From assembly GCF_003058465.1 (NCBI RefSeq), contig NZ_CP028901.1:2170001-2234000 (forward strand): 64,000 nt of DNA, written 5' to 3'. A program made the translations under genes and the position numbers. Position 1 is the first letter of the stretch; the number at the start of each line of letters is the position of its first letter. The notes below the pieces were generated by a model. It was not told the origin of the DNA and did not search any database. It saw nothing but the letters and a program-made list of their open reading frames with translations. This document shows, piece by piece, positions 1 through 64,000 of this stretch. This stretch comes from Orrella marina (GTDB lineage Bacteria > Pseudomonadota > Gammaproteobacteria > Burkholderiales > Burkholderiaceae_B).

Positions 1-1792
1 CAAAATCCTTGTAGCTCTCGCTGGCTACCACAGTCAGCACATTCACATCGTGTACCGTGGCAGGGTGATCCATCCTGTCACCGCTCTGATTGACGGACAG
101 CCGCAAGCCACGTCCCACCTCCTGACGACGGGAAATCGTGTTGTCACTGTGCTTGAGAGCGCAGATCACGAACACGTTCGGATTGTCCCAGCCTTCGCGT
201 AAAGCGCTATGCGAGAAGATGAAGCGCACGGGTTCGGATAATGAAAGCAAACGTTCTTTGTCCTTCAGAATCAGATCATAGGCATCTACATCATCGGACA
301 AACCGGCATTCTCGCCGCGCGCTGCAACCTTTGGGTCGGCCAGCCGCTTGCTTTTCTTGTCAATGGAAAAATAGCCGCTGTGAGTCTTGTCGGCAGAAAT
401 ACCCTTTAGGTACTTGATGTACGGCGTCTCATCCTGATCCAGCACCTCGTTAAGATACAGCAGGTATTCTTCCTCGAAAACACGGGCGTACTCACCTTTT
501 TCGTCAGCCGAGGCGTAGTCACGGTACTTGGCTACCTCGTCGATGAAAAAGAGAGTGAGCACTTTCACGCCTTGCTGGAATAGCACCTGTTCCTTGTCGA
601 AGTGCGCCTTTATGGCTTCGCGGATCTGGATGCGGCGCAGCACGGCCTCTGTTACGTCCCCTGTTGCATCTCCGACATTAAGCTCGACCCCGTTGGTGAA
701 GCTCAGGGTATCTGTATTCGCGTTGATATCGGCAACGACGAAGCCATCGCGGTACTGATCCAGCTCGTTAGACAGCTCGAACAGGTTGTCACCTTTGCCC
801 AGCTTGCGAACAACGCGTTTGATACTTCCGCCTGCCAGCTTCTGCTCGAACTCCACCCGCGCCTCGGGCGGTTTCTTGCTGAAAATCTCGATGGATTGCA
901 GGTACAGATAACCTGCCGTGCCTGTCAACCCTTTCACTGAAATACCGCGAACAGCGATTTTTTTCACCAGCTTCTGATTGTAGGCGTCCAGCGCGTCGAG
1001 GCGGTGAATCTTGTTGTGCGTGGTCTTGTGGGTGGCCGAGTAGCGCAGCACCATCAGTGCCTTGAATTCCTCCAAGGACTTTAGGGTAGCGGCACCCTCC
1101 ATCTTCTGCGGCTCATCCAAAATCAATATCGGCCGGTTGGCGCTGATCACATCAATCGGACGGCGAGACTGGAAGTCATCCAGCACATCATAAATGCGGC
1201 GGTTGTCCTTCCCTGTGGCGTTGAATGCTTGCACATTAATCACCATCACGTTGATGCCTGCGTCGGACGAAAAACTCTCCAGGTGGTGGAGCTCCTTTGA
1301 GTTGTATATGAAAAAACGGACCCTCTTGTGGTAGCTCTCCAGAAAGTGGTCAGCGGTGATCTGCAACGACTTGGCCACACCCTCGCGGATGGCGATGCTG
1401 GGCACTACGATGATGAACTTGCTCCAGCCGTACAGCTTGTTCAGCTCGAAAATGGTCTTGATATAGCAGTAGGTCTTACCCGTACCGGTTTCCATCTCCA
1501 CGTCCAGATTCACGCGAGCGATTTTGGTCTTGGCCAATGCATCGGAAACGGTCAGGTTCTGTTGGCGTTGTACCTGCTGGATGTTGTCGAGCAGGGTGGA
1601 ATCTGACAGTAATAGGTCGGCGTTTTTGAAACCCGCGTCGGAAAACAGACTATCTGTCTGCGCTTTGGATTGACCGGGATCGATGCGGTAACTGATGGCT
1701 TCGCTGGATGCCGGCGGTTGCCCCTTGAAGCAGTCGACCACCGCTTGTATGGCGGCGGTTTGGTAGGCTTGGGTTTTGAACTTCAGTTTCAT
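1..1792 (-). CDS. res: Type III restriction enzyme Res subunit (partial)
   Basis: ATP-dependent translocase/endonuclease subunit of a type III restriction-modification system; it acts in the cytoplasm with Mod to cleave unmodified DNA. About 597 residues are visible, starting [20 protein letters not shown]; the frame stays open to base 1, so the C-terminus, where the nuclease domain normally lies, is outside the window. Seen: Walker A-type motif METGTGKTY near residue 100, motif II as DEPQKMEG (a DEAD/DEAH variant), a SATH motif III, and near the window edge a helicase motif VI-like QEVGRGLRL. The ATG at 1792 follows an AGG-containing stretch. It is the last gene of the defence operon, about 100 bp after the AlbA_2 gene. 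Confidence 0.93.
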
Positions 1793-1818
1793 CGCAACAC
1801 CTGCCTTTCTTTCTGCAT

Positions 1819-1847
1819 CCTTTCTGCAACCCCAGGCTGCAGAAAGG
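1819..1847. repeat. Intercistronic 10-bp inverted repeat
   Basis: CCTTTCTGCA (1819-1828) and TGCAGAAAGG (1838-1847) are perfect complements separated by 9 bases, so the mRNA between the AlbA_2-type gene and res can form a hairpin. No T-run follows on the minus strand, so it does not look like an ordinary intrinsic terminator. It could attenuate or stabilise res mRNA; that role is inference. Confidence 0.55.
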
Positions 1848-1895
1848 AGTAAGCCATTGATTTACATGAATATGAATCAAAAAACCTTACTACAT

Positions 1896-3566
1896 TCATT
1901 CTGCAAGCCTCCACAGTGGCTGCCCCCGGCTACCAGTGTTGGTAATCCGTCCAGCGCGTCGCAACTTGGTCAGCAGGTTGCCTATTTTTTTCTCTTTCTG
2001 CTCTGCACCTAGGGCCTCGCTCAACTTGTCCAGCAACAGTGTGTTGATCTCGGCACGGCTTGCCTGACCAAACTGCTCTAGATAATCCATCACCAACTTG
2101 GCGTAGAACTCGTCGTCCTGCGCGCGGGTGCGGATATAGTCAGCTTTATTAGCTGTTGCTGAAGCAATGACGGCAGAAACGAAGTAGTTGGGTTTACGCC
2201 CTTCGATCAGCCCTCCCTTGCGCAGACGAGTCGCCGCCTCGTCCGGGATAGGCAGCTTCTTTTGCACTCGATCCAATGCCAGCACGTCCGCCAATGGCAG
2301 GTTGGTCTTCTGAATCAGCAAGCGGCTATAAGCGATGTCCACCACACCGCCATACAAGGTCAGTTTCACCGCCCCTGGTTCGCTCAGATCGTAATCCGGC
2401 ATTGGGAAATAACGCCGAGCCTGACCGACATACATATCGCGGATGCCGTAGCCCATCGTATCGATCATGTTCAGCTCGGCCATCGCCTGCGCTAGAAATG
2501 GATTGCGGTAGCGGCGAGGGACTTTGGTGCCTTCGACGTACTCATCCGGCTGGCCGTCGAAGAACCCCCCTTCGTTCGCAAAGATCAATCGATCCGGCTG
2601 CTCCGTGACCACCACACGGCCATTGCGGCTGTAATCCTGATGGGCGATGCAATTATGCAAGGCTTCAAGAACAATCTTCTGGTCATACTTCGGCACCTCC
2701 ACCGGCAACAGCTCATGCTGCGGCAAGATGCGTAGTTGTATATTGCGGATACGCTGATAAAGCTGGGTCGTGTTGAGTAGAAAGGGCAGGCCAAAGTGCT
2801 CATAGGCACGTTCAGTGCCTTCCAGACTCCAGGTTAATTGTGCCGGATGCGGTGAAAGCCGCCAGGCCGATTCGGCCTGGCCGAGCAGCAGTAAAGTGGT
2901 ACGGGTGACCTGGCCCTCCTGGGTCAGACGAGCACGGTCAAGAAACGCCGTCAGGGGCCAGCTCATGGCTTCTTCAAGCGTGATGCGATTGGCGTACTTC
3001 TGGGCAAAGGATTCCCGGGCTTTGCATACAGCCGCCTCATCCAGATCGTCCAACGTGGCACCAGGGACGATTTGTGCCGTCCAGTCCATGGCCAGAGTCT
3101 GATGGCGTATTTCATCTTGTTTGTCAAGACCGAGCGGCGCACGGCTTTCACCCGCCCTGGCGTAGTAATGACCTTTCCAGGCAATGGGAATGCCGCGCGG
3201 CGCTGCCGGAATCTCAAACAGCACTACACGACCCTTTTCATCACTCAGCACATGAATATTGCGAAAGGTGATGCTGGGCTCAGTGTTTTGGGCAATTTGA
3301 GTCTTCAGACCGTGCAGACGCTCCGGCTCGGGACGGTAATTCGTTCCCACAACCGTACGGGTCTTGTCATTGACGCCGAAAACCAGCCAGCCACGCTCCG
3401 AGCCCCGCAGATTGGCTTCATTACTCAAGGCAGAGAAATACTCACCGATCTTGTCCGTGTCATAGTCGTTGCCCGCCTGCTTGAACTCCACCACCTCGTT
3501 CTCCCAGGTGGCAATCAAGCGCTCCAGTATGGTTTTAAGCTCCAATGAATCCATGTGCGCTCTCAA
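1896..3566 (-). CDS. AlbA_2 (Schlafen-like) / RecG-C-like ATP-binding protein
   Basis: A 556-residue protein of the family often labelled ATP-dependent DNA helicase RecG-like. The N-terminal ~160 residues fit the AlbA_2 domain (VVEFKQAG, ALSNEAN, GWLVFGVND). The middle has the HATPase_c_4-type segment (VLEALHNCIAHQDYS, FANEGG, GYGIRDMY). It lacks RecG helicase motifs. Members are frequent passengers of restriction-modification loci and are suspected nucleic-acid-binding effectors; the exact role is unknown. A TTG at 3566 overlaps the mod stop (TTGA), giving translational coupling; an ATG at 3554 is the alternative start. It lies between mod and res, so it is probably co-expressed with both. 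Confidence 0.85.
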   Translation of the reverse strand: MRAHMDSLELKTILERLIATWENEVVEFKQAGNDYDTDKIGEYFSALSNEANLRGSERGWLVFGVNDKTRTVVGTNYRPEPERLHGLKTQIAQNTEPSITFRNIHVLSDEKGRVVLFEIPAAPRGIPIAWKGHYYARAGESRAPLGLDKQDEIRHQTLAMDWTAQIVPGATLDDLDEAAVCKARESFAQKYANRITLEEAMSWPLTAFLDRARLTQEGQVTRTTLLLLGQAESAWRLSPHPAQLTWSLEGTERAYEHFGLPFLLNTTQLYQRIRNIQLRILPQHELLPVEVPKYDQKIVLEALHNCIAHQDYSRNGRVVVTEQPDRLIFANEGGFFDGQPDEYVEGTKVPRRYRNPFLAQAMAELNMIDTMGYGIRDMYVGQARRYFPMPDYDLSEPGAVKLTLYGGVVDIAYSRLLIQKTNLPLADVLALDRVQKKLPIPDEAATRLRKGGLIEGRKPNYFVSAVIASATANKADYIRTRAQDDEFYAKLVMDYLEQFGQASRAEINTLLLDKLSEALGAEQKEKKIGNLLTKLRRAGRITNTGSRGQPLWRLAE

Positions 3567-5419
3567 ATACTCTTCACTTCTGTACCCGGTGAGAGCAGTT
3601 TGAAGATCTGCTCAACGTTGATCTTGACGTCATCACTCTTGAAGCCCGCATCACAGAACACCACGCGCAGTGGCTGATGTTTCGCCAGCTCTTTGACAAA
3701 ATCTTCGTCGATACCGCCGTGGGCATCGAAGCAGGCGGTTAGGGCGTTGTCATCGACAAAGAACACGTCCATACCCTGAATGCTTTGCTTTTCGATGGGT
3801 AGGGCAAGATCAACACCCCAGTCCAGCATGACCTGGAACAGCAGATCTTCCGCTGTGCGGTCGGGCTTGATGTTGTCGACGAATAGGTCGAGGCTGGCTT
3901 TGTCCAGAGCATCGGGGGCGTAGTAGACGTCAGCCATATTGGAGGTGTCGATTTTAAGGACGCGGAAGCCAACATCGGGGCTATTTCTGCCCACAAAGCT
4001 TTCACTAGCACGACGAATGCGATTTTTGGTTATATCTGATATGGCTTTGTAGCCCGCGTTGAAAGCTGCGGAATCTTCGCTGCATTGCTCGGGGAGCTGG
4101 ACCATAATGAATTTTCTTTCTCCCCCATCTTTCCCGTTTACAGCCATCGTAGCATGTGCGGTTGTACCTGAACCTGCAAAGAAATCGAGCACAATGCCAT
4201 TTTTGTCACACGCCCACTCAACAATTCGTTGGAGAAGGGCCACACTCTTTTCGGTGTCAAATTCTTGAGTTTCATTTCCACTCAAAGTGATGTCCATCCA
4301 GTTATCACTTAGCAACCTCCCCTCACTTGGTGGCACGTAGTATTGAATGGTACCTTCGTCGTTTTTCCTGACAAAATTCAATTTGATATTTGTTGATGTG
4401 AGGTGATCAATAAAATATTCATCAAGCGACAAGCCACTCTCGGCTTGCGCCAAATATTTGTTGTAGTTATCGACAGCCTCCAATGAACGTGACTTCTCCC
4501 AACGCCACTGCCCGGATTCAGGATGTACGCCGAGCAACTCATAGCGCATTGTTGGTCGGTCAGTTCCTCGCCAAAAGGTGTCCCACTTCCCAGGCTTTTT
4601 GTCTTCGTGTGCGAGTGAAAGCTTGGGCAACCGCACTTCAGAGTTTTTTGAATAAAGTAAAACGTATTCGTGTCCTTGAGAGAGAGAACTTACATTGTCG
4701 AACTGAGCTTGGACATTCTTGATTCCTCGTCGGACTGCGATCGTATTTTTGTGACTTCCTTCTCCAAAAACTTCGTCGCATAGCTTCCTGAGGTTGTGGA
4801 CCTCGTGCGAATCTATGCTGATAAAAATCAATCCATCGTCGGCTAGAAGATTTCGTGCCAACTTGAGACGAGGGTAAATCATGCTCAGCCAATCGGAATG
4901 GAATCGTCCATTTGCTGCAGTGTTGGCGATTAACCGATTACCTTCTTCATCCTTTTGATTTGAGCGGCGCAAAAATTCTTCTGTACCTTCTGCAAAGTCG
5001 TCCTCGTAGATAAAGTCATTCCCGGTGTTATATGGCGGATCGAGGTAGATCAGCTTCACTTTGCCGAGATACGTCTCCTGTAACAACTTCAACGCATCGA
5101 GGTTATCGCCTTCGATGAACAGGTTCTTCGTGGTGTCGAAGTCCACGCTCTCTTCACGACAAGGGCGCAGCGTCTTGGCAATCGGCGCATTAGCCATCAG
5201 CAACGCCTCGCGCTTGCCCGGCCAGTTGAGGTGGTAGCGTTCTTGTGGGCCTTCCACAATAGCGTCGGACAACTCCTGTCGGAGTTGATCAAAATCCACA
5301 GCAAGCTTCACGCTGCCATCTTCCCCCTGTGCCTCGGTCACGCAGCCTGGAAATATCTCGCGAATGCGGGCGATGTTGTTTTCGGTCAGGTTGGGTGAAT
5401 GCATTTTTAACTTGTCCAC
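3563..5419 (-). CDS. mod: Type III site-specific DNA methyltransferase Mod
   Basis: Modification and target-recognition subunit of a type III system: it transfers a methyl group from SAM to adenine (N6) in an asymmetric site and also directs Res. About 618 residues, normal for the family. Motif IV DPPYNTGNDF is at residues 127-136, and motif I FAGSGTTAHA comes about 290 residues later, the beta-class order. The segment between is the target-recognition domain and is more AT-rich than its flanks, as expected for a swapped TRD. The start may be GTG at 5419 or ATG at 5404; neither has a strong ribosome site. The adenine specificity is family knowledge, not read from sequence. Confidence 0.95.
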   Translation of the reverse strand: MDKLKMHSPNLTENNIARIREIFPGCVTEAQGEDGSVKLAVDFDQLRQELSDAIVEGPQERYHLNWPGKREALLMANAPIAKTLRPCREESVDFDTTKNLFIEGDNLDALKLLQETYLGKVKLIYLDPPYNTGNDFIYEDDFAEGTEEFLRRSNQKDEEGNRLIANTAANGRFHSDWLSMIYPRLKLARNLLADDGLIFISIDSHEVHNLRKLCDEVFGEGSHKNTIAVRRGIKNVQAQFDNVSSLSQGHEYVLLYSKNSEVRLPKLSLAHEDKKPGKWDTFWRGTDRPTMRYELLGVHPESGQWRWEKSRSLEAVDNYNKYLAQAESGLSLDEYFIDHLTSTNIKLNFVRKNDEGTIQYYVPPSEGRLLSDNWMDITLSGNETQEFDTEKSVALLQRIVEWACDKNGIVLDFFAGSGTTAHATMAVNGKDGGERKFIMVQLPEQCSEDSAAFNAGYKAISDITKNRIRRASESFVGRNSPDVGFRVLKIDTSNMADVYYAPDALDKASLDLFVDNIKPDRTAEDLLFQVMLDWGVDLALPIEKQSIQGMDVFFVDDNALTACFDAHGGIDEDFVKELAKHQPLRVVFCDAGFKSDDVKINVEQIFKLLSPGTEVKSI

Positions 5420-5480
5420 TACTCAATCTCTTCTTAAATGGGTGTTATCGACCCTGACATGACAACAGGCTGCAGGCGCC

Positions 5481-6890
5481 TTATTCGTCACCCTCACTCT
5501 CAAATTGCTTCAATTCTGAAAATTTGGCCTTCATAGTGGGGTTACCATGCGTCAATTTGTTGATCGTCACGTCCTGCGCCTTATTGTTAGCCAAGCGTAG
5601 ATTGCGATCAGTGCTCAACAAAGCATCCTTGGTTTTCTGCAGGTGATCGATCGACTTATCGATCTCTTCGATAGCCTTCGTGAATTGCCTGGAAGCAAGA
5701 TCGTAGTTCCTTTCGAACCCTGTTTTGAATGCCTCCAGCTTGCTTTCAAAATTGGTAATGTCGATATTCTGGGCCTTGACCACTGCTAGTTCCGACTTGT
5801 AAGCTAGGGACTTAATCGCCGCGTTACGCAACAATGTGATGATTGGAATGAAGAACTGTGGTCGGATGACGTACATCTTCGGATATCTATGAAATACATC
5901 GACGATTCCGGTGTTGTACAACTCGCTCTCGGGTTCTAGCAGGGAAACCAGAATGGCGTATTCACAGCCTTTCTCTGTACGGTCCTTGTCCAGCTCCTTT
6001 AAGAAATCTTCGTTCTTCTTTTTGGTGGCGGTTTCATCGCTCTCGTTCTTCATTTCGAACATGATTGAGACGATTTCGGTGCCATCCTCATCTAAATCCC
6101 GAAAAATATAATCGCCCTTGCTACCGCTGCTCACGTCGTTGTCTTTTTCGAAGTAGGCTCGCGGAAAAGCCGTGGCACGAATGCGGTTGAATTCAGTCTC
6201 ACAGTGCTGTTCTAAGGTTTCGCCGACCATCTTCGTCGATAGTCTGGCCTTCATATCCCTAAGTCGCTCGATTTCGTGCTCGCGATCCTTGATCTGTATT
6301 TCGTATCTTTCTTTCAGAGACTTCTCAGCCAGATCCTTCTCAAGCTCTTTGCGCTGCAGGCCATTCTTCAGCTCATCACGCTCCTTTTCAACTGCATTCA
6401 CGGCCTCAGTCACCGCAAGCCTATGCGCAACATTGTTTGCATCCAGTCTCGCTTTCAGATCTTGTATTTCTGCATCTCTTGCAGCCGTTGCTTTCTGCAA
6501 TTCAATGGTCAACTTTGTTTCTGCCAAGGCAGATTCAGCTTGCTTATCGCGTTGCGCTTGAGCTAGATCATTGGCCAGCGCGTCACGCTCTTTTTCCACC
6601 TTGCCCAGTGCTTCGGCCACCGCGAGCTTGTGTGCAACCTCGGTGGCATCAAGTCTGGCCTTCAGGTACTGTAGTTCTGCGTCTTTGGCAGAAGCAGCCT
6701 TCTGCAACTCGCTAGTGATCTTGGCCTGAGCAAGCTCAATCGCATTACGCTTGTCCTCTTCGGCCAACTCCAATCGTTCATGCAACTGCTTTTCAAAATC
6801 GCTGTCGCGTACTTGCTTCAGTATGTCCGCATACCCAGCCTCATCAATCTTGAATGCCTTGCCGCAGTGGGGGCAGATGATTTCGTGCAT
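5481..6890 (-). CDS. DUF2130 coiled-coil protein, putative PD-(D/E)XK nuclease
   Basis: A 469-residue DUF2130 family protein. It begins with a small zinc-ribbon-like CPHCG (residues 6-10), followed by a long charged coiled coil (about 30-225). That coiled coil holds an internal duplication: residues ~58-109 and ~127-178 match at 35 of 52 positions. The DUF2130 core follows, with G-D-Y at 259-261 and F-E-M-K at 278-281, a spacing typical of PD-(D/E)XK nuclease folds (D...ExK). The biochemical role is not established; nuclease activity is inference. Its start is 2 bp from the stop of the OLD-type gene, so the two are a tight pair inside the defence operon. Confidence 0.85.
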
Positions 6891-6892
6891 AG

Positions 6893-8773
6893 TTACTCTC
6901 CCGTCGCCTTGGCCAAGATTTGCAACAGCATCTCGGGCACGTCACCTTCTGCCCTGAGTGTTGCCGTGCGGTATGCAAGTTGATTTTTTGCAAGACTAAT
7001 GCCTGTATTGATCTCTAAATCTTGACAGGCGACAACCCAGGTCTCCCACTTTTCGGATAAAAATCCCTCAAGGTGATCGTCTAGAATTGCCACATTCTCA
7101 GCCACCCTAGCTGCCGGAAAATCCTCTTGATCCAACCCGAAGTACTGAAGTAGTTTTCTATTCTCTTTTGCGTTCTGATTGCGTTCACTATCAATTTTCT
7201 GCTGTGTTTTCCCACTAGCTGTTGCACGCGCTACACAACCGGTGTCTGCATCAAAGAGAGCATATGCAGGAACGCCTATCGAATCCAAAATTGCGTGCGC
7301 GAGTGGAATTGAAGTTTTTCCTCCCACGAAGACTATGGATACCCCTGCCGCTTCAAGCGAACCGGGAGAGAGTCTATCGCCAAGACCGTAAAAAATAGAT
7401 GACTCTGTTGGACCTTCCACAAGAAAGGCTCGGTTAGCGAAGAGTGCGATAGCCAACTGGTCAGCTACATTGTGGTCAAGTCGACGGTCGACCACCTCGC
7501 CATCCACGATCCCGTGCAGCTTGGCCTTCACGTCCGTCATAGTTGCATAGTGAACAGAAACGACCGGAATCTCATCAGTCGATCTCGTCAGCCGCCTGAT
7601 TTGATCAAAATGACGCGGTTCAAGAAAGTATGGACTATGCGTAGCATAAGTTACTTGAATACGTTTTTCTGTATCTTCGGCCAACGAGCGGAGTACCTTT
7701 GCAAAGGCTTGTGCTTGGATTGGATGCTGAAAGAGTTCTGGTTCTTCAATTGCCAAGCAAATGACCCCTTCTGCTGAGGCCGCACCGGACTGCGCCAAAA
7801 GCTGGAGTGCTGAAATCAAAATCGTGCGCTGAAAACCATGACCTTGCCGTTCTACAGCGGTCTCAGTTGTACCATCTAGCACAGCCACTTCGAATGTTGT
7901 CTTTGGAGCTTTGAGCTCTACGTCTGCTGGAGACACGGTAACGGAACGACCCGGCGAATAAGACGAGACAACATAATTGAGCTGCGCAGTAATTGAAACA
8001 AGTTGTTCCTTAAACTTTTCTTCATAAACTTTTTGCTGTTTGGTGCGAGACTCTTCGACAATTTTTGCTATTTCTTCATCAGCAGCCGTGCGATCAATTG
8101 AACGCTCAAGAATTCTGCCTATGATGCTAGACTTTCCGTCAAGAGACTCTTCGCTTGCGCGAAGATCGGCGGTAACCAAGACGAAGTCGAAGAGACCGCT
8201 CATCTTGCCGCCACTGTTGAAACCGAAAAAGTTGGTTTGCAGTGCTTCAGGTGCATCGATAAGCTGATCCGTGTGATCTGCTTCCCATGCCACCATTGCT
8301 TGCTCAACGGCTGCGCCGCTGGTGACCGCAGGCAGATCTAGGTCTGGTCGATCACGCCGAAGCGAGGCGTACAAATCTTTCTTTGCTGTAGCGGTGCCTG
8401 CCGCCTTAATCACATTGAAATCTGGAAAGCCCTTTGCGTTTGCCGAAAGAATATCGGAGCCGTCAGGTGAGCGACGCTTCCAAGCTGTAAACGTGGCTGC
8501 GCCTTCCGGTGCATACTTTCCAAGCGCCCCTCGATCTTTTTCAGTGAGATCGGCGAATGTGATCTGAACTTCGATATCTTCGTCAATCGCTCCAAAAGAG
8601 CAGTCTTTCTCTGTCAGAGAGCCAGGTTTACCATTGAAGAACCAATCAAGAGCACGAAGTACGGTAGATTTCCCTGCACCGTTTGGTCCTATGAAGGTCG
8701 TAACAGAATCGAAAGGGATTGTCACATCCTTCAACGTGCGAAAATTTTTGATACGAACGGATTGAATCTTCAT
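6893..8773 (-). CDS. OLD-family ATPase with C-terminal TOPRIM
   Basis: A 626-residue ATP-dependent endonuclease-like protein of the OLD family. The N-terminal ABC/SMC-type ATPase has Walker A GPNGAGKS (residues 29-36), a Walker B region ([14 protein letters not shown]) and an ATHSPYF H-loop. The C-terminal TOPRIM shows FLVEGPTE and the DxD motif FDADTG. Class 2 OLD proteins (GajA-like) usually pair with a UvrD-like helicase GajB; none is adjacent, so the DUF2130 gene 2 bp downstream may be the partner. It follows DUF4391 after about 18 bp. Phage defence by nucleic acid degradation is the likely role, from family and context. Confidence 0.9.
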
Positions 8774-8791
8774 TTCGGCTCCTTGAATTTA

Positions 8792-9460
8792 TCACTTGTT
8801 CTTTTTGAGTTCGTCCAACTCAGATTTCAGCCTCCGCAGTTCGGCATTGATTTCCACCTTGCGGTTGAACTGTTTCTCCTTGGTCAGCCGCGCCGTGGTC
8901 TTATCCATCTCGCGCTGCTTGGTTTGTGCCTGTTCGACGCGCGCCACCAGCTCGGCCAGTGTTTCCTGTGGCCGAGCTGACAGTGGGATCAGTCGGTGCA
9001 GCAATTGCTCGTACAGGCCGCCCAGATGCAGGGCTACGGGCATCGCGGTGCGTTCGCTGTTCATGACCAGCCAGCTTGATGCAAAGTAGTCCGAGAGCAC
9101 CCAGCGGCTGGCATCAGCTTCGTTCGGGCGTTTGTAGGCGGCAGTCACCTGTGTCTGGCTATCGAAAGACAGCTCGAACACAATGGGGAACGGGATGGCC
9201 CCATCGATGCAGCGCAGCACATCGGCGTGCAGTTCTGGCGTTTTGAGATGGATGCTGAAAATCTGGATTTCCGGCACGCCAGGCCGCGCAGGAAGGTTGA
9301 TTGTTTCCGGGGCCAGCTTGTATTGCCACACGATCTGCTCCACCTGCTCAACAAACAGATCCTTCAACCGGGTGTTAGCCCCGCTGTGCTCGTAGATCTT
9401 GTTCTTGGGTAGAACGCGTCCGAAGGCTGCTTGCTTGGGGTAGGCAAATAAGGCGCTCAT
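8792..9460 (-). CDS. DUF4391 domain protein
   Basis: A 222-residue protein matching DUF4391, a family encoded next to SNF2-type helicases in type III-like restriction loci. A globular N-terminal two-thirds (FAYPKQAAFGRVLPKNKIYE, VFELSFDSQTQVTAAYKRPN) is followed by a predicted coiled coil in the last 60 residues (LAELVARVEQAQTKQ, INAELRRLKSELDELKKNK). Its ATG overlaps the helicase stop (ATGA, 9457-9460), which implies translational coupling and probably a complex with the helicase. No catalytic motif is visible and its function is unknown. Confidence 0.85.
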   Translation of the reverse strand: MSALFAYPKQAAFGRVLPKNKIYEHSGANTRLKDLFVEQVEQIVWQYKLAPETINLPARPGVPEIQIFSIHLKTPELHADVLRCIDGAIPFPIVFELSFDSQTQVTAAYKRPNEADASRWVLSDYFASSWLVMNSERTAMPVALHLGGLYEQLLHRLIPLSARPQETLAELVARVEQAQTKQREMDKTTARLTKEKQFNRKVEINAELRRLKSELDELKKNK

Positions 9461-12400
9461 ACAGATTCCTGAATCACAAGGAAGCTGATGAGCTCGAAGT
9501 CGTCAAGTCCGGAGATGGTATCAGTCAGCGCCGTGGTCTTACCTCCGCTGAACAGGCTGTCTAAATCCTTTTCCTCCTTCACCTCGATCATCGACCGGAT
9601 GGACTTTCCCAATAGATCCGAGTAAAGCTGCATCCGGCGGCCATCCGCTGTTTCCTGATTGAAGCGCTGGCACACGGCAACGATGGGTTTGTCCTGGCCC
9701 TTGCAGCAGGTACGCACCAGGTCAAGCAGGCGTTTGACCTCCGTGTGATCATGGATGACCTCACCCTCGCGGTTGATATAGACCAGGTAGTACGGATGCA
9801 GGCGGTTGTGTTGATTGGGGCTGATTCCGGCATTGCGATTGCGCAATGTGAAAATTGCACCTGGCAGCAGGCCCATCGCAGGTCTCGCCGCAACGACAGC
9901 GTGCATCCCGTTAGGCATGGTGTTCAGTTCACCATGGGCTTTGACGTAGTTAAGCAAATCCATGCGGAAGTCGTTGAGGCCCAGGTCCGTAATCGAGACT
10001 CCGGTCTTCAAATCTTCCAGCTCGATGACTTCCTCCTGCAGGCGACGCAGTTGCTCCTTGCGGTACGACACGTCGTTGGCCTGCGCAGACAATACGTTGT
10101 CGTCACCCGTCGCGGTGACATCGGCGATCATCATCCGACTCTCGACGCGTTCTTTGAGGTTAATGTACTCATCGAGCGAAATATCGGGCCAGTAGTTGAC
10201 CAGCTGAATACTGCTATTAGGGGAGCCAATTCGATCTATCCGGCCAAAGCGCTGAATGATGCGAACCGGGTTCCAATGGATGTCGTAGTTGATCAGGTAA
10301 TCGCAGTCCTGCAGGTTCTGGCCCTCGGATATACAGTCGGTGCCGATCAGCAGATCAACCTCGTGCGGCTCGTCCGGCAGCACCACCGCCTTCTCTTTCG
10401 AGCGAGGAGAGAACAGGGTGAGTAGCTCCTGGAAGTCATAACTGCGCTTGTGGGTTCTGCTCTTAATGGTGGACTGCGGCGCACCCGAGCCTGTGACTTT
10501 GGCGGTGTGGATGCCGAGTGTCGCCAGCAGATCAGGCGCGAGGTTGGCGTATAGGTAATCAGCGGTGTCAGCAAATGCTGTGAAGATCAGCACCTTTCTG
10601 TTGCCGGGGTTGATTGGGTTTGCAATCTTGCCGAGCAGTTGCGCTTTGAGGTGCTGCAACTTGGCGTCGTCCTGCGGCGTGATCTTGTTCATCGAAGCCA
10701 GCAAGGCATCGATGACCTGTAAGTCCACCTTCAGTTCGTGCTCCCAGGACGGCAAGTCCATGTCGGCGAGGCTGATCTTGATCTTGCTGCCGATCTCGCC
10801 GCCCTCGTCGCCGGGCATTGACAGGTCATCATCGTCTGCATCCAACCCTTCCAACACTTCCGTGAGGTCCCCCACCGTGACCGCGCCGCCGGATTGATTG
10901 AACGCGGCGATCTTTGCGAGGGTGGCTTCGTTGTTGGTCCGCAGTGATTGCAGCGTTAGCCTGAACGATTGCACCGAGCTTTCAAGCCGTTTGAGCAGGT
11001 TCACCGTCATCAGGGCCTGGAGACTCTTTTCGCGGTCGGCTTGACGCAGCGTTCCCTTAACGCCGACCTTGGTGTCGTAGATCTCCTCGTACTTCTTCAG
11101 ACGGCTAGGTAGGATGTAGCTGATGGGCGCATACACGGCCAGCTTGAGCAGGGAGAGTTGCTCGAAAATTTCGTTGAAACCCAAAACGTCCGACCTCGCG
11201 GTCAACGGGCAGTGAAACGACAGCGGTTTGCGGCGCTCCGGAAATTGACCGATGTCCTTGGTATCGTAGAAGGTCTGGATGTGCTTACGCGAGCGTGCGA
11301 TGGTGACGCTGTCGAGCAGTTCAAAGAAATCGAAGTCCAGTGAGTCGAGGATCGCACGCGCGGTACGTTCTTCCGGGGGGAGCTTCGACCACGCATTGAA
11401 GGCTGCTTGTGCGCCCCGAAAGATCTCCTCGACGCTTCTGTCCGTGCGCAGTTTTTTTGTGAGGTTTTCGGAGTCGCCTTCGTAGGCCAGCGCCAGCTGG
11501 TTGCGCAGGTCGTTAAAGCGATTGTTGACCGGTGTGGCTGAGAGCATCAGCACTTTGGTCTTTACCCCTTCCTGAATCACCTTGCGCATTAGCTTCTGGT
11601 AGCGGGTTTCCTTATCCTTGTAGGCGTCGTTGTTGCGGAAGTTGTGCGACTCATCAATCACGACGAGGTCGTAGTTGCCCCAGTTGATCCGGTTCAGCGG
11701 TGTACCGAAGGACTCGCCGCTAGTACGGGAAAGATCTGTGTGGCAAAGGACGTCGTAGTTGAACCGGTCGCGGGCAAAGATATTGGTCTTGAGGTTGCGG
11801 TTGTAGTTCAGCCAGTTATCCGCCAGTTTCTTGGGGCAAAGCACCAGCACAGATCGGTTGCGCAGTTCGTAATACTTGATGACGGCCAAAGCGGTGAAGG
11901 TCTTGCCCAAGCCGACGCTGTCGGCAAGGATACAGCCGCTGTACGTTTCCAACTTGTTGATGATCCCGGTAGCAGCATCCTTCTGGTAGTTGAAGAGCTT
12001 GTTCCAGATCAGGGTGTCCTGGTAGCCGGTGCGGTCGTTGGGCAGGACGTCTTCGTCGATGTCGTCGAGGAACTCGTTGAAGATGTTGTAAAGCATCAGG
12101 AAATAGATGCTCTCGGGTGAGTTCTCTTGGTAGACCGAAGCGATGTGCTCGCAAATCTGCGCTGTCACGTCCTCCAGCTTTTCGGGGTCGTTCCAGATCT
12201 GATCGAAGAGGCTCAGGTACGTTGCCGCAAACGGTGCCTCGTCCATCTTGTTGACGAGGTTGGATACCGCATTGCCTTGCTGGTACCCGAGATCGACCGC
12301 AGTGAAGCCATGCAGGGGCATGTAAGCTATGTTAGTGCCTCCTGACTGCACGCAGGCGAACTGCTGCATCGGCGCTTTGGTGCGGTTGCTCTTGAATTTG

Positions 12401-12747
12401 GCCTTTCGCCGTATCCACTGGGCGCACTCCTTGGCTACCGCCCGCTGGGTGAGCTTGTTGCGCAGCTGAATTTCAAACTCACTGCCATAAAGGTTGCGCT
12501 CTCGATCAAGCTTCGGAATGTGGAATTCCTTGCGTTCTTTACGAATCTTGTCAGTGACCTCGTTGGCCACAAAGGTTGGCGAAGTGAAGATGAAGTTCAG
12601 TTCATCGATTTTTTCCAGCTCGTCTTTCAATGCTTCGAAGGCGTACATCGAAAAACAGGACGCTGCGATTTTTAGTCGCGAGTCGAAAATCAAGCTTTGC
12701 TTTAGGTCGTCACCCAAAAGCGTATTGATATTGTCGATGAGTTGCAT
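9457..12747 (-). CDS. SNF2/DEAD-like helicase with PLD-like N-terminus
   Basis: A 1096-residue SF2 helicase, first gene of the defence operon. Residues 1-250 resemble the phospholipase D-like region common in these proteins, without an obvious complete HKD motif. The motor domain starts at ~250: Walker A-type DSVGLGKT at 276-283, motif II DESHNFRN near 365, motif III LSATPVNNRF, then RecA2 with VLIFTAFADTADYL, DCISEGQNLQD and motif VI QRFGRIDRIGS. An acidic insertion (DADDDDLSMPGDEGGE) separates the lobes. It probably translocates on DNA for the DUF4391/Mod/Res system. This would give the operon two helicase motors, this one and Res. Confidence 0.92.
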   Translation of the reverse strand: MQLIDNINTLLGDDLKQSLIFDSRLKIAASCFSMYAFEALKDELEKIDELNFIFTSPTFVANEVTDKIRKERKEFHIPKLDRERNLYGSEFEIQLRNKLTQRAVAKECAQWIRRKAKFKSNRTKAPMQQFACVQSGGTNIAYMPLHGFTAVDLGYQQGNAVSNLVNKMDEAPFAATYLSLFDQIWNDPEKLEDVTAQICEHIASVYQENSPESIYFLMLYNIFNEFLDDIDEDVLPNDRTGYQDTLIWNKLFNYQKDAATGIINKLETYSGCILADSVGLGKTFTALAVIKYYELRNRSVLVLCPKKLADNWLNYNRNLKTNIFARDRFNYDVLCHTDLSRTSGESFGTPLNRINWGNYDLVVIDESHNFRNNDAYKDKETRYQKLMRKVIQEGVKTKVLMLSATPVNNRFNDLRNQLALAYEGDSENLTKKLRTDRSVEEIFRGAQAAFNAWSKLPPEERTARAILDSLDFDFFELLDSVTIARSRKHIQTFYDTKDIGQFPERRKPLSFHCPLTARSDVLGFNEIFEQLSLLKLAVYAPISYILPSRLKKYEEIYDTKVGVKGTLRQADREKSLQALMTVNLLKRLESSVQSFRLTLQSLRTNNEATLAKIAAFNQSGGAVTVGDLTEVLEGLDADDDDLSMPGDEGGEIGSKIKISLADMDLPSWEHELKVDLQVIDALLASMNKITPQDDAKLQHLKAQLLGKIANPINPGNRKVLIFTAFADTADYLYANLAPDLLATLGIHTAKVTGSGAPQSTIKSRTHKRSYDFQELLTLFSPRSKEKAVVLPDEPHEVDLLIGTDCISEGQNLQDCDYLINYDIHWNPVRIIQRFGRIDRIGSPNSSIQLVNYWPDISLDEYINLKERVESRMMIADVTATGDDNVLSAQANDVSYRKEQLRRLQEEVIELEDLKTGVSITDLGLNDFRMDLLNYVKAHGELNTMPNGMHAVVAARPAMGLLPGAIFTLRNRNAGISPNQHNRLHPYYLVYINREGEVIHDHTEVKRLLDLVRTCCKGQDKPIVAVCQRFNQETADGRRMQLYSDLLGKSIRSMIEVKEEKDLDSLFSGGKTTALTDTISGLDDFELISFLVIQESV

Positions 12748-12896
12748 AGTTTGTTACCCAGTGACTCAGTCTTTACGAGATTGAGTACGACACATTTGAT
12801 CTAAGTTTAATCAAGGTAACTCAAATTTAGTCTCTGCGCTTGAAGGGCCTCTTGACTGGTGCTTGCTAATCGCTTGCGAACCTATAAATTTCCTAG

Positions 12897-13109
12897 CTAT
12901 TTTGGGGTAGCGATTGGCACCGAGTTCCGCTTCATATTCGAAACAGAAGTCCGTATGTCAGCGTCCGAGTAGGTGGTATCGAGCCAGTACATGCCGCCTG
13001 ATCTCGTAGGCAGTACGTTTTCTAGCTTGAGCCGTTGAGCTACTCTCGTGAAGCCGATGAGACGCTGCTCCTGAAGATGGCTCAAAGTGGCTGGCGTCAA
13101 GTGATACAC
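12897..13109 (-). pseudogene. C-terminal fragment of an unrecognised protein
   Basis: An open frame of about 70 codons from a possible GTG at 13109, reading YHLTPATLSHLQEQRLIGFT and later SGGMYWLDTTYSDADIRT. The protein-like frame continues upstream (WGHEDV) to a stop without an ATG or ribosome site, so it looks like the tail of a longer protein. I do not recognise the family. It lies between the defence operon promoter region and the DUF4062 gene, in a stretch with little other coding signal. Confidence 0.35.
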
Positions 13110-13164
13110 GTCCTCGTGCCCCCATGCTGGCGTTCAGCAATCGCCGTGACGGAATTAAATATGA

Positions 13165-14007
13165 TCATAATGCGATCATGTCAGCGACTTGATATCCGAG
13201 GTTTGTGATCTCGAATACTTCTCCCTTATAGCCGCGACCCACAACAAGGTCGTGAGATCTCAGTTGCTCAAGCGCTTCTTCCCATTTCGCGACTTCGCGT
13301 CGGTCCTTTGACTGAATCAGATCCTTTCCATTGGTATGTATGGAGGTCCCTTCCATATCGCGCACCTGGAGAATCGTTCCCCTGGAATCCTTGCTGGCCT
13401 CCTTGAGGAGAATTCTTGCCTCCTGCGCAAGATCAGGGAGCGAAGTGCGCGACTCAATGACAGTAGCGTCAATCGGTTCGGCCTCGGCTACTTGAAATAG
13501 CTCATGCTCGTTCACTTTCAACTGCAGATGTCGATAGAACTTGTTCTTGAACTCAGCATGACTGTCATAGCTCTCGTAGAGACCACGACTCTGACAAGAT
13601 TGTTTGAACTCTTTTAGTTGCTGGAGTTGCACGAGTTCAACTGTATCCATGGCAACGGGCTGACTAGAAAAGTACAGCATGGCTGGCTTGCCAGAGCCAA
13701 TATGTTCCTCTATTTCTTCTACCGTCCCGCTCAAGTGCTTTTCAGTTGGCGTGCCAATCCTAGTCCAGAAGACACCTACGAGAAGATCACACTTGTTTAA
13801 TACTTGACGATTGATGATCTGTTGTGCGGTAGCCCCCATTTCCGGGGACGAATGAGTCTCCCAACCGACCGGAAGTAGGACTGTCTTTCGCGTTCCAGAA
13901 TTGACAGCGTTCCATTCGTAAACCACATCTCGAACAATTGCTCGCTCCGACGCGACATCGCCTGGCGAAGCAATCATCACATTGAACGCAGTTGCTTTGT
14001 AGCTCAC
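13165..14007 (-). CDS. DUF4062 domain protein (TIR-like fold, putative defence)
   Basis: About 280 residues. The N-terminal ~110 match DUF4062: FNVMIASPGDVASERAIV, PVGWETHSSPEMGATAQQII, CDLLVGVFWTRIGTPT, GTVEEIEEHI. DUF4062 has a flavodoxin/TIR-related fold and is often the sensor or NADase-like part of defence or STAND proteins; here no NTPase domain follows. The C-terminus (DLVVGRGYKGEVFEITNLGY) looks like a small winged-helix segment. I place the start at the GTG at 14007 because AAGGAG lies about 7 bases upstream; the frame is open further (to 14073) without a ribosome site. It is monocistronic. Confidence 0.75.
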   Translation of the reverse strand: MSYKATAFNVMIASPGDVASERAIVRDVVYEWNAVNSGTRKTVLLPVGWETHSSPEMGATAQQIINRQVLNKCDLLVGVFWTRIGTPTEKHLSGTVEEIEEHIGSGKPAMLYFSSQPVAMDTVELVQLQQLKEFKQSCQSRGLYESYDSHAEFKNKFYRHLQLKVNEHELFQVAEAEPIDATVIESRTSLPDLAQEARILLKEASKDSRGTILQVRDMEGTSIHTNGKDLIQSKDRREVAKWEEALEQLRSHDLVVGRGYKGEVFEITNLGYQVADMIAL

Positions 14008-14350
14008 TTCCACTCTCCTTGTACGACATAACGTAATGGTAGACTGCACCGAAGCGTAGGCCATACAAGCCACTGCAATCTGACCAAATCTTCTTCCTCT
14101 TTACCGTCAATGGTCACTTAAGTCCAAATCCGACTTGCAAGAATCGCAACAGAATCGACTTGAGATAGTTCTGACCGATTGAATTAGGTTGTTCCTTGAA
14201 CGACCACACCGGGTTGGAAGCTGCCATTGATAACAGTCTGGTTTCGGCCAATAGCCGTCACTGCCGTCGCGCTCTTAATTTCAGCCATATGCGCATCCCG
14301 AACGGCAGCAATAAGGTAAGCAAATTAATCCATGGAATTTGGCGCCACAA
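14008..14350. other. Intergenic stretch with a dispersed repeat copy
   Basis: No convincing gene. The main feature is a repeat-like segment near 14208-14250 (GGAAGCTGCCATTGATAACA followed by GTCTGGTTTCG), which recurs in modified form near 16706-16752. The stretch also holds the promoter region of the DUF4062 gene. Confidence 0.5.
14208..14250. repeat. Dispersed intergenic repeat, copy 1
   Basis: Contains GGTTGGAAGCTGCCATT, a short spacer, ACAGTCTGGTTTCGGCC and ATAGCCGTCA. It matches the copy at 16706-16752 at most positions. Such blocks resemble the dispersed intergenic repeats found in many proteobacteria; I cannot name the family. Confidence 0.45.
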
Positions 14351-15250
14351 TCAACCCGTCTGCACCAGCGCCACTTTCGCGGCATCAATCACTACCCTCG
14401 ACAAACCTTCTAGAAGAGACGATGAAGCTCTGGCGTGCTGCCAAAACAATGGCACATCCGAGTGAGAATCGGGAACCAACTCGACCAGATCTCCAGCCGC
14501 AAGATAGGGAGTGATGAGCGATTGCGGATGCAGTCCCCAACCCATGCCAGCTAAAGCGGCCGTCACAAATGCATGGGGAGAGGGAAAGGTGTGTCGCGGC
14601 AATTCCACATGTTGATGGCACAACCGATAGGCCCAACGCGCCTGTAATTCGTCCTTCGTATTGAAGACCAAACTGGGTGCGCGTGCCAACGTACCCGCGC
14701 CGACGCCTGCAGAGAAATATCTAGCTACGTAGGCGGGGCTGGCAACTGCCAGATACCGCATGGCACCCAGTGCCCGACTGTTGCACCCGGCAGGCGGTCG
14801 CGATGACCCCGTCACTGCAGCGATGACGACACCACTGCGCAACCATTCTGCTGTATGGTCCTGATCATCAAGCGCCACATTAAGCAGCACAGGAGACTCG
14901 GCAGCAAACGTTGCTGCCACGGGCGCAAACCACGTCGCCAGACTGTCAGCATTGACCGCAATTGGCATTTCCACTCGGGCGCCACCATCCGTTGCAAGCG
15001 TTGGTAACGCATCGTGTAATTCCCTTTCCAGCAACCGTACGCGATCGACGTGCTGGCAAAGTCGCCTACCCATTTCTGTCGCGTGGCATGGCTGCCCTCT
15101 CACGACCAAGGGCGTGCCGACACGCTCTTCCAGCAAGCGAATTCGCTGCGACACCGCGGATGGGGTCACGTTCAGGGTACGTGCTGCACGCTCAAAGCTA
15201 CCCTCACGAATGATGGCGGCGAGCGCAAAAAGCGATTCGTAGTCAAACAC
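14351..15250 (-). CDS. argP: LysR-type regulator ArgP/IciA
   Basis: A 299-residue LysR-family regulator of the ArgP/LysG group, which activates the divergent basic amino acid exporter (ArgO/LysE) in response to arginine or lysine. The HTH is in residues 1-60 (LFALAAIIREGSFERAARTL, TPSAVSQRIRLLEERVG), followed by a periplasmic-binding-protein-like effector domain. The start is a GTG at 15250 with an AAGAG/AGGAAA-type site upstream. The 97-bp gap to the lysE-type gene should contain the shared operator. Gene arrangement and the HTH sequence make this call firm. Confidence 0.9.
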   Translation of the reverse strand: MFDYESLFALAAIIREGSFERAARTLNVTPSAVSQRIRLLEERVGTPLVVRGQPCHATEMGRRLCQHVDRVRLLERELHDALPTLATDGGARVEMPIAVNADSLATWFAPVAATFAAESPVLLNVALDDQDHTAEWLRSGVVIAAVTGSSRPPAGCNSRALGAMRYLAVASPAYVARYFSAGVGAGTLARAPSLVFNTKDELQARWAYRLCHQHVELPRHTFPSPHAFVTAALAGMGWGLHPQSLITPYLAAGDLVELVPDSHSDVPLFWQHARASSSLLEGLSRVVIDAAKVALVQTG

Positions 15251-15347
15251 TCTTTAGATTTCCTAATCTTGGCTCAGTAAAGATAGTTTGCCTTCATTGC
15301 ATTCGGAAGGCAATCTGTCTGACATCAAGCATCGGGGAGCAATAAAG

Positions 15348-15968
15348 ATGGCCGTCGCAGTATTTATTCAAGGTCTTGTACTCAGCCTCGGTTTGATTGT
15401 CGCTATTGGCGCGCAAAACGCATTCGTCCTGCGTCAAGGGTTACGGCAAGAGCACGTCGGGTTGATTGTGCTGTTCTGCGCTTTGGCGGATGCCTTATTG
15501 ATTGGCGCAGGGGTCTTTGGCTTGGCCCAGGTTATTGGCGATCGACCCGATTTGGCGAAGGCCATGGCGTTATCTGGCGCCGTGTTTCTTGGTTGGTATG
15601 GATGGCAAGCACTACAGCGCATGCGACAAAAAGCAGAATTGCGCGCCGATGCGAGAAGCGATGGACTTAGCCGAGGCGCTGCGGTGGCACAGGCGGCTGC
15701 CTTTACGCTGCTCAATCCACACGTTTATTTGGATACCGTCTTGCTGGTCGGGAGCATCGGTGCGCAGCAACCATCTTCTCTCAGGGGATGGTTTGTTGCC
15801 GGTGCTAGTTCGGCGAGCTTGGCGTGGTTCAGCGCATTGGGCTTGGGTGCCCGCTGGTTGGCGCCATTATTCGCCAAGCCGAGGTCCTGGCAAGTGCTAG
15901 ATGGCATCATTGGCGTGACCATGTGGGTATTGGCGGCCTTGCTACTCAGCCACGTCGTGAGCAATTGA
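15348..15968 (+). CDS. argO: LysE/ArgO-type amino acid exporter
   Basis: Inner-membrane exporter of L-arginine/L-lysine, LysE superfamily, about 206 residues with five to six predicted membrane segments. The signature GLVLSLGLIVAIGAQNAFVL lies at the N-terminus, and the mid-protein NPHVYLDTVLL is conserved. The ATG at 15348 follows a GGGGAG site; the frame is open upstream to 15288 but that extension is polar and lacks a ribosome site. It is divergent from argP and 10 bp upstream of a PaiB-like gene, with which it probably forms an operon. Confidence 0.92.
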   Translation: MAVAVFIQGLVLSLGLIVAIGAQNAFVLRQGLRQEHVGLIVLFCALADALLIGAGVFGLAQVIGDRPDLAKAMALSGAVFLGWYGWQALQRMRQKAELRADARSDGLSRGAAVAQAAAFTLLNPHVYLDTVLLVGSIGAQQPSSLRGWFVAGASSASLAWFSALGLGARWLAPLFAKPRSWQVLDGIIGVTMWVLAALLLSHVVSN

Positions 15969-15978
15969 AGGAGAAAAC

Positions 15979-16623
15979 ATGTACCGGCCGAAATATCACG
16001 CCTTAAACGATCTGGCCCAGATGCATGCCCATATCGACCAATATCCACTAGGTGGATGGGCCTGCCAGACGGGCGACGGTCTCGTGGCTAACCACATACC
16101 GTTTGTTCTTGACCGAACGTACGGGGAAAGCGGTCGCTTGATCGGGCACGTGTCGAGAGTCAATCCGGTTTGGCGACTACTTCTTGCAGGTGCCCCGTCA
16201 GTCGTCATGTTTTTGGGGCCTCAAGCCTATATAACGCCGTCGTGGTATCCCGGCAAGGAGGGACATGGCAAGGTCGTTCCCACCTGGAATTACGTCACGG
16301 TTCATGCCCATGGAAATGCGAGGGCTGTTGAAGACGGCGAGTGGATTCTGAGCATGCTGCATCAATTGACTGATGCCCAGGAGTCGTCACGGCCGACTCC
16401 GTGGAGCGTGAAAGATGCTCCGACGGACTATGTCGAAAAGCTACTGCGCGCTATTGTCGGTATTGAAATTCGCATTGATCGACTGGAAGGGCGACTCAAG
16501 GTCAGTCAGGATGAAGCGCTCGTCGACAGACACGGGACGGTTGATGGATTAATGGCTGAGCAGGACTCCCAATCAAACGCGATGGCGGAACTCGTGCGTC
16601 AGCAGATTGACAGCCCCCAGTAG
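15979..16623 (+). CDS. PaiB-family FMN-binding protein
   Basis: A 214-residue protein of the PaiB/FMN-binding split-barrel family, annotated elsewhere as negative transcriptional regulators or protease synthase regulators. Seen: MYRPKYHALNDLAQMHAHID at the start, HIPFVLDR, GHVSRVNPVW, YITPSWYPGKE, VPTWNYVTVHAHG and SMLHQLTDAQE in the family order. It has no DNA-binding domain, so direct regulation is uncertain. It sits 10 bp after the exporter with a GGAG site upstream. Confidence 0.88.
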   Translation: MYRPKYHALNDLAQMHAHIDQYPLGGWACQTGDGLVANHIPFVLDRTYGESGRLIGHVSRVNPVWRLLLAGAPSVVMFLGPQAYITPSWYPGKEGHGKVVPTWNYVTVHAHGNARAVEDGEWILSMLHQLTDAQESSRPTPWSVKDAPTDYVEKLLRAIVGIEIRIDRLEGRLKVSQDEALVDRHGTVDGLMAEQDSQSNAMAELVRQQIDSPQ

Positions 16624-16808
16624 CGGGAGCCGAGTGGCGGCTTCCGAGAATCGAAGTAAAGATTTGAGTGTTCGGGCAACGGCGCCTTAGGGGCTGGCAC
16701 AACGTCGACAAAGGGTCGGAAGCTGTCATTCATGACAGTCTGGTTTCGACCCAGAGCAGACATCCACTAGCGTTTAAATGCAGTCGAAACGCCAGCGATC
16801 GGTTGCAT
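16624..16808. repeat. Intergenic gap with dispersed repeat copy 2
   Basis: The gap between convergent genes carries a repeat at about 16706-16752 with GTCGGAAGCTGTCATTCATG, ACAGTCTGGTTTCGACCC and AGAGCAGACAT. It is the second copy of the element near 14208. The inner TGTCATTCATGACA is palindromic (16723-16736). The pair brackets the argP-argO-paiB block. Confidence 0.45.
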
Positions 16809-17531
16809 TTAATTATTATGAGTTCTTTTTGGAGTCGCTTGCTTGATCTCATTTATTACATCACCAAATTTTTCAACACTAATTAAGTGCTCAATAATTT
16901 GCAAGCAACTTTTTAAATGTTTATTGCTTGGTTTGTATCCCCTATGTGCCGATGCGCTACCTGCATCAACAACCACCTTAAGTAAGGCATGCTGATCGGA
17001 ACTAACTATTTTCGATTCCAATAAGGCGTTAAGTTTTTTTTCAAATCCGCCAATATCACCAATCTTATCTGAAGCGTATTTGTCGACAATCGTTCTTATA
17101 CCCATCATCGCCAACGAATTTAGACCTAGTGCTGTCGCCTGATACACTTCCCAAAATAAAACCATATAGGTTTCTTCAAGATCATGTGTCCATTGTGGAA
17201 AAGGGTTCTTCGAGAAAGCAGGATAATTAAGACTATGAACGAGATTGCCTGATTTTGAAACCCCGTTTGCTTTTACTTCTTCTGAAATCAACTTGGATTC
17301 CTCAGTAGAAGTTGTCTGTGTCCAATATTCGTCGACAAATAGCGATGGAGCAGAACATTTCCTGCATTTCGCAAATAGATATGAATCGTAGAATACTGAC
17401 CACGCCCGCTGATTAACTTTACCGTCATCCTTCTTAGAAAACATTTCTAAAATACGAGGGAAAAACTCTAAGGCCACTCTTTCCTGTGGTGTGTCATGGC
17501 CACAATTCCAACAGTTTTTCCATAACTCCAT
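16809..17531 (-). CDS. DUF4145 domain protein
   Basis: A 240-residue protein. Two CxxC pairs (CWNCG near residue 7 and CRKC near 56) suggest a zinc ribbon. DUF4145 lies in the C-terminal half (YQATALGLNSLAMMGIRTIV, GSASAHRGYKPSNKH), a predominantly helical HEPN-like family often found next to restriction systems. The gene is clearly more AT-rich than its neighbours, which suggests separate acquisition. The ATG at 17531 follows AGGAAG. Function unknown; a defence link is inference. Confidence 0.75.
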   Translation of the reverse strand: MELWKNCWNCGHDTPQERVALEFFPRILEMFSKKDDGKVNQRAWSVFYDSYLFAKCRKCSAPSLFVDEYWTQTTSTEESKLISEEVKANGVSKSGNLVHSLNYPAFSKNPFPQWTHDLEETYMVLFWEVYQATALGLNSLAMMGIRTIVDKYASDKIGDIGGFEKKLNALLESKIVSSDQHALLKVVVDAGSASAHRGYKPSNKHLKSCLQIIEHLISVEKFGDVINEIKQATPKRTHNN

Positions 17532-17847
17532 GTCACTTCCTACACGAATGATTCATAACTAGATTTGAACCGCAAAAATGGGACCGTCGCTCTTACAAAA
17601 CGAATCTATCCGAAATTCTGAAAGTGAGCAACCGCAAGCAAGATTTTAGGCAAACCTTAAAATTTCGAGACTGGAGCTTGTTACAAGTAACCCAAGGATC
17701 AATAATTGAACGACGGCTTCTGGCCGTTTGCAGCCACTCACCCCTTAGACAAACAGTACCGCATCTAACAGAGCCGATGTAACCTGATCATAAGAAACTT
17801 GTTCCCCGTCAGCACATCTGCCGGTCAAACACACACCTGGGTCAACA
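17532..17847. other. Intergenic stretch, no gene seen
   Basis: 316 bp between two divergently oriented genes. It contains a segment (GACGGCTTCTGGCCGTTTGC near 17714) of the kind common in dispersed proteobacterial intergenic repeats. I see no clear promoter or terminator. Confidence 0.4.
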
Positions 17848-18701
17848 ATGCAGCCACTTCACAAGCGCTTGCCCTTCAATACGAACGGACGCGATTTCAT
17901 CTTGGGGGACATGCATGGATGCTACGACCTGCTTGAAGCAGAGCTGGAGAAGGTCAGTTTCGATCCTGCTTGTGATCGCGTCATCAGTGTGGGTGACCTG
18001 ATTGACCGGGGAGCGAACTCCTTGGCATGCCTGCGTTTGCTAAAAGAACCCTGGTTTCACGCTGTTCGCGGTAACCACGAAATTATGCTGCTTGACTATT
18101 CTTACCCCGGCATGAAATCTAGCCCACTCTTGCAGAACGATGACCTGTTTATCAAGAACGGCGGCAGTTGGGTTCAAAAACTCGATGAAACCGAACAGAC
18201 AGAACTGCAATACGAATTGTTACTAGAGTCGCTGCCCTGCCCTTCGTCGTCAGCGTGGGAGAGGGTTCAGGCAGGTTCCACGTCGTGCACTCGCAGCTGA
18301 TGACGGGCGACCCGGAGTTGAGCCCACGCTTCTTTGAGCAACAAAATATCCACAAGAAACCCGTACCCGACAGGATTCTGACAGATGCTGAGCTGGATTC
18401 GAGTCCGGAGGATGTTCTGAGTTCCATGCGCGACGCCATGGTTTGGGGAAGACGGGTATTCAAGGCAGCTAAGCCGGGTCAGGCCCAAGCGGTTGATTCT
18501 CCGGTCGGTCGGCTTCTGGTGAGCAGAAAGCCATGGCACCCTGGACTGTCGCTCGTCTATGCAGGGCATACACCCGCATATCAATTGCGACTTCATGCAT
18601 CGCATTTTTATTTGGACCGGGGCGCCTTTAAACGGGAGCCACACAGCTGTCTTCAACTGGTGTGTCATCAACAGATTCACCCGTGGCTGACCGGACTTTG
18701 A
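17848..18701 (+). pseudogene. PPP-family serine/threonine phosphatase, frameshifted
   Basis: A lambda-phosphatase/PrpA-like metallophosphatase of about 283 residues once the frame is repaired. The metal-binding motifs are intact: GDMHG, GDLIDRG and RGNHE in the first 80 residues, and GHTPA near the C-terminus. After ELLLESLP the frame changes because CTGCC is duplicated in tandem (18232-18236 and 18237-18241). Removing one copy restores SLPFVVSVGEGSGRFHVVHS and the rest of the protein. As it stands, translation ends at 18300 after 150 residues and loses the C-terminal metal-ligand region, so the enzyme is probably dead. Confidence 0.88.
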
Positions 18702-18746
18702 TCGCCAAAACCTGAGAACAGCCCGCAATCAACCTGTAAACAATCC

Positions 18747-18992
18747 TCAGGCCTTCAGCAGAGTCCAGTCAATCACATCAGCCGAAACCCCTTTACTGTG
18801 AGCGAACGGGGAACACATAGACAACTGCCCGCAAAAATCCATTTCCAGAATTGACAAAACCGCCCGGAGGCGGCCTGTCGCCCTTGGAGCATCTGACCAA
18901 TCGAGAGTCAGGCTATGGGCTCCCTCTTGAACCACGTATGGGCCAGATTTTTTGCCCTTGGTTTTGTATCCCATAAAAGGGCAGATCATCAC
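18747..18992 (-). CDS. Small hypothetical protein
   Basis: About 81 codons (MMICPFMGYKTKGKKSGPYV...). I do not recognise it. It precedes the phosphatase on the opposite strand and follows another small frame (19005-19265) after 12 bp, so the two may form a small operon with the HEPN-like gene. There is no membrane segment or cofactor motif. The coding assignment rests on frame length and tight spacing only. Confidence 0.4.
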   Translation of the reverse strand: MMICPFMGYKTKGKKSGPYVVQEGAHSLTLDWSDAPRATGRLRAVLSILEMDFCGQLSMCSPFAHSKGVSADVIDWTLLKA

Positions 18993-19004
18993 TTTTGCTC
19001 CACA

Positions 19005-19265
19005 TCAGGGTTGTGGTAGCACAGCCTTCTTGTACAAATCGTCATCTTCCCTCTCAGCAAGCCTGTGCACCATGTACAGGCGCCCCGAGTACCAATCGAA
19101 TTTCTTACGGAGATTTTGGTGATTTTCGAGTCGCTGTTTCACATTGACTAGCGGCGCCGGCAACTCCCCCGATCCAACAATACTCCAGATGTGTTGACGG
19201 TCAGGAATCGTGCTGACGCGGTCGGTTTGGCGAAAATCGACTGTTAATCGAGGTGCCCTAAGCAA
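19005..19265 (-). CDS. Small hypothetical protein
   Basis: About 86 codons, basic and hydrophilic (SRLYMVHRLAEREDDDLYK-type C-terminus). Not recognised. It starts 1 bp after the stop of the HEPN-like gene, suggesting co-translation. Alternatively it could be the frameshifted tail of that gene. Confidence 0.4.
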   Translation of the reverse strand: MLRAPRLTVDFRQTDRVSTIPDRQHIWSIVGSGELPAPLVNVKQRLENHQNLRKKFDWYSGRLYMVHRLAEREDDDLYKKAVLPQP

Positions 19266-19266
19266 G

Positions 19267-19680
19267 TCAACAATCTCGCGGGCGGGTGCCGGTTAGCATT
19301 TCCTCGATGTCGCGAAGGTCAAACTCATCCCACTGGGCGTGTAGTGCCTTGTTGCGTACTGCTGTATAGCCCTTCCATCGCCTTGACTTGACCGGAGTTG
19401 TCGCTCCCTGCTCTGCGAGATCATCGAGTACAGAACCGAGCGATTTGCCAGCTTGCGGCACGCTTACTTTTTCGGCTAACTTGCGAACTGCATCCTCGAA
19501 TACCGCGCTGCACAAAACGGATGACTCCGTCTTCTTGCCGACTCGATGAAAATCGTTCGCGTGAATAAGGAAGTCGTCAAAAGTTGAAGCCACTAAAATG
19601 TACTCTCCTTTACGCAACAGTCCATTCTGCATCTCATCTGCAATCGATACCAAAAAGCCCAACCAGCTTTTGTACCGCAT
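19267..19680 (-). CDS. HEPN-like small protein
   Basis: A 137-residue all-alpha protein. Near the C-terminus it has V-R-N-K-A-L-H-A-Q-W, where R-x4-H is the catalytic signature of HEPN ribonucleases found in toxins and defence proteins. An ATG at 19632 (MQNGLLRKGEYILV) directly follows the TGA that closes the frame continuing from the DUF262 gene, and may be the real start through coupling; the upstream ATG at 19680 lacks a good ribosome site. RNase activity is inference from the motif. Confidence 0.55.
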   Translation of the reverse strand: MRYKSWLGFLVSIADEMQNGLLRKGEYILVASTFDDFLIHANDFHRVGKKTESSVLCSAVFEDAVRKLAEKVSVPQAGKSLGSVLDDLAEQGATTPVKSRRWKGYTAVRNKALHAQWDEFDLRDIEEMLTGTRPRDC

Positions 19681-19837
19681 GTAAAGGTATACCGCCTTTT
19701 AATTCCTTTTGCGCAACGATCCTGTGCACCTCTTCAAAGAAACAGCTTCCCGGGACAGCGGTCAGCGCAAAGAAATTGGCTACTGAAGATATCCATGCTT
19801 GGCCTTCCGGGACATCGCTCGGCCAGCTAGAGAGCTC

Positions 19838-21190
19838 CTAGACATCAGCCGTATCACTTCTTGGCCGAGCCCAATTGCAGTAACGATGCGTCAGTCTAGC
19901 GTTTGCTGGCACGGTTCTACCACCAACCCAATACTGCTTAATGTGATCAAGCGCGGCGTCGTCTGTAGATTGAATGTGCTGCTTACAAATTGCGCAAGTT
20001 GGATCGACAGCCATCATTTCTTCCTTCAATTTGAAGGTGAAACAGCGCGGTTCCTTCTGACTAATGCCAAGAATGGACTGTAACGATGCCCTCCATTTGT
20101 CAAAGCGCAAAGTTACCGCTTGCACAGAGCTGGTGGACAGCTCTATGGAGTCTATGAATTCTTGATCTTCCGTCATCAGAAAAACTAAGGCTTCTTTCAC
20201 AGAGTCCAAGTTCTGATACACCTTGTTTTTATCCTCTCTTGCGAATGAGTACATCAGGATGTCGTACAAGGAAGTATTGAATTTCTTTGGCTCCCAATAT
20301 CCGTTTGGCTGCCCGTCCGTACCCTTATAGAATCGTTTAAATGAATTTTTGCCAAATGCAGATCGTATTATTTGACATGCATTTTTAAATGCCGACTTTA
20401 GCTCCACGATCTCCTTGTCTGAAATGTCCCTTTTTTCTCTAGCCTCGGAGTTTAGGAAGTTGCGCATAGGCGCTTTATAGTTGAGATAGGTCTTATGATA
20501 GAAAGCACTGAATCGCAGAACCAGCTCTATATCTTTCATGCGTTTGTCGGGTGCCTTAATCCCGCAGATGAACATAAAATCCGGATCTTCTGCCATTTCT
20601 TTGAATGCGATATTGAATTTGCCCCGATACAGGCAGTTTCTCAACTCTTGATCATTCAACTGAACCGAACCTGTATTCAGTCGCTCGAATATTTCGAATT
20701 TAAGATTCTCGCTTGACTCTTTCTGAAACGTGATAGCGCGAATCTTGTAATAGCGAACCCTGTCTTGCAACTCATCAGACAAGTCGCTGAATTTCTTGCC
20801 ATTCAGATCTGAGCATACATTCAAGCTGCTCAACTTAAATATCTTTCCATCTGGAAAATGCCCGTCAATGAAACTGAAAAATGACGTTAATCTCTGCTGT
20901 CCGTCAATGACGTACTCTTTTCCGTCTTTTTCTTCTGACAGGTATATAATTGGTAGCGGAATATGAAGAATTGCAGACTCAATTAGCTTGCTTGCTTTTG
21001 CAGCATCCCATACGTACTGTCGTTGAAAATCCGGCTGTAAGATCAACTTTCCACGCTTCTTCTTATTAAGAAGAGATTCAATTTCTAGATCTCCGCTGGA
21101 GGTGTGAATTCGATTATCTTCTGGCGCAATTTGTACCTCCTCATCACCACCTTCATCAAAGCTAAGATCGTTCTCTTCTTTAGGCAGCAC
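19838..21190 (-). CDS. DUF262 protein with C-terminal HNH domain
   Basis: A 450-residue GmrSD-like protein. The N-terminal DUF262 (ParB/Srx-fold NTPase/nuclease) shows LILQPDFQRQYVWDAAKAS and the hallmark YVIDGQQRLTSFF. The C-terminus has an HNH-type zinc site: CAICKQHI, ALDHIKQYW, HRYCNWARP. DUF262 proteins restrict modified phage DNA or nick DNA. The start is a GTG at 21190 with AAGGAGG five bases upstream. The gene is AT-rich. The frame continues in phase past the TAG at 19838-19840 for 67 more codons, so the protein may have been longer originally. Confidence 0.88.
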   Translation of the reverse strand: MLPKEENDLSFDEGGDEEVQIAPEDNRIHTSSGDLEIESLLNKKKRGKLILQPDFQRQYVWDAAKASKLIESAILHIPLPIIYLSEEKDGKEYVIDGQQRLTSFFSFIDGHFPDGKIFKLSSLNVCSDLNGKKFSDLSDELQDRVRYYKIRAITFQKESSENLKFEIFERLNTGSVQLNDQELRNCLYRGKFNIAFKEMAEDPDFMFICGIKAPDKRMKDIELVLRFSAFYHKTYLNYKAPMRNFLNSEAREKRDISDKEIVELKSAFKNACQIIRSAFGKNSFKRFYKGTDGQPNGYWEPKKFNTSLYDILMYSFAREDKNKVYQNLDSVKEALVFLMTEDQEFIDSIELSTSSVQAVTLRFDKWRASLQSILGISQKEPRCFTFKLKEEMMAVDPTCAICKQHIQSTDDAALDHIKQYWVGGRTVPANARLTHRYCNWARPRSDTADV

Positions 21191-21415
21191 ATTGCCTCCT
21201 TGTTTGTAATTTGGTGAACCTGCGGGACGAAGCGCAACTTGCGAGGTATTCCAACCTCGGATTTCTCCCAGCGCTGGCTTGCATTCTTATTTAGCAAGTA
21301 TTCAGCAGCCCGAGACCAACTTATACTCCATTGTAATGGCGTATTGCATGCGATCGACCGTTTCCCGAACACCTACTTTCAAAGGGCTCGCCCAAAGCCC
21401 GCTCTTGGCATATTG

Positions 21416-22904
21416 TGTTGAAAAACTCCCCGAAATGCACGCGTTTTGGATATCCTAACGTTTAGTCGATAAACGGGTGGGTGCCGTGATGATGGGTCAA
21501 CAAACGGGCGTGCAGGATAAGCTGTTTTATTCCTTCAACCTTGATGATCACGTACCTCGGTCTCACTTGTTGCGTAGTGTTGATCGCTTTTTTGATCTGG
21601 GTGATTTGCGCAAGCATCTCGCTCCTTTCTGTAGCCACACTGGCCGGCCCTCAATTGATCCGGAATTGATGGTGCGTATGCTGATCGTTGGTTACTGCTT
21701 TGGCATTCGCTCTAAGCGCCGGCTGTGCGAAGAAGTCCATCTAAACTTGGCATATCGTTGGTTCTGTCGCCTGGGGCTGGACGATGCAGTGCCTGACCAT
21801 TCAACCTTTTCCAAGAATCGACACGGCCGCTTTAGCGATAGTGAGGCCTTACGCCATGTGTTCGAATCAGTCTTGCGCCGGTGCATGATCGAAGGCCTTG
21901 TGGCAGGCGAAGGGTTCGCTATTGATGCCAGTGTCATCAAAGCTGATGCCAGCCGGGCACGTGGCGTTTCCGGAGTTGAAACCATCGACTGGAGTCAAGG
22001 CGAGTGGCAAAGCCGTGCGGTGCGCGAGTACATCGAAGCGTTGGAGGAGAATAATCCCACCGACGACGACATCCCCGCATCGACAGAGTCGACAACACCA
22101 CCCAAGAATATTTCGTTGACCGATCCGGCAGCACGCTGGACGGCAGCGCCAGGCGGTCCGGCTTTCTACGCCTATTCGACCAACTACCTGATCGATCTAC
22201 AGGCGGGCATTATCGTGGATGTGCAAGCCACGCCGGCCTATCGATCCCAAGAAGTAGAGTCGACCAAGATTATGGTTGACCGGGTCGCACAACGCTTCAA
22301 TCTGAGACCTCGCCGGTTGGTAGGCGATACGGCCTATGGAACGGGCCCCATGCTCGGATGGATGGTCCAGGAAAAAGGTATTGAGCCGCACGTTCCCGTT
22401 TGGGATAAAACCGAGCGCAAGGATGGCGCTTTCTCAACCATTGACTTCGCTTGGGATGAGCAGGCAAACGAGCACCGTTGCCCACAAGGACATGCGTTAC
22501 GCAGAGACAGGCGTGTGTTCAAGAGTCCGCGCGCACGCATCACCAAAGCAGACACGGTTATCTACCGACCTAGCCAATCTGACTGCACTAGCTGCTCGCA
22601 GAAAGACCAATGCTGCCCTAACACGCCAACGCGCAAAATCGCTCGCAGCATCCATGAAGCCGAGCGCAATGTGGCCCGGGCCATCGCCGCAACGCCAGAG
22701 TATCAACAATCACGCTGCGAGCGAAAGAAGGTTGAGATGCTGTTTGCTCATCTAAAACGCATCTTGAAACTGGATCGCTTGCGACTACGGGGACTCTCCG
22801 GGGCACAAGATGAGTTCTTGCTGGCGGCGACTACGCAAAATTTACGACGAATGGCCAAGTGGCTCATGCCAAGCTTTCAAAAGGCACAAGAAATGCCCGC
22901 TTGA
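21416..22904 (+). mobile_element. IS1182-family element, right end missing
   Basis: The left end is taken at TGTTGAAAAACTCC (21416), a terminus typical of this IS1182 subgroup. The transposase is complete, but no inverted copy (GGAGTTTTTCAACA) is found in the several hundred bases after it, so the right end was lost. The element is probably immobile now. Its exact end beyond 22904 cannot be set. Confidence 0.6.
21489..22904 (+). CDS. IS1182-family transposase
   Basis: A DDE transposase of about 471 residues. The DUF772 N-terminal domain (SIDPELMVRMLIVGYCFGIR, YRWFCRLGLDDAVPDHSTFS) precedes the catalytic core with FAIDASVIKADASR, GDTAYG and the C-terminal ERKKVEMLFAHLKR glutamate region. A zinc-like C-x2-C..C-x5-C segment (CTSCSQKDQCC) lies between, as in the family. 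Two adjacent ATGs at 21489 and 21492 are candidate starts. The length is normal, so the enzyme may be active in trans. Confidence 0.93.
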   Translation: MMGQQTGVQDKLFYSFNLDDHVPRSHLLRSVDRFFDLGDLRKHLAPFCSHTGRPSIDPELMVRMLIVGYCFGIRSKRRLCEEVHLNLAYRWFCRLGLDDAVPDHSTFSKNRHGRFSDSEALRHVFESVLRRCMIEGLVAGEGFAIDASVIKADASRARGVSGVETIDWSQGEWQSRAVREYIEALEENNPTDDDIPASTESTTPPKNISLTDPAARWTAAPGGPAFYAYSTNYLIDLQAGIIVDVQATPAYRSQEVESTKIMVDRVAQRFNLRPRRLVGDTAYGTGPMLGWMVQEKGIEPHVPVWDKTERKDGAFSTIDFAWDEQANEHRCPQGHALRRDRRVFKSPRARITKADTVIYRPSQSDCTSCSQKDQCCPNTPTRKIARSIHEAERNVARAIAATPEYQQSRCERKKVEMLFAHLKRILKLDRLRLRGLSGAQDEFLLAATTQNLRRMAKWLMPSFQKAQEMPA

Positions 22905-23171
22905 CGGCATGCCGGCAGCCGAGTTCTTGCTGTAATCGGGTAGCGTCAAAGAACAGATCAGCTAACGATCCTGCCGCACGACTGATTCGAGACAAAGCCA
23001 TTGCCGCATGCGGTGCTGCTGACAGCGTACAGGCATCAACTTAAGTATCCGCCATAGATACCCGCCACGCACAACCTTGACAGTTCAATTCCGCAAAATG
23101 AGAACCACCACTTTCAAAACCCTCTTGAAATGAAACCTTGGGTTTGATAGCCTTGTTAAAAGTCGAGCTAA

Positions 23172-23300
23172 ATGCCTGACGCCACCAATCCTTTCATGGA
23201 TTACGAGATGAACCAGTCGCACCGCACAAGAAAGCCTGCCACCAAGTTAACGATATCGTTAGCGGTGAATGCACGCGTTCGCGGAGGGGCGATTGACTGA
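23172..23300 (+). CDS. Candidate small ORF, 42 residues
   Basis: ATG to TGA reading MPDATNPFMDYEMNQSHRTR and then a basic tail. It is followed 27 bp later by a clear intrinsic terminator, the arrangement of a short transcribed gene. It has no recognisable domain and only a weak ribosome site. A terminated leader RNA is the alternative. Confidence 0.3.
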   Translation: MPDATNPFMDYEMNQSHRTRKPATKLTISLAVNARVRGGAID

Positions 23301-23326
23301 TTTTTTCGTTTTGACCAGTCCATAGA

Positions 23327-23350
23327 CCCCGCCATCGCCGCGGGGTTTTT
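23327..23350 (+). terminator. Intrinsic terminator
   Basis: Stem CCCCGC (23327-23332) and GCGGGG (23340-23345), loop of 7 bases, then TTTTTGTTTTT. This is a classical rho-independent terminator on the plus strand. Confidence 0.8.
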
Positions 23351-23519
23351 GTTTTTCGGCTCCGCAACTTTTGAACCAACCACCGGAGTTCACCATGCAC
23401 AACACCGTGCTTCTTCTATTACGAATATCAGGCTGATTTAGACACCTCAAGGCATCATTCTCGCAGCACCGCCGCTGCTGACAATCCGTTCACTACCCCT
23501 CATATTATCGGAGACGATC

Positions 23520-23915
23520 ATGACGTCCGAGGATAAGTCACGTCTGTTGAATTTGCCCCAACAGTTCCCTCGTGTCTTTGGAACTGAACCCGTTGCTTTT
23601 GAACATGCCGCCGGATGGGCACAGTTGCTCTCGCTACTTGCCGCACGTATCAATACCATCCTGGAATCGGATCCTGACGCAACGATGCGCATCAGCCAGA
23701 TCAAGGAAAAATTTGGCGAGTTACGCTTTTATTACCAACTCTCAAACGCCAGTGAAACCACCCATGAGGCGGTGCGCGAGGCTGTAGATGCAGCCTGTGA
23801 CGCCAGCACATCAGTCTGCGAAATCTGCGGTCGACCCGGCACATCCGGAAACCGATCAGGTTGGTGGAGAGTCCGGTGTCCGCCCTGCACCGCAGCTGAA
23901 CAAAGGCGGCGATGA
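23520..23915 (+). CDS. Hypothetical protein with C-terminal zinc site, in-frame TGA
   Basis: 131 residues to the first stop. The C-terminal part has C-E-I-C and R-C-P-P-C pairs that could bind zinc; the rest (ISQIKEKFGELRFYY) is a helical segment common in mobile-element hypotheticals. After the TGA at 23913 the same frame stays open for 62 more codons (WQQVPVTRVEHHGWPLTNAT and on) to a TGA at 24102 that overlaps the next ATG (ATGA). The original gene may therefore have been 23520-24104. The ATG follows a GGAG-like site (CGGAGACGATC). Function unknown. Confidence 0.6.
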   Translation: MTSEDKSRLLNLPQQFPRVFGTEPVAFEHAAGWAQLLSLLAARINTILESDPDATMRISQIKEKFGELRFYYQLSNASETTHEAVREAVDAACDASTSVCEICGRPGTSGNRSGWWRVRCPPCTAAEQRRR

Positions 23916-24100
23916 CTTGTATGGCAACAGGTGCCGGTCACGCGTGTAGAGCATCACGGATGGCCCTTGACCAATGCAACAGCCTCCTCACCCTATCACT
24001 TTGTCAATGCCGACTCAATCGTCAAAGCCGCTTCATGTTTATCACCGGAATCGGATGAAGCGGCTTCGACATCAGAACTAATGGAAATGAACAGCAAAGG

Positions 24101-25969
24101 ATGAATCTCATCATGGATGAAAACGATTTTCTCAACGCGCTCACCCAAGTCACCAACAAACGTAAGCCAGCCCTTGCCACAGAAGAAGCACCGTCACGTC
24201 CGCCCATGCCAAAGCTGCCATTCAATAACTTCTGGGGCAACCGGATGCTGGCGCTGATCTACCTGAGTCCTCACCGACTACCCGCGGAAATCGAATCGAT
24301 TCGGCACGCTTTGAACATCGCAATCGACGAAGCACAAGCTCCGTCGGATCGCGCTCAGGCTGCGCTGACCATCGGCAACTTCGTCAACAGCCACGAAGTG
24401 GCTATCCCTCTGGATGAGGAGGGCCATACCACCTTTACCCTTGCCATTGATGGTGAAAACGAATGGTTCAGACTGTCAGGGGATCTGGGCAATCCTGTTG
24501 GTTCACTTCTTCATGCCAACAGTCTGCTCCAGGAACGCAACCTGAAAGTCGAGTGCAACGTGGAGAGTGACCCAATGCCAAGGCTGGTGTCAACCGATGG
24601 GAAAGAGCCACGATACCTGCACGGACCGGTTGTGGAAGAGTGGCTCAATGCCATTCGGATGATTGCAGCAGCAGCCCAAGAACAGTTTGCCTCCTGGAGC
24701 CCCCTTGAGTTCCGCAGTTGCCTCGCCGCCATTGCAAACTACCTTTCCATCGTTCCGGAGTTCCGGCAACTGGGTCGGTCCAAGATCGGATCTCAAAAGA
24801 CGACCGGCGAGTGGGAAAAGCGATTTGATGACCTGAACTGGATCAAACCACTCTGGGATGGTTTGCTTGATGCCATGCCATCGAAACTGACCCAACATCG
24901 CTGCGCCGGCGTTGATAAAGAACTACGGGCATTGCGCACACAGCAATACGTTGTCATCTCGAGACTGCAACGCGAAGCGGGTTGCAACTCTGCGTCAACA
25001 TCTGAGACGCAGTTCAAGCAAGGATCGGTGAGCGAATCAGCAAGGAGACAGGAGCAGGATCGACTCGAGGCAAGTTGGTCCAGCGTCGTTGATCAACTGG
25101 TTGTGGTGACCAGTCCGATCGCTGTTTCCAATGATAGGGAAGACCGCGTGATCCTGGAACAATATGAGAAGCTGCGACGACCTCTGCCATTCGCCGAGCT
25201 GCCCTCGCTGGACCAGATTCAGTCGATCTGGCAACAATTGTTGACCGAATTCCCTTGGGCAACCGAGGCGGTCACGACCATCATGAGTGACTTGATGGCC
25301 CGAAAGTTGCATGGTGCGCGGCGTCTGGGCATGATGCCCATTCTACTGGTCGGAGTGCCTGGATGCGGCAAGACCCGGTTCGCCCAACGAATGGGCGACC
25401 TTCTGCAAAGTCCTAGCCTGGTGCTCAATCTCGCCGGCATGTCGGATGTCAAAACCTTGAAGGGTGTCACCCGGGGATGGGCGAGCGCCCGACCCTCGCG
25501 GATTGTGGAGTTCATCCTGCAGACAAGCGTACCCAATCCAATCGTGCTCCTCGATGAGGTCGACAAAACCGGACGACTCGGTACTGGTGGCGATCCGCAA
25601 GAAGCGCTTCTCGATTTGCTGGAACCCGGCAATGCCGCACGGTATCAGGACATTTATCTGATGGCATCTTGTGACCTGTCGCACTGCCTGTACATCCTGA
25701 CAAGCAACTCTCTAGCTCGACTGTCTGCACCACTCAAGAGTCGGCTGCGCCCTGTGTATTTTCCAAAACCGGGCCCCGAGCATGCCCCAATTCTGATCCA
25801 GGGCGTAACCCGTGATCTGGAGAAGGCGTGGAATCTGCCCAAAGGAACCATCACGCTCACACCTGCAGAGCGTGAGATACTGGAAGGGCTGTCGCCCAGG
25901 GAAATGCGCTTTGCTGTAACCGACCTATTGGGTAACCCCGCGATTAAGTCTGGTGAGAAACTGCATTGA
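24101..25969 (+). CDS. Lon-like AAA+ ATPase without protease domain
   Basis: A 622-residue protein. The first ~400 residues have no recognised domain. Residues ~410-600 are a Lon-type AAA+ module: Walker A GVPGCGKT, the Lon-like NLAGMSDVKTLKGVTRGWAS, Walker B VLLDEVDK, GGDPQEALLDLLEPGNAARY, sensor 1 LTSNS and an arginine-finger region. The chain ends just after the small AAA lid (GLSPREMRFAVTDLLGNP), so the Ser-Lys peptidase is absent and the protein should act as an unfoldase or remodeller. The ATG at 24101 overlaps the upstream stop; ATG at 24113 is the alternative. It is part of the mobile region. Confidence 0.85.
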   Translation: MNLIMDENDFLNALTQVTNKRKPALATEEAPSRPPMPKLPFNNFWGNRMLALIYLSPHRLPAEIESIRHALNIAIDEAQAPSDRAQAALTIGNFVNSHEVAIPLDEEGHTTFTLAIDGENEWFRLSGDLGNPVGSLLHANSLLQERNLKVECNVESDPMPRLVSTDGKEPRYLHGPVVEEWLNAIRMIAAAAQEQFASWSPLEFRSCLAAIANYLSIVPEFRQLGRSKIGSQKTTGEWEKRFDDLNWIKPLWDGLLDAMPSKLTQHRCAGVDKELRALRTQQYVVISRLQREAGCNSASTSETQFKQGSVSESARRQEQDRLEASWSSVVDQLVVVTSPIAVSNDREDRVILEQYEKLRRPLPFAELPSLDQIQSIWQQLLTEFPWATEAVTTIMSDLMARKLHGARRLGMMPILLVGVPGCGKTRFAQRMGDLLQSPSLVLNLAGMSDVKTLKGVTRGWASARPSRIVEFILQTSVPNPIVLLDEVDKTGRLGTGGDPQEALLDLLEPGNAARYQDIYLMASCDLSHCLYILTSNSLARLSAPLKSRLRPVYFPKPGPEHAPILIQGVTRDLEKAWNLPKGTITLTPAEREILEGLSPREMRFAVTDLLGNPAIKSGEKLH

Positions 25970-25997
25970 GGAGAAGCTTCTGCCTTAGTCAGTGATT

Positions 25998-26033
25998 AAA
26001 AGCCACACCCGCCCAAGAAGTGATGGGTGTGGC
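25998..26033 (-). terminator. Minus-strand intrinsic terminator
   Basis: GCCACACCC (26002-26010) pairs perfectly with GGGTGTGGC (26025-26033). On the minus strand the stem is followed by TTTTAATC. It should end the transcript of the 26172-26474 gene, and might also slow plus-strand transcription from the AAA+ gene. Confidence 0.65.
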
Positions 26034-26171
26034 GTGCTACCGTCATTATTGGGAAAAATCAGGAAACGCCTATTTCTTGCTGACCTACTGGAGATATCGA
26101 GCGAGGATCAGGCATCACAAAAGAGACACTGCAACGGTATTGCTCGCCCTCGCCCAACATCGCTCATACGT

Positions 26172-26474
26172 CTATTGGAGTGTAGATTTGGTAGTCTGCA
26201 TTGCAGCAAGGTCTGCAATTTCCTTCAGCAAAGGATAAGCAGCTTTCTTCTCATTCGGCATTAAATCAAGTTGAGCGGCGAACTTTAATACTGTGTCAGC
26301 ATTGTCTGCACTACTAATGGCAAACCGTGCTAACGCGGCGCCCATGGCAGCCTGTCCTTTCAGGTGATTTTTTTCTCTCAAGAGTGCTGCGTTCATTAGT
26401 CTTTCCGCCTGTTCGCGCTGTTCAATCGCCGAAATAAAACCGTACACAACATGTTGTTGGTTTGAATCAGACAT
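26172..26474 (-). CDS. Hypothetical helical protein
   Basis: 100 residues, alanine-rich and predicted all-helical (GFISAIEQREQAERLMNAAL, AALARFAISSADNADTVLKF). There is no signal peptide or known motif. It precedes a clear terminator on the same strand, which supports a real single-gene transcript. The ATG at 26474 has AAAAGGA about 8 bases upstream. Not recognised; typical of small plasmid or ICE proteins. Confidence 0.6.
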   Translation of the reverse strand: MSDSNQQHVVYGFISAIEQREQAERLMNAALLREKNHLKGQAAMGAALARFAISSADNADTVLKFAAQLDLMPNEKKAAYPLLKEIADLAAMQTTKSTLQ

Positions 26475-26855
26475 GATGCAATCCTTTTAGATGTAAAAGA
26501 GATTCAATGTTAATTTGCCATCGATAAATAATCTCGGATCGTTAAAAAATATGTCAACCACTAGAGAATCAATGTTAGGAAATTCTCGATACACTAAGTC
26601 AGCGATTTCCGAGAGCACAGATAGGAGAGTTTCGAATGCCAGGCAAGTACGAAAACGCTATTTCTATCAGCAAGACGATCCAAAATACTGTCTCGCGCCG
26701 GAATCTTTTTCCTGCGATACAGCGTTCTAGTTGACGTATGGTCCCGCAACCAGTGAAATGCCAAGTCCAGGCCCGAATCAACTGAAACACGAAAAACGGT
26801 GTTCTGACACTAACCCCTAGATTTGGGCGAAAACCAAGGGCAAGGCAGCACCCGG
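26475..26855. other. Intergenic stretch, no gene seen
   Basis: 381 bp, AT-rich at its left side, with only weak short frames. I find no clear element; it contains the upstream region of the 26172-26474 gene and the 3' end of the relaxase transcript. Confidence 0.35.
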
Positions 26856-28264
26856 TCACATGCGCGGCCTCTCTGAGATTGCAGGAACTGCAGCCTGCCT
26901 TTGAGGACGGGATACCTGACCACTTTTCAGACAACCATCATCGGTTTGATCCAGGTCTAATATGTCAGAATGAGACGGTCTGAACTTTTCGAGCATCACT
27001 TTTCTGTTCTCGATTGCTTGAGCAATTAATCTACGCGCCCACCGATCAACATACTGTACAGATTCCAGAAACAAGTCTTTACACTTGATACCGGCCTTCC
27101 TAACCTTTTTAATGTACGCTGGATCAGGCTCAGTCTCCGGAGTGATTTGACTTGAGCCGCTTGGAATGGATGTCCATTGAAAGCGTTTTTTAGTGTGCCA
27201 AGAGGAACTCCGAGTTCACTTCCGGAAAAACTCGGGCCATGTAAAAAGCCAAACGTAACCCCTTTTGCTCGCTGATTTTCTGAGGTGACAAAATCCATCT
27301 CGACGCCATGTGAGTACATTAGATGGCGCAACCAATTGGGTCGATCAATCTTGTATTGCTCGGCGATGCCCAAAACCTGATTCACTGCGACCTCCGTACA
27401 AAGCCTAAAGTCCAGACTGTCCATGACTGCTTCTTTACTGACCACAGATTCCCCCTGCGACAGATACTTTCGCGCTGGACCATTTTTTCGGGTGGGGGCT
27501 CGGGTGGCGTTTTCACAAACAAACAGAACATCCCCACGTTTCGCTGCATGCTGGACTTGCTGCGCAAGTGTGCAATATCCCTGACGCCAGCGCTCGCTAA
27601 CATGAAGCGCATCAAAATCAAGATAATGATTGAATCTGAGTTGATGGGAAACAACAGCATTCCCTATGAGATTGGCAACATCCTTTCTGAAAGCAATCAA
27701 TTCAGATCGCTTGTCCTTTTTTAAACCGAGAGCCTGTCTCTGCGCTGGACGCAAAGCGTGCGATATCCTATCACCCAGTATGTAATCGCCCCCACGTGGA
27801 ACCACCTCGTACAGCGGGATCGACGAATGAAGATGTGGGTTGCCATCATCGACATGAAGGGCACCAAAAGCTGGCGCACCAAAGTGCTCAGAAAACGTTT
27901 TTTGAATGATTTCACCAAGAGGGATGAGATCATCAGCTTCAAGAAAATCAGGAAGAGCGACCTCCAGATGCAACATTTGCCCAGTTCTGCCATTGGCCTT
28001 TTTATTCATTGTCGACCTAAACTCACACTGTTGCGCCAGTTTCAGAGGGTTAATCGATGGCAAAGAAATGTTTTCGGGAACATGGAAATAGACAACAGCT
28101 ACTCTGGCCCCCTTCTTTGTATCAACTGAGTCTAAGCCAAGGTCGTACACCACTTTCCTCAGTGCGCTAGCGGGCGCTTTATTGACACCAGAAGCTGACG
28201 ATGCTTTTAAAGTCAAGTGGAAGTTTGAGGCACTGGCCGGAGTATTTCGCTTGCGAGCGGTCAT
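26856..28264 (-). CDS. mobA: MobA/MobL-type relaxase with -1 frameshift
   Basis: Putative plasmid mobilisation relaxase that would nick oriT. The zero frame (28264 to 27026) gives 412 residues: an N-terminal domain with HLEVALPDFLEADDLIPLGE, then VDDGNPHLHSSIPLYE, where the D..N-P-H-x-H cluster is the relaxase metal-binding signature. At CTA AAA AAC (T-run 27186-27191 on the plus strand) the zero frame turns into non-conserved sequence. The -1 frame instead reads KKRFQW, then ITPETEPDPAYIKKVRKAGI and QYVDRWARRLIAQAIENRK, ending at 26856 (about 469 residues). Either programmed slippage at A AAA AAC or loss of one A explains this. It is downstream of mobC. Confidence 0.75.
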
Positions 28265-28295
28265 TGCATTGCCCTCTGAATAATCAACGATGATG

Positions 28296-28643
28296 CTAAG
28301 TGCGCGCCGGGTTGGTAATCAACTCAGGGTCAAGAAGCGATTCAAGCTCGCGCGTAATAGCCGTATGAGCGTACTGGTCCTTCCTGGGCACCGAGGTGAG
28401 TTTGCCGATGCGAGCGAGTAGTGCTTGTGCAATTCGTGCATCCTCTCTCGCCCATGCCATCAAAATCACGCCCAACGCCGCGTGCATCATCTTGTCATGG
28501 TCAACCTTCCGAGCTCGAGCGCGCCTCAGACTGAGTTGCGCGACGGCAAGCTGATTATTCAATCGCTCCTGGCCCTTCTGGACCGCCTTTCTCAAGGATT
28601 CGTCATGCATGTCGAACACCTCGGAGTCATCTTTCGCATTCAT
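28296..28643 (-). CDS. MobC-like mobilisation accessory protein
   Basis: 115 residues, basic and helical (DESLRKAVQKGQERLNNQLA, LRRARARKVDHDKMMHAALG). By position upstream of a relaxase, and by composition, it is a probable mobilisation accessory protein; the sequence alone is not diagnostic. The ATG at 28643 overlaps the stop of the upstream HTH gene (ATGA) and has a GGTG site. The frame is open further upstream to 28718. There are 31 bp to the relaxase. Confidence 0.55.
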   Translation of the reverse strand: MNAKDDSEVFDMHDESLRKAVQKGQERLNNQLAVAQLSLRRARARKVDHDKMMHAALGVILMAWAREDARIAQALLARIGKLTSVPRKDQYAHTAITRELESLLDPELITNPART

Positions 28644-28861
28644 ATCGTCACCTGCAGGATAGGTAGTTTCATCAGAGAATAGATGGGAGACCCAGGTGAC
28701 CGTGCATGCCACAGGCAACAGCGCCCAACAATTAACCGGGGAGGTACGCAGGACGTACTTGTTTTTCCGTTCTTGCTCTTGCTGGCCAGGTTGTACAGGG
28801 TGTTTTTACTTATGCCTGGCGACGCCGCTAGCTCTTGAGAAGTCATCACCTCACGATTCAT
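28640..28861 (-). CDS. Small HTH (AlpA/HTH_17-like) protein
   Basis: 73 residues. The N-terminus MTSQELAASPGISKNTLYNL is a good helix-turn-helix of the excisionase/AlpA type, followed by VPPRLIVGR as the expected wing. The start ATG at 28861 has GAGGA eight bases upstream. The stop overlaps the mobC start (ATGA), so the operon is HTH-mobC-relaxase. After VGR the -1 frame (LLPVACTVTWVSHLF) fits the family pattern better than the zero frame. It probably regulates the mob operon. Confidence 0.6.
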   Translation of the reverse strand: MNREVMTSQELAASPGISKNTLYNLASKSKNGKTSTSCVPPRLIVGRCCLWHARSPGSPIYSLMKLPILQVTI

Positions 28862-29247
28862 TTTCAGATCCTCATTGAAGAAAGCCTGAATAAATGCTAT
28901 CGGGGTGAAAAGTAAATTTCAAATGAAAACAAGCAAAAAAGGATAATTTTTTTTGCCACCCACTTCATTGGTCTGATCCCGACCGTCTGATACCAACGCC
29001 TGATTAACCGATACTGACTATCAGTGCCGGAAATGCAATAAAGATCAATTTAAATCAACATCACGCCAAGCATTGATATTGACGAAAATTGCTTTTTAAG
29101 CAATAAAAATCAATTCCTGATGACCCGCTCTGGAGAGCCAAGAGCACGACTGATAGCAATAAAGTCACTTATATTGATTTTTATTGAAAAATATTGACTG
29201 ACATTGATTATCGAACGTAACCGATCGAGGCAGCTCGCAAGATCGGC
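28862..29247. other. AT-rich region upstream of the mob operon
   Basis: 386 bp without a gene, rich in A/T and in ATTGA motifs. It contains repeats of CAATAAAAATCAAT: 29036-29049 (one mismatch), 29101-29114 (exact) and the reverse complement at 29173-29186. An inverted repeat ATTGCTT-TTT-AAGCAAT lies at 29088-29104. By place and composition it could hold oriT, oriV or the mob operator. Confidence 0.5.
29036..29186. repeat. Iteron-like 14-bp repeats
   Basis: Three copies of CAATAAAAATCAAT within 151 bp: two direct (29036, 29101) and one inverted (29173). Copy number is lower than in typical iteron origins, so an operator or oriT-associated role is equally possible. Confidence 0.5.
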
Positions 29248-29518
29248 ATGATGAGAATCTCCCGTGTCGATCGTGTGATTGTGGATACCACGGTGATGCC
29301 CAAGGCGATTGCGCATCTTACGGACAGTCGCTTGCTGGAGAAGAGCCGCCAGCACCTAGTGAAGCTGGCTGAGGATCACGGCATGGCCTTGCGCCAGAAC
29401 TACAACCGCGAAGCCGTACCGCAAGATGAAGAAGACGCTTCGCGCTCTCAGAACCCGTGTAGGGCGAGTGCACCGCGAGATCGGGCGCAAGATGGATCAG
29501 ATACGGGTTGCAACATGA
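29248..29518 (+). pseudogene. IS5-family transposase C-terminal remnant
   Basis: Reads RVIVDTTVMPKAIAH, TDSRLLEKSRQHLVKLAEDH and ALRQNYNREA, typical of IS5-group transposases. It then changes frame after an internal deletion and continues as KMKKTLRALRTRVGRVHREI to a TGA at 29516. The N-terminal half is missing. It is a dead fragment. Confidence 0.8.
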
Positions 29519-29598
29519 CCCGGCGCGAAAGCGAGCCCACTTCCTCGAGGTCTTTCATGGCGAGAGAGTTTGAGAAACTGCAATCAGGAGGAAGACAG

Positions 29599-29987
29599 AT
29601 GACAGAGCTATCAGGCAAGGCGAATGCTGCGCATGATGACACTGGTGCGCCTCCAGCCTCGGGTGTTGCCTGGGATCAGATCAACTGGTCTCAGTTCACC
29701 AATGAGGTCACGCGTCTGCAGATGCGTATCGCCAAGGCAGTCAAGGTTGGCAGATGGAGCAAGGTTCAGGCCTTGCAACGCCTACTGACCCGCTCGGCCA
29801 GAGGCAAGTTACTTGCCGTCAAACGAGTGACTGAGAATCAGGGCAAAAGAACCTCAGGCGTGGATGGCAAGATCTGGATCATGTTACGGCGAAGATGAAG
29901 GCAACGCTGGCATTGACAAACCGGGGGTATCGACCACGACCGCTGCACCGCATCTACATCCCGAAAAGCAATGGAAAGAAGCGCCCA
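29599..29987 (+). pseudogene. Group II intron reverse transcriptase/maturase, truncated
   Basis: Starts at an ATG with AGGAGGA seven bases upstream and reads the N-terminal RVT_N segment (WDQINWSQFTNEVTRLQMRI, ALQRLLTRSARGKLLAVKRV, ENQGKRTSGVDGK). Loss of one base after GVDGK shifts the frame; the restored frame continues LDHVTAKMKATLAL, GYRPRPLHRIYIPKSNGKKR to 29987. There the gene is cut by IS1380 and by the IS1182-type element at CTAG. The catalytic YADD domain is absent, so it is non-functional. Confidence 0.85.
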
Positions 29988-29991
29988 CTAG

Positions 29992-31539
29992 GAGCCTGAC
30001 GGACTTTGCCGCTCGGTAAAATGGCGTAACGCTTTTGGAACCGAGTTTATGAGCCGCTTTCGCCCGATTGATCGCCAGACAGACTTCCAGTTGCCCCCAT
30101 CGGTGCAGGACTGGTTGCCAGAGTCTCATCTGGCCCGTTACGTGGTGGATGTGGTCGAGAGTCTGGACCTGTCAGAACTGGAACGTGCCTACGCGGGTCG
30201 GGGCAGCGATGCCTACCATCCGGCCATGCTTTTATCCCTGCTGATCTATGGTTATGCCACGGGCATCCATTCGAGCCGCAAGACCGAACGGGCCACGTAT
30301 GACTCGCTGGCGTTTCGATTCATTGCCTGTGATCAGCACCCGGACCATGACACGCTTGCCACGTTTCGTCGCCGGTTCGGCGAGCAGTTCTCCAAAGCCT
30401 TTGTACAGGTCCTTCAGGTTGCCCGTGAGAACCAGCTCTCGCGCTTTGGCACGGTCAGCCTGGATGGCACCAGGATTCGTGCCAATGCCAGCCGGCACCG
30501 GGCGCTGTCCTACGGGCACGCCAGCAAGATCGAGGCACAACTCAAGGCCGAGGTGCAGGAGTTGCTCGATCTGGCGGAGTCGGCTGATCAGGGTGCACTG
30601 CCAGACAATCTGGATCTGCCTGGCGAGATCGCACGGCGTGAGGATCGACTGGCGGCGATTGCAGCAGCCAAAGCGAAGATTGAAGCACGTGCCCAGGAGC
30701 GGTTTGAGCGTGAGCAAGCCGAGCACGAGCAAAAGCTGGCCGATCGCCAGGCCCGGCATCAGGCCAGCGGCAAGAAGCCTCGTGGCAAAGGACCCAGGCC
30801 ACCCGAGTCGGGCCCCCGGGACAAGGATCAGGTCAACCTGACGGACGAAGACTCCCGCATCATGAAGGTCGCTGGTGGTGGCTTTGATCAGTGCTACAAC
30901 GCTCAGGCGCTGGTGGATGCCGAGTCCATGCTGATCATGACGCCGCACGTCACCCAGGCCGTCAATGACAAACAGCAGGTCGAACCGATTCTGGAGCAGG
31001 TGGCTGCCTTGCCCGAGGGGTTGAGCCAGCCTGAGCGGTTGCTGGCTGACACGGGATATTTCAGCAAAGGGAATGTGGATCGCTGCCGCCAGTCAGGGAT
31101 CGAACCCTTGATTGCTGTTGGACGAGATGCCCATCATCCAGGCTGGCGCACACGGGTCGAGGAGCCTGAGCCGATCGCGTTGCCGGCCACACCGCTTGAG
31201 CAGATGAAGCACGCGCTCAAGACGCAGGCAGGTCGAGCCATCTACTCATTGCGCAAGCAAACGGTCGAACCGGTGTTTGGCATCATGAAGTCCGTGATGG
31301 GAATGCGTCAGTTTCTGATGCGCGGGCTGGACAACGTGCGCAACGAATGGACGCTGGCTTGCCTGGCGTGGAATCTGAAACGCATGGCCCAATTGCGTCT
31401 GCGGTGAGGGAAATGGCTGGGAGAAGTCCGTTTTTTAGCTGAAAATGGCGTTCCTGGCCCCAAAAACGCGGTCAATCTCCCGCATTGTGAAATTGGCCGC
31501 GTTCAACTTGCAGTTCTGGGCCTCAAGTCCGACAGGCTC
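29992..31539 (+). mobile_element. Intact IS1182-type element with CTAG target duplication
   Basis: 1548 bp bounded by inverted repeats GAGCCTGACGGACTT (29992-30006) and AAGTCCGACAGGCTC (31525-31539; one mismatch between the ends). CTAG flanks both sides (29988-29991 and 31540-31543), a 4-bp target duplication. It carries one transposase gene. All parts needed for movement are present. Confidence 0.9.
30049..31407 (+). CDS. IS1182-family transposase
   Basis: A 452-residue DDE transposase. The N-terminal DUF772 region has YHPAMLLSLLIYGYATGIHS and CDQHPDHDTLATFRRRF; the catalytic asparates are in VSLDGTRIRANAS and LLADTGYF; the C-terminal acidic region is KQTVEPVFGIMKSVMGMRQF. A long charged helical insertion (residues ~170-270, KAKIEARAQERFEREQAEHE) sits before the second catalytic Asp, as in this subgroup. 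It differs clearly from the transposase at 21489. The ATG at 30049 is 43 bp inside the left repeat. It appears intact. Confidence 0.93.
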   Translation: MSRFRPIDRQTDFQLPPSVQDWLPESHLARYVVDVVESLDLSELERAYAGRGSDAYHPAMLLSLLIYGYATGIHSSRKTERATYDSLAFRFIACDQHPDHDTLATFRRRFGEQFSKAFVQVLQVARENQLSRFGTVSLDGTRIRANASRHRALSYGHASKIEAQLKAEVQELLDLAESADQGALPDNLDLPGEIARREDRLAAIAAAKAKIEARAQERFEREQAEHEQKLADRQARHQASGKKPRGKGPRPPESGPRDKDQVNLTDEDSRIMKVAGGGFDQCYNAQALVDAESMLIMTPHVTQAVNDKQQVEPILEQVAALPEGLSQPERLLADTGYFSKGNVDRCRQSGIEPLIAVGRDAHHPGWRTRVEEPEPIALPATPLEQMKHALKTQAGRAIYSLRKQTVEPVFGIMKSVMGMRQFLMRGLDNVRNEWTLACLAWNLKRMAQLRLR

Positions 31540-31540
31540 C

Positions 31541-33060
31541 TAGCCCGGATTTTTCACGGAAATGGGCGGTATTTGTTTAACCCATTGATACAATTGGGAT
31601 TACGCCAATAACGCTTCGTAAGAAGCTTAAACAAAACCGCCCATGAATGATTCTATCCCAACCCAGCTTCGCTTTCCTGCCAGTGCTGGTTTCACCGTGC
31701 GTGCACAGTTTGATGGTGGTGCCCTGTCGAGCGATTTCGGCGCCATCCTGCTTCGGGGTACGGATCTGCAAACCGGGCTGATCTCGCGTCTGGCTGGCGC
31801 AATCCATGACAAACGCCATCCGTCGTATATCTCGCATTCCATGACCGATCTGCTGCGCCAGCGCGTGTTCCAGAGCGCATGCGGATATGCCGATGGCAAT
31901 GACGCCAACGCCTTGCGTGCAGACCCGATGTTCAAGCTCGCCGCGGGCCGTGCACCGCTGGACGCAGACACCGACCTCGCCTCAGGCCCGACGCTGTCAC
32001 GGCTGGAGAACAGTCTGACTCGTCGTGATATCTATCGTCTTGCCAAAAGCTTTGTCCACGCCTTTATCGACAGCTATGCCCAGGCCCCGGCCTTGATCGT
32101 GCTCGACATGGATCACTCCGAGGATCCCACTCACGGCCAGCAGGAACTCGCCTTTTACAACCACCATTACCGCCACCACTGCTACATGCCGTTGTTTCTG
32201 TTCGAGGGACTCTCGGGCAAGCTGATCACGGCCATCCTGCGCCCGGGCAAGCGCCCCACAGGTCGGGAAAATGCCGCCATCATCGCGCGTGTGGTGCGCG
32301 CGCTGCGCCAGGCCTGGCCCGACACCCACATCATCTTGCGCGGTGATGGCCATTTCTCCAACCCGGAACTCATGGCGTTATGTGAGCAGGACCCCGCAAT
32401 GGACTTCATCTTTGGACTGGCAGGCAACAAGGTGCTGCTACCCCTGGCGCAACCGTTGCTTGAGCGAGCAAAGTCCCATTACCAGTCGCGCTGCGAAAGC
32501 GCCCGCCATCTCGGCTTGCCTGCCCCGGGTGCAACCCGCCTGTATGACGACCTGTCCTATCAGGCCGGCACCTGGCCCAAGGCCTATCGGGTCGTGCTCA
32601 AGGCTGAGGTGATGGCGCTGGGCGAGAACCCCCGGTTTGTGGTGAGCTCACTGAACGAGCCCACAGCCGAGTTGCTCTATCGCGAGCTGTACTGCGCTCG
32701 CGGCCAGGACGAGAACTACATCAAGGCCATCAAGAACGATCTGGCCAGCGATCGCACCTCTGACCACACCTTCCTTGCCAACCACATGCGGATGTTCTAT
32801 GCCTGTGCAGCGTATGTGCTGATCCACAGCCTGCGTGAGAATACGCTGGCACACACGGAGCTGGCCAGAGCGCAGCCCGGGACCATCATCCTCAAGCTGT
32901 TCAAGCTCGCCGTGCGGGTCGTGCAGTACAAAGACCGGATTCGTCTGTCCTTGCCCACAGGGTGTCCGGTGAAAGGGATTCTGGAGCGGGTGACCGAACT
33001 GCTCTACCAGACACAGCGGCCACCCGCACCGGCCTGAGCGCAGACACGCGATCAGACAAC
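31541..33060 (+). mobile_element. IS1380-family element, right end unclear
   Basis: The left end is the sequence GCCCGGATTTTTCACGG at 31542, of the type found at IS1380 termini. No inverted copy (GTGAAAAATCCGGGC) is seen in the ~400 bp after the transposase, so the right end is lost or diverged. The end coordinate given is only approximate. Confidence 0.55.
31643..33037 (+). CDS. IS1380-family transposase
   Basis: 464 residues with the family's DDE_Tnp_1 architecture: GALSSDFGAILLRGTD, FQSACGYADGNDANALRADP, ALIVLDMDHSEDPTHGQQE (first catalytic Asp), HIILRGDGHFSNPELMA (second) and an R-D-Y-like RTSDHTFLANHMRMFYACAA region towards the C-terminus. The length is normal and the frame intact. The start ATG at 31643 lies about 100 bp inside the left end. 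Confidence 0.93.
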   Translation: MNDSIPTQLRFPASAGFTVRAQFDGGALSSDFGAILLRGTDLQTGLISRLAGAIHDKRHPSYISHSMTDLLRQRVFQSACGYADGNDANALRADPMFKLAAGRAPLDADTDLASGPTLSRLENSLTRRDIYRLAKSFVHAFIDSYAQAPALIVLDMDHSEDPTHGQQELAFYNHHYRHHCYMPLFLFEGLSGKLITAILRPGKRPTGRENAAIIARVVRALRQAWPDTHIILRGDGHFSNPELMALCEQDPAMDFIFGLAGNKVLLPLAQPLLERAKSHYQSRCESARHLGLPAPGATRLYDDLSYQAGTWPKAYRVVLKAEVMALGENPRFVVSSLNEPTAELLYRELYCARGQDENYIKAIKNDLASDRTSDHTFLANHMRMFYACAAYVLIHSLRENTLAHTELARAQPGTIILKLFKLAVRVVQYKDRIRLSLPTGCPVKGILERVTELLYQTQRPPAPA

Positions 33061-33444
33061 CCTTTAAAAATTCAAAACCGAGACATCGGAGGTTGATGCA
33101 CGCTTGTTGCTGACCCGTTCAGGCCGAAATCGGCGAAAGCAGGTAAGAAGTTGGCAAAATCCACTCTCCAATCTGCATGGCACGCGCAACGGAAACGTCA
33201 AAGGGTGCAGAAATCAGGAAGAACCAGGGAAGTCGCAGCACTCAGGCCCGGTTTATGAAACGTTCGGGCTAGTATTAGAAACAAAAAATGCTGCCGTGTA
33301 CCATTAGCACATCCTCTAACAGGAAAAGTCACAGTCGCCCCCTCTCGCATTTATCGGCAAAACCGCTTCCGATATAGATGACGAGTACTACTGATTGATG
33401 TGATTTCCTTGCAAATTACCAGAAGATAATTCCTTTACATAAAG
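33038..33444. other. Junction between IS1380 and the copper island
   Basis: About 400 bp with no supported gene; a 67-codon frame at 33104-33307 has no domain or ribosome site. The stretch becomes AT-rich towards the copper-box promoter at 33445. Confidence 0.4.
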
Positions 33445-33460
33445 ATTACACAAATGTAAT
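33445..33460. promoter_or_regulatory. CopR-type box 1
   Basis: ATTACA CAAA TGTAAT, a perfect 6-4-6 inverted repeat 121 bp before the copper P-type ATPase. It matches five similar sites in this window. Confidence 0.75.
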
Positions 33461-33580
33461 GGACTAGTAATCAGAATGTCAGGGGAAAGAGACCCGACTA
33501 TGGCATGATGAAATTGCATAAGCTTGATCCCTGGACGCTGCGTTCCATAATTTCATCTCGCAACAGAAGGCATTGGCATC

Positions 33581-35926
33581 ATGAGCAATAAAAATCTGTC
33601 TCCCGAACACGAGCACAACGATGCGCATCCGCCCAGTCACAACGCTGCCCTTACAGATCCCGTGTGTGGTATGCAAGTGTCAAAAGACTCGCCCTATCAC
33701 GTCGAATACAAGCGAAGGCACTTTCATTTTTGTAGTGCCAAATGCATGGGCACATTCAATAAAGCACCAGAACAGTTTCTGACGCCCGCATCGGGCCGAG
33801 ACGATAAAGACCTTGAACAGAGCGTTGCACCGGGAACTATATATACATGTCCCATGCATCCTGAAATTCGCCAGAATCGTCCGGGCAGTTGCCCCAAATG
33901 CGGCATGGCGCTTGAGCCGTTACTGCCTAGTCTCGATGACGATAACCCGGAGCTCAGGGATTTCTCGCGTAGATTCTGGTGGACGTTGCCCTTCACCATT
34001 ATCGTTACGGTTCTCGCCATGTTCGGACCACAACTCGGGTGGTTCAGCATGTCGGCACAAACATGGATCGAACTGGTGCTATCGACACCCGTTGTGCTCT
34101 GGGCCGGCCAACCTTTCTTCATTCGCGGTTGGCAGTCGGTTATCAACCGCAGCCCCAACATGTGGACGCTCATTGGCCTCGGAACGGCAGCTGCATACGT
34201 CTATAGCGTTGTGGCCACGGTGACACCCGACGTCTTCCCAGACACCTTCATGTCCATGGGACGGATTGCCGTCTACTTTGAAGCGGCGGTCGTCATCATC
34301 TCGTTGACGCTGTTTGGTCAGATTCTTGAGCTGCGGGCGCGCTCGCAAACGTCGGCGGCCATCAAGTCGCTGCTTGGCCTGGCACCCAAGACGGCACGGC
34401 GCATCAACGCCGATGGCTCCGAAGAAGATGTGCCGTTGACCCATGTCCACGAGGGTGATCGCCTTCGCGTGCGGCCCGGCGAGAAAGTACCGGTTGACGG
34501 CACTGTCGAAGAGGGCAGCAGCTCGCTGGACGAGTCGATGCTGACGGGTGAACCGCTGCCCGTAAGCAAACGCCCCGGTGACAAGGTGATCGGCGCGACA
34601 ATGAACACTTCCGGCTCACTCGTGATCCGCGCCGAAAAAGTGGGCTCGGCGACGGTTCTTTCGCAAATCGTTCAACTTGTGGCACAAGCCCAGCGCTCGC
34701 GGGCGCCTATGCAACGGATGGCCGACGTCGTTGCCGGCTACTTCGTGGTAGCGGTGGTCATCATCGCAGTCACCACATTGATCACTTGGGGCCTGATCGG
34801 GCCGCAACCAAGTTGGGTGTACGGCTTGATCAACGCGGTTGCCGTGCTGATCATCGCTTGCCCATGTGCACTGGGGTTGGCTACACCCATGTCCATCATG
34901 GTGGCGACAGGACGCGGTGCTACACAGGGTGTGCTGTTTCGTGATGCGGCAGCCATCGAGAATTTCCGCAAGGTCGATACCCTGATCGTCGACAAAACAG
35001 GCACTTTGACCGAAGGCCGCCCGACGTTCGAACAAGCAGTGCCAGCGAATGAAGCAACTGCAGATGAAGTGCTGCACTTGGCGGCCAGCCTGGATCAAGG
35101 CAGCGAACATCCGCTTGCTCACGCCATTGTCCAGGCTGCACATGAGCGCGGCTTAACACTCAGTGCAGTTGAAGATTTCGAATCGGGTAGCGGCATTGGC
35201 GTTCGCGGCCACGTTGATGGAAAGCGGCTCGTCCTGGGTAACACCGCCTTGATGCAACAAGAAGGTGTTGATGTCTCAGTCATGACGCAAACGGCGGAGC
35301 AATTGCGCGCAAAGGGCGCGAGCGTCATGTTCCTGGCCGCAGAGGGAAAATTGACAGGTCTGCTGGCGGTCTCCGACCCAATCAAGCAAAGCACGCCACA
35401 GGCAGTACGCGATCTTCAGCACGCCGGCATTCGGGTCATCATGGCAACTGGCGACGGCATCGCTACAGCCCACTCCGTTGCCAAGCAGCTGGGCATTGAT
35501 GAAGTACACGGAGAAGTAAAGCCGGCCGACAAGCTGGACTTGGTGACCAGGCTTCAGGCCGAAGGACGCGTCGTCGCCATGGCGGGAGACGGCATTAACG
35601 ATGCACCGGCATTGGCGAAAGCCGATGTGGGCATTGCAATGGGCACCGGCACCGATGTAGCGATGAACAGCGCCCAAGTGACTTTGGTCAAGGGCGACTT
35701 GCGCGGCATTTCAATCGCCCGTGATCTGTCCGAGAAAACGATTGCGAACATGAAGCAAAATCTAGGTTTCGCGTTCGTCTACAACGCGCTCGGAGTACCG
35801 TTGGCCGCCGGCGTGCTCTATCCCCTCACGGGGCTGCTACTTTCGCCAATGTTTGCGGCACTGGCAATGAGTTTGAGTTCAGCGTCGGTGGTCTTCAACG
35901 CACTAAGACTGCGCAAGTCCGTCTGA
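33581..35926 (+). CDS. copF: Copper-translocating P1B-type ATPase
   Basis: Inner-membrane pump that exports Cu(I) to the periplasm, 781 residues. The N-terminus has a YHS-type metal domain ([25 protein letters not shown], residues ~27-66) and a second site [20 protein letters not shown], instead of a classical GMTCxxC HMA domain. Then come the actuator TGE (MLTGEPLPV), the ion-selectivity CPC near 427 ([12 protein letters not shown]), phosphorylation DKTGTLT at ~470, SEHPLAHAI near 508 and [10 protein letters not shown] near 667. The architecture matches CopF/SilP-type pumps. A CopR-type box precedes it. The symbol is chosen to avoid confusion with the multicopper oxidase copA. Confidence 0.95.
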
Positions 35927-35977
35927 CCACCAGTCGCGACGGTGCCAACACTTGAATAATGCTTGAGCGTCGCAGAC

Positions 35978-35993
35978 ATTGCTGTTTTGTAAT
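35978..35993. promoter_or_regulatory. CopR-type box 2 (degenerate)
   Basis: ATTGCT GTTT TGTAAT, within the larger palindrome GACATT-N10-AATGTC (35975-35996). One half-site fits the consensus exactly. It lies 88 bp before the Met-rich protein gene. Confidence 0.55.
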
Positions 35994-36080
35994 GTCCGCG
36001 ACATCGTTTCGACAGTTCCTCCTCAGTATAGTGAATGCAATGACCATGCTCGTGGTCACTTTCACATAAGGAGCGTCATC

Positions 36081-36566
36081 ATGAGAAGGATCCGTTTAGT
36101 TGCGTCCACCATTATTCTGAGTTCGGCCAGCGCGCTGTCGTGGGCTCAAACGACGGACGGGCATAACGCACACCACCCAGCGGGAGCAGGCAACAATGAA
36201 ACTTCGGTTTCTGAAAAATCGATAGTGGCAGATCCGGCGCTTCTGAAGCAGAAAATGGATACCCATATGAAGGCCATGCACGCCTTTCATGAAAATATTC
36301 AGAAAGCCACACCTGAAGAACGTAGTGCCCTCATGTCCGAGCACCTCGATTTGATGAAAGAAGGCATGCAGCTAATGGGTATGGCATCGGCTGGCATGCA
36401 TGGTACGGGAATGATGGGAAACGCTCACTCTCAAGCTGCGAAAAGCCCGTCGGCAGCACCGTCCGGCGCAGATCACGAGATGATGCTGAAGCGGATGGAC
36501 ATGATGCAGGCCATGATGCAAATGATGATGGACAGAATGCCCGCAGCAACCACTACTTCCCCATAA
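36081..36566 (+). CDS. Methionine-rich periplasmic copper-binding protein
   Basis: 161 residues with a signal peptide (MRRIRLVASTIILSSASALS, then WAQ). The mature part has His/Met-rich stretches (DGHNAHHP, GMHGTGMMGNAH, HEMMLKRMDMMQAMMQMMMD), suited to Cu(I) binding. The ATG at 36081 has AAGGAG nine bases upstream; the longer open frame from 35979 crosses the box and is rejected. Probably a periplasmic copper scavenger or chaperone for the neighbouring pump. No named family is certain. Confidence 0.8.
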   Translation: MRRIRLVASTIILSSASALSWAQTTDGHNAHHPAGAGNNETSVSEKSIVADPALLKQKMDTHMKAMHAFHENIQKATPEERSALMSEHLDLMKEGMQLMGMASAGMHGTGMMGNAHSQAAKSPSAAPSGADHEMMLKRMDMMQAMMQMMMDRMPAATTTSP

Positions 36567-36615
36567 TCGCGGCTTTCTGTTAACAAACTGCGCTGGCGCA
36601 CGGGAGGGAGCCAAT

Positions 36616-38841
36616 ATGAACGCGGAAACACGGAACAACTCGCAGGGTAAAGGCCGCGACACGGCCAAGCCAAAAACCGATACTGCCAAACTGCCACACC
36701 TTGCTACTCTGGCAGAGTATGCAGTTGACACCTGGCAACGCGGTATCCTTTACGCAGACGTCATACGCCAACGCGGCAACCAGTATCAAGCGCATCTGGC
36801 TGAGCGCGTTCCAAATGTTCTGAATTTCCTTTCCGAAGTGGTGATGTCCGGCAAAGACTTGCCTCGCCCAGTGAACTATTGGCTGGTACGGATAGTGCCG
36901 CCTCACGACAAGCCGGCAGATCATATGAAACGACCCTTCGTCGTGATTGATCCTCGCGCTGGCCACGGTCCGGGCATCGGAGGCTTCAAAGTCGATAGCG
37001 AGATCGGCGTGATAATAGACGCTGGTCACCCTTGCTATTTCATTGGCTTTCTGCCCGACCCCATAGAGGGGCAAACGATCGAAGACGTGATGCAGGCCGA
37101 AGCGGCCTTCCTTGAAAGAATAATTGAATTGCACCCGTGCCCAGAAGGCAAGCCAGCCGTCATTGGCAATTGCCAAGCCGGATGGCAAATTCTGATGACC
37201 GCGTCCATTCGACCAGAGCTGTTCGGACCGATCATTGTCGCCGGAGCACCGCTTTCCTACTGGGCGGGCTGGCGCGGCCGTGACCCCATGCGCTATACCG
37301 CCGGGCTGCTTGGTGGCAGCTGGCTAACTGCAATGTCTAGCGACATGGGCGCCGGCCGCTTCGACGGCGCGTGGTTGGTGCAGAACTTCGAGAATCTCAA
37401 TCCAGCCAATACGCTCTGGAACAAGCAACACCATCTGTACGCAAACGTCGACACAGAGGCGCCTCGCTACCTGGACTTCGAGAAATACTGGGGTGGATAC
37501 GTCTACCTCAATGATGTTGAAATGCAGTACATCGTTGACAATCTTTTCATCGGCAACCGTCTCGCCACCGCTGAGCTGCATACCTCGGATGGTGTACGCA
37601 TCGATCTACGCAACATTCGCTCGCCGATCGTAGTCTTCTGCTCCTATGGTGACAACATCACACCGCCACCACAGGCTTTAGGTTGGATTACTGACTTATA
37701 CGGTGACGATGAAGACGTATTAACCCACGACCAAACCATTATCTATGCCACGCATGAGAGCGTCGGCCATCTGGGCATATTCGTGTCCGGCGCGGTCAGC
37801 CGTAAAGAACATCACAAATTCACTACCAATATTGACTTGATCGACGTGTTACCCGCAGGCATATATCGCGCAACGATCACAGAGCCCGCACAGAGAAATG
37901 TTGTGGCACCTATCAATAACTTTGAGCTATCAATTGAGCCAACTAATGTGGCCAGTGTGCGTGAGATTGTTCAGCCGGATCCAGAGAGCGACCGGCGCTT
38001 CAACGCTGTGGCGCAACTCTCGAAGATAAATTTAGGGCTGTACCGCCAATTTTTGCAACCATGGGTACGTCACACATTTACGCCGCAGGCGGCGCAGTGG
38101 TTACAGGCCATGCATCCGTTGAGGGTCTCTTACGAATGGTGGTCGGACCACAATCCGTTGGCACCACAAATTGCTGAAGCAGCAATCAAAGTTCGCGAGC
38201 AGCGCGTAACGATTGATGAGGACAATCCTTTTCTCCAGATGCAGCGGATTGTGTCGAAAGCCATTACCCAGACGCTCGACCAGTGGCGAGATATGCGGGA
38301 TTCGGGCTATGAGCGGGCTTTTGAATGGATTTACGACTCGCCCTGGATGCGCATTCTCGCTGGACAGACAGGTAGTGATGAGCCAGCCCGCGCGGTGCCT
38401 TGCACTTCAGTTGATCACGATACCTTGGTTCAGCAGAAGCTCGCAAAGCTACGTGCCGAGCTCGCCGAAGGCGGCGCGGTCGAGGCAGGCATCCGAGCCC
38501 TGATTTATATTCACCGCTTTTGTAGTTCGATCGATGAGCGGCGCGCGAACCTGATGCTCGAACTACATCAGCCAGACTGCCACCGTGGCTTTGACATGGC
38601 TTCTTTCCGTCATACGGTGCGCCGCCAAGCCAACATCATGCGGCTTGACGAGGTGGCCGCAATTGTGACCCTTCCCCAGTTGCTGGCCCGTGACAATCCA
38701 GCCCGCATCCGAGAGATCGCGTACGCTATCGAGCGTACACGCGACTTTGCGCCGCTGTCCGCAGCAGAAGAGTCAGGTCTGTCGCAGATGTTGAAAGTTT
38801 TCGAAGTTGCTGCCGATAGCCCCGCTTTGAGGCTACCTTAG
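36616..38841 (+). CDS. DUF3141 protein (PHA synthase-like alpha/beta hydrolase)
   Basis: 741 residues, DUF3141 family, related to the PhaC class of alpha/beta hydrolases. The nucleophile elbow is G-N-C-Q-A-G at residues 184-189 with Cys186, as in PHA synthases (G-x-C-x-G). Further landmarks are FVVIDPRAGHGPGIGGFK, VIVFCSYGDNITPPPQALGW (acid residue region) and ATHESVGHLGIFVSG (candidate catalytic His). The substrate is unknown. A GGGAGGG site lies before the ATG, and it is only 49 bp after the Met-rich gene, so it is probably co-transcribed with copper genes. The connection to copper is not explained by known biochemistry. Confidence 0.85.
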   Translation: MNAETRNNSQGKGRDTAKPKTDTAKLPHLATLAEYAVDTWQRGILYADVIRQRGNQYQAHLAERVPNVLNFLSEVVMSGKDLPRPVNYWLVRIVPPHDKPADHMKRPFVVIDPRAGHGPGIGGFKVDSEIGVIIDAGHPCYFIGFLPDPIEGQTIEDVMQAEAAFLERIIELHPCPEGKPAVIGNCQAGWQILMTASIRPELFGPIIVAGAPLSYWAGWRGRDPMRYTAGLLGGSWLTAMSSDMGAGRFDGAWLVQNFENLNPANTLWNKQHHLYANVDTEAPRYLDFEKYWGGYVYLNDVEMQYIVDNLFIGNRLATAELHTSDGVRIDLRNIRSPIVVFCSYGDNITPPPQALGWITDLYGDDEDVLTHDQTIIYATHESVGHLGIFVSGAVSRKEHHKFTTNIDLIDVLPAGIYRATITEPAQRNVVAPINNFELSIEPTNVASVREIVQPDPESDRRFNAVAQLSKINLGLYRQFLQPWVRHTFTPQAAQWLQAMHPLRVSYEWWSDHNPLAPQIAEAAIKVREQRVTIDEDNPFLQMQRIVSKAITQTLDQWRDMRDSGYERAFEWIYDSPWMRILAGQTGSDEPARAVPCTSVDHDTLVQQKLAKLRAELAEGGAVEAGIRALIYIHRFCSSIDERRANLMLELHQPDCHRGFDMASFRHTVRRQANIMRLDEVAAIVTLPQLLARDNPARIREIAYAIERTRDFAPLSAAEESGLSQMLKVFEVAADSPALRLP

Positions 38842-38899
38842 AGCTGGTAAGAACTCACCGCGCCTGCCCGAGAAGCGTGGAATAAAACTCAGTAGTACC

Positions 38900-39058
38900 C
38901 TGTCACTCGGCTACAACGCGCTCGGCATACCGCTTGCAACAGGAGTGCTGTACCCGTTCACCGGGCTTTTGCTTTCGCCAATATTTTCGGCACTGGCAAT
39001 GAGTTTGGGGTCAGCGGCAGTGGTCTTCAACACCCTCCGGCTACGAACATCGGTATGA
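38900..39058 (+). pseudogene. C-terminal remnant of a second copper P-type ATPase
   Basis: The frame ending at TGA 39056 reads GYNALGIPLATGVLYPFTGL and LSPIFSALAMSLGSAAVVFN, then TLRLRTSV. It matches the last 49 residues of the pump at 33581 at 39 positions. Upstream sequence is unrelated. The gene body is gone, so this is a relic of a paralogous pump. Confidence 0.85.
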
Positions 39059-39060
39059 AT

Positions 39061-39098
39061 TGAACGAGTGTTAATCCTTGCCGACTAACACTCGTTCA
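39061..39098. repeat. 13-bp perfect inverted repeat
   Basis: TGAACGAGTGTTA (39061-39073) and TAACACTCGTTCA (39086-39098) with a 12-base loop that includes the last codons of the M23 peptidase gene. No T-run follows on either strand. It may be an mRNA 3' stabilising hairpin or a weak bidirectional terminator between the convergent units. Confidence 0.7.
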
Positions 39099-39787
39099 AT
39101 GGGTGGAAATTCCGCCTGCGTAAGCAACAACTGTCGCTGAACGTCTGTGCCGTAAATCGGATCATTGCCAGCGTACAGCTGGTTTGCACTTGACGGGTCG
39201 ATCGGTTCATTGTTCAGCCAAACCTCGTAGTGTAAATGGTTGCCAGTGGCTGTTCCGGTCGCACCCACATAGCCGACCGTCTCTCCCTGAGGAACCACCG
39301 ATCCCTTCTTCAGATTTCGGGCGAATCGACTCTGATGCGCGTAAAGCGTTGAGAAACCCGCCGAGTGTTCAATGATGACAACCTTTCCGTAACCGTTCTT
39401 GCGGCCAACAAACGCTACAGTACCGTCAGCGGCTGCTCGGATCGGTGTTCCTTTCGGAGCCGAATAATCGATGCCATCGTGATGCTTCTGTTTGCTTTGA
39501 GCGGGATGAAAGCGCAACCCAAAGGGAGAACTGACCTTGGCCTTCGCCGCACTAATTGGCTCAGAGAAAAACGCTTCACGCAACTTCTCTAGTCTGGGCG
39601 TTTTGGCAATCGTGCCTGATACAGCGGGAAGCTTAAACTGTTCAGCAATAATGGAGAAACTCGATGCCTCTGCCTTTACGTTGAAGACGGCAAGTGAAGC
39701 CATCGAAAAGACGATCATGCCGACAATTCGAAACGAGTTTTTCAGTTTATACCCAGGAATAAAGGATGAAATTTTACGCTGCGGCAT
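39071..39787 (-). CDS. M23 family metallopeptidase
   Basis: 238 residues; N-terminal membrane anchor/signal (FRIVGMIVFSMASLAVFNV) and a LytM domain with the zinc ligands HHDGIDY (H-x3-D) and HLHYEV (H-x-H). It cleaves peptidoglycan cross-links or acts as an envelope activator in the periplasm. Such genes recur at the end of copper resistance operons, perhaps for wall repair or insertion of efflux parts. It is the last gene of the leftward copA operon, 132 bp after the DUF411 gene. The ATG at 39787 has no strong ribosome site. Confidence 0.9.
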   Translation of the reverse strand: MPQRKISSFIPGYKLKNSFRIVGMIVFSMASLAVFNVKAEASSFSIIAEQFKLPAVSGTIAKTPRLEKLREAFFSEPISAAKAKVSSPFGLRFHPAQSKQKHHDGIDYSAPKGTPIRAAADGTVAFVGRKNGYGKVVIIEHSAGFSTLYAHQSRFARNLKKGSVVPQGETVGYVGATGTATGNHLHYEVWLNNEPIDPSSANQLYAGNDPIYGTDVQRQLLLTQAEFPPIERVLVGKD

Positions 39788-39919
39788 AATTCAAATGTTT
39801 CTCTTAAAGATACTTTTTTGCCTGCGGCTCCTATACCGCAAGCTGGCGAAGGGAGAGAACGGTCAGCCTTTTTCTACTGAAAAAACGACATCCGCCACAG
39901 ACCCCGTATCGGGCGACAC

Positions 39920-40336
39920 CTAATCTCTGGAGAAAGGCTTGCCGGCGAAGTCAACCGTAACAAGGTTTCCATCAAGCTCGCCCATCCCTGGCGCATTCAA
40001 AGGCATGCCCGGTGCCGAAACACCTCTCACTGATGAGTCTGCCAACAGCTTGTTCACCGCGCTCACCGGCACATGACCCTCGATAATCTGACCTGTACCC
40101 TCGACTACGGCGGTGTGGCATGAACTTAGCGTCATGGGTACGCCCAGCTTCTGCTTGATTGAAACCATACTACCCGTCTTGATGGCGTTGACTTCAAAGC
40201 CGGCATCACGCATATGATCGACCCAGCCGGAGCAACACCCACAATTCGGATCCTGGTAAACGGTAATGGCATTCCCAGCGGCGTGGGAAAACGAAGTTGC
40301 GGTCACGAGGGCGACCGCAGCAAACAAAACTCGCAT
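39920..40336 (-). CDS. copG: DUF411 copper resistance protein CopG
   Basis: 138 residues with a signal peptide (MRVLFAAVALVTATSFSHAA). The DUF411/CopG domain has C-G-C-C in YQDPNCGCCSGWVDHM and a second Cys in SSCHTAVVEG. Known CopG is a periplasmic thioredoxin-like protein that cycles copper redox state with an Fe/Cu-type cluster. The start ATG at 40336 has TGGAG six bases upstream. It lies in the copA operon after the cytochrome c gene. Confidence 0.9.
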   Translation of the reverse strand: MRVLFAAVALVTATSFSHAAGNAITVYQDPNCGCCSGWVDHMRDAGFEVNAIKTGSMVSIKQKLGVPMTLSSCHTAVVEGTGQIIEGHVPVSAVNKLLADSSVRGVSAPGMPLNAPGMGELDGNLVTVDFAGKPFSRD

Positions 40337-40387
40337 AAAAAACTCCATATAAAACTAGCGTCGGACGCAGGGCGACGGCCGCTAGCG

Positions 40388-40860
40388 CTATTGGCGCCGC
40401 TGCAACGTCACTTCTTTTTGTGCCTGCAGCACTTTAGGCGGCCAATCGCTTTTGATATAGGCCAGTACAGCAACGATCTCCTCATCGGTCAGGATTCCCG
40501 CATATGCAGGCATGTCGCTCTCATAGCCCGGAGGCGCCGTTTTACCTGGCACCAAGCCATTCTTGACCATATCAAAGAGCATCGCATCCGGGTGGTGCCA
40601 CGTATGGCCGGTCTTGTCGTGAGGCGGCGCAGGCAGCCTTCCATTGGGAAGGCGCTGGCGCCAATTCGGCTGCCCTTGCAGCGCCTCCCCGTGGCATGCG
40701 GCGCAATTATTCGCGTAGATCGCCTTGCCCGTCACCACGAGCATATGATCAGCAGGATCGATAAATGCCGGCCCCGCATCGCGCCCCCGTAATACAACAA
40801 GGCAGCAGCCCCTGCGACCAAGACGCCGACAGCCCCAAGGATGAACCGCTTTTTTGACAT
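40388..40860 (-). pseudogene. Cytochrome c, frameshifted after the signal anchor
   Basis: A monohaem c-type cytochrome: haem motif C-A-A-C-H in YANNCAACHGEALQG, then PPHDKTGHTWHH, and axial Met candidates (SDMPAYAG). The natural start is the ATG at 40860, 12 bp after the cupredoxin stop, giving MSKKRFILGAVGVLVAGAAA and LLYYGG. At a tract of five G (plus strand C-run 40784-40788) the frame shifts; with six G the sequence reads YYGGRDAGPAFIDPADH and joins the haem domain. The lesion is a one-base slip, either real, phase-variable or a base-calling error. The gene would depend on the ccm operon nearby. Confidence 0.85.
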
Positions 40861-40872
40861 ATCGGCGCTGTG

Positions 40873-41382
40873 TTAATCGACCTTTACCTTGCCAACCATC
40901 CCGGCCTCCATATGCCCTGGGATCAAGCAAGCAAAATCAACAGTGCCAGCCTGGTCGAACTGCCACACCAAGCCACCAATCTTACCCGGTGCAAGCGTAA
41001 TCATGTTCGGTTCCGCATGCTTCATCCCTGGCATCTTTTGCATCTCGGCAGCGTGAGCCTTTAAATCGGCAAGCGACCCAATCACCATTTCGTGCGAAAT
41101 TTTCCCAGTGTTTTTAATGAAGAAACGAACCGTCTCGCCTGCATTAACCTTGATATCACTGGGTGTAAATCGCATGGTATCGTCCATCGTCAGTTCGATC
41201 GTGCGAGTCACCTTGGCCGGGTCACCGGGTTGGCCAATAGGGGAAGGTGCATTCGACATTGTGGACATATCATGGCCTGGCATGCCGTGCGAGGGCATGC
41301 CATGACCACCGCCATGGTTGCCTGCCGCTAATGCGATGGTGGGTAGCACGCTCAAAGCCAAAATGGATAGGGATTTCTTCAT
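40873..41382 (-). CDS. copI: Cupredoxin-domain copper protein (CopI-like)
   Basis: 169 residues with a signal peptide (MKKSLSILALSVLPTIALAA) and a His/Met-rich linker (HGMPSHGMPGHDMSTM). The C-terminal cupredoxin fold has type-1 copper ligands: H in KISHEM, then C, H and M in FACLIPGHMEAGM. It is secreted to the periplasm and binds copper or transfers electrons. The first ATG of the mature frame is at 41382; a TTG codon precedes it. It is followed immediately by the cytochrome c gene and preceded by copB. Confidence 0.88.
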   Translation of the reverse strand: MKKSLSILALSVLPTIALAAGNHGGGHGMPSHGMPGHDMSTMSNAPSPIGQPGDPAKVTRTIELTMDDTMRFTPSDIKVNAGETVRFFIKNTGKISHEMVIGSLADLKAHAAEMQKMPGMKHAEPNMITLAPGKIGGLVWQFDQAGTVDFACLIPGHMEAGMVGKVKVD

Positions 41383-41448
41383 CAAAAGGACTCATTTAAA
41401 TTGTGTGTGGCAGCGGTTTCCGGCCACCTATGTGAGAAAAAGCCGGCT

Positions 41449-42585
41449 TCAAAACCGGAAACTCAACCCCGCGACAAAACGGGTTTCTTGCTTGGCTGCG
41501 CCTTCTGCACGCGCGTAATCCGCCGTCTTCCCGAATTTGCTGGACCACTCTACGCCAATGTAGGGTACAAACTGACGAGTGACTTCGTACTTTAGGCGCA
41601 AGCCCGCCGTGCCGTCCGACAGACCGCTGCCGATACCCCGGCGTTCGTCGTTCTTGCCATAGAAATTAACCTCTACGCTCGGCTGAAGGTAGAGCTTCTG
41701 GGTAAGCAAGATGTCGTACTCCGCCTTCAACCACAAAGCAGTACGTCCACTGGGGCCCACATAAGCGGTGGCGTCTACATCAAACCAGTAAGGCGCAAGC
41801 CCTTTAACACCAAATGCCAACCATTCCCGGTTCGGCGCACCGTGGCCATGATCGAAACGCACGCCCAATTCCGTATCCCAAAAGGTTGACACCGCATGAC
41901 GCCAAAGTAACTGCGTCTTGGATTCCTGCAGTTTGCCACTCGCGATTTCACCCTCTGCCTTGATCACCGCGCGGTTATAGGTGCTGCCATACCATGCTTC
42001 GCCCTCATAGGCCGCCCATTCCTCCCCCCGCGCCTTGACGTACTCCAGGCGGTCAAAGTAAACGGAACCAAAGTTATGCGCGTCCGACATAATCAGCGCC
42101 TCTGACGGCGGCAAGGCATACTTGCCCGCATTACGCACGTAGCCATCCGAGTAGGCATTCGGATCGCGGGCATCGGGTGGCGCCGATCCGCCTTGCATTT
42201 GCATGTCGCCATGGTCCATTTCACCACCGCCCATATCCATTGCTCCCATATCGTGAGCAGGAGCAGTTGGCGCTGTGTTAGCTTGGCCATGGTTCATACC
42301 GGGCATGCCATCTGCTGGCTTAGGCGCAGCGGTTGACTTCATTTTCATCGTGTCATGGCCCATGCCAGGCATATTCATTTTGCTGTGAGCCATGCCAGGC
42401 ATGTTTGCTGCACCGGCAGGAGCCGAGCTGGCCGGCATGGCGGTATGGCTGCTATGAGCATCATGCGCTTGGGCGTTGGCAAAAAGCGGCGTTGCACCGA
42501 GCGTTGCGATGGCGACCCCAAGAATACGTTTTCTTATACGAGTATTCACGGCCAGAATTCCCTTTTTCTCGTTTATTGAGTTCAT
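41449..42585 (-). CDS. copB: Copper resistance outer-membrane protein CopB
   Basis: About 378 residues. Signal peptide region RIRKRILGVAIATLGATPLF, then a long Met/His-rich segment with MPGM, MNMPGMGHD and MNHG repeats, then the CopB beta-barrel (DNA-length ~230 residues) ending in FRF with the terminal aromatic typical of outer-membrane proteins. It sequesters copper at the outer membrane together with CopA. The ATG at 42585 overlaps the copA stop (ATGA), so the two are translationally coupled; a longer open frame reaches 42651. Confidence 0.92.
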   Translation of the reverse strand: MNSINEKKGILAVNTRIRKRILGVAIATLGATPLFANAQAHDAHSSHTAMPASSAPAGAANMPGMAHSKMNMPGMGHDTMKMKSTAAPKPADGMPGMNHGQANTAPTAPAHDMGAMDMGGGEMDHGDMQMQGGSAPPDARDPNAYSDGYVRNAGKYALPPSEALIMSDAHNFGSVYFDRLEYVKARGEEWAAYEGEAWYGSTYNRAVIKAEGEIASGKLQESKTQLLWRHAVSTFWDTELGVRFDHGHGAPNREWLAFGVKGLAPYWFDVDATAYVGPSGRTALWLKAEYDILLTQKLYLQPSVEVNFYGKNDERRGIGSGLSDGTAGLRLKYEVTRQFVPYIGVEWSSKFGKTADYARAEGAAKQETRFVAGLSFRF

Positions 42586-44465
42586 GCCACCACCACTTCG
42601 CGAAACATCCCCATATCCATGTGCAACATCAGATGGCAGTGCCAGGCCCATCGTCCGAGAGCGTCGGCTGTCACGAGAAAACTGATACGCTGGGCGGGCT
42701 GCACGGGAATCGTGTGGCGACGCGCTTGAAACTGTCCGTCAGGCGTTTCGAGTTCGCTCCACATCCCGTGTAAGTGCATGGGATGCGTCATCATGGTGTC
42801 GTTGTGCAAAATGACCCTGACCCGCTCTCCGTAACGAAAGTGAACCGGTGTCGATTGACCGAACTCCACGCCATCGAATGACCACGTGTAACGTTCCATA
42901 TTCCCTGTCAGATGAAGCTCGATTTCACGCTCTGCACCGCGTGGATCCATCGGCCCGCCCATCGTGTGCAAATCCGCCAGCGTGAGGACGCGCCGTCCGC
43001 TATTGCGTAAGCCGATACCGGGATCGTCCAGATTGGTGCGCGGCATATCGACCCGCATGTCGGTGCTGGCGCCGTACTCGGTTCGGGCATGACGCACTTG
43101 GGTGCTGGCACTGCCTGCGCCCATTGCGCCGTGCCCCGCGCCAGCCATGCTTGCGTGGTTCATCCCTTGCATGTCGCCATGGTTCATTCCGGTCATATTT
43201 CCATGGCTCATCCCGGGCATACTGCCATGGCCCATGCCGCTGCCGTGATTCATACCACCCATGGAGGCATGGCCCGCTGCGCCATGACTCATGCCCGCCA
43301 TGCCGCCGCCCATTGCCCCCATCATGTCAGCCATGTCCAGCCATTGCACGGGGTCTAACGCCGGTACGGGCGCCTCCAGGCCGGCATGCGTGGCTAAGGT
43401 GCCGCGCGCATAGCCTGTACGATCCATCGCTTGCGCATAAACTGTGTAAGCATCGTCTTTGGGCTGCACCAATACGTCATAGGTTTCGCCGGGCCCGAAA
43501 CGGAACTCATCGACGGTGACTGGCTCGATATTGACGCCGTCGGCTTGCACGACCGTTAAGCCAAGGCCTGGAATCCGCACGTCGTAGAAGGTGTTCGCCG
43601 CCCCATTGATGAACCGAAGGCGGACGCGCTCGCCAGGCCGAAACAGCCCCGTCCAGTTCCCGGCCGGCGTGGTGCCGTTCATCAGGTAAGTGAGGACATC
43701 GGCCGACAGGTCGGCAAGGTCCGTGGGACTCATGCGCATTTCATTCCACATCTTGCGCTTGTCCACGGCCGCTTTCAGCCCCATGTCAGAGACATCTCGG
43801 AAGAAATCCACTGCCGTGGGCTGGTTATAGTTGTAATAGTCGCCTTGCATCTTCAGTTTGGCGAGCACGCGCATAGGGTCTTCGTCGGTCCAATCGGACA
43901 GCTGGACAACATACTCGCGGTCGGCGCGTATGGGGTCCGTTTCCGCAGGATCGATGATGATTGCCCCGTAAACGCCGGTGGCTTCCTGCATGCCCGAATG
44001 CGAGTGGTACCAATAGGTGCCATTCTGCTGCACCTTGAAGCGGTAGGTGAAGGTTTCCCCAGGCGGTATGCCCGTAAAGCTGATTCCTGGCACACCGTCC
44101 ATTTCAAAGGGCAGGATGATGCCGTGCCAATGGATGGAGGTAGCCTCTTTCAGGCGGTTCTTCACCCTGATGGTTACCGTGTCGCCCTCGCGCCACCGTA
44201 GGGTCGGTGCAGGAAGCGAGCCATTCACGGTAGTTGCCATGCGGGGACTACCCGTGAAGTTGACGGGGGACTCGCCGATTTCCAGATTAAATTCGGTTCC
44301 AGTCAGGATCTGCGCGGAACCCGTGCTCGTTGGGTTTGACTGCATTCCCAGGGCTCGGGCATAAGGCGACAGACCAAGAAGCACACCGCCAGCAGCCAAC
44401 CCTTGAACAAAGCGGCGACGGGGCATAAGTGGTACGGGAACAGCGAGCGTAGTGCAGCGTTTCAC
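42582..44465 (-). CDS. copA: Multicopper oxidase CopA
   Basis: Periplasmic Cu(I) oxidase of PcoA/CopA type, about 627 residues. Tat signal RRRFVQGLAAGG near the start. Copper-binding motifs are present in order: HWHGIILPFEMDG, YWYHSHSGMQE, HPMHLHGMWSE and WHCHLMLHMDMGMF. The middle carries a run of MxGMxHG repeats (coded at about 43110-43330) that binds extra copper. I choose the GTG at 44465 with AGGATT upstream; an ATG at 44426 just before the RRRF motif is the alternative. First gene of the leftward operon, with a CopR-type box at 44585. Confidence 0.95.
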   Translation of the reverse strand: MKRCTTLAVPVPLMPRRRFVQGLAAGGVLLGLSPYARALGMQSNPTSTGSAQILTGTEFNLEIGESPVNFTGSPRMATTVNGSLPAPTLRWREGDTVTIRVKNRLKEATSIHWHGIILPFEMDGVPGISFTGIPPGETFTYRFKVQQNGTYWYHSHSGMQEATGVYGAIIIDPAETDPIRADREYVVQLSDWTDEDPMRVLAKLKMQGDYYNYNQPTAVDFFRDVSDMGLKAAVDKRKMWNEMRMSPTDLADLSADVLTYLMNGTTPAGNWTGLFRPGERVRLRFINGAANTFYDVRIPGLGLTVVQADGVNIEPVTVDEFRFGPGETYDVLVQPKDDAYTVYAQAMDRTGYARGTLATHAGLEAPVPALDPVQWLDMADMMGAMGGGMAGMSHGAAGHASMGGMNHGSGMGHGSMPGMSHGNMTGMNHGDMQGMNHASMAGAGHGAMGAGSASTQVRHARTEYGASTDMRVDMPRTNLDDPGIGLRNSGRRVLTLADLHTMGGPMDPRGAEREIELHLTGNMERYTWSFDGVEFGQSTPVHFRYGERVRVILHNDTMMTHPMHLHGMWSELETPDGQFQARRHTIPVQPAQRISFLVTADALGRWAWHCHLMLHMDMGMFREVVVA

Positions 44466-44584
44466 GCAAGGCAATCCTTTTGAGGTCAAATTGTTATTCG
44501 GGCTTTTCTTAACGTTCCGATAGGTACGCAACGAACTATTTCTTAACTTTAATCAAGTGCGACTGTCCGGCGCGTGACGGCAGA

Positions 44585-44600
44585 ATTACTTTTTTGTAAT
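44585..44600. promoter_or_regulatory. CopR-type box 3
   Basis: ATTACT TTTT TGTAAT, 120 bp upstream of the copA start. One base differs from a perfect dyad. Confidence 0.75.
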
Positions 44601-44622
44601 CAACGGACATAGCGCAGGTCCC

Positions 44623-46581
44623 TCACAGCGGAATTGCTGTATCCAATGAGCGCAGAAACTTCTTTGCTGACTGAAAGCCGACAACTTGAAAGTCGATTTC
44701 CTCGCCCTGCCTGTCGAAGAAGATAATCCCAGGCGGGCCGAAAAGCCCAAAACGCTTGAGCAGCGCTTGATCGGCCGTATTATTGGCCGTCACATCAGCC
44801 TTGAGCAAAATGACATCTTTCAGCCTGGCCCTAACTTTCGAATCGGTGAACGTAAATAGCTCCATTTCCTTGCACGAAACGCACCAATCCGCCCAGAAGT
44901 CCAGCATCACATAGCGACCATTGGCAGCTTGCAATTGCGCATCAAGTTCAGCAAGGCTTGTGATTTTCTGAAACTGAAGCGTGCCATCAGAACTTTCCTG
45001 GTCGATTGACGCGCTGGAACTCGCAAAGGCGCTCAAGGGCTGCAGGATGTCGCGGCTTCCCGATAATGCGCCGACAAGAATTGCCAAACCCAGCGTCAAA
45101 GCGATTATTCCGACACCCTTTCCAAAGCGAACAACCCCGGGCGAGGTTGCGGGCAGCGGGTCCAGCGCCTTCAAGTACATGGCCGAAATGATAAGCAAGA
45201 CGGCCCACAAAATCATATGGACGACGGCTGGGATTACCGGGGAAACGAGGTAAATGGCGACAGCGAGCATGGTTACGCCAAAGAAATGCTGTACCGACTT
45301 CATCCATGGACCCGCTTTGGGCAACAGTGCCCCTGCTGTCGTCCCAAAGATCAAGAGGGGTACACCCATCCCAATGGCCATCGTGAATAGAGCTAAACCG
45401 CCCAACACCACATCTTCGGTTTGTCCGATGTAAAGCAATGCCCCCGCAAGCGGCGCTGCGACGCACGGCCCCACGATGATGGCCGAGAGCACACCCATCA
45501 AAAACACGCTTACGACCTTACCTCCGCCCCGGCGATTTGCCGCGCCGGCCAATCGAGTCTGTATGGAAGCAGGCATCTGCAACTGGTAAAACCCGAACAT
45601 CGAAAGTGCGAGCAGCACGAAGACGGCCGCAAAACTTCCCAGAACCCACGGGTTTTGCAGATAGGCCGCCAGCATGGTACCGGCCATGCCGGCCGCCACG
45701 CCGGCTAGGGCGTATGTCACTGCCATCGCTAAGACGTACACCAGTGAAAGGCCGAATGCGTGGCGACGGCTCAGCTTGCCCCCCTGACCAATGATCATGC
45801 CCGACAGGATGGGAATCATGGGTAGCATGCACGGGGTAAAAGCTAGAACCAGGCCAAAACCGAAGAATGCCGCGAGCAACGCCCAAGTGTTGCCTTGCGC
45901 GAACAGATCCCGCACCAAACTTGTGTCAGAAACCGGCTTCCTGGCAGCTTGACTGGACGCCGTTCCACTTTCGTCAATCGACTGTTGCTCAACGGCAGGA
46001 TGAATCGAAACTGCGGGCGCAGCCGAATTTGCCAGCGAAATCGTGAGGGTTTGCTCCATTGGCGGGTAGCAAACACCCGTTGGATCGTTGCAGCCCTGGA
46101 AAGATGCGCGCAAACGCAACGACGTGGAAGCATCACCTGCCGGTCGATTCAATGCGATCAAAGCCTCTATCGCGCCGTAATAAACCTCGACCGGCCCGAA
46201 CGTGGGGTCGTCTTTGAGTTTCCCTGGGGGCAGCGATACTTCCGCAATCGCCACATCTGCGGAGTCCTCAATATGGAACGCGATACGATCGCGGTATAGA
46301 TAATAGCCCTCAGCGGCTGTTAATGTGGCAACCAAGGTATCGCGGTTCTGCGCGGAAACGGCAACCTGAAATGCTTCTTCTGGCGGCAGTAATACTTGCT
46401 CTTTAGTTGCGCCGCCAAAAATTCCACGCAATGAATCCAATACACCACCTGATGAAGCGGCGACTAGGATTGGAGCGTCTGAAGCTGTTGCAACCGAGCC
46501 GGCGGCATAGGCGTGGCTAAAGCCAGTTAGCCCTGCCAGAAACAACGTAAGGAACGCTGCTAATAAACGAACTGCTTTCAC
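44623..46581 (-). CDS. dsbD: Thiol:disulfide interchange protein DsbD
   Basis: Inner-membrane protein of 652 residues that carries electrons from cytoplasmic thioredoxin to periplasmic partners (DsbC, CcmG). It has a signal peptide, an N-terminal DsbD-alpha domain with a Cys pair (CNDPTGVCYPP), eight predicted membrane segments (PCMLPMIPILSGMIIG, VGPCVAAPLAGALL with the redox Cys) and a C-terminal thioredoxin domain with WCVSC near residue 565. In a copper island it should repair Cu-induced disulfides and feed the adjacent cytochrome c maturation system. A CopR-type box lies 75 bp upstream. Confidence 0.95.
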   Translation of the reverse strand: MKAVRLLAAFLTLFLAGLTGFSHAYAAGSVATASDAPILVAASSGGVLDSLRGIFGGATKEQVLLPPEEAFQVAVSAQNRDTLVATLTAAEGYYLYRDRIAFHIEDSADVAIAEVSLPPGKLKDDPTFGPVEVYYGAIEALIALNRPAGDASTSLRLRASFQGCNDPTGVCYPPMEQTLTISLANSAAPAVSIHPAVEQQSIDESGTASSQAARKPVSDTSLVRDLFAQGNTWALLAAFFGFGLVLAFTPCMLPMIPILSGMIIGQGGKLSRRHAFGLSLVYVLAMAVTYALAGVAAGMAGTMLAAYLQNPWVLGSFAAVFVLLALSMFGFYQLQMPASIQTRLAGAANRRGGGKVVSVFLMGVLSAIIVGPCVAAPLAGALLYIGQTEDVVLGGLALFTMAIGMGVPLLIFGTTAGALLPKAGPWMKSVQHFFGVTMLAVAIYLVSPVIPAVVHMILWAVLLIISAMYLKALDPLPATSPGVVRFGKGVGIIALTLGLAILVGALSGSRDILQPLSAFASSSASIDQESSDGTLQFQKITSLAELDAQLQAANGRYVMLDFWADWCVSCKEMELFTFTDSKVRARLKDVILLKADVTANNTADQALLKRFGLFGPPGIIFFDRQGEEIDFQVVGFQSAKKFLRSLDTAIPL

Positions 46582-46655
46582 CAGCTACCAACCATACGGG
46601 TTAATGGAAACTAATCAATATAGGCTGCACATGCTGTCAGTCGCATTACCTAGAG

Positions 46656-46671
46656 ATTACATTTTTGTCAT
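46656..46671. promoter_or_regulatory. CopR-type box 4
   Basis: ATTACA TTTT TGTCAT, between the divergent dsbD (leftwards) and the czcI-like/ccm unit (rightwards). It could control both. Confidence 0.7.
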
Positions 46672-46766
46672 GCGACGAAGCCTGCAGTGCTTGTAGGCCG
46701 CAGCTGTGGTAAGAAACTTCTGAGCATTTTGCGAGATGCAGGCGAGTTCGATACAATGCTGCTGCG

Positions 46767-47129
46767 ATGAAAAAGTTCCTCCTCCTTATTCTGCTGGCCA
46801 TACTGCCGCTCCAGGCGTCCTGGGGCGTAGTCGGGATTTATTGCCAGCAAGTGGAGCAGGTATGCGTTGGGATCGACTGTGATAACGACAAAGAAGAGTC
46901 GTCCATTCCGGCCATAGAGCGGCAAGAATCTGCCACTCAAACGCCCAAGGTTATGGATCAGTCTGATCATTCTTGTAATGGCCAGACCGCTACCACGCTT
47001 ACTTCATCCGCTCAACACCTGGTTCCGCCATCGACTTCCGATCTTGCGCTTCGCTCCCATGAGGCGCAGCTAAGCCTGCCTATCCTTGCCGAACGGCCTG
47101 AACGGCCTCAATGGCTTTCGCTCATTTGA
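46767..47129 (+). CDS. CzcI-like small exported protein
   Basis: 120 residues with a signal peptide (MKKFLLLILLAILPLQASWG) followed by VGIYCQQ, the N-terminal pattern of CzcI proteins that precede czcCBA metal efflux operons. Paired Cys (QQVEQVCVGIDCDND) and a His could bind metal. No czc genes are nearby; here it leads towards ccmA after 195 bp. CzcI is regarded as a regulator or periplasmic metal sensor; the role here is inference. A CopR-type box is 95 bp upstream. Confidence 0.6.
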   Translation: MKKFLLLILLAILPLQASWGVVGIYCQQVEQVCVGIDCDNDKEESSIPAIERQESATQTPKVMDQSDHSCNGQTATTLTSSAQHLVPPSTSDLALRSHEAQLSLPILAERPERPQWLSLI

Positions 47130-47324
47130 GCTGACTCGCCGCTATTCGGTTTTCTCTTGCTCCATCCGGCTTAACTACGCCAGATCGCGTTACGTCCAGC
47201 GTGCTCGCAGTCAGTCTCTAAAGCAGCGCTTCATCCATCGGTCGAAGGAATTTGATCGATCAGCGCTATTCCAGGGTGCCCCGGCGCCCGTGGCAATCAA
47301 CATTAGAGCGAGCAACGGTATCCA

Positions 47325-47939
47325 GTGCTTGAAGCAATTAATCTCGTGGGCGTGCGCGGAGAGCGCCGTCTGTTTAACCGCTTGAGTTTTCAGGTTCGGG
47401 CAGGCGAGTGCCTGCTCGTGCAAGGTGAAAACGGCAGCGGCAAAACCACCCTCCTACGCATGCTGGCCGGACTGACTGCATCAGCTGAAGGCGCTATTCG
47501 CTGGAAGGGCCGCCTCCTCGACGAGCAACTGGGCGAGTATCAGCGCGATATGTTGTATTGCGGTCACGGCCTGGGTCTGAAAGAAGACCTGAGTACCATG
47601 GAAAACCTATTGATCAGCGCTGCGTTGGCCGGCATATCGACAACCCCTGCTCTTGTGTCCGACGCTTTGAAAGAAGTTGGTTTAGCGGGGCGAGAAAGCC
47701 TTTCAGTACGAGGATTGTCCCAGGGCCAAAAGCGCCGGGCTGGCTTGGCTCGGCTGCTGCTCCAACAAAGCAGCCTCTGGATCCTCGACGAACCGTTGAC
47801 CGCATTGGATACGGCCGGCTGTCAATGGCTGGTTAATGTGATTGATCGACATTTGCTAGATGGTGGGCTGGTCGTTCTCACGAGCCACCAGCATCTGTCG
47901 TTGGCGGGCACGAGCCACAGCATCAGGATGGGCGCATGA
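47325..47939 (+). CDS. ccmA: Cytochrome c maturation ATPase CcmA
   Basis: 204-residue ABC ATP-binding subunit of the CcmABCD complex that releases holo-CcmE. Walker A GENGSGKTT near residue 40, signature LSQGQKRRAGLARLLL, Walker B LWILDEPLTALD, H-loop LTSHQ. The start is a GTG at 47325 with a weak ribosome site. First gene of a complete ccmABCDEFGHI operon in which most genes overlap by ATGA, indicating tight coupling. Confidence 0.93.
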   Translation: MLEAINLVGVRGERRLFNRLSFQVRAGECLLVQGENGSGKTTLLRMLAGLTASAEGAIRWKGRLLDEQLGEYQRDMLYCGHGLGLKEDLSTMENLLISAALAGISTTPALVSDALKEVGLAGRESLSVRGLSQGQKRRAGLARLLLQQSSLWILDEPLTALDTAGCQWLVNVIDRHLLDGGLVVLTSHQHLSLAGTSHSIRMGA

Positions 47940-48622
47940 AAAGCCCGTTTAATCGCCATCCCATGTATGTGGTGGTACACCGAGATTTGAAACTCGCCCT
48001 ACGACGCAAGTCTGACACCCTCACGCCTCTCTTCTTCTTTGTCATCGTGGTCAGTTTGATCCCATTGGGTGTGGGCGCTGAACGCGAAACACTGCGCCAG
48101 ATTGCGCCCGGAATTCTCTGGGTTTCGGCGCTGCTGGCGAGCATGCTATCGCTCAACAGGCTGTTTGAACAGGATCACGCCGATGGCACGCTCGAACAGA
48201 TGGCTCTTTCACCGACCCCATTAAGCATGCTGGTCGTTGGAAAGGTATTAGCGCATTGGCTGCTGTCTGGTTTGCCCCTGACTGTAATAGCCCCGGTATT
48301 GGCATTGCAGTTTGATCTTCCTATGCCGTCGCTACTGATCCTGTCGCTGTCGCTGGCCATTGGCACTCCCGTACTCAGCCTTATTGGCGCAATTGGTGCG
48401 GGATTGACGCTCGGTATTCGCGGAGGTGGTGTTCTCGTAGCCGTACTCGTGCTTCCGCTTTACGTGCCTGTCCTGATTTTTGGCGCAGGGTCAGTCGAGG
48501 CAATTGCCTCGGGTCTCGGCGCGTCGGCACACCTTTCCATACTGGCTGCTCTCCTGGTTCTAGCCGGCTTTTTCGCACCGTGGGCGGCGACGGCCGCGCT
48601 ACGCGTTGCCTTGGAATATTGA
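47936..48622 (+). CDS. ccmB: Heme exporter subunit CcmB
   Basis: 228 residues, six predicted membrane helices. Typical sequence VVHRDLKLALRRKSDTLTPL at the N-terminus and FEQDHADGTLEQMALSPTPL in the middle. It is the membrane partner of CcmA. Its ATG overlaps the ccmA stop (ATGA). Length is normal. Confidence 0.93.
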   Translation: MKSPFNRHPMYVVVHRDLKLALRRKSDTLTPLFFFVIVVSLIPLGVGAERETLRQIAPGILWVSALLASMLSLNRLFEQDHADGTLEQMALSPTPLSMLVVGKVLAHWLLSGLPLTVIAPVLALQFDLPMPSLLILSLSLAIGTPVLSLIGAIGAGLTLGIRGGGVLVAVLVLPLYVPVLIFGAGSVEAIASGLGASAHLSILAALLVLAGFFAPWAATAALRVALEY

Positions 48623-48630
48623 GCGAACGA

Positions 48631-49368
48631 ATGATTAACTGGTTCAAATTCTCGTCACCCAAAACATTTTACCCATTTGCGGGAAAGCTCATTCCCTGGC
48701 TTGCCGCGATGGCAACCATGCTGGCGATTGCAGGGATGTATGTGGGCTTTTTCGTGGCGCCTACTGATGCACAGCAAGGCGAGGGCTACCGCATTATCTT
48801 TTTTCATGTGCCCGTCTCGTGGATGTCCATGTTGATCTACCTGGCCATGGCTTTCTGGGCTGCAATCGGATTGGTGTTCAATAGCCGGCTTTCAGCCATG
48901 ATGGCATCGGCGCTCGCACCTACAGGCGCGATATTTACCTTTCTGTCGCTCTGGACAGGCGCATTGTGGGGCAAGCCAATGTGGGGAACCTGGTGGGTAT
49001 GGGATGCGCGTCTAACGTCCGAACTCATTCTTCTCTTTTTATACATTGGGTTTATGGCGCTCCAATCTGCGATTGACGAGCCGCGCCGCGCAGACAAGGC
49101 GGGGGCCGTGCTCGCACTCGTCGGCGTAGTCAATATTCCAATCATTTACTTCTCGGTGCAATGGTGGAACACGCTGCATCAAGGAGCTTCCGTCTCGCTG
49201 ACCAAAGCGCCTTCCATGGCGACGATCATGCTCGTGGGCATGCTGCTCATGGTCTTCGCTGCCTGGCTGTATTCAATGGCCATCACATTGGCGCGAGTCC
49301 GCTGCATCATCCTTGAACGCGAGCATCATGCCGACTGGCTGTATCAATTGAAAGAGGTGAAACGATGA
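48631..49368 (+). CDS. ccmC: Heme-handling protein CcmC
   Basis: 245 residues, six membrane helices. The periplasmic tryptophan-rich motif WGKPMWGTWWVWDARLTSEL binds haem and presents it to CcmE; conserved His are in FFHVPVSWMSM and near QWWNTLHQG. The ATG at 48631 follows the ccmB stop by 8 bp. Confidence 0.93.
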   Translation: MINWFKFSSPKTFYPFAGKLIPWLAAMATMLAIAGMYVGFFVAPTDAQQGEGYRIIFFHVPVSWMSMLIYLAMAFWAAIGLVFNSRLSAMMASALAPTGAIFTFLSLWTGALWGKPMWGTWWVWDARLTSELILLFLYIGFMALQSAIDEPRRADKAGAVLALVGVVNIPIIYFSVQWWNTLHQGASVSLTKAPSMATIMLVGMLLMVFAAWLYSMAITLARVRCIILEREHHADWLYQLKEVKR

Positions 49369-49559
49369 ACTGGGCAAGTCCTGGAGAATTCTTTGCCATG
49401 GGTGGCTATAGCACATATGTCTGGGGATCGGTCCTGGTCAGCGCGGCCGCGCTTTGTGCCGAATGGCTTTTTCTTCGCGGGCGCCGCAAAGCAGCGCTAT
49501 TGCACGTGAAGCGCGAAGTAACTTTGCGAAAGGAGCATTCAGATGAAACCTCGACATAG
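49365..49559 (+). CDS. ccmD: Cytochrome c maturation protein CcmD
   Basis: 64 residues with one membrane helix ([20 protein letters not shown]) and a basic tail ([14 protein letters not shown]). It holds CcmE to CcmABC. The start overlaps ccmC (ATGA) and the end overlaps ccmE by 17 bp. Confidence 0.9.
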
Positions 49560-49986
49560 GCGAATCGCCCTCATTACAGGCGGCTTGGCCGCATTTGGCA
49601 TTGCTACCGCACTCGTACTTAACGCGTTTCAAAGCAATCTGGTTTTCTTTTTCACTCCCACGCAAGTCAGTGCGGGCGAGGCGCCCGAGGCGCGTACGTT
49701 CCGTGTCGGAGGCATGGTGCAGACAGGTAGCGTGCAGCGTCAAAGCGACGGACTCACCGTGCAGTTCGTCGTCACTGACACCGCCAAGACGATTCCCGTG
49801 ACCTACTCTGGCATCCTGCCCGATCTGTTCAGCGAAGGCAAAGGGGTCGTGGCACAGGGGAAGCTCGACAAAAACGGACTGTTCCGTGCCGAAGAAGTTC
49901 TTGCTAAGCACGACGAGAACTATATGCCGTCTGAAGCGCAACATGCATTGGACCAGGCTGGCAAGACCATGAATATGAGGCCTTGA
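49543..49986 (+). CDS. ccmE: Heme chaperone CcmE
   Basis: 147 residues: N-terminal anchor ([20 protein letters not shown]) and OB-fold. The haem-attaching histidine is in [10 protein letters not shown], the canonical H-x3-Y form rather than the CxxxY variant. It receives haem from CcmC and passes it to CcmF. Confidence 0.94.
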
Positions 49987-49992
49987 CGAAAA

Positions 49993-51954
49993 ATGATTCC
50001 AGAAATTGGCCACTTTTCCCTGATTGCAACCCTATTCATCGCGCTCGCTCAAGGCGGCTTAGCCCTCGTTGGAGCAGCGCAAGGTCATGCTGCCTGGATC
50101 GCCTTTGCACGGCCCGCCGCGCGTGCCCAGTTCCTGTTGGTGGTCGTAAGCTTCGCAAGCCTGACTTGGGCGTTTATTGCGAAGGACTTCTCTGTGGCTT
50201 ACGTCGCAGAGAACTCCAATTCGCGGCTGCCGCTGATGTACAGGATATCGGCCGTCTGGGGCGGTCATGAAGGCTCACTCTTGCTCTGGATGCTGATGCA
50301 AACAGGCTGGGCTTACGCGGTCAGTCGATTTTCAAGACAGCTGCCTGACGCTATGGTCGCCCGCGTACTGGGCGTCCTCGGATTAGTTACCGTCGGATTC
50401 TTGTTGTTTGTGCTACTGACTTCCAACCCGTTCGAACGACTCACGCCAGCCCCTATCGACGGTTTGGACTTGAACCCCCTTTTACAGGATGTCGGCCTGA
50501 TCTTCCACCCGCCATTACTCTATATGGGATACGTCGGTTTCTCGGTAGCCTTCGCGTTTGCCATCGCCGCGTTGCTGGCGGGGCAGCTCGATTCAACATG
50601 GGCGCGTTGGTCCCGCCCTTGGGCCACCGCAGCATGGCTGTTCTTAACACTGGGGATAGCGCTCGGAAGCTGGTGGGCCTATTACGAGCTAGGTTGGGGT
50701 GGATGGTGGTTCTGGGACCCTGTCGAAAACTCTTCGTTTATCCCCTGGTTGGTCGGCACAGCCCTGATTCATTCTTTGGCGGTGACTGAAAAACGGGCAA
50801 GCTTCAAGAACTGGACGGTGTTGCTTGCTATCAGCACGTTTTCGTTCTCGTTGCTGGGTGCTTTCCTGGTGCGCTCGGGCGTATTGACATCGGTACACAC
50901 TTTTGCCACCGATCCCCGCCGAGGCGTATTCATACTAATGCTGTTTGCTGTGGTCGTAGGCTCCTCCCTATTTCTATTCGCGCTACGCGCTCCGAAAGTT
51001 GGGATGGGGGGGCGGTTCGCGGCAATATCCAGAGAATCGTTGCTACTGGTGAATAACGTAGTACTCGCCGTTGCCACCGGCGCTGTCCTTCTCGGAACCC
51101 TGTATCCGCTGTTCATTGACGCGCTGGGCCTGGGCAAGCTCTCTGTGGGGCCACCATACTTCAATGCGGTCTTCATCCCATTGATGATACCTGCGCTGAT
51201 CTTAATAGCCGTTGGCCCAGTCGCCAACTGGAAGACAGCAAAACTCGGCGCAATGGCCAAGCACCTACGCCTTCCAGCAGTCGTTGCACTCGCGGTGGGC
51301 TTGGTCACCCCATTTCTACTGGGTCGCTGGTCGATCTTCATTGCAATTGGCATTACGCTGGCGGCATGGATCGCTGCCTCAGTGCTTACGGGCGTTCTTG
51401 ATCGCATGCGTGCCACGCGTAGCGGTTTACTGGCGCAGCCGCGCAGCTGGCTCGGCATGCACATGGCACATCTGGGCATCGCCGTATTCGTCGTTGGCGT
51501 CACGCTTGTCACAGGCTACGAGACCGAACAGGACGTTCGCATGATGCCGGGAGACTCCGTAAGCGCAGGTGGCTATGACCTCACTTTCTTGGGGGTCCGA
51601 AACGCCCAAGGTCCTAACTACATGGCAGAAGTGGGCGACATCGAGCTTGCACGAAACGGCCAGGTGCTACGCACCTTGCATCCTGAGAAGAGAACGTACG
51701 CGTCATCGCCGATGCCGATGACCGAAGCGGCCATTGATGCGAACGGGTTGCGCCACGTATATGCAGCACTAGGAGAACCGCTTGGCGACGGCGCCTGGAG
51801 TGTGCGCGTTTACTACAAGCCTTTCGTAGATTGGATTTGGGTTGGATGCATCCTGATGGCTCTCGGCGGATTGTTGGCCATTAGTGATCGCCGTTATCGA
51901 CTCAAGCGGCGTAATCCACGAACTTCCGCGCCATCACAGAGGACATCGTCATGA
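49993..51954 (+). CDS. ccmF: Heme lyase subunit CcmF
   Basis: 653 residues, a polytopic membrane protein. The tryptophan-rich WWD-type motif WAYYELGWGGWWFWDPVENS and conserved His residues (AVWGGHEGSLLLW, DVGLIFHPPLLYMGYVG, NWTVLL region) are present. It ligates haem to apocytochrome CxxCH together with CcmH and CcmI. The ATG at 49993 is 6 bp after ccmE. Confidence 0.95.
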   Translation: MIPEIGHFSLIATLFIALAQGGLALVGAAQGHAAWIAFARPAARAQFLLVVVSFASLTWAFIAKDFSVAYVAENSNSRLPLMYRISAVWGGHEGSLLLWMLMQTGWAYAVSRFSRQLPDAMVARVLGVLGLVTVGFLLFVLLTSNPFERLTPAPIDGLDLNPLLQDVGLIFHPPLLYMGYVGFSVAFAFAIAALLAGQLDSTWARWSRPWATAAWLFLTLGIALGSWWAYYELGWGGWWFWDPVENSSFIPWLVGTALIHSLAVTEKRASFKNWTVLLAISTFSFSLLGAFLVRSGVLTSVHTFATDPRRGVFILMLFAVVVGSSLFLFALRAPKVGMGGRFAAISRESLLLVNNVVLAVATGAVLLGTLYPLFIDALGLGKLSVGPPYFNAVFIPLMIPALILIAVGPVANWKTAKLGAMAKHLRLPAVVALAVGLVTPFLLGRWSIFIAIGITLAAWIAASVLTGVLDRMRATRSGLLAQPRSWLGMHMAHLGIAVFVVGVTLVTGYETEQDVRMMPGDSVSAGGYDLTFLGVRNAQGPNYMAEVGDIELARNGQVLRTLHPEKRTYASSPMPMTEAAIDANGLRHVYAALGEPLGDGAWSVRVYYKPFVDWIWVGCILMALGGLLAISDRRYRLKRRNPRTSAPSQRTSS

Positions 51955-52469
51955 ATCGTTTCTTATGGCCTCTTCTTGGGTTTCTTGTGCTGGTCGGCTT
52001 TCTGGCTTTCGGCCTGACTCTGAAACCGAGCGAAGTACCATCACCCTTTATCGACAAGCCCGCGCCCGGTTTTACTTTGCCCCAGCTCGCTGCACCGGAG
52101 GAGACATTCTCCCCGGAAGAGATGAAAGGCCAGGTCTGGCTGTTGAACATCTGGGCCTCGTGGTGTTATGCCTGCCTTCAAGAGCACCCCGTTATCACGA
52201 ATCTGGCGCAAAGCGTCCCAATTGTCGGCCTCAATTACAAGGATAAACGCGACGAAGCGATTGCTTGGCTTGATCGCTATGGAAACGGATATATCGTCTC
52301 TGCATCGGATACAGACGGACGCGTAGGCATCAACTACGGCGTGTACGGGGTTCCGGAAACCTTCGTCATCGATAAGGCCGGATTCATTCGCTACAAGCAT
52401 ATTGGCGCTGTGGATGAAAAGACTGCACGCGATACGCTTTTACCGCTGATACGGGAGCTCAACCGATGA
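51951..52469 (+). CDS. ccmG: Periplasmic thioredoxin CcmG/DsbE
   Basis: 172 residues with an N-terminal anchor (MNRFLWPLLGFLVLVGFLAF) and a thioredoxin fold. The active site reads WASWCYACLQEHP (C-Y-A-C, a variant of the usual WCPxC). It keeps the apocytochrome thiols reduced and takes electrons from DsbD, whose gene is 5 kb away. The ATG overlaps the ccmF stop. Confidence 0.94.
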   Translation: MNRFLWPLLGFLVLVGFLAFGLTLKPSEVPSPFIDKPAPGFTLPQLAAPEETFSPEEMKGQVWLLNIWASWCYACLQEHPVITNLAQSVPIVGLNYKDKRDEAIAWLDRYGNGYIVSASDTDGRVGINYGVYGVPETFVIDKAGFIRYKHIGAVDEKTARDTLLPLIRELNR

Positions 52470-52912
52470 AACGATGGTGGCTTATCCTGTTGTGCGCTGT
52501 GATCTCCGCACCAGTCTGGGCAGCGGACCGCGCGGCGGAAGAGCGAATGCTTAACATTGCCTCAGAGTTGCGATGCCTGGTATGCCAGAACGAGTCTATC
52601 GCCGCCTCCCGCGCCGATCTTGCCGTGGACTTACGCCAACAAATACGCGAACAAATCCACGCGGGTCAAACTGATCAGGAAATCAGGGCATATATGGTTG
52701 ATCGTTACGGTGATTTCATCCTCTATCGACCGCCATTGCAGGCCACAACAATACTGCTTTGGTTCGGGCCCTTGCTGCTTCTTGTATTCGGCTTACTTGT
52801 GCTCACACTGACACTACGACACCGCATGCGCAGCATGACTGACAGATTACTAAGCGACGAAGAACGCAAACGGGCCGAGGCGCTGCTGAAGCTCAACAAT
52901 ATCCCGGATTGA
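52466..52912 (+). CDS. ccmH: Cytochrome c maturation protein CcmH
   Basis: 148 residues: signal peptide, then LRCLVCQNESIAASRADLAV with the redox LRCxxCQ motif, a three-helix bundle and a C-terminal membrane helix (ILLWFGPLLLLVFGLLVLTL). The ATG overlaps ccmG (ATGA). It is the short form of CcmH; the TPR half is the separate ccmI gene. Confidence 0.94.
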   Translation: MKRWWLILLCAVISAPVWAADRAAEERMLNIASELRCLVCQNESIAASRADLAVDLRQQIREQIHAGQTDQEIRAYMVDRYGDFILYRPPLQATTILLWFGPLLLLVFGLLVLTLTLRHRMRSMTDRLLSDEERKRAEALLKLNNIPD

Positions 52913-52914
52913 CT

Positions 52915-53787
52915 ATGAATTTTCCCTTTATCATCATCGCAGCCTTGCTAATCGGCGGTGCCACTCTGTGGCTCTGTGCGGTCCTTTGGCGAGGTCCTAA
53001 GCAGGTGAACCGCGTAGAGCACGGCGGCGTGAATACCGCCGTGCTGCGCGACCAATGGGCCGAGCTTGAGCGGGACCACGCCCATGGCACTATTTCGGCC
53101 AATGATTTGGCTGAGGCCAGAGCCGACTTGCAACGACGCGCTTTGGACGAAGCGGAATCATCGAAAGCGGGTTCAGCTACCAACGCCGGAAGCAGGCACG
53201 CCGCCATAGCGCTTGCCATTGTGCTGCCTATCGCGGCGACGCTGACCTATCTGTACTTAGGAAATCCTGCCGCGATAAGCCCGTCGTCGGCTCCAGGCAC
53301 CAGTGTGATCACGCAAGCGGATGTGCAGGCCATGGTAGCTTCTCTGGAGGGGCGACTGAAACAGAATCCCGACGATCCGGCAGGCTGGCTCATGTTGGCT
53401 CGTTCTTATCGACATTTTGGACGATACGAAGAAGCCGCCAACGCATTCTCAAATGCCACGAATCTCGTCCAGACCGATCCATTGGCATTGGCAGAATATG
53501 CGGAGACACTAGCACGAACACGAAGCTCGGGCTTTGAGGGAGAACCGACCCGGTTGCTTGAGCGCGCATTGTCGCTCAGCCCTGGGTCACCGATGCCCCT
53601 AACACTTGCTGGCGCGGCAGCCATGCAACGTGAAGACTATCCTGCCGCCATTAATTACTGGGGTAAACTACTGGAAGTGCTTCCACCTGATTCGGATGCA
53701 GCAAAGGTGGTCTCCGAGAGCATCGAACACGCGCGAAAACAGCAGGCTGACCTGGCCCGCAGGTCAGCTACCGACGTCCCGCAGTAG
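52915..53787 (+). CDS. ccmI: Cytochrome c maturation protein CcmI
   Basis: 290 residues: two membrane segments (FPFIIIAALLIGGATLWLCA; IALAIVLPIAATLTYLYLGN) with a soluble loop between, then TPR repeats (AGWLMLARSYRHFGRYEEAA, FSNATNLVQTDPLALAEYAE). It chaperones apocytochrome c. The ATG is at 52915; a TTG at 52909 overlapping the ccmH stop is also possible. Last gene of the operon. Confidence 0.92.
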   Translation: MNFPFIIIAALLIGGATLWLCAVLWRGPKQVNRVEHGGVNTAVLRDQWAELERDHAHGTISANDLAEARADLQRRALDEAESSKAGSATNAGSRHAAIALAIVLPIAATLTYLYLGNPAAISPSSAPGTSVITQADVQAMVASLEGRLKQNPDDPAGWLMLARSYRHFGRYEEAANAFSNATNLVQTDPLALAEYAETLARTRSSGFEGEPTRLLERALSLSPGSPMPLTLAGAAAMQREDYPAAINYWGKLLEVLPPDSDAAKVVSESIEHARKQQADLARRSATDVPQ

Positions 53788-53807
53788 CTGCCCATGCAGG
53801 CAACACC

Positions 53808-54842
53808 TTATGGAAGCGCGCGATAAGTGATGCCGTTTGGAGCGGGGCCGACCTTATAGGTCCCGACTACTGCCTGCGTGCTCGTGTCGATGGCGCTCAC
53901 GGTATCGGCCTTGTTGTTCGTAATGAACACCAATTTGCCATCATCACTCGCCACCACCCCGTGCGCGCCCATATCCGTCGTTACAGTATCGACAACGCGC
54001 TGCGTCCCGATATCAATTACAGACACCGTATTATCGGGATTGCTGTCACTGCCTTGATTGGCCACATACATTCTGCTGCCGTCTGGCGTGGAAAAAAGCT
54101 GGATCGGGTTGCGCCCCACTTGGATATTACCGGCGACTTTCCGAGTGCTCGTATCGATGACCGCAACACTGTTCTCGTCGCGCAGAGACACATAGACCTG
54201 TGCCCCATCGGGTGTAAAAGCCACCTGAACCGGCGCTTTACCCACAGGGATACGTGCAGATTCTTTCAGATTCTCCGCGTCGATTACTGACACGCTATTG
54301 TCAGTAACGTTCGCTACGTATAGTTCACGCCCATCCGGGCTGAGACGCAAACCATGGGGATAACTGCCGGTAGGAATTTCGGCGACAACGGCTTTCCGGC
54401 TGATATCGACTACCGTTACCTGATTCGTATCAGCATTGGTTATATAGGCGAAGTCGCCGCTCTTGCTGGTGACGACATGGGCAGGATGGTCGCCGGAGGG
54501 CAGCGTCGCGATTAATTCCCCTGGCTTGCCTGCATCCAAAAGCACCAGGCCCGCCTGACTGCCATGGCCGTGCGTGGCGGCTGAAGTCGTTGGCTCGCTC
54601 TTCTCGCCACCATGGCCTCCATGGCCACTGGAAGACGTGCCAACGGCTAGGAGAAGTTTGCCATTGGGCGATATTTGTACGTTATGAGGCACGACGGGAA
54701 TATCCACCGTACGGACTTCGCCCGAACTTAGTGTGATCACGCTGATGGACCCATCGCCCTCATTAGCGCTATAAACGACTCCATTGGCTAGCGAAGCTGC
54801 ATTCGCAACTCCTATGGTGGCGGCGAGAACAGCTGTAATCAA
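53808..54842 (-). CDS. YVTN beta-propeller protein with nonsense second codon
   Basis: About 344 residues in the open part. Repeated YVTN-type blades (YSANEGDGSISVITL, YITNADTNQVTVVDI, YVANVTDNSVSVIDA, YVANQGSDSNPDNTVSVIDI) form a seven-bladed propeller; a His/Gly loop (SSSGHGGHGGEKSE) may bind metal. The expected start is the ATG at 54863 behind GGAG, but its second codon is TAG (54858-54860); the following codons give KFRVSLITAVLAATIGVANA, a complete signal peptide. Translation could restart only at the TTG at 54842. Probably a periplasmic copper-related protein. It follows the DUF2933 gene on the same strand. Confidence 0.8.
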   Translation of the reverse strand: MITAVLAATIGVANAASLANGVVYSANEGDGSISVITLSSGEVRTVDIPVVPHNVQISPNGKLLLAVGTSSSGHGGHGGEKSEPTTSAATHGHGSQAGLVLLDAGKPGELIATLPSGDHPAHVVTSKSGDFAYITNADTNQVTVVDISRKAVVAEIPTGSYPHGLRLSPDGRELYVANVTDNSVSVIDAENLKESARIPVGKAPVQVAFTPDGAQVYVSLRDENSVAVIDTSTRKVAGNIQVGRNPIQLFSTPDGSRMYVANQGSDSNPDNTVSVIDIGTQRVVDTVTTDMGAHGVVASDDGKLVFITNNKADTVSAIDTSTQAVVGTYKVGPAPNGITYRALP

Positions 54843-54958
54843 GCTAACGCGGAACTTCTACATTTTAATCTCCAGAATTGAAGCAGGTGGTTTTGGGGGA
54901 AGAGACGGCCCAAATGCATGTTGGACGCTGTTGAACAACAGTCGTCGAACTGGCCTCG

Positions 54959-55219
54959 TCAACGCCGCTCATCAAGAATGTTTTTCGTATCGGGTAGCGG
55001 CACCGGTCGTGCTTCGGGCTTCCTGATGTCTTGTTCTTTGTGGCAAGACTGCATGCCTTTCATCATGAAGAACATCATCACGGGACAAATCAGGAAGAAC
55101 AATGCTGGCGCCCAGGCAGTGATCAATTCACGGGCGGCGGGAAAGGTGGCGTAGGCAACGGCTACCACAGCGGCCAGGCCGGCCCCCGCTTTCAGCATCA
55201 TCTTGATATCGCATTTCAT
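54959..55219 (-). CDS. DUF2933 small membrane protein
   Basis: 86 residues with two predicted membrane segments (LKAGAGLAAVVAVAYATFP; WAPALFFLICPVMMFFMMKG). The family is regularly encoded in copper and heavy-metal islands. Cys and Met residues in the second helix and the following MQSCHKEQD could bind copper. ATG at 55219 after AAGGAG. It is transcribed leftwards from the box at 55325 towards the YVTN gene. Confidence 0.82.
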   Translation of the reverse strand: MKCDIKMMLKAGAGLAAVVAVAYATFPAARELITAWAPALFFLICPVMMFFMMKGMQSCHKEQDIRKPEARPVPLPDTKNILDERR

Positions 55220-55324
55220 AGTGTTCTCCTTGTGCGAGCTGCGCTGAACTCTCAGCATGGCCGACGTTGTGCGACCATTAGAAGAACTGTAGCGGGGTGA
55301 CCCTGTCGGACGCGTTGCAGGCCG

Positions 55325-55340
55325 ATTACATATTTGTCAT
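55325..55340. promoter_or_regulatory. CopR-type box 5
   Basis: ATTACA TATT TGTCAT, between the DUF2933 gene (leftwards, 105 bp) and the HMA gene (rightwards, 205 bp). Confidence 0.72.
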
Positions 55341-55545
55341 CTATCGCGAGGCGCGGACGAATGAAATAGTTTGTATCCGTGTGCTCGGCAAGGTTGCCAG
55401 TGCTTGCGGTGGACGCGTCCCAATCGGAGACGAGTCGGAATTTTTACAATGCCCGGAGAATACGAGTACCTCTTGTGTTGACCTTACCATGGTGGGAAGG
55501 TTTATCGTACAGGTATTCAATCACGAACCAAGAGAAGGAACGTCA

Positions 55546-55746
55546 ATGGTCAATTTTCAGGTAAATGACATGACTTGCGGTCACTGTGCGGGCGTTATAC
55601 GAGCCGCAATAACCACCGCCGCTCCGCAGGCGGACATTGAGGTGGACCTCTCCGCACGTCGAGTAGCCGTAGAAGGCGTTACAGACATAGACGCGGTCGA
55701 GCGCGCCATCCGTGAGGCCGGTTACACCCCCGAGCGCCAGCCATAG
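55546..55746 (+). CDS. Heavy-metal-associated (CopZ-like) copper chaperone
   Basis: 66 residues with the HMA motif D-M-T-C-G-H-C-A near residue 8 and a beta-alpha-beta-beta-alpha-beta pattern. It binds one Cu(I) in the cytoplasm and probably hands it to the P-type ATPase, which lacks its own HMA domain. The ATG at 55546 has AAGGAA upstream; the frame is open back to 55297 but that part overlaps the box and is non-coding. Confidence 0.88.
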   Translation: MVNFQVNDMTCGHCAGVIRAAITTAAPQADIEVDLSARRVAVEGVTDIDAVERAIREAGYTPERQP

Positions 55747-55831
55747 CAGCGGCAGCGCATTAACGCGTTCTGATCTTACCGGCTGCGGTTGCGCTATCTT
55801 TGAAGAGCAACCGCAGCGATTCACGGATTCC

Positions 55832-56167
55832 TCAGGCCATCTGGGCCATCCGCCTGCATTCTTCGGCGCACCTACGGCAAGCTTCCGCGCAACGTTGGCA
55901 ATGATCCATTGAATGTTTTGCACATTCTTCGCCGCATGCTTCGCAGATCTCTGCGCACACTCGACAAATCACCTGGGCGAATTCACTGCCTCGTGCCATG
56001 TAGCTGGCTGCCACGCGACAAATCTGTGCACAATCCATGTCCAGCTTTATGCACCGGGCCATGCTTTTTACGTCTTGTTCCTGTAGGCACGAGACCGCGC
56101 AATGGTCGCACTCTGTCGCGCAGGCATAACATGCGTCGATGCATGATTGAAATTTTTCATGGGCCAT
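55832..56167 (-). CDS. Csp-type four-helix bundle copper storage protein
   Basis: 111 residues with about 17 Cys in CxxxC-like spacing (CIDACYACATECDHC, CAEICEACGEECA, CQRCAEACRRCAEECR), the hallmark of copper storage proteins (Csp, DUF326), which bind many Cu(I) inside a four-helix bundle. No signal peptide, so it is the cytosolic Csp3 type. ATG at 56167 after GGAG. It reads away from the box at 56307. Confidence 0.9.
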   Translation of the reverse strand: MAHEKFQSCIDACYACATECDHCAVSCLQEQDVKSMARCIKLDMDCAQICRVAASYMARGSEFAQVICRVCAEICEACGEECAKHSMDHCQRCAEACRRCAEECRRMAQMA

Positions 56168-56306
56168 ATTTATCTCCATTGGAATGAAAATTTAAGGTGA
56201 ATCGTGAGGCGGCATCACGCCGCCACACGAGAACCAGCAACCCCTAGGCCCCAGCGGCATCTTTAGCTGCGTCACCGCTATTCCAACAAGCTGCAACAAT
56301 TTAACC

Positions 56307-56322
56307 ATTACATATTTGTAAT
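56307..56322. promoter_or_regulatory. CopR-type box 6
   Basis: ATTACA TATT TGTAAT, a perfect dyad between the csp gene (leftwards) and the methyltransferase-copR-copS unit (rightwards, 79 bp to the first start). It implies copRS autoregulation. Confidence 0.75.
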
Positions 56323-56400
56323 CTTCGCGTCATGTAGTTGTCGGCAAGCGTACTCTAGACTGTGCGCTTCTTCCACCCAATAATTCACTGCTTTATCACT

Positions 56401-57216
56401 ATGAGCCTTCAGCGCGCCCTTAGCCCAGCAGAAACTTATGAGCATTATCTTGGCCGTAACATTGCGGATCCATGGACACGCGTGCTGCTGGCGCATGCTT
56501 CGCCTCAATCAGGGGAGCGCGTATTGGATCTCGCCTGCGGAACGGGCAGTGTTGCACGACAAGTTGCCCCGCTCGTCGGCGAAAGCGGGCACGTAGTTGC
56601 ATTGGATGTAAACGCCGAAATGTTAGCCGTCGGCATGGCGCAACCTGCGCCACAAGGCGGCACCATAGACTGGCGCGAGGGCGATGCAACAAGCCTCGAG
56701 CTTCCAGAGCGAGAGTTTGATCTCGTGCTTTGCCAACAAGGACTCCAGTTCTTTTCCGATCAAGTTGGCGCGCTGCACGGAATGTGCCGTGTTCTGCGCC
56801 ATTCCGGAAGAGTTGGCATCAGCGTCTGGCAGTCTCTGCATCGGCATCCTTTGTATGAGGCTCTATTCATGGCAACTGCACGCCATCTCGATATCGCCGT
56901 CGCTGATGTAGACATCGCTTTCTCGCTATCGGACTCCGACGAGCTGTACCGATTACTTGAGTTCGTCGGGTTTCAGGATGTCGAAGTACGGACATCAGCG
57001 CTGGAGATCCGTTTGCCAGACGCCAAGCGGTTCGTCGACATGTCAATAGTCGGAGCAGCCACGTCCGTGCCGGCCTTCACGCGAATGGCACCGGTCGAAC
57101 GCGCCGTCCTCATGGACGCCATAAGAGACGAGACACAGGGAGTCGTGCAAAGGTTCCAGGACGGTGATTCGCTAGCCTTTCCGATGGAGACGAATATTGC
57201 GACTGCAAAGCGGTGA
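56401..57216 (+). CDS. SAM-dependent class I methyltransferase (UbiE-like)
   Basis: 271 residues. SAM-binding motif I VLDLACGTGSVARQ, acidic loop VVALDVNAEML, motif II-type REGDATSLELP and FDLVLCQQGLQFF follow the UbiE/Methyltransf_11 order. The substrate is unknown. The ATG at 56401 lacks a strong ribosome site; an in-frame ATG at 56362 would put the start close to the box. It lies 54 bp before copR and is likely co-transcribed, an unusual partner for a copper two-component system. Confidence 0.85.
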   Translation: MSLQRALSPAETYEHYLGRNIADPWTRVLLAHASPQSGERVLDLACGTGSVARQVAPLVGESGHVVALDVNAEMLAVGMAQPAPQGGTIDWREGDATSLELPEREFDLVLCQQGLQFFSDQVGALHGMCRVLRHSGRVGISVWQSLHRHPLYEALFMATARHLDIAVADVDIAFSLSDSDELYRLLEFVGFQDVEVRTSALEIRLPDAKRFVDMSIVGAATSVPAFTRMAPVERAVLMDAIRDETQGVVQRFQDGDSLAFPMETNIATAKR

Positions 57217-57270
57217 AGTCCACAGCGATTTTTTCCACGAACCACGAGCGGGAACCTGAAGAAGACAGCC

Positions 57271-57954
57271 ATGAAACTGCTTGTCGTTGAAGACGAAGTC
57301 AAGACCGGCGATTACGTTAAACAAGGCCTGACCGAGTCCGGATTTATCGTCGACCTTGCGCGCAATGGGTTGGACGGCCATCACTTGGCTTTGACCGGAT
57401 CCTACGACTTGATCATTCTAGATGTCATGCTGCCCGATGTTGAAGGCTGGCGTATTGTTCAGGCATTGCGAGAGGCAAAGTCTGCGACGCCTGTCCTCTT
57501 TCTTACAGCGCGCGACAGCGTAGAGGATCGCGTCAAAGGCCTGGAGCTGGGCGCTGACGACTACCTGGTAAAGCCATTTGCCTTTTCTGAACTGTTGGCT
57601 CGTGTGCGGACTTTGTTGCGGCGCGGCGCTGCACCGGTATTTAACGACCAGCTCCAGGTAGCTAATCTGACGCTCGACATTCCTCGTCGGCGAGCCCAGC
57701 GTGATGGCGTACGCATTGATTTGACCAATAAGGAATTTGCGCTACTGGAGCTGTTGGTACGACGCCAAAGCGAAGTGCTGCCGCGCTCTTTGATTGCATC
57801 GCAGGTGTGGGATATGAACTTTGATAGCGACACCAACGTCATTGACGTTGCCATCCGCCGACTGAGGGCCAAGATCGATGACGATTACGAGCCCAAGCTG
57901 ATTCATACCGTCCGAGGCATGGGTTATATGCTGGACGTCACACCTTCTGCTTGA
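57271..57954 (+). CDS. copR: Copper response regulator CopR (CusR-like)
   Basis: 227-residue OmpR-family regulator. The receiver domain has phospho-acceptor Asp51 ([10 protein letters not shown]), Thr79 and Lys101 (VKPF). The C-terminal winged helix ([38 protein letters not shown]) binds inverted or direct repeats. It is the obvious candidate to bind the six ATTACA-N4-TGTAAT boxes in this window. It overlaps or abuts copS (TGACGATGA). Confidence 0.94.
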
Positions 57955-57956
57955 CG

Positions 57957-59363
57957 ATGAAGCGACGACCCGCGTCTCTCGCTTTACGGCTGACGGTCTC
58001 TATTGGGGCAGTGATCACGATCGTTCTGCTCTGCTTCGGCTGGATGATCGAGCGGTCTATCAATAACCATTTCATTCAGCAGGATGTAGACGAGTTGAAC
58101 GCAGTGGTTCAAGCGTTGAAGCACACGCTCGCCACCGCCCCGGCCAACGAAAGCCCTGAAGCATTTCGGGATCGTTTGGCGAATGCCGTCTCGGGCCACC
58201 ACAACGCACAGTACCGGATTTCAACGTCCACCGGCTCGGTCATTTATTCGACACCCGGCTCAGACCTGGCGAGATTTGCAGGCATTGCGCGCCCCGTCGA
58301 GCGAATTTCCATTGACACCGTCGGCACATGGCAGGATCAGGGCGAAACATTCAGGGGTGCTCTGTTAAGAATGGAGTCCGAAACCTTGCCCAAGATCGGG
58401 CCGCTGACCATTGCCGTGGCAACCGGCGTCAATTTCCATTTGCACTACCTGGAAAGCTTTCGCGGCTATCTTCGACTTATCATTATCGGCGCCTGCTTGA
58501 TTGCCATTTTGGCTACCTGGATAGCGGTGTATCAAGGCCACGCACCAATACGGCGGATCAGCCGCGAGATGGGAAGAATCAAGTCAGATCAGTTGCACAT
58601 ACGCCTGGACCCCGACGGCGTTCCCGCCGAATTGGTTGAATTGACACTGTCTTTCAATGAAATGCTCCACCGCCTTGAAGAGGTCTTCAAGCGCTTATCG
58701 GAATTTTCGGGAGACATTGCGCACGAGTTGCGCACGCCAATCACCAATATAAAGACACAGACCGAAGTAGCGCTTTCGCAAGCGCGCAGTGTCGATCAAT
58801 ACCGGGAAATCTTGTATTCCAACCTGGAAGAGTATGAGCGCATGGCCAAGATGGTAGGCGACTTGCTCTTCCTGGCGCAAGCCGACAATCATTTACTTAA
58901 ACCCGAACTTGTCACAATCGATCTCGACGCAGAGATACGCACGCTTTTCGATTACTTCGGCGCGTGGGCCGAAGAACGTGGGGTCTCTCTGGAATTGATC
59001 AGCGAGCGAGTATGCACGCTAGGTGACACGCTTATGATCCGGCGCGCTTTGAGCAACTTGCTGTCTAACGCCATCCGCTATACACCGCAGGGAAGGACCA
59101 TCTCGGTTCACCTTGAAGGCAATGGGAAATCTGTGAAGGTTCGGATAGTGAACCCCGGCCCCCAGATCCCGCCGGAGCACTTGCCTCACATTTTCGAGCG
59201 TTTCTATCGCCCCGACGCCTCACGTCAGCGTTCTTCGGAAGGAGCCGGCCTGGGATTGGCGATTGCCAAATCCATATTCGAGGCACATGCAGGCCGAATT
59301 ACAGCGACTTCAACCGAGCAAGAGACTGCCTTCGAGGTGCGACTGCCCGCGCAAACGTGTTGA
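57957..59363 (+). CDS. copS: Copper sensor histidine kinase CopS (CusS-like)
   Basis: About 468 residues: first membrane segment LTVSIGAVITIVLLCFGWMI, a periplasmic sensor domain of ~150 residues, second segment LRLIIIGACLIAILATWIAV, HAMP, then the H-box SGDIAHELRTPITNIKTQ (His near 256), N-box RALSNLLSNAIRYTPQG and G-box GAGLGLAIAKSI. It senses periplasmic copper and phosphorylates CopR. ATG at 57957; a TTG at 57951 overlapping the copR stop is an alternative. Confidence 0.94.
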   Translation: MKRRPASLALRLTVSIGAVITIVLLCFGWMIERSINNHFIQQDVDELNAVVQALKHTLATAPANESPEAFRDRLANAVSGHHNAQYRISTSTGSVIYSTPGSDLARFAGIARPVERISIDTVGTWQDQGETFRGALLRMESETLPKIGPLTIAVATGVNFHLHYLESFRGYLRLIIIGACLIAILATWIAVYQGHAPIRRISREMGRIKSDQLHIRLDPDGVPAELVELTLSFNEMLHRLEEVFKRLSEFSGDIAHELRTPITNIKTQTEVALSQARSVDQYREILYSNLEEYERMAKMVGDLLFLAQADNHLLKPELVTIDLDAEIRTLFDYFGAWAEERGVSLELISERVCTLGDTLMIRRALSNLLSNAIRYTPQGRTISVHLEGNGKSVKVRIVNPGPQIPPEHLPHIFERFYRPDASRQRSSEGAGLGLAIAKSIFEAHAGRITATSTEQETAFEVRLPAQTC

Positions 59364-59435
59364 AGCCTAACGAAACGTCTCTTCTGGGCTTGTTTGCCGG
59401 GCGGGGGCCTTAGGACAAGCGCATGTCCATGAGCA

Positions 59436-60926
59436 TCAACTTACAGAAAATTGCCCCATCATCCCGTTGTCTTCGTGTTCAAGGATATGGCAGTGGTACA
59501 TGAAGGGAGATGCCATCGCCGTCTGCGTGAACTTCACCAGAAGTTCGACCGGCCCCTGGGCGACGACGGTGTCCCTCAGTCCCTGATCACGAATCCCGGG
59601 GGCCGAACCATTACGGCTTAACACCTCGAAGTGAACGCCATGGATGTGGAACGGATGTGCCATCATGTCGCCAGAAACCTCCCAAACCTCGATGTCGCCA
59701 AGGCGGACCTGTTCGTCAACCCGACCCATGTCGAAAGTACGGCCATTGATGCCGAGCATTCCCATTCCCCCCCGCATCATGCCTCCCATGGAAGGCCCGC
59801 CGCGCATCATCCCTCCCATGCCCATGTTCATGACAAAACGTCGCCGCCGAACCGCCTTGACCTCATCCAGCCGCTCATAAGCATGCAATCTGTCAGGCAC
59901 TTTGGATTCAAGCGCCGGCTTGCCCTGAGGTTCGAATCGAACAACCGTCTCCCGTCCAATTCTCCCCAGGTTTGCGGCAGCGGTCATCATGCCCATCATC
60001 ATTGGAAGGTTGCCGTCCGGACCGGTTTCAAGTGTCGCTGGCCGGCCATCCGAAAAGTCAGCCAGAATTTCCGCACGCTCTCCCGGCGCAAGTCGTAGGG
60101 TGCGAAGCTCGACCGGCTTGTCGAGCAAACCACCTTCGGAAGCAATCCAGTGAAAGGGCCGATCATCCGCGAATGCGAGATCGTATTCCCTGGCATTGGA
60201 GCCGTTCACCAAGCGTAAGCGAACCAGGCCACGAGGCACGCGGGCTGTCGGGTTGACGGTTCCATTGACCATCAGCGTGTCGCCTCGACGTCCATGCATG
60301 ACCGACATCATGCCCTGAGGCAGTACGAGAGTACCGTTCTCGAATTGTCGATCCTGCAGTATCAAGGGCAGGTCATCGACGCCATATTCAGACGGTAGTC
60401 CAAGCGCCCTCTCATCGTCGTCGCTAACAATCAGCAGGCCAGCCAGTCCGGCATAGACTTGCTCTCCCGTGCGACCGTGCGCATGCGAGTGATACCAGAG
60501 CGTCGCCGCCGGTTGACGAATGGGAAGCACCGGTCGCCACGTCGAGCCCGAACGGATGGTCTGATGAGGACCGCCGTCAAGCTCTCCCGGAATGAGCAGG
60601 CCATGCCAGTGGACCGTCGTATCCTCGCCCAAAGCATTCGTGACCACCATCTCGACGTCGTCGCCACGATGGACACGCAGCGTCGGGCCAAGATAGCTGC
60701 CGTTGTAGCCTAGCGTCACGCTCTCTCGTCCAGGGAAAAAGGATGTTTTGCCAATCTGCGCTTTAAGGACTACCGACTGACTTTTGTCGCGAGCATCAAT
60801 CAGTTCGGGAATTTTCAATTGCCTTGACTCTGCGGCAGCAGATGGCCTCCATAAAGATGAAGCCGCCCACAGCGAACCGCCTGCCAGCAAAGTCCCGGCC
60901 AAAAAAGAACGACGTGTGAGCGTCAT
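59436..60926 (-). CDS. CueO/FtsP-like multicopper oxidase
   Basis: 496 residues with a Tat signal (TRRSFLAGTLLAGG). Copper motifs are TVHWHGLLIPGE, LWYHSHAHGRTGEQ, HPFHIHGVHFEVL and YHCHILEHEDNGMM. A Met-rich loop (MNMGMGGMMRGGPSMGGMMR) resembles the CueO substrate-gating segment. It oxidises Cu(I) in the periplasm and is distinct from copA at 42582. Transcribed leftwards and convergent with copS. No CopR-type box was found upstream; an inverted repeat AATGAG...CTCATT lies near 60986-61008. Confidence 0.92.
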   Translation of the reverse strand: MTLTRRSFLAGTLLAGGSLWAASSLWRPSAAAESRQLKIPELIDARDKSQSVVLKAQIGKTSFFPGRESVTLGYNGSYLGPTLRVHRGDDVEMVVTNALGEDTTVHWHGLLIPGELDGGPHQTIRSGSTWRPVLPIRQPAATLWYHSHAHGRTGEQVYAGLAGLLIVSDDDERALGLPSEYGVDDLPLILQDRQFENGTLVLPQGMMSVMHGRRGDTLMVNGTVNPTARVPRGLVRLRLVNGSNAREYDLAFADDRPFHWIASEGGLLDKPVELRTLRLAPGERAEILADFSDGRPATLETGPDGNLPMMMGMMTAAANLGRIGRETVVRFEPQGKPALESKVPDRLHAYERLDEVKAVRRRRFVMNMGMGGMMRGGPSMGGMMRGGMGMLGINGRTFDMGRVDEQVRLGDIEVWEVSGDMMAHPFHIHGVHFEVLSRNGSAPGIRDQGLRDTVVAQGPVELLVKFTQTAMASPFMYHCHILEHEDNGMMGQFSVS

Positions 60927-61110
60927 GAATGCACTTCCCAGTAAACCTTAGAGCCATATTGTTGGCATATTCCGCATAGAGGGCAAATGAGATAAAGTAT
61001 CACTCATTGAAAGAAAAACTTTAGGGTAAGCGGATTAAATGGTTGATCTTACCTTTGCATGAGAGTGAGACAGACCGGCATCTCATCGGATTATCTGGTT
61101 GATGCTTCAC

Positions 61111-61518
61111 CTACTGCTGGTGCATGTTTCCTTCGCTAATTCCAGCAAGAACCCCGCACGCCTCAACTTCCCGGTCATCGTTGCAACTCGCTCTCAGTGA
61201 AACGAGTTGTTTCTCAAGCGCTTGCAGAGCGGTTATCTGCGACCGCACATGAGAGATGTGATCATCGAGCAAGGCGTTGACGGCGGTACAAGGCTGATGA
61301 GGGTCGTCCTGATAGCTCTGTAGTTCGTGAATCTCAGCCAGTGACAGGCCCAGGATTCTGCAGCGACGGATGAAGGCCAGCCCCTCACCATGCTTCTCGG
61401 TATAGACACGGTAACCGTTGTCCTGCCGATCAGGCGGCGGCAACAAGCCCTGCTGTTCATAGAAGCGGATCGTCTGTGTTTCGACCCCTACCAACTGCGC
61501 CAACTGACCAATGCGCAT
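61111..61518 (-). CDS. MerR-family Cd/Pb/Zn-responsive regulator
   Basis: 135 residues of the CadR/PbrR group. HTH at MRIGQLAQLVGVETQTIRFY, then YEQQGLLPPPDRQDNGYRVY. Metal ligands are the Cys in QPCTAVNAL and the pair in ASCNDDREVEACGVL, the three-Cys set of Pb/Cd sensors. ATG at 61518 after GGGGAGGAGG. It is divergent from the transporter gene and should act at the elongated promoter at 61550. Confidence 0.9.
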   Translation of the reverse strand: MRIGQLAQLVGVETQTIRFYEQQGLLPPPDRQDNGYRVYTEKHGEGLAFIRRCRILGLSLAEIHELQSYQDDPHQPCTAVNALLDDHISHVRSQITALQALEKQLVSLRASCNDDREVEACGVLAGISEGNMHQQ

Positions 61519-61549
61519 CAGCCTCCTCCCCAACGGATTCTTTACTCTA

Positions 61550-61580
61550 TTGACCTTATAGTAGCTTTATAGTTCTAAAT
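61550..61580 (+). promoter_or_regulatory. MerR-type promoter/operator
   Basis: -35 TTGACC (61550-61555), 19-bp spacer with the dyad CTTATAG-TAG-CTTTATAG, then CTAAAT (61575-61580) as -10. The stretched spacer and dyad are the signature of MerR-regulated promoters. It drives the cation transporter at 61614. Confidence 0.75.
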
Positions 61581-61613
61581 GGTACCACAACATTGTTCAA
61601 GTGGAGTCGTATC

Positions 61614-62510
61614 ATGAGCAAATCCTGTGGTGGCGCCTGTGGCGGTGATGCAACGTCCGCAGCGGATACCGATATACAGGCCTCCTCCGAGGCGCCAGGG
61701 AGATGGGTCAGTGTTTATGCCGTGCCGAAGATGGACTGTCCATCAGAAGAACGAATGATTCGCCTAGCCCTGAACGGCTTTGAGGAGATTCGGGCGCTGT
61801 CCTTCGACTTGTCGAACCGCCGGCTGAAGGTCGTGCATGACGGCGAGGTCGAGCCCGTCACCTCGAAACTGAAGACCTTGGGGCTAGGCGCCTCGCTTCA
61901 GGAAACCGTCGCTGCAAATCCGGAGACCATCAAGGCCGCCGAGTTTTCGGCAGCTTCTGCTAAGCAAGAATCCGGGACCCTGCGCTGGTTGCTCGGCATC
62001 AATGCACTTCTGTTCGTGGTGGAAATGACTGCCGGTCTGATCGCCCAGTCCACCGGCCTGATTGGAGAATCCCTGGACAATTTTGCCGATGCGGCGGTGT
62101 ACGGGCTTGCCCTTTATGCGGTTGGACATAGCGTGAAAATGCAGGTACGTGCCGCGCATCTTGCTGGTGTACTGCAACTGATCTTGGCTGTGGGCGTGCT
62201 CGTAGAGGTGGTGAGACGCTTTGTATTCGGTAGTGAGCCTGAATCGCTGGTGATGATGGCTATCGCATTCGTCGCATTGATTGCCAATACCAGTTGTCTG
62301 CTGCTCATATCCAAACATCGGGAAGGCGGGGCGCACATGAAGGCAAGCTGGATATTCTCGGCCAACGACGTGGTGATCAACCTGGGGGTCATCACCGCCG
62401 GCGCCCTGGTCGCGTGGACCGGTTCCAATTATCCGGATCTGATTATCGGCACCATCGCGGGGGGCATTGTACTTAACGGTGCCAGACGCATTTTGGCGTT
62501 GAAGGGTTAA
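61614..62510 (+). CDS. CDF-type (CzcD-like) cation transporter with N-terminal metal domain
   Basis: 298 residues. The N-terminus has a Cys cluster (SKSCGGACGGD) and an HMA-like domain (VPKMDCPSEERMIRLALNGF). The membrane part has five to six helices with cation-diffusion-facilitator motifs (ESLDNFADAAVYGLALYAVG and SANDVVINLGVITAGALVAW). It exports Zn, Cd or Pb. The start is the ATG at 61614 after GGAG. It ends 3 bp before lspA. Confidence 0.85.
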   Translation: MSKSCGGACGGDATSAADTDIQASSEAPGRWVSVYAVPKMDCPSEERMIRLALNGFEEIRALSFDLSNRRLKVVHDGEVEPVTSKLKTLGLGASLQETVAANPETIKAAEFSAASAKQESGTLRWLLGINALLFVVEMTAGLIAQSTGLIGESLDNFADAAVYGLALYAVGHSVKMQVRAAHLAGVLQLILAVGVLVEVVRRFVFGSEPESLVMMAIAFVALIANTSCLLLISKHREGGAHMKASWIFSANDVVINLGVITAGALVAWTGSNYPDLIIGTIAGGIVLNGARRILALKG

Positions 62511-62513
62511 ATA

Positions 62514-63026
62514 ATGCTCATTATTGGCAAAAAGCTCTCGCCGTATGCCCTATTGTCCATATCGGGCCTGCTGGCAGCGTCTGATCAGGCTGTAAAGTGG
62601 CTGGTGCAGCAATCAATGGCCTATGGCGAGTATGTTTCGGTGACCCCGTTCTTTAACTGGGTGCACCTATGGAACACCGGTGCCGCATTCAGTCTTTTTG
62701 CGAATGGTGGAGGCTGGCAGCGCTACTTTTTTATCGGAATCGCGGTAGTGGTCTCGATTTTTCTGATCAAGCTGATCCTTGAAAATCGTCATAAAGGAGA
62801 AGCCATCGCTTACAGTCTTATCCTCGGTGGCGCCATGGGCAATCTGATTGACCGGGTCTTTCGCGGCTATGTTGTGGATTCCTTTGATTTCTATTGGCGA
62901 GACTGGCATTGGCCGGCCTTCAACCTGGCTGATATTGCAATTGTCCTCGGTGCCTTACTTTTCGTTTCCAGCAGCTTGTTGGGTAAAAAAGCAAACACCA
63001 ATGCCGAGCCGGATGGATCTGACTGA
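62514..63026 (+). CDS. lspA: Signal peptidase II
   Basis: 170-residue inner-membrane aspartyl protease that removes signal peptides from prolipoproteins. The catalytic Asp are in GNLIDRVFRGYVVDSF and FNLADIAIVLG; four membrane helices. This is the mobile-element copy as in ISPpu12 and Pb-resistance loci (PbrC-like), not the core-genome gene next to ileS. Linked to the transporter by a 3-bp gap. Confidence 0.93.
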   Translation: MLIIGKKLSPYALLSISGLLAASDQAVKWLVQQSMAYGEYVSVTPFFNWVHLWNTGAAFSLFANGGGWQRYFFIGIAVVVSIFLIKLILENRHKGEAIAYSLILGGAMGNLIDRVFRGYVVDSFDFYWRDWHWPAFNLADIAIVLGALLFVSSSLLGKKANTNAEPDGSD

Positions 63027-63047
63027 CACCTACGCCTATACAACACC

Positions 63048-64000
63048 ATGACCGAACTTCCCGGCAACATCCTTCACCTGCCGCAATACCAAGTACTGGG
63101 CTGCAAATCAACCGACGACGAAATGCACTTCCAGGTGGACGTGCCCGATCCCATCGCCTGCGAGGAATGCGTCGTGCAGGGTGAGTTCGTACGGTTCGGC
63201 AAGCGTGACGTTCCCTATCGTGATCTGCCCATCCACGGCAAGCGGGTCACTCTCTGGGTGGTCCGCCGCCGATACACCTGCCGGGCCTGCAAGACAACAT
63301 TCAGGCCCCAGCTACCGGAGATGGTGGACGGATTCCGTATGACACTGCGGCTGCATGAGTACGTGGAGAAGGAATCCTTCAACCACCCCTACACCTTTGT
63401 GGCGGCACAGACCGGCCTGGACGAGAAGACGGTGCGCGACATCTTCAACGCCCGCGCCGAGTTCCTGGGGCGCTGGCACCGCTTCGAGACGCCCCGCATC
63501 CTGGGCATTGACGAGCTATACCTGAACAAGCGCTACCGCTGCATTCTGACCAACATTGAGGAGCGAACCCTGCTCGACCTGCTGGCCACCCGCCGCCAGG
63601 ACGTGGTGACCAACTACCTGATGAAGCTGAAAGACCGGCAGAAGGTCGAGATCGTCAGCATGGACATGTGGAACCCCTACCGGGCAGCGGTCAAGGCTGT
63701 GCTGCCCCAGGCCCGTATCGTGGTCGATAAGTTCCATGTGGTGCGCATGGCCAACGATGCCCTAGAGAGAGTGCGCAAGGGCCTCAGAAAGGAGCTGAAA
63801 CCGTCCCAGAGCCGGACTCTCAAGGGAGACCGGAAAATCCTGCTGAAACGCGCTCACGAAGTCTCAGACCGGGAGCGCCTCATCATGGAGACCTGGACAG
63901 GCGCGTTCCCGCAACTGCTGGCCGCCTACGAGCACAAGGAGCGCTTCTACGGCATCTGGGACGCCACCACACGGCTCCAGGCAGAAGCCGCCCTGGACGA
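63048..64000 (+). CDS. tnpA: ISL3-family transposase TnpA (partial)
   Basis: 317 codons visible, open to the window end. The N-terminal zinc-finger region (CEECVVQGEFVRFGKRDVPY, YTCRACKTTFRPQLPE) is followed by an HTH and the DDE domain: ILGIDELYLNKRYRCILTNI, VSMDMWNPYRAAVKAVLPQA and VVDKFHVVRMANDAL. This is the ISL3 type matching ISPpu12. It starts 21 bp after lspA. Confidence 0.92.
   Translation, partial: MTELPGNILHLPQYQVLGCKSTDDEMHFQVDVPDPIACEECVVQGEFVRFGKRDVPYRDLPIHGKRVTLWVVRRRYTCRACKTTFRPQLPEMVDGFRMTLRLHEYVEKESFNHPYTFVAAQTGLDEKTVRDIFNARAEFLGRWHRFETPRILGIDELYLNKRYRCILTNIEERTLLDLLATRRQDVVTNYLMKLKDRQKVEIVSMDMWNPYRAAVKAVLPQARIVVDKFHVVRMANDALERVRKGLRKELKPSQSRTLKGDRKILLKRAHEVSDRERLIMETWTGAFPQLLAAYEHKERFYGIWDATTRLQAEAALD

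Follow-up and report, generated by a model that had tools for sequence, protein, structure and literature searches.

A type III restriction-modification operon of Orrella marina with a helicase-DUF4391 core and two slots for interchangeable candidate back-up effectors

Described relatives and operon layout

Type III restriction-modification (R-M) systems of the EcoP15I and StyLTI kind share with the locus described here a Mod protein with DPPY and SAM motifs and a Res protein with Walker A, DExx and PD...ExK motifs, but our locus adds a core helicase and a DUF4391 protein, as well as cargo at two fixed places. A helicase beside mod and res was reported in 2021 from more than 500 genomes; according to excerpts of that account, in Eco86II and BspHIV a helicase-like ATPase lies immediately 5′ of mod (separated from it in BspHIV by ~140 non-coding nt) and is required for neither methylation nor cleavage in vitro (PMC8259958). 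Our locus resembles this group, as there described, in that mod and res are preceded by an SF2 helicase without a nuclease motif (PMC8259958), but departs from that description in that DUF4391 lies between helicase and mod, in loci that were found through DUF4391. The same excerpts on helicase-bearing type III systems mention neither DUF4391 nor cargo slots. DUF4391 itself was nearly absent from the literature searched, appearing in a single paper as one table entry. In one locus (L126) a DrmD-like helicase lies upstream of mod with no DUF4391, and in two others (L205 and L204) a relative of this helicase immediately, or almost immediately, precedes a methyltransferase gene; the DrmD-like helicase may be the one meant in the 2021 account.

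Embedded effectors are shared with PrrC-type I and other toxin-bearing R-M operons. PrrC, RhuM and Doc have been linked to R-M operons (PMC3710099), and in excerpts on such operons RloC-like, Fic/Doc, RhuM and Abi proteins recur, as they do here (PMC3710099, PMC12707154). The PrrC-type I loci differ from ours, which has a type III core and two slots with separate repertoires. BREX and DUF499 'BR' systems share HKD + Snf2 helicases and, in excerpts of their description, the idea of a back-up nuclease, OLD modules included (PMC12839542). However, PglZ, BrxC, PglX/BrxX and DUF499 had no Pfam match among nine proteins scanned here, and the helicase scored 84.6 bits against BrxHI among the PADLOC matches listed. 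DISARM likewise combines an SNF2 helicase and a methyltransferase in one operon, and our helicase is weakly similar to DrmD, but its 141 bits fall well short of the 610 set as cut-off for DrmD (NF038317), DrmB (DUF1998) had no Pfam match among the nine proteins, and the 65 bits against DrmA, among the PADLOC matches listed, are far below the helicase's own match to C3a139. An earlier note on this DNA had described the operon as lacking pglZ and drmB, and this agrees with its seven proteins, none of which has a PglZ or DUF1998 Pfam match.

The operon lies at the start of the window, the whole 64,000-nt stretch analysed here. Its coordinates and Pfam names bear out the seven genes that the earlier note had placed on the minus strand:

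9457..12747, minus strand: SNF2-type helicase (HEL), core gene 1, 1096 aa (Pfam SNF2-rel_dom, 47.6 bits; PADLOC C3a139)
8792..9460, minus strand: DUF4391 protein, core gene 2, 222 aa (Pfam PF14335, 207.8 bits)
5420..8791, minus strand: slot A, from DUF4391 to mod, here holding OLD and DUF2130 (comparison with other loci and E. coli strains)
6893..8773, minus strand: OLD-family ATPase-TOPRIM, slot A cargo, 626 aa (Pfam AAA_15, 145.6 bits, and OLD-like_TOPRIM, 58.0 bits; PADLOC Old, 186.9 bits)
5481..6890, minus strand: DUF2130 protein, slot A cargo, 469 aa (Pfam DUF2130, 313.9 bits)
3563..5419, minus strand: Mod, type III beta-class amino-methyltransferase, core gene 3, 618 aa (Pfam N6_N4_Mtase, 117.6 bits)
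1793..3562, minus strand: slot B, from mod to res, here holding AlbA_2 (comparison with other loci)
1896..3566, minus strand: SLFN_AlbA_2 and HATPase_c_4 protein (AlbA_2), slot B cargo, 556 aa as listed (Pfam, 67.7 and 42.3 bits)
2..1792, minus strand: Res, type III helicase-nuclease, core gene 4, 597 of 1017 aa inside the window and the rest at L003:8739-10001 (Pfam ResIII, 50.5 bits)

Since the full res gene (1017 aa, L003:8739-11792) is cut at the window edge and ends 1262 nt outside it, the operon measures ~14 kb. The helicase and DUF4391 genes overlap by 4 nt, and the gaps that follow are 18 nt (DUF4391 to OLD), 2 nt (OLD to DUF2130), 61 nt (DUF2130 to Mod) and 103 nt (AlbA_2 to Res). Mod and AlbA_2 overlap by 4 nt only if AlbA_2 starts at the listed TTG; the ATG four codons after it is the likelier start. 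The order of these genes is not a product of chance.

Conservation of the four-gene core

Our search through DUF4391 located 212 loci. Among the nearest 80 of these plus the window, the helicase gene is upstream of DUF4391 in 81 of 81, and mod and res come next wherever the sequence reaches far enough. In a separate sample of 398 phylum genomes, DUF4391 occurs in 23, of which 20 have an adjoining helicase and three have DUF4391 at a contig end; conversely, 20 of the 21 genomes in which the helicase model reaches at least 347 bits have it adjoining a DUF4391. The link is thus reciprocal, as the helicase is found with DUF4391 and DUF4391 with the helicase, and the earlier proposal of a larger type III system with this pair as a constant component is supported, both in the 80 other loci and across the 398 genomes. 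The junction between helicase and DUF4391 contains no cargo-sized insert in any of 100 loci. The same core was also found on plasmids of E. coli, Acinetobacter, an archaeon and the actinobacterium Mycolicibacterium, where the helicase is 44-73% and Res 36-69% identical to those of the window. In one locus, L169, no mod accompanies DUF4391 within 9.7 kb. A WYL regulator was considered as a further fixed part and rejected: of 81 loci whose upstream sequence extends for 1.5 kb or more, 7 have it next to the helicase.

The best PADLOC model for the helicase is C3a139, 'HKD+Snf2', at 409 bits, although the alignment is limited to positions 163-947 of the 948 in the model. Towards its N terminus the helicase aligns with a phospholipase D-like (HKD) domain but has lost the catalytic motif. 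The catalytic motif of HKD nucleases is HxK; read by eye, it is replaced in the 17 inspected DUF4391-associated helicases that have residues at that place (an eighteenth, L082, has a gap) and present in the helicase of L185, a locus without DUF4391. For DUF4391, an AlphaFold2 model (mean pLDDT 94.4) gives an alpha/beta domain with a C-terminal helical hairpin; no known fold was found for this protein. Mod matches the type III model MTase_III at 713 bits (PADLOC) and has DPPY at residue 127 and GSGTT at residue 416, with DPPY in 82 of 83 aligned Mod proteins and a gap in the other. The window part of Res matches REase_III at 774 bits (PADLOC) and, over residues 1-576 of its 597, NCBIfam PRK15483 at 302 bits, for which the cut-off of 564 applies to the whole protein. 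It has the motifs GTGKT, DEPQ and PD...ExK; METGTGKT and the D and E/K residues are each kept in 75 of 75 aligned Res proteins.

Contents, fidelity and turnover of the two slots

With the window counted in, and a slot scored as filled if it holds an ORF of at least 120 aa on either strand, slot A is filled in 42 of 100 loci (by a named family in 33) and slot B in 33 of 91 (by a named family in 32). Nine of the 42 filled A slots contain only unnamed or reverse-strand ORFs and one of the 33 B slots only unnamed ORFs. Slots with a gap of 290-1337 nt but no ORF of that size were scored empty, the Fic gene in slot B of L024 is missing from the slot-content count, and three of the 26 class and phylum sample loci (L164, L169 and L173) were left out of the slot counts because the profile gave their DUF4391 no label. 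Both slots are empty in 29 of 71 and 7 of 20 cores, and with about two in five cores thus lacking cargo, cargo is not required.

In other loci the slots hold SIR2-HerA, UvrD-like, RloC-like, GmrSD, Abi, DUF1016, Fic and RhuM genes, some of them remnants or broken (slot A of CFT073, L068). Eight of ten scanned cargo proteins match defence models at 250 bits or more: SIR2 (538), HerA (869), PDC-S06 (626), HEC-07 (316), HEC-06 (254), PDC-S46 (891), AbiD (255) and PDC-S02 (478). The other two, a UvrD-like protein and a 286 aa protein, have weak defence matches of 32 bits each. The 286 aa protein, from L058, weakly matches a TIR effector. As for the window's own cargo, PADLOC gave no match for DUF2130 and weak ones for AlbA_2 (26.6 bits at best). 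Elsewhere DUF2130 is found with OLD, with SIR2-HerA or by itself. The earlier note had asked whether the extra genes are conserved together elsewhere, and the answer is divided: OLD and DUF2130 recur as a pair in four of the nearest 80 of 212 loci, in E. coli H5 and on an Enterobacter plasmid, and slot B holds AlbA_2 in other loci too, but all three together do not recur. In many relatives mod and res are separated by an 11-nt gap, whereas in the window AlbA_2 sits between them and mod is not directly before res. Slot B is not peculiar to the helicase-DUF4391 system: five of 13 type III loci in which no DUF4391 was seen hold Fic, RhuM, Bro-N or AlbA_2 at this place (among the 13, the contig of L123 begins at mod and L126 has the DrmD-like helicase).

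Cargo families keep to their own slot in 74 of 76 placements, a value as high as this arising in 0 of 20,000 permutations; the count covers named families that occur more than once, and the permutation takes the loci to be independent of one another. On the core tree the slots have turned over repeatedly, with at least 30 changes in slot A (89 rows) and at least 25 in slot B (82 rows). The most direct view of this turnover comes from E. coli strains whose helicase and DUF4391 are ~92% identical and which differ exactly at slot A. Their breakpoints lie in the last codons of DUF4391 and ~20 nt before mod, and between them lies a UvrD-like gene, a UvrD-like remnant or OLD with DUF2130. DUF4391 tails differ, but because the E. 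coli breakpoints fall in this tail, the difference says nothing about a cargo-specific adaptor role.

We are highly confident in this architecture of a four-gene core in fixed order with two slots, slot fidelity and turnover. The strongest alternative to our functional reading of it, a serious one although we rate it somewhat behind our own, is that the slots are neutral landing sites, in which defence genes settle because R-M operons are transcribed and not easily lost, and that homologous recombination between the core genes on either side spreads cargo that acts independently of the core. Slot fidelity itself can stem from such recombination between conserved flanking genes, with no functional link needed. 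The E. coli breakpoints in shared flanks, the cargo remnants, the many cores with empty slots and the occurrence of DUF2130 outside the operon all fit passengers. Further, co-diversification of OLD with the core was looked for and not seen, as its distances do not track those of the core (Mantel r -0.27 to 0.06, n=6 only). On the other hand, AlbA_2 distances track the core closely (Mantel r 0.82 with helicase and 0.91 with Res, n=14), in keeping with a long-standing association, and both the separate repertoire of each slot and the closed helicase-DUF4391 junction argue against neutral landing sites.

Role of the helicase-DUF4391 unit and of the cargo

It could also be that Mod and Res do all the work, as in a plain type III system, with helicase and DUF4391 regulatory or vestigial. 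The helicase-like ATPase beside mod is dispensable for methylation, and none of its peptides were found in a cutting Eco86II preparation, according to the excerpts of that study (PMC8259958); in E. coli, one plain mod-res type occurs in 193 genomes versus 54 and 24 for two chromosomal forms with the helicase-DUF4391 core. We nevertheless consider this improbable, as all 93 aligned helicases retain the motifs DSVGLGKT and DESH and the pair is shared by organisms as distant as Pseudomonadota, an archaeon and an actinobacterium. Least probable is the earlier note's single seven-gene system, in which Mod marks self-DNA and OLD, DUF2130 and AlbA_2 are dedicated effectors reading that mark: the genes are overlapping or closely spaced on one strand and OLD recurs with DUF2130, but the same set occurs in none of the 80 other loci (nearest 80 of 212), and close cores bear quite different cargo or none, so that the three extra genes are better described as exchangeable inserts.

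Rather, we favor, with a probability of roughly 0.55, an extended type III R-M system that carries interchangeable back-up effectors. Judging from their families, Mod would methylate host sites, and Mod with Res would cut unmethylated DNA. Helicase and DUF4391 would together form an inseparable accessory unit that most likely serves as a second DNA motor, working either on the incoming DNA that Mod-Res attacks or on Mod-Res itself. The slot genes are replaced, lost and regained and are probably co-transcribed with the core, and by analogy with PrrC in its type I operon they probably act once restriction fails or is inhibited. For this back-up mechanism, each biochemical step of which is inferred, we put the chances at slightly below even. 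A bolder and rather unlikely version is that helicase and DUF4391 together detect restriction that has stalled or been blocked and then activate whichever effector the slots hold, with DUF4391 as the coupling part, making the locus a modular immune platform of bacteria and archaea; if true, one detection core could be fitted with many weapons.

The role of the extra helicase in hundreds of type III systems was left open in 2021, and here a helicase has a fixed partner, DUF4391. Natural E. coli variants that are nearly identical in helicase and DUF4391 would allow a direct test, in a laboratory strain, of whether cargo and core depend on each other. Further, the slots offer a positional route to new defence genes, for example DUF2130 and the 286 aa protein. 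Together, this pattern suggests that an old defence system can serve as the carrier for interchangeable back-up weapons.

The helicase-DUF4391-mod-res core

In this locus type III restriction takes a new form, in which a four-gene core (SNF2 helicase, DUF4391, mod and res) carries two high-turnover slots, many of which hold defence genes: slot A between DUF4391 and mod, and slot B between mod and res. In the window, the seven closely spaced, same-strand genes described earlier are present as claimed and each domain name given to them is backed by Pfam; res is not complete there, the full gene, which runs on beyond the edge, encoding 1017 aa. DUF4391 occurs once in the whole single-contig 4.23 Mb genome, of which the window is 2170001-2234000.

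The earlier note had also coupled the helicase to DUF4391, and rightly so. Among the best 80 of 212 confirmed places kept from a DUF4391 scan of GTDB genomes, an SNF2 helicase lies upstream of DUF4391 in 80/80 loci, and mod and res follow wherever the sequence extends far enough (helicase in 81, mod in 78 and res in 71 of 81 loci, window included). Because these loci were selected by similarity, an even sample of 398 phylum genomes was drawn. DUF4391 is present in 23 of them, and the PADLOC helicase model C3a139 scores at least 347 bits in 21, with 20 of these helicases adjoining a DUF4391. The single helicase without this neighbor (347.7 bits; genome G292, locus L185:5954-13237) precedes genes that by eye resemble a split N6-methylase. 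Weaker C3a139 matches (123-185 bits) in four more phylum genomes all lack DUF4391, and the three genomes with DUF4391 and no helicase (G244, G247, G474) each have it less than 400 nt from a contig end.

The class and phylum samples together gave 26 loci, 24 of which show mod and 21 res; four of the five loci without res hit a contig end. The fifth, L169, is the only locus to depart clearly from the core, with neither mod nor res within 9.7 kb downstream of a DUF4391 (215 bits) at the contig edge (119-817). DUF4391 exceeded the cut-off in 5/229 class genomes, once as a fragment with a stop (G205), and full-length Res-like genes without DUF4391 outnumber it in that sample. By annotation, plasmids of E. 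coli, Acinetobacter, the archaeon Methanomethylovorans and Mycolicibacterium keep the four genes in order. Compared with the proteins of the window, their helicases are 73, 65, 44 and 63% identical, respectively, and their Res proteins 69, 54, 36 and 58%. An IS1 element splits mod from res in Acinetobacter, and one additional gene precedes mod in Methanomethylovorans.

Motifs of the helicase, Mod and Res are intact throughout the alignments. The N-terminal part of the helicase aligns with an HKD domain, whose motif is HxK; read by eye, the motif is missing in all 17 inspected DUF4391-linked helicases that have residues at this site and looks intact in the L185 helicase. Invariant among 90 DUF4391 sequences are P8, K19, E64, P92, K110 and E195. 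The predicted DUF4391 structure is confident (pLDDT 94.4) and matched none of the known folds compared, which does not in itself make the fold new.

The operon shares the window with transposases and metal resistance genes, and its neighbors include a further defence gene, that encoding the GmrSD_N + HNH protein:

13165-14073 (-), DUF4062 protein directly upstream of the helicase (25.3 bits, cut-off 24.7); partial match to candidate PDC-S60, 104 bits over residues 30-225
19838-21190 (-), GmrSD_N + HNH protein; PADLOC NsnA 304 bits (strong), PD-T4-2_A 153 bits (weaker)
21477-22904, 30049-31407, 33581-35926 and 41449-42651, two DDE transposases, a heavy-metal P-type ATPase (YHS + HMBD) and a CopB protein
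L002:12074-13375 (-), outside the window and downstream of res, group II intron reverse transcriptase/maturase

Slot contents and their fidelity

Counting a slot as filled when an ORF of at least 120 aa lies between the flanking core genes, slot A is filled in 32/78 loci of the first sample plus window and 10/22 of the class and phylum samples, and slot B in 25/71 and 8/20; both are empty in 29/71 and 7/20. Where no such ORF is present, the gap is mostly no longer than 40 nt in slot A and often 11 nt in slot B. Among 100 loci, the helicase-DUF4391 junction holds no cargo-sized insert, the distance from helicase stop to DUF4391 stop (DUF4391 included) never exceeding 1156 nt and staying within 805 nt in 94 of them. 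At least one ORF of a nameable family occupies 33/42 filled A slots and 32/33 filled B slots, window included.

Cargo families by slot (Pfam, PADLOC)
Slot A: OLD, DUF2130, SIR2 with HerA, UvrD-like 900 aa protein, RloC-like AAA proteins, GmrSD, Abi_2, HEC-07, ORF6N, KilA-N
Slot B: AlbA_2, DUF1016/YhcG nuclease, Fic, Doc-like, RhuM, PLD

The slot A AAA proteins are presumably akin to RloC. Of ten cargo proteins scanned with PADLOC, eight reach at least 250 bits against a defence model and two, the UvrD-like protein and one of 286 aa, score 32 bits each; in the window, OLD scores 187 bits, AlbA_2 27 bits, and DUF2130 has no PADLOC match. Using families that occur more than once (76 of 83 placements), 74/76 lie in the family's main slot, which none of 20000 shuffles equalled when loci were shuffled as if unrelated. 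The two exceptions are one of three Bro-N genes and the AlbA_2 gene that L007, with mod apparently in two pieces, carries in slot A. Three diverged cores have an unnamed 175-176 aa ORF in slot A (L163:6769; L166, 892; L175, 6843; the last two turned, with DUF4391 on the + strand).

Cargo turnover

The seven genes had been proposed to form one larger type III-based system, which proved wrong, as OLD + DUF2130 in slot A with AlbA_2 in slot B recurs in 0/80 other loci. Four loci have OLD + DUF2130 in common, with DUF1016 (L004, L010), Fic (L024) or nothing (L013) in slot B, and L052 has DUF2130 together with AlbA_2. On a FastTree of 93 concatenated cores (18/90 inner branches below 80% support), slot A requires at least 30 changes (89 rows; 23 for filled/empty states alone) and slot B at least 25 (82 rows; 21). 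Close pairs differ as empty versus SIR2-HerA-DUF2130 (L037, L044), AlbA_2 versus empty (L053, L055) and empty versus an AAA protein (L006, L009).

Distances among AlbA_2 proteins track the core (Mantel r 0.82 with the helicase, 0.91 with Res; n=14 each), those of OLD do not (n=6), and those of DUF2130 moderately track the helicase (0.52) and DUF4391 (0.58; n=10) and neither Res nor Mod. On a Bradyrhizobium plasmid DUF2130 lies away from any restriction gene, and on a Paraburkholderia plasmid (L202:9001-13374) it adjoins a DUF4297 anti-phage-associated protein and a HerA-type/DUF87 gene; DUF2130 thus recurs with several defence modules.

The CFT073 operon, whose slot A UvrD-like gene is reduced to its two ends, was matched in 54/5426 E. 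coli genomes, 44 at 99% or more and 10 at 90-95%. By annotated names, the operon includes an ATP-binding domain protein in eight of the ten; in the other two (H5, H6), DUF2130 is accompanied by an ATP-dependent nuclease. Gene order, inspected in three of the ten, is helicase-DUF4391-OLD-DUF2130-mod-res in H5; in PCP06171 and 0H15 slot A holds a UvrD-like gene 87% identical to that of L011. DNA identity between PCP06171 and H5 is 92% over a stretch that begins at the start of the helicase and ends 12-24 nt ahead of the DUF4391 stop; similarity is then lost until 20 nt ahead of the mod start; identity is then 85% across the first 586 nt and 91% across the end of mod and res, with divergence in mid-mod, where we would expect the target recognition domain. 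A second, diverged form occurs in 24 E. coli genomes. In 10, a plasmid-type form matches the greater part of the query, and 193 have one plain mod-res type. Downstream of helicase-DUF4391-mod-res in E. coli ABWA45, L198:14020-17215 holds pieces of TnsA together with genes for a Mu-type transposase and a TnsD-family protein.

Related systems and possible roles of the cargo

PMC8259958 reports a helicase-like ATPase immediately 5' of mod in more than 500 genomes, with no function assigned and dispensable for methylation and for in vitro cutting; the parts of it consulted name neither DUF4391 nor cargo. In the literature searched, which includes few subscription journals, DUF4391 appears in a table of one paper, and the slots are not described. 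L126 and L204 represent a further type III form that has a helicase but lacks DUF4391: L126:5530-17592 has a DrmD-like SNF2 helicase (DrmD 717 bits) upstream of mod and res, and L204, likewise with mod and res, and L205 have relatives of it (45% identical) ahead of a methyltransferase gene. Between helicase and methyltransferase lie a GmrSD gene in L126 and a transposase and Abi gene in L204 (6232-16247); DUF4391 may thus not be needed for slot A.

Judged from their families, Mod and Res would form the restriction enzyme, and the helicase-DUF4391 unit may be a second motor. Slot fidelity is compatible both with cargo acting as back-up effectors and with passengers spread by homologous recombination, and the passenger view therefore keeps about a third of our belief. 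As back-up effectors, the cargo would be released on failure of restriction, by analogy to PrrC in its type I operon (PMC3710099, PMC12707154).
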